IMG/VR virus record: IMGVR_UViG_3300009436_000130
Location: 1 to 21,400 of that record
Reading direction: 5' to 3' (one strand)
Source of the DNA: a virus
DNA length: 21,400 nucleotides
Shown here: positions 1 to 21,400 of the stretch, one piece after another
How positions within the stretch are numbered: the first letter of the stretch is position 1
Layout of the letters: each line of letters begins with the position of its first letter
The notes under the pieces: generated by a model
Told to the model about the DNA's origin: nothing
The model's input: the letters and a program-made list of their open reading frames with translations, nothing else
Databases searched by the model: none
Position numbers and translations under genes: made by a program

Positions 1-2
1 CT

Positions 3-71
3 TGGATGTATGATGGCGGAACTAAGAAAAAAGATTTGCAAGAATTACTTGATAAGAGAAGGATGCAGTGA
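3..71 (+). CDS. C-terminal end of an unknown gene (partial)
   Basis: The third reading frame is open from the left edge and ends in TGA at 69-71. It gives 22 hydrophilic residues rich in Lys, Asp and Arg. The TGA overlaps the ATG of the holin gene (TGATG), the same coupling seen elsewhere in this genome, so the frame is probably the tail of a real gene in the same operon. Too little is visible to identify a product. Confidence 0.55.
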   Translation, partial: WMYDGGTKKKDLQELLDKRRMQ

Positions 72-457
72 TGTTAGGAACTTTATTAGGTCCAATTACC
101 AATATAGTCGGCGGTCTTGTTCAGGGGAAAATGGAACAAAAAGCGGCTGAAACTAAAATGAAAGTTGCAAAAGCAGATGCACAAGCCAAAATAATGTTGT
201 CACAAGCTACAAGTGAAGCTGATTGGGAAAAGGTTATGGCTGAAGGGTCACGAGATAGCTGGAAAGATGAATGGTTAACTGTTTTATTTTCTGTGCCATT
301 AATATTAGCTTTCTTTGGTGATTGGGGTCGAGTAATCGTTGCTCAAGGTTTTGCGGCTTTAGACGTTATGCCAAGCTGGTATCAATACACTTTAGGGGTA
401 ATAGTAAGTGCAAGCTTTGGTGTTAGGTCTGCTACTAAATTTTTCGGAAAAAAATAA
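71..457 (+). CDS. Holin, three-TM gene-transfer-agent type
   Basis: A 128-residue protein likely to permeabilise the inner membrane and release or activate the endolysin encoded next. The N-terminus is Gly-rich and mildly hydrophobic (about residues 1-18). A charged Lys/Ala helix with a KMEQKAAETK-like pattern follows. The C-terminal half carries a clear membrane segment (WLTVLFSVPLILAFF) and a second hydrophobic stretch (YTLGVIVSASFGV) before a basic FFGKK end. This layout is that of the GTA_holin_3TM family, known from Rhodobacter-type gene transfer agents and related phages. The ATG at 71 is preferred over an in-frame GTG at 68 because it overlaps the preceding stop and has AAGG 8 nt upstream. 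Position directly before an endolysin supports the call. Family assignment is from pattern recognition. Confidence 0.8.
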   Translation: MLGTLLGPITNIVGGLVQGKMEQKAAETKMKVAKADAQAKIMLSQATSEADWEKVMAEGSRDSWKDEWLTVLFSVPLILAFFGDWGRVIVAQGFAALDVMPSWYQYTLGVIVSASFGVRSATKFFGKK

Positions 458-477
458 TTTTTTTATAGGTGTAAGAA

Positions 478-1299
478 ATGAAGGTTACTGAAGGACAAGT
501 AAAAGAATTGCTACATGGTAATTCTGATTGGATGCAATGGGTAGAGCCAATGCAAAAGCTTTTACCCGAATATGAAATAAATACTCCAGCACGAATTGCT
601 GGCTTCATTGCTCAATGTGGACATGAAAGTTTAAATTTTAAAGTTTTAGAAGAAAATTTGAATTATTCTGCCAAAGGATTGAACGCAATCTTTCCGAAAT
701 ACTTTAAAAACGCTGGCAGAGACGCAGAAACGTACCATAGAAAGCCTCAAGACATAGCAAACGTAGTTTATGCTAATAGGATGTCTAACGGAGACACAGA
801 GTCAAATGATGGCTGGAAATTTCGAGGTCGAGGTGTAATTCAATTAACAGGCCGTTCAAATGTCACAAGATTTGGTGATGATATTGGAAAGCGTGTTGAT
901 GAAACTATAGAATATTTAGAAACAAAAATGGGTGCTTTGCATAGTGCTTGTTGGTATTGGGACAGTAGAAATATAAATCGTTCAGCAGATGATGGTGATA
1001 TTGTTGTTATGACCAAACTTGTAAATGGTGGAACAATAGGTCTTGAAGACAGAAAACACCATTATGCTAGAGCTATAGAAATATTAGATGGCACATATGT
1101 TCCAAAGCCTAGTCCAATTCTTTTAAAAGTTGGAAGTACAGGCGACAATGTAAAAGCTGTTCAAGAGGCTTTAGGTCTTGACGCAGATGGGCATTTTGGA
1201 AAAGTAACAAGATCAAAGGTTATGGAATGGCAAGAGGCACATGATATGACTGTTGATGGTATAGTTGGTAAGAAAACATATAAAAAATTAGTTGGTTAA
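478..1299 (+). CDS. Endolysin: GH19 chitinase-like lysozyme with peptidoglycan-binding domain
   Basis: A 273-residue cell-wall hydrolase. Residues about 1-200 form a glycoside hydrolase family 19 catalytic domain. The QCGHES motif (Glu50) carries the probable general acid, and LEENLNYSA follows with Glu59 as likely second acidic residue. The family hallmark KFRGRGVIQLTGR lies near residues 114-126. Residues about 214-272 are a PG_binding_1 domain (KVGSTGDNVKAVQEAL, then DGIVGKKTYKKL). Phage GH19 enzymes cleave the glycan backbone of peptidoglycan rather than chitin. No signal peptide is seen, so export would depend on the upstream holin. The gene starts 20 nt after the holin, with a weak GGTGTAAG ribosome-binding region. 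All key residues are present and length is normal. Confidence 0.93.
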   Translation: MKVTEGQVKELLHGNSDWMQWVEPMQKLLPEYEINTPARIAGFIAQCGHESLNFKVLEENLNYSAKGLNAIFPKYFKNAGRDAETYHRKPQDIANVVYANRMSNGDTESNDGWKFRGRGVIQLTGRSNVTRFGDDIGKRVDETIEYLETKMGALHSACWYWDSRNINRSADDGDIVVMTKLVNGGTIGLEDRKHHYARAIEILDGTYVPKPSPILLKVGSTGDNVKAVQEALGLDADGHFGKVTRSKVMEWQEAHDMTVDGIVGKKTYKKLVG

Positions 1300-1301
1300 T
1301 A

Positions 1302-1532
1302 ATGAAAACTATTTTAGGTCATGAAGGCAAGCTGTCCCAAAAACAAATAACAAGATTAGGTGGATTAATTGCTTTGGTTTGTGGAAGAATTCCATATGAA
1401 CATATTATAACTGATTTGAATAGTAATAACTTCTTGACAGAAAATAAAGAATTGACACCTGATGGAAAGTTAGAATTAAGAAGATTGACTGCTATGGCAG
1501 GGTTAAGGCCAGAACAATTTACTGAAAAATAA
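1302..1532 (+). CDS. Small conserved-looking protein of unknown function, lysis operon
   Basis: A 76-residue soluble protein whose ATG lies 2 nt after the endolysin stop, so it is almost certainly co-translated with the lysis genes. It has an amphipathic N-terminal half (LSQKQITRLGGLIALVCG) and a charged C-terminal half with LRRLTAMAGLRPEQF. No membrane segment long enough for a spanin or holin and no lipobox is visible, so it does not look like Rz or Rz1. I do not recognise a family. It is the last plus-strand gene before the convergent minus-strand early block. Confidence 0.75.
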   Translation: MKTILGHEGKLSQKQITRLGGLIALVCGRIPYEHIITDLNSNNFLTENKELTPDGKLELRRLTAMAGLRPEQFTEK

Positions 1533-1565
1533 GTCTTTGATATTGTTTTTTATATAATTTTATGA

Positions 1566-1680
1566 TTAAAAGTTTTGGTGGGTGGAAAATTCAAAAATAT
1601 TATTTTAAATCGGGCGATATAAAATTTATATGAACTGTTGCTACCAAATGCGCTAACATTATAACAACACCACCCACACG
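1566..1680 (-). other. Possible cloverleaf-like RNA fold at the 3' end of the leftward transcript
   Basis: On the minus strand this gap can fold with an 8-bp closing stem, GTGGGTGG (1677-1670) with CCACCCAC (1585-1578). Three internal hairpins fit inside it: a stem around GCATTTGGTA, which looks like a tRNA D-loop; an ATATAA/TTATAT hairpin; and AAAAT/ATTTT. The 3' strand reads CCACCCACCA, so an ACCA follows the stem. It does not fit a canonical tRNA: about 12 extra bases lie before the D-like arm, and there is no TTCRA T-loop. It could equally be chance pairing in AT-rich DNA. No strong Rho-independent terminator is seen in the gap. Confidence 0.3.
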
Positions 1681-1681
1681 A

Positions 1682-2029
1682 TTAATCATTTAATATTTGA
1701 TCTGCAGTTCTTGGTAATCTTGCATATCTAATTATGTTATTCACAGAAGTTTCTTTTAAGTCTAATATTAATGATATTGTTTTTGCATCAAATTTTTTAT
1801 GCATCAAATCATTAATTTTTTTACCATTTTCACTTAATTTAACTTTTTGTTTTATTCTGCCTCCTAAATTATCATGTGTTTGTGAAGTTTTACCATATGC
1901 ATAAATACTTTCATTTAATTTTTTTTCACCAGCAGTTCCTTTTGCTGAAAGTTTCATTAACATTCCAAGTTCAACTTCTGTAGCTTTTCGCCCATTTTTT
2001 TCAATGAATTCCTTTAAAATGTTTCTCAT
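1682..2029 (-). CDS. Small protein with a possible C-terminal helix-turn-helix
   Basis: A 115-residue basic protein, the last gene of the leftward block. The N-terminal half is rich in Lys and Glu (FIEKNGRKATEVELGMLMKL). Residues about 70-108 (INDLMHKKFDAKTISLILDL then SVNNIIRYARLPRT) have the spacing of a helix-turn-helix of the homeodomain-like or resolvase type: a small helix, a turn, then a recognition-like helix. This suggests DNA binding but no family is recognised. Its ATG overlaps the previous stop as ATGA at 2026-2029, indicating translational coupling. Confidence 0.7.
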   Translation of the reverse strand: MRNILKEFIEKNGRKATEVELGMLMKLSAKGTAGEKKLNESIYAYGKTSQTHDNLGGRIKQKVKLSENGKKINDLMHKKFDAKTISLILDLKETSVNNIIRYARLPRTADQILND

Positions 2030-2217
2030 TCAAAAAATCCTTTTTTATGTTGCATGATTTTAAATTCTTTTAATTTTTGCTTAGCATCAAAATAGTTTTG
2101 TTTTGCATTTTTTCCAGAATTTTTATCACACCATAAATCTAATGTTTTTTCACAATCAGCTCTTAATATTTTTAAATAAGCTAAATCTTCTGGTTTCATG
2201 CGTTTATTGTTTAACAT
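2026..2217 (-). CDS. Small charged protein, unknown
   Basis: A 63-residue, Lys-rich, probably all-helical protein (YLKILRADCEKTLDLW, then AKQNYFDAKQKLKEF). It overlaps the upstream HTH gene by 14 nt and the downstream gene by 4 nt. No clear Shine-Dalgarno lies before either Met1 or the alternative Met7 (start at 2199), so the exact start is uncertain and translation probably depends on coupling. No recognisable domain. Confidence 0.6.
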   Translation of the reverse strand: MLNNKRMKPEDLAYLKILRADCEKTLDLWCDKNSGKNAKQNYFDAKQKLKEFKIMQHKKGFFE

Positions 2218-2389
2218 TGATGATTGCCGTTTCTATTTTGTGTTGAACCAACAATCCATTTAATCGTTGTCGACTAATACCTATAGCTTTTGCTGTTTCA
2301 ACTTTGCTTTTGTTTTTTTGCAATTGTTCTTTTATTAATTTTATTTGAGCGTTTTTGTGATTTTTATTTAATTTTTCCCAGAGTGTCAT
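2204..2389 (-). CDS. Fis-type helix-turn-helix small protein
   Basis: A 61-residue protein. Residues about 18-52 (IKEQLQKNKSKVETAKAIGI followed by SRQRLNGLLVQHKI) match the Fis-like HTH_8 pattern: a helix, an A-x-x-x-G-I-S turn, then the S-R-Q-R-L recognition helix and a final hydrophobic turn. This is the short DNA-binding module found at the C-terminus of NtrC activators and as free-standing small phage proteins. It may act as a local regulator or DNA-bending protein. Its ATG overlaps the upstream stop by 4 nt (2386-2389), so it is co-translated with the 118-residue gene. The HTH call is moderately firm; role is inference. Confidence 0.75.
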   Translation of the reverse strand: MTLWEKLNKNHKNAQIKLIKEQLQKNKSKVETAKAIGISRQRLNGLLVQHKIETAIINVKQ

Positions 2390-2742
2390 AAACCAAAAAT
2401 CCTTTCTAATTTTTTTACTGTGAATAATCCATTATATTTGGGATGGCGTGCCATAAATAATCTGGCATATAGCGATATAAAGTCATTGTTTATTTTATAT
2501 TCAGCTTCATTATCAAAAATTTCAATTTGAACCTCCCAGCGCATACGATTGGCAATCAACCAAGCAGAAGCCTTTTTCTTTTTAGCGGCAACTTCTTTAG
2601 CAAAGTCTTCAAACAGTGAATAAACGTGTGGGTCTACCCTTCTGTGGTATAAAAACCTAGATGCTAAACAATTTTTATCCATAGGGTCACGCGCTTCTTT
2701 TAAAAAGTTTACAAATTCATTTTCATCATTAAATTTACTCAT
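2386..2742 (-). CDS. Conserved phage protein, unknown function
   Basis: A 118-residue protein with the recurring phage pattern SAWLIANRMRWEVQ, then KINNDFISLYARLFMARHP, then a C-terminal hydrophobic helix. I recognise this as a widespread hypothetical family in tailed-phage early regions, but its function is not known. The start is placed at the second Met (2742) because GGAGG at 2753-2749 sits 6 nt upstream; the first Met (2748) would be directly against it. It overlaps the upstream coiled-coil gene by 8 nt. Confidence 0.75.
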   Translation of the reverse strand: MSKFNDENEFVNFLKEARDPMDKNCLASRFLYHRRVDPHVYSLFEDFAKEVAAKKKKASAWLIANRMRWEVQIEIFDNEAEYKINNDFISLYARLFMARHPKYNGLFTVKKLERIFGL

Positions 2743-2917
2743 TTCCATCCTCCATTAATTTTTCTAATTTATTTAATTCATCTTTAATCCAAAAAATCCT
2801 ATCTTGTTGAACCTCCTCCTTTTCATATAGTTTTTGTTTTTCAATTTGGATATTAGCCAATTTTGATTTGGCATCTGTAAGTGAAGCTTCCATTGCGGTA
2901 TGCATTTTACCTATCAT
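2735..2917 (-). CDS. Small coiled-coil protein
   Basis: A 60-residue, highly charged protein predicted to be one long coiled coil (residues about 10-58: ASLTDAKSKLANIQIEKQKL, then EEVQQDRIFWIKDELNKLEK). Alternative starts at Met5 or Met9 cannot be excluded. Its ATG overlaps the upstream stop by 4 nt (2914-2917). Function unknown; such small coiled coils often act by binding another phage protein, which is inference only. Confidence 0.65.
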   Translation of the reverse strand: MIGKMHTAMEASLTDAKSKLANIQIEKQKLYEKEEVQQDRIFWIKDELNKLEKLMEDGNE

Positions 2918-3156
2918 GTGTGGTTCTCCTGTACTGTTTCTTCAAAATATTCTTGAAATTCTACCATCAGTGCGTTTTTAAGCCTGTTTGAGATGGGTTT
3001 GCGGCTTTCAGTGTTAAATATATCACCAAAGTCAATATCAACCTCTGGTGGGCTAAATTGAGTGCCACGATCAATTGCAATATTGTATTCTACAGAGACT
3101 TCAAATGTGAAGCCCCTGTATTCCAATTCCAATGTATGTTCATTTGAATAATACAT
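2914..3156 (-). CDS. Small acidic beta-rich protein, unknown
   Basis: An 80-residue protein starting MYYSNEHTLELEYRGF. The upstream in-frame extension to 3255 is rejected because it is the wrong frame of another gene (3140-3304), and because GGAAAG lies just before the ATG at 3156. The first half alternates as beta strands (ELEYRGFTFEVSVEYNIAI). A PPEVDIDFGDIF segment and a C-terminal helix follow. It overlaps the preceding gene by 17 nt. No family recognised. Confidence 0.72.
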   Translation of the reverse strand: MYYSNEHTLELEYRGFTFEVSVEYNIAIDRGTQFSPPEVDIDFGDIFNTESRKPISNRLKNALMVEFQEYFEETVQENHT

Positions 3157-3304
3157 TATTTCTTTTCCAAACTTTATAAGCTTCAATAGTTTTTTGATTT
3201 TGAGCAAGTGGAGCTTCATCAACAAAAGCGATGAATTTATCCCATTCCATACCAAGCCATTTGCATTGGTTTTTTAATATGGTTGTTGCGCTTTTGATTT
3301 GCAT
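3140..3304 (-). CDS. Small protein of 54 residues, unknown
   Basis: A short reading frame that begins at an ATG sharing a base with the stop of the upstream gene (TAATG at 3306-3302) and ends in TGA at 3142-3140. The product has an ordinary soluble composition: N-terminal ATTILKNQCKWLGMEW, a middle DKFIAFVDEAPLAQNQ, and a C-terminal helix ending VWKRNNVLFK. It fills exactly the gap between two other genes, which supports it being real. Function unknown. Confidence 0.75.
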   Translation of the reverse strand: MQIKSATTILKNQCKWLGMEWDKFIAFVDEAPLAQNQKTIEAYKVWKRNNVLFK

Positions 3305-3525
3305 TATATTTCCCTCCCTAACTGGATGCGCATTCCAACGCGCTCTTCAGCCCATCTTTTAGCTTCATTAAATGTATCAAAGCCAAGTTTTACTGGAAAA
3401 GTAACAGCGTGGTCACCTTTTGGCATGTGCAATTCATAGTAATCATCTTCAAATTTTGTAATTGAACATGGTTTAATTGAATTTGTAGCGAAGTGAGTTT
3501 CATCAGTGAATTTAAAAGTCATCAT
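3304..3525 (-). CDS. Small protein with FDT-A-W-ERV C-terminal motif, operator-controlled
   Basis: A 73-residue protein, first of a separate leftward transcription unit. GGAG lies 7 nt upstream of the ATG at 3525, and the 19-bp palindromic operator (3574-3592) lies 48 nt upstream. The N-terminal part looks like beta strands (FEDDYYELHMPKGDHAVTF). The C-terminal helix reads FDTFNEAKRWAEERV. The same pattern, FDT-x3-A-x2-W-x2-ERV, ends the product of 18212-18592, and both genes have nearly identical operators. Function unknown. Confidence 0.75.
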   Translation of the reverse strand: MMTFKFTDETHFATNSIKPCSITKFEDDYYELHMPKGDHAVTFPVKLGFDTFNEAKRWAEERVGMRIQLGREI

Positions 3526-3573
3526 TTTTTTTCTCCATTGTTAATATAATCACTTTATCAAACCACCATGCAG

Positions 3574-3592
3574 TGTAAAGTATTATTTTACA
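3574..3592 (-). promoter_or_regulatory. Palindromic operator, copy 1 (TGTAAAGTATTATTTTACA)
   Basis: A 19-bp imperfect palindrome upstream of the 73-residue gene. On the minus strand its distal arm ends in TTTACA, usable as a -35 hexamer, but no convincing -10 lies 16-18 bp further on. The 24 bp beginning at 3574 are identical to the copies at 18160 and 18644. A second half-site-like GTGTAAAAAGT follows at 3598-3608. Confidence 0.75.
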
Positions 3593-3611
3593 AATAAGTG
3601 TAAAAAGTTAT

Positions 3612-3639
3612 GGGAAATGCATTTTTTTCTGCATTTCCC
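3612..3639 (-). terminator. Hairpin downstream of the DUF932 gene, probable terminator
   Basis: A perfect 10-bp inverted repeat, GGGAAATGCA (3612-3621) and TGCATTTCCC (3630-3639), with an 8-nt T-rich loop. It starts 12 nt beyond the leftward stop at 3651. The minus-strand tail reads ATAACTTTTTAC, so the U-run is displaced and termination may be partial. It separates DUF932 from the next operator-controlled gene. Confidence 0.55.
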
Positions 3640-3650
3640 TGATGATTTTA

Positions 3651-4490
3651 TTAAATTTCTGCCCATTCGCGGGTATTCATAGCTTTGGCTATCAATCCTT
3701 CACGATTTCGAGTTACTGATTGTGGTGTACTTGATTTGCTATCAGTATGTGTTGCCCAATGTGTAAGGCAATTATATAAAGCCCATTTGTTTTTACCCAA
3801 ATCATTGAATTCATTTCCAAGTTGTTTCATCAAAATTTCTAATTGTTTTGAATTAAATTTTTCTTCTGATGTTTTTGAATTTCTTTTTGTAACATTGTTT
3901 TTGAAAAAAGTTTCTGCTTGGTTAAGTTTTACAGGAGTTTTCATATATTCATTCCACAAAGTTTTTTGATTATGAAAAGTTTCCAAACCACTAATTATTT
4001 TTTGTGCTGAGCTTTCAGTACTTACTTGTGAAGTATGACGCATCCAAACTTTGGATATAGCATCTGGTGTAGTACAACCATTTAAACACCACAAACGCAA
4101 TGCATCAGCAGATGTTTGATATGCCCATGAACCATCATAACTGTTATAGCCACGAACTCTATATTTTACATAATCACCTTTTGATGGTTCTGTAACAATA
4201 TCATTAAATAAAACATCAATTTGTAATTTACGACCCCCGTCCAATGCAATCACTTCAAAATTAAAATCATTTGATACATTTGCATTTTTAATGCTGTCAT
4301 ATGTTGAATTAACAACATCATCATGAGAAAGAACATGATAACTATTTCTATGAACATGTAAAACTGTTCCAGTATCAGCACGAACTAAACTCTTCCACCC
4401 TTCAATTGGCTCACTCATACCTTGCGGTACAATAGGCATTTCATTAACTTCAAAATTCCATTGGTTTTCATTTTCTTTAAAATCTAACAT
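3651..4490 (-). CDS. DUF932 family phage/plasmid protein
   Basis: A 279-residue soluble protein matching the DUF932 (phage/plasmid-like TIGR03299) family. Seen are an N-terminal segment with VLHVHRNSYHVLSHDDVVNS, a middle VKYRVRGYNSYDGSWAYQTS, then LRLWCLNGCT, and a C-terminal WALYNCLTHWATHT region. Members are common beside recombination and replication genes on phages and plasmids; the biochemical role is not established. The start is set at 4490 (MLDFKENE) because GGAG at 4500-4497 is 6 nt upstream; the longer start at 4502 lacks a site. It is divergent from RusA across an 82-96 bp gap containing operator copy 2, and is followed by a hairpin. Confidence 0.87.
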   Translation of the reverse strand: MLDFKENENQWNFEVNEMPIVPQGMSEPIEGWKSLVRADTGTVLHVHRNSYHVLSHDDVVNSTYDSIKNANVSNDFNFEVIALDGGRKLQIDVLFNDIVTEPSKGDYVKYRVRGYNSYDGSWAYQTSADALRLWCLNGCTTPDAISKVWMRHTSQVSTESSAQKIISGLETFHNQKTLWNEYMKTPVKLNQAETFFKNNVTKRNSKTSEEKFNSKQLEILMKQLGNEFNDLGKNKWALYNCLTHWATHTDSKSSTPQSVTRNREGLIAKAMNTREWAEI

Positions 4491-4543
4491 TTTTATCTCC
4501 ATTTGATTAATGTGTATTTACTTACTAACATAGCCAAATCTAG

Positions 4544-4562
4544 TGTAAAGTAAAAATTTACA
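4544..4562 (-). promoter_or_regulatory. Palindromic operator, copy 2 (TGTAAAGTAAAAATTTACA)
   Basis: A 19-bp inverted repeat of the same family as the other four, in the divergent gap between DUF932 and RusA, 54 bp from the DUF932 start and 24 bp from the RusA start. It may act on both genes. On the minus strand TTTACA is positioned as a -35 element; the matching -10 is weak (AGTAAG at 17 bp). Confidence 0.7.
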
Positions 4563-4586
4563 TATATATAAAAAAAGGCAGTAAAA

Positions 4587-5021
4587 ATGGCAATTCAAAC
4601 ATGTATATTTAAAGTTGAAGGTCAACCAATTGGCAAATCAAGACCTAGGTTTTCAACAAAAACTGGAAAAGCATATACACCTAGCAAAACTCGTGATTAT
4701 GAAAAAAAAGTAAAACAATCTGCTTGGGTTGCTATGAGCAAATTAAAATTAAAACCTTCAACATCTAGATGTAGTGTTATTATTACTTGTTCAATGGAAA
4801 TACCAAAATCATATAGTAAACAAAAAAGAGTATTTTGTGAAGCTGGTGTTATTATACCGCCAAGACCTGATATTGATAATTTAATAAAATCGGCATTAGA
4901 CGGAGCAAATGAAATTGTTTATTTGGATGATAAACAAGTATGGCACGTTTCAGCTTTTAAAAAATATACTGAACATGATGAAAGGCCAAGTATGCTTGTT
5001 AAAGTTCAATGGGAAGATTAA
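4587..5021 (+). CDS. rusA: RusA-family Holliday junction resolvase
   Basis: A 144-residue homodimeric endonuclease that resolves four-way DNA junctions formed during recombination and replication, generating packageable linear DNA. The N-terminus has the family GQPIGKSRPRF strand. The catalytic core is RPDIDNLIKSALDGANEIVYLDDKQV, with Asp95 and Asp97 and the later Asp114/Asp115 pair as metal ligands. Length is typical. A start at 4587 follows AAAAAGG with a 9-nt gap. It is the only plus-strand gene inside the leftward block. It is divergent from DUF932, and its TAA (5019-5021) overlaps the opposing stop of the HNH gene (5018-5020). It joins ERF and SSB as a recombination set. Confidence 0.93.
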   Translation: MAIQTCIFKVEGQPIGKSRPRFSTKTGKAYTPSKTRDYEKKVKQSAWVAMSKLKLKPSTSRCSVIITCSMEIPKSYSKQKRVFCEAGVIIPPRPDIDNLIKSALDGANEIVYLDDKQVWHVSAFKKYTEHDERPSMLVKVQWED

Positions 5022-5320
5022 TAAGTGTCTGAATATGTATAATCAGCTCCATACTTTTCTCTCCAAGCTGTTTTGTCTTTGTGTATTGCTAATTTTGAAG
5101 TATCCCAAAGACCTTGGTGATGTCCTTCACATAACGGAATTGCATCTAAATCAGATGTTTTGCCACCGCTAAACCTGTCATGAAAAACATGATGTGCTGT
5201 TGTTGGTGAAATTTGTGGCTCATGAAATGTTTGGCAAATTATACAATTGCGTTGTCTAATTTCATTTAAAAAATTTTTATTTTTTATTGGCTTTGGTTTT
5301 TTAAAATTTGATTTAATCAC
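5018..5320 (-). CDS. HNH endonuclease, Ref/DUF968-like
   Basis: A 100-residue zinc-dependent HNH-type nuclease. A Cys pair (CIICQTF) opens the fold, followed by TTAHHVFHDRFSGGKTSDL, IPLCEGHHQG, and AIHKDKTAWREKYG. This order of Cys-x2-Cys, His-His, a G-G-K-x-S-D loop, LC-x2-HH and a C-terminal helix is that of the P1 Ref / DUF968 group, which includes a RecA-dependent nuclease. A role in phage recombination fits its place among ERF, SSB and RusA. The start is a GTG at 5320 overlapping the upstream stop; no Met is available before the first Cys. Specific subfamily is uncertain. Confidence 0.82.
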   Translation of the reverse strand: MIKSNFKKPKPIKNKNFLNEIRQRNCIICQTFHEPQISPTTAHHVFHDRFSGGKTSDLDAIPLCEGHHQGLWDTSKLAIHKDKTAWREKYGADYTYSDTY

Positions 5321-5537
5321 TTAAAAACAATCCAATTGGCCTTAATTTTGGCGTTAAATAAATAGAAGATGTTTTGTTAGTTTCAATACATTGCGCCATA
5401 CTATCCATATTTTCATATGGTTTATATACAGATGGCAAAGCGTTTCCACATTCGTATGCGTTTCTATATAAAGTTTTCTTTTCTATTTCTACGCCACCAA
5501 CTACATATGTTAAAACTAAGAATGTATAAAAACTCAT
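5313..5537 (-). CDS. Small protein with hydrophobic N-terminus, possibly exported
   Basis: A 74-residue protein beginning with a hydrophobic run (FYTFLVLTYVVGGV, residues 3-16). It is followed by a polar body with two Cys spaced about 20 residues apart (YECGNALP and MAQCIETN). The N-terminus could be a short signal or anchor and the cysteines a disulfide, pointing to a periplasmic or membrane protein; both are inference. It overlaps its upstream and downstream neighbours by 4 and 8 nt. No family recognised. Confidence 0.65.
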   Translation of the reverse strand: MSFYTFLVLTYVVGGVEIEKKTLYRNAYECGNALPSVYKPYENMDSMAQCIETNKTSSIYLTPKLRPIGLFLSD

Positions 5538-5809
5538 TTTCCTGTCCTCATTGACTCTTGTTGTCTTTCATATTCACTTTGTTCAGCTTCGGCAGTTACA
5601 GACCATTCACCATCGTGTACTTGTACAAATCCTGTTGCCGCAATACTTTTTATAAAATCATGGAAAACTAATTGTCGGTCTTGGTGATTTATAATCATTC
5701 CATTTTTATTTGGTCTTCTGTCACATAACTGTCTGGGTTTTGCATAACACTTCGGGCATGGCATTGCTCTTATCATAATTTGTTCATCAGTATATTTAAA
5801 TTCTTTCAT
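5534..5809 (-). CDS. Phage zinc-finger DNA-binding-like protein
   Basis: A 91-residue protein. Residues about 18-45 show CPKCYAKPRQLCDRR and then a His-Gln-Asp-Arg near 42-45, matching the phage zinc-binding pattern C-P-x-C-x-A-x-P-x3-C ... H-x2-R (phage_zn_bind_8 type). The ligands would be Cys18, Cys21, Cys29 and His42, approximately. The C-terminal third is charged and helical. It probably binds nucleic acid, although the partner is unknown. The ATG overlaps the previous stop (ATGA, 5806-5809). Confidence 0.72.
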   Translation of the reverse strand: MKEFKYTDEQIMIRAMPCPKCYAKPRQLCDRRPNKNGMIINHQDRQLVFHDFIKSIAATGFVQVHDGEWSVTAEAEQSEYERQQESMRTGK

Positions 5810-6225
5810 TTTAATAACTCCATTGGGTCAATTTCTAATTTTTCAGACAAAACATTCATGGCATTATCAAAAAATGTGTTAAATTCTTTTTGATTCATTG
5901 CATCAAATGAAATGCTATCAACTACACAAAAAACTCCACCTGTAATTTCATTGATAACGGATTTATAATAACCAGTTAAAAACTTAATATCATGATGTAA
6001 ATGTGTAGATGTTGGCCATTTACCTGTTGTTTCAACAACAGCATTTAATATTGTCCAATAATATTTATGATGTGGGTTTGATCTACTGGAAACAAATTTT
6101 AAATCAAATATTTGGTTTTGTTTGCAACTTTCAATTGCTTCAGCATCATAACGAGTGATGGGGCTTAATACCCCATCACGCAATTCTACTTGTATTTTTG
6201 GTGGTTTAGAATGGGATTTCATCAT
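5806..6225 (-). CDS. DUF1367-like phage protein
   Basis: A 139-residue protein whose spacing matches DUF1367, a family found in lambdoid phages near recombination genes. Seen are SRSNPHHKYYWTILNAVVE, the later LTGYYKSVINEITGGVFCVV, and SISFDAMNQKEFNTFFDNAM. The function of the family is not established. The start ATG-ATG at 6225/6222 lies within the last codons of SSB, giving a 20-nt overlap, so translation is probably coupled to SSB. Its place in a run of ERF, SSB and nuclease genes argues for a DNA-metabolism role. Confidence 0.72.
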   Translation of the reverse strand: MMKSHSKPPKIQVELRDGVLSPITRYDAEAIESCKQNQIFDLKFVSSRSNPHHKYYWTILNAVVETTGKWPTSTHLHHDIKFLTGYYKSVINEITGGVFCVVDSISFDAMNQKEFNTFFDNAMNVLSEKLEIDPMELLK

Positions 6226-6568
6226 CTAAATCATTTGATTGAGGCACAGGTGCTTGATATGAACTATCATTGCTTTGATTTGTTTTATTGCCAGTTAAAT
6301 CAAGAGAATTTACATTACATGTTAAATAAGTTTTGCCATTGTATTCTCTTGTCCCAAAATCGCCGTTTATGACCACGGATTGTCCCTTTTTAAGCCAAGG
6401 TGAAACTGCTGAACCACCTTTACCCCAATAAGAACAATCAAAATATATTACTTCTTTTGTTCTTCTGTCATTAACAGCAACACTAAAACCAGCAACTTCT
6501 AAACCTGTTTGTGTTTTTCTTAATTCACAATCTTTAGTAAGATTTCCAGATATACATATAGTTTTCAT
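6206..6568 (-). CDS. ssb: Single-stranded DNA-binding protein
   Basis: A 120-residue OB-fold protein. The N-terminal domain starts ISGNLTKDCELRKTQTGLEV and continues with FSVAVNDRR, IYFDCSYWGKGG, WLKKGQSVVINGDFGTREYN and GKTYLTCNVNSLDL, all in the order of bacterial SSB. A short Ser/Gln/Asn linker leads to the acidic tip DLDDEIPF that recruits partner proteins in bacterial SSBs. It protects single strands and probably assists the adjacent ERF annealing protein. Its ATG overlaps the ERF stop (TAATG). Confidence 0.95.
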   Translation of the reverse strand: MKTICISGNLTKDCELRKTQTGLEVAGFSVAVNDRRTKEVIYFDCSYWGKGGSAVSPWLKKGQSVVINGDFGTREYNGKTYLTCNVNSLDLTGNKTNQSNDSSYQAPVPQSNDLDDEIPF

Positions 6569-7170
6569 TAATTAATTCCCAATTCAATTTGCTTGTTTTC
6601 CCAAGCTGTTGCTATTTTTTGTGAAAAATCAGCATCAGTTAATCTGATTTCACTTATTAATTTAGATGCTTTATCAAACATGCCATTAAATTTATCAGCA
6701 TTTGCTGTTTCAATAAATTTCATTAATTTTATTCCGCGTTCAACTGCAGTTTCATGTTGTGTTGGTGATTTAACATTTTGATTTTTTTTACCAGTTGCTA
6801 AATTGCCATCATCATCTTCCACAGGAACACCACTCATTGATGATAATCCATATCTACGTGCATATGTAATTGCACCTCCATATGATTGCATATCATCTTT
6901 TTTGTAATGCAAATAAACTTTGCATGTAAATTTTTCACCACTTACATGTGCAAAAATTGTTTCAACATAATCACCCAAATCATCTTTCATTGGTAATTGC
7001 ATAATTGCAAAACCATTTGCATGAAAAACAGGCAACACGGCTTGTTGTATTGCATTTAAATCAGCATAATTGTTTTTTAAAAAAGGGTTTTTTGCATTTT
7101 TAATTGCCGCTCCCAATTGTGATTGAGACAACATAAAAGCTTGAATAGCTTCATTTGTTTGTTTTGTCAT
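6568..7170 (-). CDS. erf: ERF-family single-strand annealing protein
   Basis: A 200-residue recombinase of the Erf superfamily, which anneals complementary single strands for phage recombination and genome circularisation. The family core is clear: NPFLKNNYADLNAIQQAVLP, then GFAIMQLP, TIFAHVSGEKFTC, and QSYGGAITYARRYGLSSMSG with VPVEDDDGN. The C-terminal 70 residues are helical and more variable, as usual. It starts at an ATG overlapping the Gp157-like stop (TAATG), after AAGGATG on the minus strand. With SSB, RusA and HNH it forms a complete annealing-type recombination module. Confidence 0.93.
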   Translation of the reverse strand: MTKQTNEAIQAFMLSQSQLGAAIKNAKNPFLKNNYADLNAIQQAVLPVFHANGFAIMQLPMKDDLGDYVETIFAHVSGEKFTCKVYLHYKKDDMQSYGGAITYARRYGLSSMSGVPVEDDDGNLATGKKNQNVKSPTQHETAVERGIKLMKFIETANADKFNGMFDKASKLISEIRLTDADFSQKIATAWENKQIELGIN

Positions 7171-7652
7171 TATTTCATCCTTATAGATACAGTTTGAGCA
7201 CCAGTGACCAATTCAGCCCCATCAATTTTGATACCCGCTTTTAATTGTTTTTTGATTTCTGTTTTATCTGGTGTGATAGACACCTTGCACAATTGAGACG
7301 GTATTTCCTTTTCATCAATGATCGAAACGCTTTCTGTGCCTTTGCGTAATGATACAGTTGCTAATTCATGTGGTATTTTTGACTGCTCAGTACATAACAA
7401 AACAGTCTTTAAAATTTTATTTAGTTTTTCTTTACGATGTTCATGTAATGATTTTCGTTCTTGATATTGTTGCATCAATGTTTTGCAAGCAATAACCCCA
7501 GCATCAGCTTCATTAATACGTTTTAAAGTTTCACCAACTAAATCTAAAACATCTGTTTCGCCGTCCAATGTATCCCAATATGCATCTTCATCATCTTTAT
7601 AAGGGATTAATTCTTCAGCAACTAAAGTTAACAAATTTGTATCTAATCGCAT
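7170..7652 (-). CDS. Siphovirus Gp157-like protein
   Basis: A 160-residue protein matching the Siphovirus Gp157 family, common directly upstream of ERF or SSB in tailed phages. The N-terminal two thirds is a long charged helix or coiled coil (residues about 45-90, QQYQERKSLHEHRKEKLNKI). The C-terminal beta part reads ATVSLRKGTESVSIIDE, then KVSITPDKTEIKKQLKAGI. Family members are implicated in resistance or recombination but the mechanism is unclear. Its start overlaps the first gene of the operon by 10 nt. Confidence 0.88.
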   Translation of the reverse strand: MRLDTNLLTLVAEELIPYKDDEDAYWDTLDGETDVLDLVGETLKRINEADAGVIACKTLMQQYQERKSLHEHRKEKLNKILKTVLLCTEQSKIPHELATVSLRKGTESVSIIDEKEIPSQLCKVSITPDKTEIKKQLKAGIKIDGAELVTGAQTVSIRMK

Positions 7653-7867
7653 TTGCTTGCTTTCGAAGCTTTATTAAAATCCTTAACAGCTTGTTCAATT
7701 GCTTTTTCAATGAATTGAATAGCATCCGCTGGAAATTGTTGTGCTAAATATGCTTGTTGTGTTATTTCACCAGACTGTGCTTTATTAACTAATTCAGTTG
7801 ATCTGTTTGAAATTTTATCAATTATTGTTCTCCGCACAAAAAGTAACGGTGTTTTATTATTACCCAT
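7643..7867 (-). CDS. Small helical protein, first gene of the early leftward operon
   Basis: A 74-residue protein starting MGNNKTPLLFVRRTIIDKIS. The start at 7867 is preferred over 7894 because GGAGG (7877-7873) stands 5 nt upstream, while the longer frame runs into the promoter region. It is predominantly helical and charged (DAIQFIEKAIEQAVKDFNKA). No domain is recognised. It is the promoter-proximal gene of the recombination operon, downstream of operator copy 3. Confidence 0.75.
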   Translation of the reverse strand: MGNNKTPLLFVRRTIIDKISNRSTELVNKAQSGEITQQAYLAQQFPADAIQFIEKAIEQAVKDFNKASKASKCD

Positions 7868-7913
7868 AATGTCCTCCATTTGACTTTTAAACATTATGAA
7901 AAAAATGGTGTAA

Positions 7914-7932
7914 TGTAAAGTGCAACTTTACA
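7914..7932 (-). promoter_or_regulatory. Perfect palindromic operator, copy 3, early leftward promoter
   Basis: TGTAAAGT-GCA-ACTTTACA: two perfect 8-bp arms around a 3-bp centre, the most symmetric of the five copies. On the minus strand TTTACA serves as a -35, followed 15 bp later by CATAAT (7898-7893). On the plus strand the other arm also presents TTTACA (7927-7932), with TATACA 19 bp on, so it may control both directions of the divergent region. Confidence 0.8.
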
Positions 7933-7986
7933 AATATTAAAAATAAACATCTATACAAATGTTAAATAGATTGTTTATAAAGGATA

Positions 7987-8019
7987 AATACCACGTTGTT
8001 TGGGTATAACAACGTGGTA
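7987..8019. repeat. Perfect 13-bp inverted repeat in the divergent control region
   Basis: ATACCACGTTGTT (7987-7999) and AACAACGTGGTAT (8007-8019) around the 7-nt spacer TGGGTAT. No U-run follows on the plus strand, and on the minus strand it lies upstream of the leftward promoter, so it is not an obvious terminator. It could be a repressor operator, an RNA hairpin in the leader of the replication genes, or a replication-associated structure. Confidence 0.8.
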
Positions 8020-8115
8020 TCAAATGGAGAAAGAAAACAATAAACTAGGGTTAAAGTTGTCTTACAATTGATTGGTAGCACAACATATTGACACCTTCAA
8101 GGAGAAATTAACAAT

Positions 8116-8790
8116 ATGTCGTACAAAGCACTAGCATGGGCAATGAGTACAAAAGGTTTAAAGCCAGCAACTAAAATTATTTTATTATCATTGGCAGACA
8201 GGCATAACCCAGACAACGGATGTTTTCCAAGTATAAAAAGAATATCAGAAGATTCTGAAATGTGTCCAAAATCAGTACATAATCACATTAACAAATTAAT
8301 TGAATTAAATTTAATTTCAAAAACTGGCCGAATTAGAAAAAATGGTCAACAAACATCAAATGAATATAAATTACATTTCGGGACTATGAAAAATTTACAT
8401 AAGGACAGTGTAAAATTTACACATGGGACTATGCAAAATTTACAGACCAATAACCTAGTAAGTATTAACCATGTAAATGAACATATGGTTTTAAGATCAG
8501 TAAATATCGGTTTTGAAGAATTTTGGAAAATATATCCACGTAAAATTGGAAAAACAAAAGCTAAAACATGTTATGAAAAAGCAACTTCATTGCATGGTGT
8601 TGATAAAATCAATGAAGCTATTATAATTTATGCTGAAAGTGTAAAATTAAAAGATAAAAAATACATACCACACCCTGCAACATGGCTTAATCAAGGCAGA
8701 TGGGAAGATGAAATTGAAATTGAGACAAATGAAAATATAGATTATGAATTTAGAAACATGGTTAATGATATAGCTAGGGTTCAAAGATGA
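8116..8790 (+). CDS. O-like phage replication initiator
   Basis: A 224-residue replication protein. Residues about 1-85 form a winged helix of the HTH_36 type (LKPATKIILLSLADRHNPDN, FPSIKRISED, CPKSVHNHINKLIELNLI). Residues about 132-195 form the C-terminal domain seen in lambda O-like and DnaT-like primosomal proteins (FEEFWKIYPRKIGKTKAK, then KYIPHPATWLNQGRWEDE). The low-complexity linker between them (residues about 85-112) is encoded by four iteron-like repeats, the layout of lambda ori within gene O. It would bind the origin and hand over to the loader encoded next. AAGGAG lies 9 nt before the ATG. The next gene overlaps by ATGA. Confidence 0.88.
   Translation: MSYKALAWAMSTKGLKPATKIILLSLADRHNPDNGCFPSIKRISEDSEMCPKSVHNHINKLIELNLISKTGRIRKNGQQTSNEYKLHFGTMKNLHKDSVKFTHGTMQNLQTNNLVSINHVNEHMVLRSVNIGFEEFWKIYPRKIGKTKAKTCYEKATSLHGVDKINEAIIIYAESVKLKDKKYIPHPATWLNQGRWEDEIEIETNENIDYEFRNMVNDIARVQR
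8368..8444 (+). repeat. Iteron-like repeats inside the initiator gene: candidate replication origin
   Basis: Four copies of an A-rich/TTACA core, with TTACA at 8371-8375, 8395-8399, 8417-8421 and 8440-8444, spaced 24, 22 and 23 bp. Copies 1 and 3 are followed by GGGACTATG. The third copy is embedded in the palindrome GTGTAAAATTTACAC (8408-8422). The surrounding DNA is very AT-rich, suited to strand opening. Confidence 0.65.
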
Positions 8791-9182
8791 ATAATTTACC
8801 AGCATTGCAATCAAAAATTTTAAATGATGATGAATTAAGCAAACATAGAGCATTCATAGCTATAAAAGCACAATCATTGATGGGTAGGTATTTTCAAGTT
8901 CCACAAGATGAAATGATCAAACGTGATATTTTATTGGGTTGGATGGATATGTTACAAGATTATACCAATGATGAAATTACAAAGGCATGTAAGCAATATT
9001 TGATTGAATATCCATCAAAAAGGCCACATGAAGGATTAATTAGGCAATTAATTGTTAATGCAAGAAAACGCTATATTGCAATTAAACCAAAAATACAAAT
9101 TGAAGCTCCAATAAAAAAAGAAATTGATATAGAAAAAAGAAGAAAAATAGCAAATAAAATAATGAAGAATTATAGACGATAA
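8787..9182 (+). CDS. Probable helicase loader / P-like replication protein
   Basis: A 131-residue helical protein directly downstream of the O-like gene, overlapping it by 4 nt (ATGA). Its central part (FIAIKAQSLMGRYFQVPQDE, then LLGWMDMLQDYTNDEITKAC, then YLIEYPSKRPHEGLIRQLI) resembles the N-terminal region of G39P/DnaC-type loaders and lambda P-like proteins. In these a helical bundle engages replicative helicase. The C-terminal 40 residues are strongly basic (ARKRYIAIKP, EKRRKIANKIMKNYRR), suiting DNA or helicase binding. No Walker motif is present, so it is not an AAA+ DnaC. The role rests mainly on position and general pattern. Confidence 0.65.
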   Translation: MNNLPALQSKILNDDELSKHRAFIAIKAQSLMGRYFQVPQDEMIKRDILLGWMDMLQDYTNDEITKACKQYLIEYPSKRPHEGLIRQLIVNARKRYIAIKPKIQIEAPIKKEIDIEKRRKIANKIMKNYRR

Positions 9183-9184
9183 TA

Positions 9185-9193
9185 TGTTATAAT
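9185..9193 (+). promoter_or_regulatory. Extended -10 promoter candidate (TGTTATAAT)
   Basis: An exact TG-n-TATAAT extended -10 element lies just after the loader stop. No good -35 hexamer is found 16-18 bp upstream, as is allowed for extended -10 promoters. It is positioned to start a short transcript at about 9200. Confidence 0.45.
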
Positions 9194-9199
9194 GGGGAA

Positions 9200-9268
9200 G
9201 TAGGGAATTTTCTCCCTCCTCCCTGTATTGCCCTTCCTTTTTCTGCTCTTAAAGGAAGGGCATTTTAT
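9200..9268 (+). ncRNA. Candidate small RNA between replication and modification genes
   Basis: About 70 nt bounded by an extended -10 element and a strong terminator. The 5' part can form a purine/pyrimidine hairpin, GGGGAAGTAGGGA against TCCCTCCTCCC (9194-9224, imperfect). The 3' part is the terminator stem. No ribosome-binding site with an open frame is inside. The C/U-rich loop CTCCCTCCTCCC is complementary to GGAGG Shine-Dalgarno sequences. Function is inference. Confidence 0.35.
9229..9262 (+). terminator. Rho-independent terminator
   Basis: A perfect 12-bp stem, TGCCCTTCCTTT (9229-9240) and AAAGGAAGGGCA (9251-9262), with a 10-nt loop and a TTTTAT tail. It follows the replication genes by about 50 nt and lies 20 nt before the next start codon. 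Confidence 0.85.
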
Positions 9269-9282
9269 CAAAAGGAGTTAAC

Positions 9283-9486
9283 ATGGCTATATTGAAAAAT
9301 AAAGAAATAGAAAATATAGCAGATAGCTTACCAATTGAAGCTGATATACAAAAAATTACAGAAATTTTTATGATTGTATGTGCTGTTTATTCAATGAACA
9401 CTGAACAAATACTTGATGTAAATTCAAATATAATTTTACAGATTGCAAACACAGATCATCCAAATGAAATACCTACAATACATTAA
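9283..9486 (+). CDS. Small acidic protein, unknown
   Basis: A 67-residue protein with an excellent AAGGAG ribosome-binding site 6 nt before the ATG. It is mostly helical, with an amphipathic centre (ADIQKITEIFMIVCAVYSMN) that is too polar at both ends for a clear membrane segment. It sits between the terminator and the ParB gene, 57 nt from the latter. No family recognised. Confidence 0.72.
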   Translation: MAILKNKEIENIADSLPIEADIQKITEIFMIVCAVYSMNTEQILDVNSNIILQIANTDHPNEIPTIH

Positions 9487-9509
9487 TCATTTGATTTAAA
9501 TTAATAAAA

Positions 9510-9526
9510 GTATAATGTAATTATAC
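9510..9526 (+). promoter_or_regulatory. Palindrome over a TATAAT element upstream of the ParB gene
   Basis: GTATAAT-GTA-ATTATAC: perfect 7-bp arms with a 3-bp centre, containing TATAAT at 9511-9516. It lies 17 bp before the start codon, with AGGAGGGTG in between. The arrangement suggests a promoter -10 covered by an operator, but transcription would start very near the start codon, so it may be only an operator or a chance AT-rich palindrome. Confidence 0.4.
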
Positions 9527-9543
9527 ATCTAGGAGGGTGTAAA

Positions 9544-10104
9544 ATGAAAAAATGGCCAGCAACAGAAGTTGAAATGGTAAATTTAGACAAAGTTATACCA
9601 TATGCCAGAAATAGTCGCGTACATAGTGATGAACAAGTTGCGCAAATAGCATCAAGCATACAAGAATGGGGTTTTACTGTTCCAATTTTAATGGATGAAG
9701 GATTTGGCTTGATAGCTGGTCATGGAAGATTAATGGCGGCACAAAGATTAGGTTTAAAAGAAATACCAGCAATGGTTGCTAAAAATTGGACTGAAGCACA
9801 AAAAAAAGCATACATTATAGCAGATAATAAATTAGCTATGAATTCCACATGGGATGAAGCTATGCTTAAAATCGAAATTAAAGAATTGACTGATTTAAAT
9901 TTCGATACTGATTTAACAGGTTTTTCATTAGATGATTTAGCATCATTATTTGATGATACAGAAAAAGATTATGAATTACCTGATGAACAAGAATATAAAG
10001 AAACATATGAAGTTGCAGTAATATGTGATGGAGAAGCACAACAAGAAAAAATGTATAATGAATTGGTTGAGAAAGGATACAAATGCCGAATTTTAACCAT
10101 GTAG
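9544..10104 (+). CDS. ParB/Srx-fold nuclease-domain protein
   Basis: A 186-residue protein with the ParB N-terminal fold at residues about 8-95: VNLDKVIPYARNSRVHSDEQ, then IASSIQEWGFTVPILMD, then LIAGHGRLMAAQRLGL, where the G-H-G-R-L-x-A-A box corresponds to the nucleotide-binding loop. EAQKKAYIIADNKLA follows, as in phage ParB-domain proteins associated with DNA methylation and modification. The C-terminal YEVAVICDGEAQQEKMYNEL region is a further small domain shared by such proteins. There is no partition partner (ParA) or centromere in view, so plasmid-type partition is unlikely. It overlaps the ABC-GNAT gene by 22 nt, implying that the two products act together, with the preceding AGGAGGG giving strong initiation. 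Confidence 0.85.
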   Translation: MKKWPATEVEMVNLDKVIPYARNSRVHSDEQVAQIASSIQEWGFTVPILMDEGFGLIAGHGRLMAAQRLGLKEIPAMVAKNWTEAQKKAYIIADNKLAMNSTWDEAMLKIEIKELTDLNFDTDLTGFSLDDLASLFDDTEKDYELPDEQEYKETYEVAVICDGEAQQEKMYNELVEKGYKCRILTM

Positions 10105-11180
10105 TAGAAACAGATTACACGCCATCATTTAGAACAGAAAAAGTTGTAGGTATGTTTGATGTGCCTATATCTGGCAAATTAACAAAAGAATGGCATATAA
10201 ATATGCCCCTTGAAGAAAATCCTTGGCAAGTTGGTTTGATTGTAGGTTCTTCTGGGGCTGGTAAAACAACAATAGCTAGAAAAGTATTCGGTGATGATGC
10301 CTATCATTTTGGTTATGAATGGAAAAAATCTTCTTTATTAGATGATTTCGATGCTTCACTTTCAGCTGTAGATGTAACTAATTCATTATCACATGTTGGC
10401 TTTTCTTCGCCGCCTTCTTGGTTATTACCATATAGGGCATTAAGTAATGGTCAAAAATTTAGAAGTGAATTAGCCAGAACATTGACTGATAAACGAGATT
10501 TAATTGTTTTTGATGAATTTACATCTGTTGTAGATAGGGATGTTGCAAAAGTTGGCAGTCATGCTGTTCAAAAATCAATAAGAAAAACAGACAAACAATT
10601 CGTAGCAGTTACTTGTCATTATGATGTGGAGGGGTGGTTACAACCAGATTGGGTTTATGATGTTTCCGCTAATACTTTCACTTGGGGGTGTCAAAGGCGA
10701 ACAAAAGCGAAAATCGAGGTATTCAGATGTCATCATGTTGCGTGGCGATTGTTTGTGGGAAACCACTATTTAAGTGCTGATTTAAACAAAGCATCAAAAT
10801 GTTATATAATGTTTTTTGACGGACAGCCCGCGGCTTTTAGTGCTATATTACCTTTTCCACACCCTTATTTAAAAAATACTTGGAAAGAACACAGAACAGT
10901 TACATTGCCAGATTATCAAGGTTTTGGGCTTGGCAACAGATTAAGTGAGTTTGTTGGTGAAATGTTGCATGAGCAAGGTAAACAATTTCGCAGTGTTACG
11001 TCACATCCAGCAATGATTGGTCATAGATATAGATCAAATGCTTGGATTATGGATAGAGCCCCAAGTAGATTAAAAGCTCCTGGAAAAAGAGGAACAATAC
11101 AAAACAATAAAAATACATCTATAAACAGATTAACAGCTTCATTTATTTATGTGCCAAAAGAAAAAAGAAAGCTTAAATAG
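10083..11180 (+). CDS. ABC-type ATPase fused to GNAT acyltransferase domain (COG2401-like)
   Basis: A 365-residue soluble fusion. Residues about 1-205 are an ABC ATPase: Walker A GSSGAGKT (55-62), a signature-like LSNGQ (120-124), Walker B LIVFDE (140-145) and an H-loop His179 (VTCHY). There are no transmembrane segments, so it is not a transporter. Residues about 210-345 are a GNAT-like domain with motif A QGFGLGNRL (279-287) for acyl-CoA or related cofactor binding. This architecture is COG2401. Mom of phage Mu is also GNAT-like and modifies adenine, so a DNA hypermodification role with the overlapping ParB protein is plausible, but it is inference. Target and chemistry are not visible. The start follows GAAAGGA and overlaps the upstream gene by 22 nt. 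Confidence 0.88.
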   Translation: MPNFNHVVETDYTPSFRTEKVVGMFDVPISGKLTKEWHINMPLEENPWQVGLIVGSSGAGKTTIARKVFGDDAYHFGYEWKKSSLLDDFDASLSAVDVTNSLSHVGFSSPPSWLLPYRALSNGQKFRSELARTLTDKRDLIVFDEFTSVVDRDVAKVGSHAVQKSIRKTDKQFVAVTCHYDVEGWLQPDWVYDVSANTFTWGCQRRTKAKIEVFRCHHVAWRLFVGNHYLSADLNKASKCYIMFFDGQPAAFSAILPFPHPYLKNTWKEHRTVTLPDYQGFGLGNRLSEFVGEMLHEQGKQFRSVTSHPAMIGHRYRSNAWIMDRAPSRLKAPGKRGTIQNNKNTSINRLTASFIYVPKEKRKLK

Positions 11181-11265
11181 CCATATTTTTAACAACACTT
11201 TAAAATTCAGAATTTATGGTGTAAAATGAAAATTACTTGGTAATAAATGTTTAAGGAATTATGTT

Positions 11266-11679
11266 ATGTCAGAAGACACAACACAAGATGTAGGTAAAAA
11301 GAAAAGAGGACCTAAAGGTGCTTCTAAACCATTGACTACAAAAGATTTTAATAAATTAATTAGCATGATAAGGATACAATGTACGCAAGAAGAATGTTGC
11401 AATGTATTGGAAATGTCCGACACCACATTAAATAGACGTTTAAAAGAAATGGGGTATCAAAATTTTGAAGACCTACACAGACAATTCAATAGTGAAGGCA
11501 GAATGTCATTAAGGCGTATGCAATGGCAAGCGGCAGAAAATGGCAATGCAAGTGTATTGGTTTGGTTAGGTAAACAATATTTAAATCAAAAAGATAAAAC
11601 AAATGTTGAAGTCACAGGTGAAGATGGTGGCGCAATAATTTCTAGAATAGAGCGTGTAATTGTCGATCCTGCCAATTGA
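11266..11679 (+). CDS. terS: Terminase small subunit
   Basis: A 137-residue protein expected to recognise the packaging site and load the large subunit. The basic N-terminus (GKKKRGPKGASKPL) is followed by a helix-turn-helix region (residues about 40-65: CTQEECCNVLEMSDTTLNRR), then a helical oligomerisation region (QWQAAENGNASVLVWLGKQY). The C-terminal tail resembles other phage small terminases (LNQKDKTNVEVTGEDGGAII). The ATG at 11266 follows TAAGGAATT by 5-9 nt; a closer out-of-frame ATG at 11261 opens only a tiny frame. It overlaps TerL by 20 nt. Confidence 0.85.
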   Translation: MSEDTTQDVGKKKRGPKGASKPLTTKDFNKLISMIRIQCTQEECCNVLEMSDTTLNRRLKEMGYQNFEDLHRQFNSEGRMSLRRMQWQAAENGNASVLVWLGKQYLNQKDKTNVEVTGEDGGAIISRIERVIVDPAN

Positions 11680-12877
11680 AACACCTAGATGGTGCTTACC
11701 ATTATTAAATGGTGATAGGGGAAAGCCAAGGTATAGAGGTGCTAAAGGTGGTCGTGCATCAGGCAAATCACATTTTTTTGGTGAAGCTGTCATTGAAAGA
11801 TTAATAGAAGAACCCAACACAAAAATAATATGTATTCGTGAAGTTCAAAAATCATTAGAATTTTCTTCTTTGCAATTATTAAAAGACAAAATAAATAAAA
11901 TGGGTGTTGGCCATTATTTTGAAATACAAAAAAATAGAATTATGACTGTTAAAGGAAAAGGAATAGTTATTTTTCAAGGTATGCAAGATCATACTGCTGA
12001 AAGCGTTAAATCTTTGGAAGGTTTTGATGTTGCATGGGTGGAAGAAGCACAATCAATGTCTAACAGGTCATTGGAATTATTAGACCCTACAATAAGAAAA
12101 GAAGGTTCTGAATTATGGTTTTCATGGAATCCTAATTTAGATACAGACCCTGTTGAGCAAATATTTAAAAATAATGACAATGCTGTACTGGTACATGTTA
12201 ATTATTTAGATAATCCATTTGTTACTGATGCAACAAAAGAAATGGCTAAACGTACAAGGGCAAATAATGTTTTAAAATACAATCATATTTGGCTTGGCGA
12301 TTACATGAAGGAAGTTGAAGGTGCTTTGTGGAATGGTGATATGTTGCAAGCATCAAGGGTAAACAAAGATGAAATACCTGATTTAACAAGAATTGTAGTT
12401 GCTATTGACCCATCTGTAACAGGAAATGCCAAATCAGACGAAACAGGCATAGTTGTAGCTGGTAGAACCGCTAATGATGATACATATTATGTATTGGAAG
12501 ATTGTTCCCTCAGAGGCACTCCTGATCAATGGATAAGGAGGGCTGTAGTCAAATATCATGAATATCAAGCAGATAGAATTATAGCTGAAGTCAATAATGG
12601 TGGTGATTTGGTTGAAAATCTGTTAAGAAATACAGATAAGAATGTTTCATACCGATCTGTTCGTGCTACAAGGGGCAAAATGTTGAGAGCTGAACCAATA
12701 GCCGCACTATATGAAAATAAAAAAGTCTTTCATGCTGGAAAATTTTCAGAATTAGAAGAACAGATGATTTTTTATAACGGACGTGGTAATGTATCACCAG
12801 ACAGACTTGATGCCCTTGTATGGGCAATAACAGATTTATCCCAATCAACGGGGCAACCAATGTGGAGAATTAGTTGA
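11660..12877 (+). CDS. terL: Terminase large subunit
   Basis: A 405-residue packaging motor ATPase and nuclease of the PBSX/Terminase_3 type. The ATPase domain shows Walker A GGRASGKS (30-37), Walker B VAWVEEA (124-130) and the coupling motif SWNP (155-158). The nuclease domain has Asp250 (VVAIDPSVTG), Glu310 (IIAEVNNGG) and Asp384 (SPDRLDALVWA) as probable metal ligands. The start is a TTG at 11660: an in-frame stop lies just upstream and no ATG or GTG occurs before the conserved N-terminus, so either this TTG or another rare codon is used. It overlaps TerS by 20 nt, and its TGA overlaps the portal ATG (TGATG). Confidence 0.95.
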   Translation: MSILPIETPRWCLPLLNGDRGKPRYRGAKGGRASGKSHFFGEAVIERLIEEPNTKIICIREVQKSLEFSSLQLLKDKINKMGVGHYFEIQKNRIMTVKGKGIVIFQGMQDHTAESVKSLEGFDVAWVEEAQSMSNRSLELLDPTIRKEGSELWFSWNPNLDTDPVEQIFKNNDNAVLVHVNYLDNPFVTDATKEMAKRTRANNVLKYNHIWLGDYMKEVEGALWNGDMLQASRVNKDEIPDLTRIVVAIDPSVTGNAKSDETGIVVAGRTANDDTYYVLEDCSLRGTPDQWIRRAVVKYHEYQADRIIAEVNNGGDLVENLLRNTDKNVSYRSVRATRGKMLRAEPIAALYENKKVFHAGKFSELEEQMIFYNGRGNVSPDRLDALVWAITDLSQSTGQPMWRIS

Positions 12878-14349
12878 TGGCAATATTAGATTTTTTTCGC
12901 AAAGCACCCCTAAATACATTTGAATTAAAGGATGCTCCTCGAGTACACGTTCAACAAACTACACCTTATCATAATAGGTCAGATAATTTTAAATCATATG
13001 CAAAAGAAGGTTATCAACAAAATGCTATTGTTTACAGATGTGTAAATGAAATAGCGCAAGGTGCGGCTTCAATTGATTTTAAAGTTTTTCAAGGTGATAT
13101 TGAACTTGAAAGACACCCATTGATTGATTTGTTAAAAAGGCCAAACCCTTTACAGGCTGGCAATGAATATTTTCAATCATTGTATTCTTTTTTGTTATTA
13201 TCAGGTAATAGTTATGCAATAAACAGTACTGCTGGCGGTGTTCCTTCTGAATTACATTTATTAAGACCTGATAGAGTTGAAATTATACCAAGTAACAATG
13301 CTATTCCAAAAGGTTATAATTATAAATTAAATGGAAAAGTAGTTAATACATATGAAGCTGACCCATTTACTGGTCAATCAGATGTAAAACATTTTAAATT
13401 TTGGAATCCACTTGATGATTATTTGGGATTATCACCACTTATGGCGGCTTCAATTGATGTAGACCAACATAATCTTATAGCAAAACATAATATTGCATTA
13501 TTAGTAAATGGTGCAAGACCGTCTGGGGCAGTTGTGTTTAAACCGCAAGACACATCTGGAAATGCTATGATGCTTTCAGATATACAAAGAAAACAAATAC
13601 AAGATGATTTAAACAGAAGAATGTCAGGAACAAATAATTCTGGCAAACCTATGTTGCTTGAAGGTGATTTTGATTGGAAAGAAATGGGGATGTCACCGCG
13701 AGATATGGATTTCTTGCAAAACAAGCATATGGCGGCAAAAGATATTGCATTATGTTTTGGAATACCTTCACAATTAATAGGAATTCCAGACAGTCAAACA
13801 TATGCAAATGTTCAAGAAGCACGTTTAGCATTATATGAAGAAACAATAATTCCTTTGGCTATGCGTGTTTGCAGTGATTTAAATGAATGGTTAGCACCAA
13901 GTTTTGGTGATGATATAACAATACAATATGACATAGATAGTATACCAGCAATGACTGAAAGAAGACGTAGGGTATATGAAAATGTAACATCAGCAGTTCG
14001 TGAAGGAATAATTAGCAGAAATGAAGCACGTGAAAAATTAGGTTTAAGCCCAATTGATGGTGGTGATGAAGTATTTATTGCGGCTAATTTGTTTCCTTTG
14101 GGTGGTGTTGAAGTTGCACAAGATGAAGGGATTGATGCAGAAGACGCTGGAAAATCTGCATATGATCAAAAATTAGATGAATATCCTGATGGTTCTCCTG
14201 TGCCTGATGGATTGCCAAATGCTTATAGGTTAAGTGAAAATGACAAACTGTGCAGTAATTGTTCATATTATGAAAAAGGACTATGCACACGTTTCAATGC
14301 GGCGGTTAAAGCAAAATATGTATGTAATGCTTGGAAAGCAAATGAATAA
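12877..14349 (+). CDS. Portal protein, HK97 family, with C-terminal Cys cluster
   Basis: A 490-residue protein that forms the dodecameric DNA gateway at the capsid vertex. The HK97/SPP1-like portal core is clear: YQQNAIVYRCVNEIAQGAAS, HPLIDLLKRPNPLQAGNEYF, HLLRPDRVEIIP, IRHF-like VKHFKFWNPLDDYLGLSPL, the DFLQNKHMAAKDIALCFGIP helix and NVQEARLALYEETIIPLA. The C-terminal about 90 residues extend past the usual end. They contain four cysteines, Cys459, 462, 470 and 483 (C-x2-C-x7-C-x12-C), possibly a metal site. ATG 12877 overlaps the TerL stop; a TTG at 12874 is an alternative. GGAG lies 9 nt upstream. Confidence 0.94.
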   Translation: MAILDFFRKAPLNTFELKDAPRVHVQQTTPYHNRSDNFKSYAKEGYQQNAIVYRCVNEIAQGAASIDFKVFQGDIELERHPLIDLLKRPNPLQAGNEYFQSLYSFLLLSGNSYAINSTAGGVPSELHLLRPDRVEIIPSNNAIPKGYNYKLNGKVVNTYEADPFTGQSDVKHFKFWNPLDDYLGLSPLMAASIDVDQHNLIAKHNIALLVNGARPSGAVVFKPQDTSGNAMMLSDIQRKQIQDDLNRRMSGTNNSGKPMLLEGDFDWKEMGMSPRDMDFLQNKHMAAKDIALCFGIPSQLIGIPDSQTYANVQEARLALYEETIIPLAMRVCSDLNEWLAPSFGDDITIQYDIDSIPAMTERRRRVYENVTSAVREGIISRNEAREKLGLSPIDGGDEVFIAANLFPLGGVEVAQDEGIDAEDAGKSAYDQKLDEYPDGSPVPDGLPNAYRLSENDKLCSNCSYYEKGLCTRFNAAVKAKYVCNAWKANE

Positions 14350-14386
14350 TGGCTGAAAATTTAAATATTTAAAAACAGGAGTTTTT

Positions 14387-14680
14387 ATGGCCTATGGTAT
14401 AGAAATATTTAGTTCATCAGGTGTAACCACTTTTTCTTCTGAAGATACTACATGGAATTTAATAGGTTCTTTTAATGCGCCAGCAAATACAAGTACAACT
14501 TTTTCATGCGCTGTTTATCCAGAAAGGATAGTAAGCAGACTTATGTTAAATCAAGTTACTGGAGATGATGAAGCTTATGTTCATGAATATTCATTGCCAA
14601 CTAACTCAACTACTCTCACTGTAACAGCACCAAGTTCTTCAGATACATCTGAAACACAATTTTTAGTGTTTGGTAGATAG
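14387..14680 (+). CDS. Small virion-surface-like protein
   Basis: A 97-residue, Ser/Thr-rich, probably all-beta protein that begins MAYGIEIFSSSGVTTFSSED. This opening (Y/T-G-I/V-x-I/V, then a short turn) also begins the next gene's product (MVTGVQIKNNDNKILI), and it resembles small proteins often seen in tail or surface modules of marine phages (DUF6453-like, not verified). The C-terminal stretch TNSTTLTVTAPSSSDTSETQ is low in charge, as in exposed virion proteins. AGGAG lies 6 nt upstream of the ATG. A structural role is inferred from composition and position. Confidence 0.7.
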   Translation: MAYGIEIFSSSGVTTFSSEDTTWNLIGSFNAPANTSTTFSCAVYPERIVSRLMLNQVTGDDEAYVHEYSLPTNSTTLTVTAPSSSDTSETQFLVFGR

Positions 14681-14681
14681 C

Positions 14682-15716
14682 ATGGTTACAGGAGTACAAA
14701 TAAAAAATAATGACAATAAAATACTTATAGATAGTGATTTATCACATTATCATTTTTTAGGTAAATATACAGCATATAGTACAACACAAACACCAGACAT
14801 TATGGATGGACCTGGCAATTTAAGTTATGGACCTAATCAAAATAAAGATATGACAGGTATGCCAGATAAAGGAAATATTTTTAAATATAGTATTCCTTCC
14901 AATGGTGCAAAGCCTCCAATGGTTTTTATTAAAAATGTAAGTGATGCTTTTATGGCTGTAGTTTTAACAAGTAAATCAGGTTCAAACTGGGATACTTGGA
15001 TTTTTTGTAGCAGTGGTACTGTAAGTGCGCCAACAGTTTATGCATTTAGCCCAAGAAATCAAATGTCTACAACTCTTACTGGATATGGGTTAGAAGTATA
15101 TGACAGTAGCGGAAATATTTCATTTGACTCTAAAATAAAACCATTAAGAGTAATTGGTGGTGGAAACATAACAAGCCCATCTGTTGCGCATACAGGTTCA
15201 TTAGGAGGAGTTTTTATTTCTACTTTAGGGGTAAATTCTTCAGATACCACTGTATCATTTACATCTAGCGTTACTGCTAATGATATAATTTATTATTGTC
15301 CTTCAATATCTCATGCGGCACACCAATATGAATACCAAGCATCAGATAGCGGTATTGAAGATTGGAATAACTATGCATGGTCTAGGGGTGATATATGGTG
15401 GGCTTTTTATCGCTCTGGATTTAAAATTACATCAGGAAGTGGCAATACTAAATATTTTAAAGCTAATTATGGAGTATATGCAAGGGGTCATGTTTGGCAA
15501 CATTCAGCAAGTAGTTCTAGTATATTCGCTGGATTGATATTAGGTGCATTGACAGGGGGTGCATATTTCGCCGCCGCCATAGCACTTGTTGTTGCGGCTG
15601 GTGGGTTTACAAATGCTGGTGTATCATCTGGTGGTTATTTGCCATATGCGAACAGTTCAAGAAATTCTACTTTGCAAAATACATTTATTCTTACAAGGGC
15701 TTCTTATTATGACTGA
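14682..15716 (+). CDS. Putative virion structural protein, tail-fibre or decoration-like
   Basis: A 344-residue, Gly/Ser/Thr/Asn-rich protein. The N-terminus (MVTGVQIKNNDNKILIDSDL) is followed by repeated short beta segments. A late region rich in aromatics (YEYQASDSGIEDWNNYAWSR, IWWAFYRSGFKI) precedes a hydrophobic stretch at about residues 275-310 (IFAGLILGALTGGAYFAAAI) and an LPYANSSRNS tail. Composition suggests an exposed virion protein; the hydrophobic segment could be a buried core or a membrane-contact region. ATG 14682 lies 1 nt after the preceding stop. A 4-codon longer TTG start is possible. It overlaps the next gene by 8 nt. Confidence 0.65.
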   Translation: MVTGVQIKNNDNKILIDSDLSHYHFLGKYTAYSTTQTPDIMDGPGNLSYGPNQNKDMTGMPDKGNIFKYSIPSNGAKPPMVFIKNVSDAFMAVVLTSKSGSNWDTWIFCSSGTVSAPTVYAFSPRNQMSTTLTGYGLEVYDSSGNISFDSKIKPLRVIGGGNITSPSVAHTGSLGGVFISTLGVNSSDTTVSFTSSVTANDIIYYCPSISHAAHQYEYQASDSGIEDWNNYAWSRGDIWWAFYRSGFKITSGSGNTKYFKANYGVYARGHVWQHSASSSSIFAGLILGALTGGAYFAAAIALVVAAGGFTNAGVSSGGYLPYANSSRNSTLQNTFILTRASYYD

Positions 15717-16569
15717 TGTAGCTACTATGTGTGAAAATCATTGTGGTGGATGGGAAATAATATCTAAAAACCAAATTGATAATACTTTTATTTTAACAGT
15801 CTCAACTGTATCAGTAGACCCTTGTGAATATGATAATGACTTACACACTAAATTACATGAAGGTATGTCCAGCCATTCACATAGGAAAATAATTAAAACA
15901 GAATTAATTACTTTTGACCATGACCCAACTGACAGTGAAATTGAGTCTGAATTAATTAGTCTTGGATTTAATCCTGTAATACAATCATGTGTATATGGTT
16001 CTACATTCGCATTTTCTGGAAATGTAGAATTAATAAATAATAATACGGTTCAGAAAACAACACCAATTAAAACTGTTACAGATGGTGAAGATGATGTTTT
16101 TGAATATAGCAGAATATTGCATCCAGAAAATTTTCAAGAACTATATAACATGATACCAATTGATCTTGATGAAATACCAACATCAATGTCTAAAAAAGGT
16201 AATTGGTTGTTTTTATATTATGTTAAAGAAGGTTCTGTAAGGCCTGAACAATTTTTTAGTGATGATTATTTTTTGTATTCAGTAAGAATACATAAGGATA
16301 CAGGACAAATTGTTCGCAAAGGTTACAACAAAGGATTAACTTTAACTGAAGATGAAATGTCAAACCTTGAAGGTACAGACGATATAGAAAATGTAATAGC
16401 AACAGGCTATTTTTTAGATGAACCAAAAACTACAATATATTATATGAGATCATCAGAACCCGAAGATTTTGTAAATAACCCAGCTGTTGTGGAAATTCCA
16501 TATCTAGGCACGACTTGGCAAGATGGAGTTAAATTGCATACAAGAGAATATATGAGGGGTGATTTGTAA
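15709..16569 (+). CDS. Hypothetical protein linked to the surface-protein genes
   Basis: A 286-residue acidic protein starting MTDVATMCENHCGGWEIISK. The start is put at 15709 because ATGACTGA overlaps the preceding stop and an ACAAGGG site is upstream; the longer frame from 15586 is the wrong frame of the previous gene. Mixed alpha/beta composition, with a possible repeat of FILTVSTVSVDP and TFAFSGNVELI strands and a C-terminal IPYLGTTWQDGVKL. It may be a fibre-assembly or minor virion protein, judged only from neighbours. It converges on the minus-strand island, 21 bp from the opposing stop. Confidence 0.68.
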   Translation: MTDVATMCENHCGGWEIISKNQIDNTFILTVSTVSVDPCEYDNDLHTKLHEGMSSHSHRKIIKTELITFDHDPTDSEIESELISLGFNPVIQSCVYGSTFAFSGNVELINNNTVQKTTPIKTVTDGEDDVFEYSRILHPENFQELYNMIPIDLDEIPTSMSKKGNWLFLYYVKEGSVRPEQFFSDDYFLYSVRIHKDTGQIVRKGYNKGLTLTEDEMSNLEGTDDIENVIATGYFLDEPKTTIYYMRSSEPEDFVNNPAVVEIPYLGTTWQDGVKLHTREYMRGDL

Positions 16570-16572
16570 GGT

Positions 16573-16671
16573 ATGATAAAATTAATTTTGTTAATTATTG
16601 GTATTCTTGCTTTTGGGTTTTTTTATTTTTTTACTTTTGGGATTAACATTATAAATTTTATAAGTGTGTAA
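16573..16671 (+). CDS. Possible 32-residue hydrophobic microprotein
   Basis: A short frame, MIKLILLIIGILAFGFFYFF and on to NFISV, forms one uninterrupted membrane segment. TAAGG lies only about 2 nt before the ATG, which is too close to be ideal. It overlaps the 3' end of the opposing gene (16591-16746), so it may be only the shadow of an Asn/Lys-rich tail in AT-rich DNA. Confidence 0.25.
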   Translation: MIKLILLIIGILAFGFFYFFTFGINIINFISV

Positions 16672-16746
16672 AACAGGTTCAACTTCTTTTTCCCATTCAT
16701 TAGAAAAGTAATCATTAAATTTTTTAAATAATTTTAAAATATACAT
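16591..16746 (-). CDS. Small basic protein, last gene of the inverted island
   Basis: A 51-residue protein starting MYILKLFKKFNDYFSNEWEK and ending in a Lys/Asn-rich tail (NPKSKKIKKPKSKNTNN). The start at 16746 is chosen for AAAGGA with a 6-nt gap; the frame upstream to 16818 has no site and overlaps the neighbouring gene. The amphipathic N-terminus and basic tail suggest membrane-surface or nucleic-acid binding, but nothing specific is recognised. Confidence 0.6.
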   Translation of the reverse strand: MYILKLFKKFNDYFSNEWEKEVEPVLHTYKIYNVNPKSKKIKKPKSKNTNN

Positions 16747-16801
16747 TTTGTTTCCTTTAATTAAAAAAATGAAACGATTATCAAAACCGCTTCCTGTTAT
16801 A

Positions 16802-17086
16802 TTAAGATATTGTACCAATAACTTCTACAGTATCATCTCTACCAAAATAACTTAGATTAAACCATCTGCCGTTATCTTTTAGTGAAGTCTTACCAAATTC
16901 TGCCGTAAATATATAATGGCCTTTAATCCATTTACCGACTAATCTTTCATTGGAATAACTAAATTCACCATTAGTAGAGCCAAGGCGTACTAGCATTTCA
17001 TTTGCACGTTTGCAAATTTCTTCACCAGTGTAACCAGCTTCAACTGGTTCTGGCAATTCTATCCAAACTTTCATCATTTTTGTCAT
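16802..17086 (-). CDS. Island protein, paralog B of a tandem pair
   Basis: A 94-residue protein starting MTKMMKVWIELPEPVEAGYT. It is a clear paralog of the product of 17145-17432. They share VWIEL-x-x-P, YTG-x2-IC-x-RAN-x-ML-x-RLG in the N-terminal half, and the identical 14-residue block DNGRWFNLSYFGRD followed by a GTIS end. The start follows AAGGGA by 6 nt; the longer frame to 17122 runs through the terminator hairpin. The fold is probably a strand, a helix, then beta hairpins. Function unknown. Translation is likely from its own site after partial readthrough of the hairpin at 17110-17133. Confidence 0.8.
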   Translation of the reverse strand: MTKMMKVWIELPEPVEAGYTGEEICKRANEMLVRLGSTNGEFSYSNERLVGKWIKGHYIFTAEFGKTSLKDNGRWFNLSYFGRDDTVEVIGTIS

Positions 17087-17109
17087 TTTTTGTCCCTTCA
17101 ATATGAAAA

Positions 17110-17133
17110 GCCCCAGCTTCAATTAGCTGGAGC
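17110..17133 (-). terminator. Terminator hairpin between the two paralogs
   Basis: On the minus strand GCTCCAGCT pairs with AGCTGGGGC (one mismatch) around AATTGA and is followed by TTTTCAT. It begins 12 nt after the stop of paralog A and ends before the ribosome-binding site of paralog B. The short U-run suggests partial termination that would lower expression of the two distal genes. Confidence 0.7.
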
Positions 17134-17144
17134 AAGTAATTATG

Positions 17145-17432
17145 TTAAGATATTGTACCTTCAATCTCAATGTGGTCACGCCCGAAATAACTCAGGTTAA
17201 ACCATCTGCCATTGTCCTCAAGCCCAGATAATCCAATGTCATTATTATATATATAATAACATCCCCCATATTGTGTGCTTTTATATTTAGGGTCATTGTA
17301 TTGAAATTTCCCATCATTAACGCCAAGGCGTTTTAACATTTTATTTGCCCTGTCGCAAATATCATGGCCAGTATAATTTTCATCTGGGTCTTGTAGCTCA
17401 ATCCATACATTCATTGTTTCAATTATTTCCAT
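17145..17432 (-). CDS. Island protein, paralog A of a tandem pair
   Basis: A 95-residue protein starting MEIIETMNVWIELQDPDENY. See shared features with the gene at 16802-17086: the VWIEL strand, the YTG-x2-IC-x-RAN helix, and the C-terminal DNGRWFNLSYFGRD block. A variable middle (NDPKYKSTQYGGCYYIYNND) differs between the two, which hints that the conserved ends form the scaffold and the middle the specific surface. AGGAGGT lies 9-10 nt upstream, and the start overlaps the preceding gene by 10 nt. The function is not recognised. Confidence 0.82.
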   Translation of the reverse strand: MEIIETMNVWIELQDPDENYTGHDICDRANKMLKRLGVNDGKFQYNDPKYKSTQYGGCYYIYNNDIGLSGLEDNGRWFNLSYFGRDHIEIEGTIS

Positions 17433-17782
17433 TTTTTATCTACCTCCTGATAAATTTCATCATCAATTCTGGTCATTATTATAACCATTGCAGTTGTTAA
17501 TTCTTTTAAAGATGCTTCTTCCACAACTTGTTTTATGTTTGACCAAGCACTTTCTTTATGTGTAGCAATGCTTCGCATTATTGCTGGTTTTTTGTCTTCA
17601 ACATCAGATACAATTGCATTATTGATAGGTATTATGTTGTTGCCAACTTTATTTTCATTAAGAAATTTTAAAACATTAGGTTTATCTTTAGGCACATATT
17701 TTTTAATTATTGTGCCACCCATTTTTTTAGCATCAACAAGGTTGCCAGCCCAATTACCATTTTGATTTGTGTATAATAACAT
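17423..17782 (-). CDS. Island protein of 119 residues, unknown
   Basis: A soluble, mixed alpha/beta protein: MLLYTNQNGNWAGNLVDAKK, then TIIKKYVPKDKPNVLKFLNE, then a long helical C-terminal half (WSNIKQVVEEASLKELTTAM, IDDEIYQEVDKKWK). GGAG is 5 nt before the ATG and the preceding small membrane gene ends 9 nt upstream, so it is part of the same operon. No family recognised and no catalytic motif seen. Confidence 0.75.
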   Translation of the reverse strand: MLLYTNQNGNWAGNLVDAKKMGGTIIKKYVPKDKPNVLKFLNENKVGNNIIPINNAIVSDVEDKKPAIMRSIATHKESAWSNIKQVVEEASLKELTTAMVIIMTRIDDEIYQEVDKKWK

Positions 17783-17791
17783 TTTATTCTC

Positions 17792-17908
17792 CTAGTTAGT
17801 TGTTATTAGTTGATCTAGAAATACTATAATTTCTGGAAGGTGAATTACCGCAATAGCAAATAATGCCATAGCAATACCGTCTATAATCATTGTCATATTC
17901 ATTTGCAT
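17792..17908 (-). CDS. 38-residue single-span membrane protein
   Basis: A short frame, MQMNMTMIIDGIAMALFAIA and onward to HLPEIIVFLDQLITTN. It has one hydrophobic segment (residues about 7-22) and an amphipathic tail. A full AGGAGG lies 3 nt before the first ATG and 9 nt before the third codon, also ATG (17902), so the latter is the likelier start. It fits exactly between its neighbours (19 nt and 9 nt gaps), which supports a real gene. Function unknown; small membrane proteins in such islands can affect the host envelope. Confidence 0.62.
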   Translation of the reverse strand: MQMNMTMIIDGIAMALFAIAVIHLPEIIVFLDQLITTN

Positions 17909-17927
17909 GTGCCTCCTAGCACTATTT

Positions 17928-18104
17928 TTATAAAGACGCTTCGTGTGATGCCCATTTTACAAATTTACCCATATCGGCACCGTCTTTTATTCCAAAATGT
18001 GAAGCACATTGTTTAAGAGCAGAAGTTATTTCTAATTCTGGACACATTGAAATTAATTCATAAGCTTCATTTAAAGCATTTTCATATTTTGTAGAATTAC
18101 CCAT
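17928..18104 (-). CDS. 58-residue small protein, first of an island operon
   Basis: A soluble protein (MGNSTKYENALNEAYELISM, then CPELEITSALKQCASHFGIK, then MGKFVKWASHEASL), mostly helical with two or three cysteines. GGAG lies 7 nt before the ATG within the recurrent AAATGGAG leader seen also at 4490, 7867 and 18592. It is driven by operator-promoter copy 4, 56 bp upstream. No family recognised. Confidence 0.75.
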   Translation of the reverse strand: MGNSTKYENALNEAYELISMCPELEITSALKQCASHFGIKDGADMGKFVKWASHEASL

Positions 18105-18159
18105 TTTATATTCTCCATTTGTTAAACTATATAATCAAAATACACCTTATTGGCTTACT

Positions 18160-18178
18160 TGTAAAGTATTATTTTACA
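18160..18178 (-). promoter_or_regulatory. Palindromic operator-promoter, copy 4 (TGTAAAGTATTATTTTACA)
   Basis: On the minus strand TTTACA (18165-18160) is followed after 17 bp by TATTTT (18142-18137), giving a reasonable sigma70-type promoter overlapping the palindrome. It lies 56 bp before the 58-residue gene and identical for 24 bp to copies 1 and 5. Confidence 0.78.
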
Positions 18179-18211
18179 AATAAACCAAATAAGATCAATA
18201 AAATATGGGCT

Positions 18212-18592
18212 TTATGCTATTTCACAACTAAATGGAACTCTTTCCATTAACCATTTTACAGCTTGTGATGGGGTATCGAAATATTCTTCATCACTGTCCA
18301 ATAAGAATTTTTCATCTTCATATGTGGCTACCCAACCAAGACTTGCAACATTTTCAACATAACATGTTTTCGTTGCATTTGTTGATTTCCACATATCTAA
18401 TTTTGTTTTTTCAAATTTCATCAAAAATGAATTTATTACATTTTCATTAATTTTTAATTCAATTGTTTCAATTGCATTTATTACTTGATCATAATCTAAA
18501 TCATTACATTTCATGTAATCCAATGATGCATAAAGGGCTGTTAATGATTTTGTTTCATTTTCAGTTAAACCATTGTTTGTATCATTTGACAT
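18212..18592 (-). CDS. Island protein of 126 residues with FDT-A-W-ERV C-terminus
   Basis: An acidic protein, first of the inverted island in transcription order. The N-terminal 70 residues are helical (LTENETKSLTALYASLDYMK, NAIETIELKINENVINSF). The C-terminal 50 are a short beta unit (ENVASLGWVATYEDEKFLLD) followed by the helix FDTPSQAVKWLMERV. That helix shares 8 of 15 residues with the end of the 73-residue protein at 3304-3525, which also has an almost identical promoter. GGAG is 7 nt before the ATG. Function unknown. Confidence 0.78.
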   Translation of the reverse strand: MSNDTNNGLTENETKSLTALYASLDYMKCNDLDYDQVINAIETIELKINENVINSFLMKFEKTKLDMWKSTNATKTCYVENVASLGWVATYEDEKFLLDSDEEYFDTPSQAVKWLMERVPFSCEIA

Positions 18593-18643
18593 TTTTTAAT
18601 CTCCATTTGTTTATGTAATATGTATAATGCTTATCCAATTAAG

Positions 18644-18662
18644 TGTAAAGTATTATTTTACA
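18644..18662 (-). promoter_or_regulatory. Palindromic operator-promoter, copy 5 (TGTAAAGTATTATTTTACA)
   Basis: On the minus strand TTTACA (18649-18644), a 17-bp spacer and TATACA (18626-18621) form the best promoter of the five copies. It drives the 126-residue gene and is identical over 24 bp to copies 1 and 4. It lies in the gap between this gene and the MuF-zincin gene, whose own start is preceded by TATAAA at about 18711. Confidence 0.82.
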
Positions 18663-18738
18663 AATAAAGCAATAAAGATGGTTTTTCTGGTGTTTTTTTA
18701 TCGTTTGCTGTATAAAAGCATAAATATTAAGGTAAAAT

Positions 18739-20274
18739 ATGACTTTTCCAGTTTTCATCAAAGCTAACAGAAGCAAAATTTCAATTTCAAAAGAAATTAG
18801 GGAAGTTAACAGGTTACGATTGCAATATGAACGCTCAATGCGAGCGCGTATGTTCAAATTATTTAAACGTGTTGGAAAAGCTTGTGCTTCAGAATATGAA
18901 ATTAATGAAACAATTAATAAATCATTAATTGATTTGGATAAAAAAATTGGGCAAGAATTGCGTGTTCATTATGGTGAAGTCATAGAAAGATTTGGCAATC
19001 GTGTATATGAAAACAGAAAAATGGAACGCTTCGGACAATTACTTTTTCAATTGTATTCACGCGAAGGCGCACAAAAAGTTGTTGGTATAACAAATGCCAC
19101 TAGAAAAAGCATATTAAAAGCTATTGAAATTGGTGAAGCTGATGGTTTGGGAGTTGCTAAAACAGCAAAACTCATAAGACAAAGTACAAGTGGTTCTATA
19201 GCACGTTCAAGAGCAACAACAATAGCAAGGACAGAAACACATGCCGCGGCTTCATATGCTACACATGAGGCAACAAAAGAATTAGGATTGCCAAGGCAAA
19301 AAAAGCGTTGGGTTTCTGTTTCAGATGCAAGAACTCGTAGTGGTCATGCATCGGTAAATGGTCAGGAAGTCGGTATAGATGATATGTTTGTTGTGCCGTA
19401 CAAAGGAAATCGCATAGAAATGAAATATCCACATGATGGTGGTGGTGGTGCTGGCAACAACATAAATTGCAGATGTTTAGCAATATATTTCACTGATGAA
19501 GATAGTTTGTTTGATGATGGTGTAGCAAAACCATTACCAAAACCAATTGTTTTTGTTCCTGTTGAAAAGCCTAAACTTGATCTTGAAAATATTATGGTGA
19601 TGAAAAGAAATTCAAAATTCAAACCATCTGATATTACAAATGCATTAAATGATAATATGACTGTATTAACTTTGTCTGTCGCTGAAAAATTGGTAAAACC
19701 AACAAGAATAACTGAAGGTCGTGGTGTTTATTATGCCAATGAAAAACATTTAAGCACAGATTTAAATGATTTAACTGCAGTTCATGAATATGGCCATCAT
19801 GTAGATCATATAATTGGAATTAATGAAGGTACAAAATGGTGGTCAGATGATGGATTGAAAAGTGCCATATTGGCAGATGGCAAAAAAATGGGAATAGCAA
19901 AAGGTCAAAGAAACAAAGAAAAAATGTTTGATAAGCAATTTGATGAATTGTTTGAAAAAGTTGAAACCACAAAGAAATTTAGCAATGGAACAACAACAAC
20001 ATATATGAAAACTGTTCCTAAATTTGTAGGTGCTACAATGTTGTCTGATATTATTGATAGTTATGCAAAAGGTAAATTTAGAAAAGATTACAATGCTTGG
20101 GGGCATACACAATCATATTGGAAAAAACGTCCAACTGGACAACAACATGAAATATTTGCAAATATATATGCCGTACAATCACATACCAAAGCAATCAAAT
20201 GGTTGAAAAAGTACATGCCAGAAACTTATGCAATTTTTATACAAAAAATGAAGGAAATATCAGAAGATGTTTGA
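18739..20274 (+). CDS. MuF-type head morphogenesis protein fused to a zincin-like metallopeptidase domain
   Basis: A 511-residue protein. Residues about 1-255 are a Mu gpF / SPP1 gp7 minor head protein: a long N-terminal helical part, then ARTETHAAASYATHEATKEL, then KRWVSVSDARTRSGHASVNG and the C-terminal GNNINCRCLAIYF that is the hallmark of the family. Residues about 290-511 form a second domain with HEYGH (His349, Glu350, His353) and, far downstream, QQHEIFANIYA (Glu471), fitting an HExxH-plus-Glu zinc peptidase. MuF proteins are often fused to effector or toxin domains that may enter the host with the DNA; the substrate here is unknown. The gene follows the island and precedes the prohead protease. 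AAGG lies about 7 nt before the ATG. Confidence 0.88.
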   Translation: MTFPVFIKANRSKISISKEIREVNRLRLQYERSMRARMFKLFKRVGKACASEYEINETINKSLIDLDKKIGQELRVHYGEVIERFGNRVYENRKMERFGQLLFQLYSREGAQKVVGITNATRKSILKAIEIGEADGLGVAKTAKLIRQSTSGSIARSRATTIARTETHAAASYATHEATKELGLPRQKKRWVSVSDARTRSGHASVNGQEVGIDDMFVVPYKGNRIEMKYPHDGGGGAGNNINCRCLAIYFTDEDSLFDDGVAKPLPKPIVFVPVEKPKLDLENIMVMKRNSKFKPSDITNALNDNMTVLTLSVAEKLVKPTRITEGRGVYYANEKHLSTDLNDLTAVHEYGHHVDHIIGINEGTKWWSDDGLKSAILADGKKMGIAKGQRNKEKMFDKQFDELFEKVETTKKFSNGTTTTYMKTVPKFVGATMLSDIIDSYAKGKFRKDYNAWGHTQSYWKKRPTGQQHEIFANIYAVQSHTKAIKWLKKYMPETYAIFIQKMKEISEDV

Positions 20275-20431
20275 TCAAGCACTAAATGAATATATTGATA
20301 AATTTGGCCACAAACCAGCAATTGCTGAAGGTCGAGGCAATAATGCAGAAATAGCAATTGAAATGATGGAGGCTGTTTTAAGCAACAAACCATTGGAGAT
20401 TTTAAACAATCCAGAAGGGGCTGAATTATAA
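20267..20431 (+). CDS. 54-residue protein after the MuF gene
   Basis: A short frame, MFDQALNEYIDKFGHKPAIA to NNPEGAEL, overlapping the MuF stop by 8 nt and preceded by AAGGAAATATC. It is amphipathic and helical, with an AIEMMEAVLSNKP segment. Similar short proteins between MuF and protease genes exist in related phages as I recall it, but no function is known. Confidence 0.7.
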   Translation: MFDQALNEYIDKFGHKPAIAEGRGNNAEIAIEMMEAVLSNKPLEILNNPEGAEL

Positions 20432-20587
20432 CATATGTGATTGGGGATTAACAAACTATCGAAAATGCTTTATAAATGTGTTATATATGTTTCAAAGTTT
20501 TGATTTAGATGATTTAAACTATTTAAAGAATAAGTTAAAATATCAGTTGATGTTAATAACTTAAACGAAAGTAAAGAGGGTCAAAAA

Positions 20588-21304
20588 ATGTCTCACGAAA
20601 ACCAGATTGATCTTGAAAACTATATTTCTGATCAAGAAACGAAGTTTGAAGATGGTCGCGTTGATGTGGCCTTCGAAATTAAATCTGAAGAAATAGACGA
20701 AGAAAACGGTACATTTCAAGGATATGGGTCTATTTTTGGTAACAAAGACCTTGGAAATGATATTATTGTTGAAGGTGCTTTTGCCAAATCAATTGGCAGA
20801 AAAGGTGCAAAATCAGTTAAATTATTATATCAACATAAATCAGATGAGCCAATTGGCGTATTTGATGAAATAATAGAAGACAAAAGAGGTCTTAAAGTAA
20901 AAGGTCGTCTTGCAATGGGTACACAAAGAGGGCGTGAAGTACATGAATTAATGAAAATGGGAGCATTGGATGGCCTTTCAATTGGCTATCGTGTTGACCC
21001 AAAAGGGGTAGAATATGATGATAAAGGCAAAATACGCTATATAAAATCAGTAGACCTTATGGAAATATCTGCTGTTACTTTCCCGATGAACCCCAAAGCT
21101 AGGGTGGAAGCGGTAAAAGGCACAGATCGCTCAGTACGTGAATGGGAAACATTTCTTCGGGATGAAGGAAACCTATCGCGTAATGAAGCAAAGGCGGCGG
21201 CATCAGCCGTTTCCAAGGCACTTGAACAGCGGGATGCTGTAAAAGAGGAAACGCCTAAAGTCCTTGAGGCTTTAACAAGCCTTACCAACATCCTCAAAAC
21301 TTAA
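20588..21304 (+). CDS. HK97-type prohead maturation protease
   Basis: A 238-residue serine protease of the Caudovirales prohead protease group (peptidase U35/S78 type) that trims capsid and scaffold proteins during head maturation. The family core is intact: FQGYGSIFGNKDLGNDIIVE, His83 in LLYQHKSDEPIG, the catalytic Ser131 in LDGLSIGYRV, and DLMEISAVTFPMNPKARV. The C-terminal 60 residues are charged and helical (LSRNEAKAAASAVSKALEQR), probably the self-cleaved scaffold-like tail. AGAGGG lies 7 nt before the ATG. The 3' third is visibly richer in G and C than its neighbours. Confidence 0.95.
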   Translation: MSHENQIDLENYISDQETKFEDGRVDVAFEIKSEEIDEENGTFQGYGSIFGNKDLGNDIIVEGAFAKSIGRKGAKSVKLLYQHKSDEPIGVFDEIIEDKRGLKVKGRLAMGTQRGREVHELMKMGALDGLSIGYRVDPKGVEYDDKGKIRYIKSVDLMEISAVTFPMNPKARVEAVKGTDRSVREWETFLRDEGNLSRNEAKAAASAVSKALEQRDAVKEETPKVLEALTSLTNILKT

Positions 21305-21322
21305 ACGGAAAGGGTCTACCAA

Positions 21323-21400
21323 ATGGAAGATCAAGTAAAAACAGCCGTAGAAGCTATGTCAGGTGCTTTTGAAGAATTTAAAAAAGTAAATGATGATCGC
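21323..21400 (+). CDS. Probable major capsid protein, N-terminal fragment
   Basis: An open frame from ATG 21323 to the window edge gives 26 helical residues (MEDQVKTAVEAMSGAFEEFK, ending KVNDDR). AAAGGG is 9 nt upstream. Its place directly after the prohead protease and its charged helical opening match the delta (scaffold) domain at the start of HK97-fold capsid proteins. The call rests on gene order. Confidence 0.75.
   Translation, partial: MEDQVKTAVEAMSGAFEEFKKVNDDR

Follow-up and report, generated by a model that had tools for sequence, protein, structure and literature searches.

The 19-bp dyad at positions 7914-7932 raises the question of whether it serves as an operator and, if so, which protein reads it and to what effect. 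The DNA analysed (the window) is the entire record, a 21.4 kb linear IMG/VR fragment, and contains five exact copies of TGTAAA-N7-TTTACA, with no sixth exact copy. When the window was shuffled 1000 times with dinucleotides preserved, the motif occurred 0.011 times on average and at most once, and TGTAAA/TTTACA hexamers at other spacings in the window are single occurrences (gaps of 1, 12 and 24). All five operators lie within the 7.9% of the window outside called genes, the 18644 site overlapping just one 46-aa ORF, which is probably spurious. The gene-side arm of each faces the start codon of a minus-strand gene at a distance of 46-55 bp (using likely start codons). A first-pass annotation of this DNA had placed the sites at 3574, 4544, 7914, 18160 and 18644, which is correct in every case, and 47-56 bp before minus-strand starts, which agrees to about a base; its description of the 7914 copy as a perfect 8-3-8 palindrome (TGTAAAGT GCA ACTTTACA) is true. 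The operators and their putative promoters are as follows:

3574-3592, minus strand: operator 1, TGTAAAATAATACTTTACA (minus strand), heading the small-gene operon (3525 to 1682) that contains the HTH gene; -35 TTTACA at 3574-3579, extended -10 TGA-TAAAGT at 3552-3560 (TGATAAAGT), spacer 16
4544-4562, minus strand: operator 2, TGTAAATTTTTACTTTACA, promoter of the DUF932 gene; -35 at 4544-4549, extended -10 TGT-TAGTAA at 4522-4530 (TGTTAGTAA), spacer 16
7914-7932, minus strand: operator 3, TGTAAAGTTGCACTTTACA, promoter of the ERF/SSB recombination operon (7867 to 5018); -35 at 7914-7919, -10 CATAAT at 7893-7898, spacer 15
18160-18178, minus strand: operator 4, TGTAAAATAATACTTTACA, promoter within the accessory island; -35 at 18160-18165, -10 TATTTT at 18137-18142, spacer 17
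18644-18662, minus strand: operator 5, TGTAAAATAATACTTTACA, promoter of the island gene 18212-18592, adjoining the MuF-like head gene; -35 at 18644-18649, -10 TATACA at 18621-18626, spacer 17

Promoter architecture was compared over 39 non-redundant sites aligned on the gene-side arm. With a spacer of 17 the -10 score reaches its highest mean and 30 of the 39 sites have A as the second -10 base; a TG located one base before the -10 is most frequent with spacers of 16 and 17. In four relatives (G001-G004) the gene-side arm reads TTGACA, the textbook -35, while the far arm is still TGTAAA. The -10 spacing and this TTGACA arm indicate that the gene-side arm is the -35 of a sigma70-type promoter, so that the far arm needs another explanation. 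The operator spans about -48 to -30 with its centre near -39, and the core -10s are mediocre and often of the extended type. The assignment of the distal arm (the gene-side arm here) to the -35 position in the first-pass annotation, with a -10 at 17 for copies 4 and 5 and at 15 for copy 3, is thus borne out; the extended -10 at 16 for the 3574 and 4544 sites was missing from it. Tandem dyads two bases apart were also observed among relatives (G007:33183-33222, G005:30545, and G006:8032 and 8699), for example TGTAAATTAACTGTTTACA-tt-TGTAATCATAAGCTTTACA, which suggests cooperative double operators in the G005-G007 clade.

Relatives were collected as 171 loci brought in by terminase, ERF and DUF932 scans. 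Their first 2.1 Mb hold 45 copies of TGTAAA-N7-TTTACA, none at gaps of 4, 5, 6, 9 or 10 and six at a gap of 8. Oriented exact matches were also counted in 24 assembled genomes or fragments, with TTGACA allowed on the gene side and each dyad scored once per strand, so that not every orientation has a gene. Of these matches, 104 have a gap of 7 and eight a gap of 8, the latter all located within genes; gaps of 5, 6 and 9 gave none. A same-strand ORF start lies 35-75 bp downstream in 73 of the 104. In general the sites stand about 46-58 bp ahead of start codons. The possibility, raised with the original annotation, that the motif is as frequent within genes does not hold: none of the five exact window sites is inside a called gene, and only 4/104 matches in relatives lie inside an ORF of at least 60 aa, where they run into the start region called for a divergent ORF. 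The operator is kept in related IMG/VR phages of 32-48% G+C with its spacing fixed at 7, and is therefore not a by-product of A/T richness. A scan of IMG/VR for the operator plus an extended -10 returned 62 stretches, of which the multi-site ones belong to the same phage family; single matches without the HTH gene may be chance. Phages of this family reach 44-48 kb, against 21.4 kb for the window fragment. Neither megablast of the window nor tblastn of two HTH orthologues gave a match among 50,697 phage records, and terminase scans of GTDB genomes yielded nothing close, only distant relatives in alphaproteobacteria (the best with 49% identity over full length; shorter stretches to 56%). No report of this operator in phages was found in the full text of open-access papers.

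These dyads might instead be accidental palindromes, made up of promoter elements placed back to back or of an A/T-rich element of the UP type. On either strand TTTACA could pass for a -35, and one site (G014:20434) does have genes on both sides, at 51 and 56 bp. For most sites, however, a gene lies at promoter distance on one side only, and TTGACA is confined to the gene side. A search allowing one mismatch added 19 sites at promoter distance to the 73 exact 12-base dyads, and both arms were changed together at orthologous promoters of G016/G021. An accidental palindrome is accordingly regarded as highly improbable, and both a UP element and divergent promoter pairs were rejected. That the dyads are operators forming a regulon is, as a feature of the sequence, near certain, and conservation in relatives lends strong support to the earlier proposal of one trans-acting factor that works through a dispersed operator overlapping the -35 of leftward promoters.

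The transcription units under the operators in the window are:

1682-3525, minus strand: small-gene operon headed by operator 1, with members at 3304-3525, about 2914-3219, 2735-2917, 2386-2748, 2204-2389 (HTH), 2026-2217 and 1682-2029
3651-4490, minus strand: DUF932 gene under operator 2
5018-7867, minus strand: recombination operon under operator 3, comprising a 75/83-aa ORF, a Gp157-like gene, ERF (6568-7170), an SSB-like gene (6206-6568), 5806-6225 and further small genes
16591-18592, minus strand: leftward accessory island with operators 4 and 5, embedded in the rightward head genes between portal (12874-14349) and MuF-like gene (18739-20274)

Across the family the site occurs at orthologous promoters, namely those of DUF932, the ERF/Gp157 operon, the HTH-containing small-gene operon and the portal-MuF island. 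A site-bearing antisense island between portal and MuF is present in nearly every genome spanning the region (the window, G001-4, G007-10, G012-14 and G022-24), and G022/G024 carry two island promoters back to back, 46 bp apart. The genes of the island vary between phages and the operator-promoter is constant. The portal-MuF gap looks like a fixed antisense position in which small accessory genes vary, each behind its own operator-promoter, and it is a candidate place for counter-defence genes.

Several other features were recorded. The accessory island of the window contains tandem paralogues (16802-17122 and 17145-17432; MxVWIEL...TGxxICxRANxML...). The ORF at 10083-11180 carries the signature of an ABC-type ATPase together with a GNAT acetyltransferase domain, and the plus-strand ORFs 14670-15716 and 15586-16569 overlap by 131 bp in different frames, a possible frameshift or assembly error. 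Pfam matches to a Tet/JBP oxygenase, a TET-associated glycosyltransferase and an amino acid:DNA transferase in G009 and G014 (loci L176-L180) suggest that these phages may carry hypermodified DNA.

A candidate for the protein that reads the operator lies under operator 1:

2204-2389, minus strand: candidate regulator, a 61-aa stand-alone Fis/NtrC-type HTH (HTH_8-like) in the operon of operator 1

The protein cluster of this gene is the sole family found in all 14 of the site-bearing genomes scored, a HTH_36 replication protein and a ParB-like protein being nearly as widespread. The HTH gene lies in an operator-headed unit in 12/12 genomes checked, such units holding 15-60% of genes; as the genomes are related, the 14/14 and 12/12 counts are not independent. 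Two scans using the HTH only brought in nine new contigs (L343, L346-L349, L351, L352, L354 and L356). The operator was found upstream of the HTH gene in 8/8 of those whose upstream DNA was present, although all nine are close to known clades and some also surfaced in the operator-pattern scan. Some genomes have two HTH paralogues, the second, divergent copy being located at G009:27596-27862, G012:27027-27254 and G005:18293-18481. The first-pass annotation stated that no regulator gene was recognised in the window and named this HTH merely as a candidate for binding; that statement is probably wrong, as the protein is the best-supported regulator.

The window protein scores 17.5 bits against HTH_8 (PF02954), below the Pfam gathering cut-off of 22, and its match to HTH_3 is also below cut-off; the G014 orthologue reaches 24.2 bits with HTH_8, above the cut-off. 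At the sequence level the resemblance to Fis-type families is thus weak. The HTH profile matches NtrC-type DNA-binding domains in the PDB. An AF2 model (pLDDT 81) places helices at residues 3-25, 29-36 and 40-49, forming a long helix plus an HTH, and the best 20 VIA-align rows for this model are all of Fis or NtrC type (Z of 8.4 for NtrC4 and 8.1 for Fis); Foldseek E-values for so small a model exceed 1. Using hhalign over the HTH, hits were obtained to NinH (E 1e-4, probability 56, over 27 residues), Fis (2e-4) and the C-terminal HTH of TyrR (0.02), and the NinH family is absent from the Pfam matches. The predicted fold is that of a Fis/NtrC-type DNA-binding domain.

Operator and HTH also vary together. 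The seven-base operator centres differ by a mean Hamming distance of 2.3 within phages and 4.1 between them (p=2e-4), and this within-phage likeness is stronger in the centres than in the flanks. Among ten representatives, operators tend to differ more the further apart their HTH proteins are (rho 0.43, p=0.009), and this also holds for the representatives with a terminase (rho 0.39, p=0.019); the distance of the terminase, a single control protein, shows no such correlation (rho 0.08, p=0.26). An unbiased dyad scan showed that G016/G021, which form one clade, are without the TGTAAA operator and carry AGTAAA-N7-TTTACT at the HTH-operon promoter instead; in G016 this dyad is also present at the portal/MuF island. 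In the same clade the HTH residue at the position of Fis R85/NinH R30 is Lys, and all 14 site-bearing genomes have Arg there in their operon-linked HTH. Alanine mutants of Fis R85 and NinH R30 lose DNA binding (PMC7166090). From these sequence comparisons, it is considered likely that the HTH at 2204-2389 reads the operator.

The reader could also be a different phage protein, such as one whose gene lies beyond the window, or a TyrR-like regulator of the host. The window is a fragment of a larger phage, and TyrR boxes share both arms with the dyad. TyrR, however, needs N6 (G-N14-C) where the gap here is N7 throughout, the operator sequence differs between phage clades and does so together with the phage HTH, and no other gene family is in all of the site-bearing genomes scored. 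With this evidence on the two sides, a different reader is judged improbable. A second putative regulator, a Cro-like HTH_3 protein, is encoded beside the ERF operon in nine relatives (G009, G010, G012, G014-G017, G021 and G024):

L179:9770-10009 (G014) and L177:289-501 (G009), with orthologues: Cro-like HTH_3 gene

The ERF promoters of these genomes are without the TGTAAA operator. The window, G001-G004, G013 and G023 have the ERF operator (with one mismatch in G013/G023), and the HTH_3 gene is absent from them in the cluster set. The HTH_3 protein was thus rejected as operator reader, on account of its absence from the window's genes in that set and of the ERF promoters of its own genomes. 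The ERF operon seems to have been handed from one regulator to the other. A different inverted repeat, AATAAGGCAAAAGCCTATT, was noted at the ERF/HTH_3 locus of G014/G016/G021.

Taking together the sites, their spacing and conservation, the promoter geometry, the associated genes and the co-variation of operator and HTH, all of which are read from the sequences, we infer binding, dimerisation, repression and timing as follows. The 19-bp dyads would be operators of one phage-encoded transcription factor on sigma70-type promoters used by the host RNA polymerase. A dimer of the HTH protein would bind each (G-N15-C), placing a recognition helix on either TGTAAA arm. The leftward operons for recombination, DUF932, the small genes and the accessory island would fire early in infection; the HTH protein would then accumulate and shut all of them, including its own, in a Cro-like negative feedback, the bound dimer at the -35 excluding polymerase. 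This model of an autoregulated Fis-type HTH that represses early operons from operators overlapping the -35 is, as a whole, thought to be probable.

By occupying the -35 itself, the HTH protein would most likely repress. The same protein at the same operators might rather act as a class II-like activator, binding at about -39 and recruiting RNA polymerase to weak early or middle promoters. The mediocre, often extended -10s would fit such a role, the site centre is not far from class II positions, and TyrR also activates some promoters (PMC4374768). Against this, the recognition arm is the -35 hexamer and has moved towards the consensus TTGACA in one clade, from which it follows that polymerase reads the arm directly and would compete with the helix in the same groove. 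In addition, the ERF operon of G024 has a promoter with a TTTACA -35 and extended -10 but without the dyad. Activation is therefore viewed as rather unlikely, and repression is the more probable action.

The first-pass annotation had left the factor as a phage repressor or activator. The single factor is strongly supported; a CI-like lysogeny repressor is not. Tyrosine integrase (PF00589) was found in 0/13 records, and S24 peptidase (PF00717) and serine recombinase (PF00239) in 0/14 including the window, several of these records being fragments. On these 13-14 records, most of which may be incomplete, a CI-type lysogeny repressor was rejected. A timing switch in a virulent, or at least non-integrating, phage is likelier than lysogeny control, and the phage is probably non-integrating. 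The broader picture, of a probably virulent marine phage family run by a stand-alone, sequence-specific and autoregulated master repressor of the Fis type (~60 residues), with accessory genes joining through an operator-promoter cassette in the portal-head antisense slot and a joint change of operator and recognition helix (TGTAAA to AGTAAA), is put at about an even chance.

If true, the model would provide a transcription programme for an uncultured marine phage family that has no close match in the cultured-phage collection, and a Fis-type HTH would be able to act as a stand-alone specific phage regulator. In other genomes, the operator-promoter would then serve as a tag for accessory genes of the early class, with counter-defence as a possible function. 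Since TGTAAA and AGTAAA operators both exist in nature, the assignment of the regulator is open to direct test.

Phage lambda Cro and CI offer the familiar precedent of small phage HTH proteins that recognise dyads overlapping promoter elements, with negative feedback; the HTH described here is of another class and, as a rule, there is one operator per promoter. Anti-CRISPR-associated (Aca) autorepressors are small HTH proteins that repress the operon encoding them by way of an inverted repeat within its core promoter (PMC9410906), whereas the present operator is common to several separate operons plus the accessory island. Phage T7 has a 7 kDa DNA-binding protein, Gp5.7, which shuts off those promoters of its genome that the host polymerase uses (PMC5569994); it differs from the phage HTH in its winged-HTH-like fold and in also binding RNA polymerase. 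TyrR, which is autoregulated, represses tyrP and aroG from TGTAAA-N6-TTTACA-type boxes (G-N14-C) over the -35 (PMC4374768). It shares with the present system the TGTAAA/TTTACA arms, a box over the -35, autoregulation (proposed for the phage HTH) and a C-terminal HTH with which the phage protein is weakly colinear (hhalign E 0.02). The phage gap is N7 (G-N15-C), a gap of 6 giving 0 oriented exact matches; E. coli TyrR is a multi-domain protein of 513 aa and the phage protein a bare 61-aa HTH, with dispersed phage operons as its putative targets. Host TyrR was rejected as reader on the grounds of the gap (N7, not N6). NinH and Fis are small HTH proteins that resemble the phage protein in predicted fold, with the recognition Arg at the same place and a G/C dyad, and NinH is phage-encoded. 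No role of NinH as an operon-specific repressor is reported in PMC7166090, and the sites of both proteins are degenerate (G-N13-C; PMC7166090), whereas the operator of the present phages is G-N15-C with 12 nearly invariant bases.
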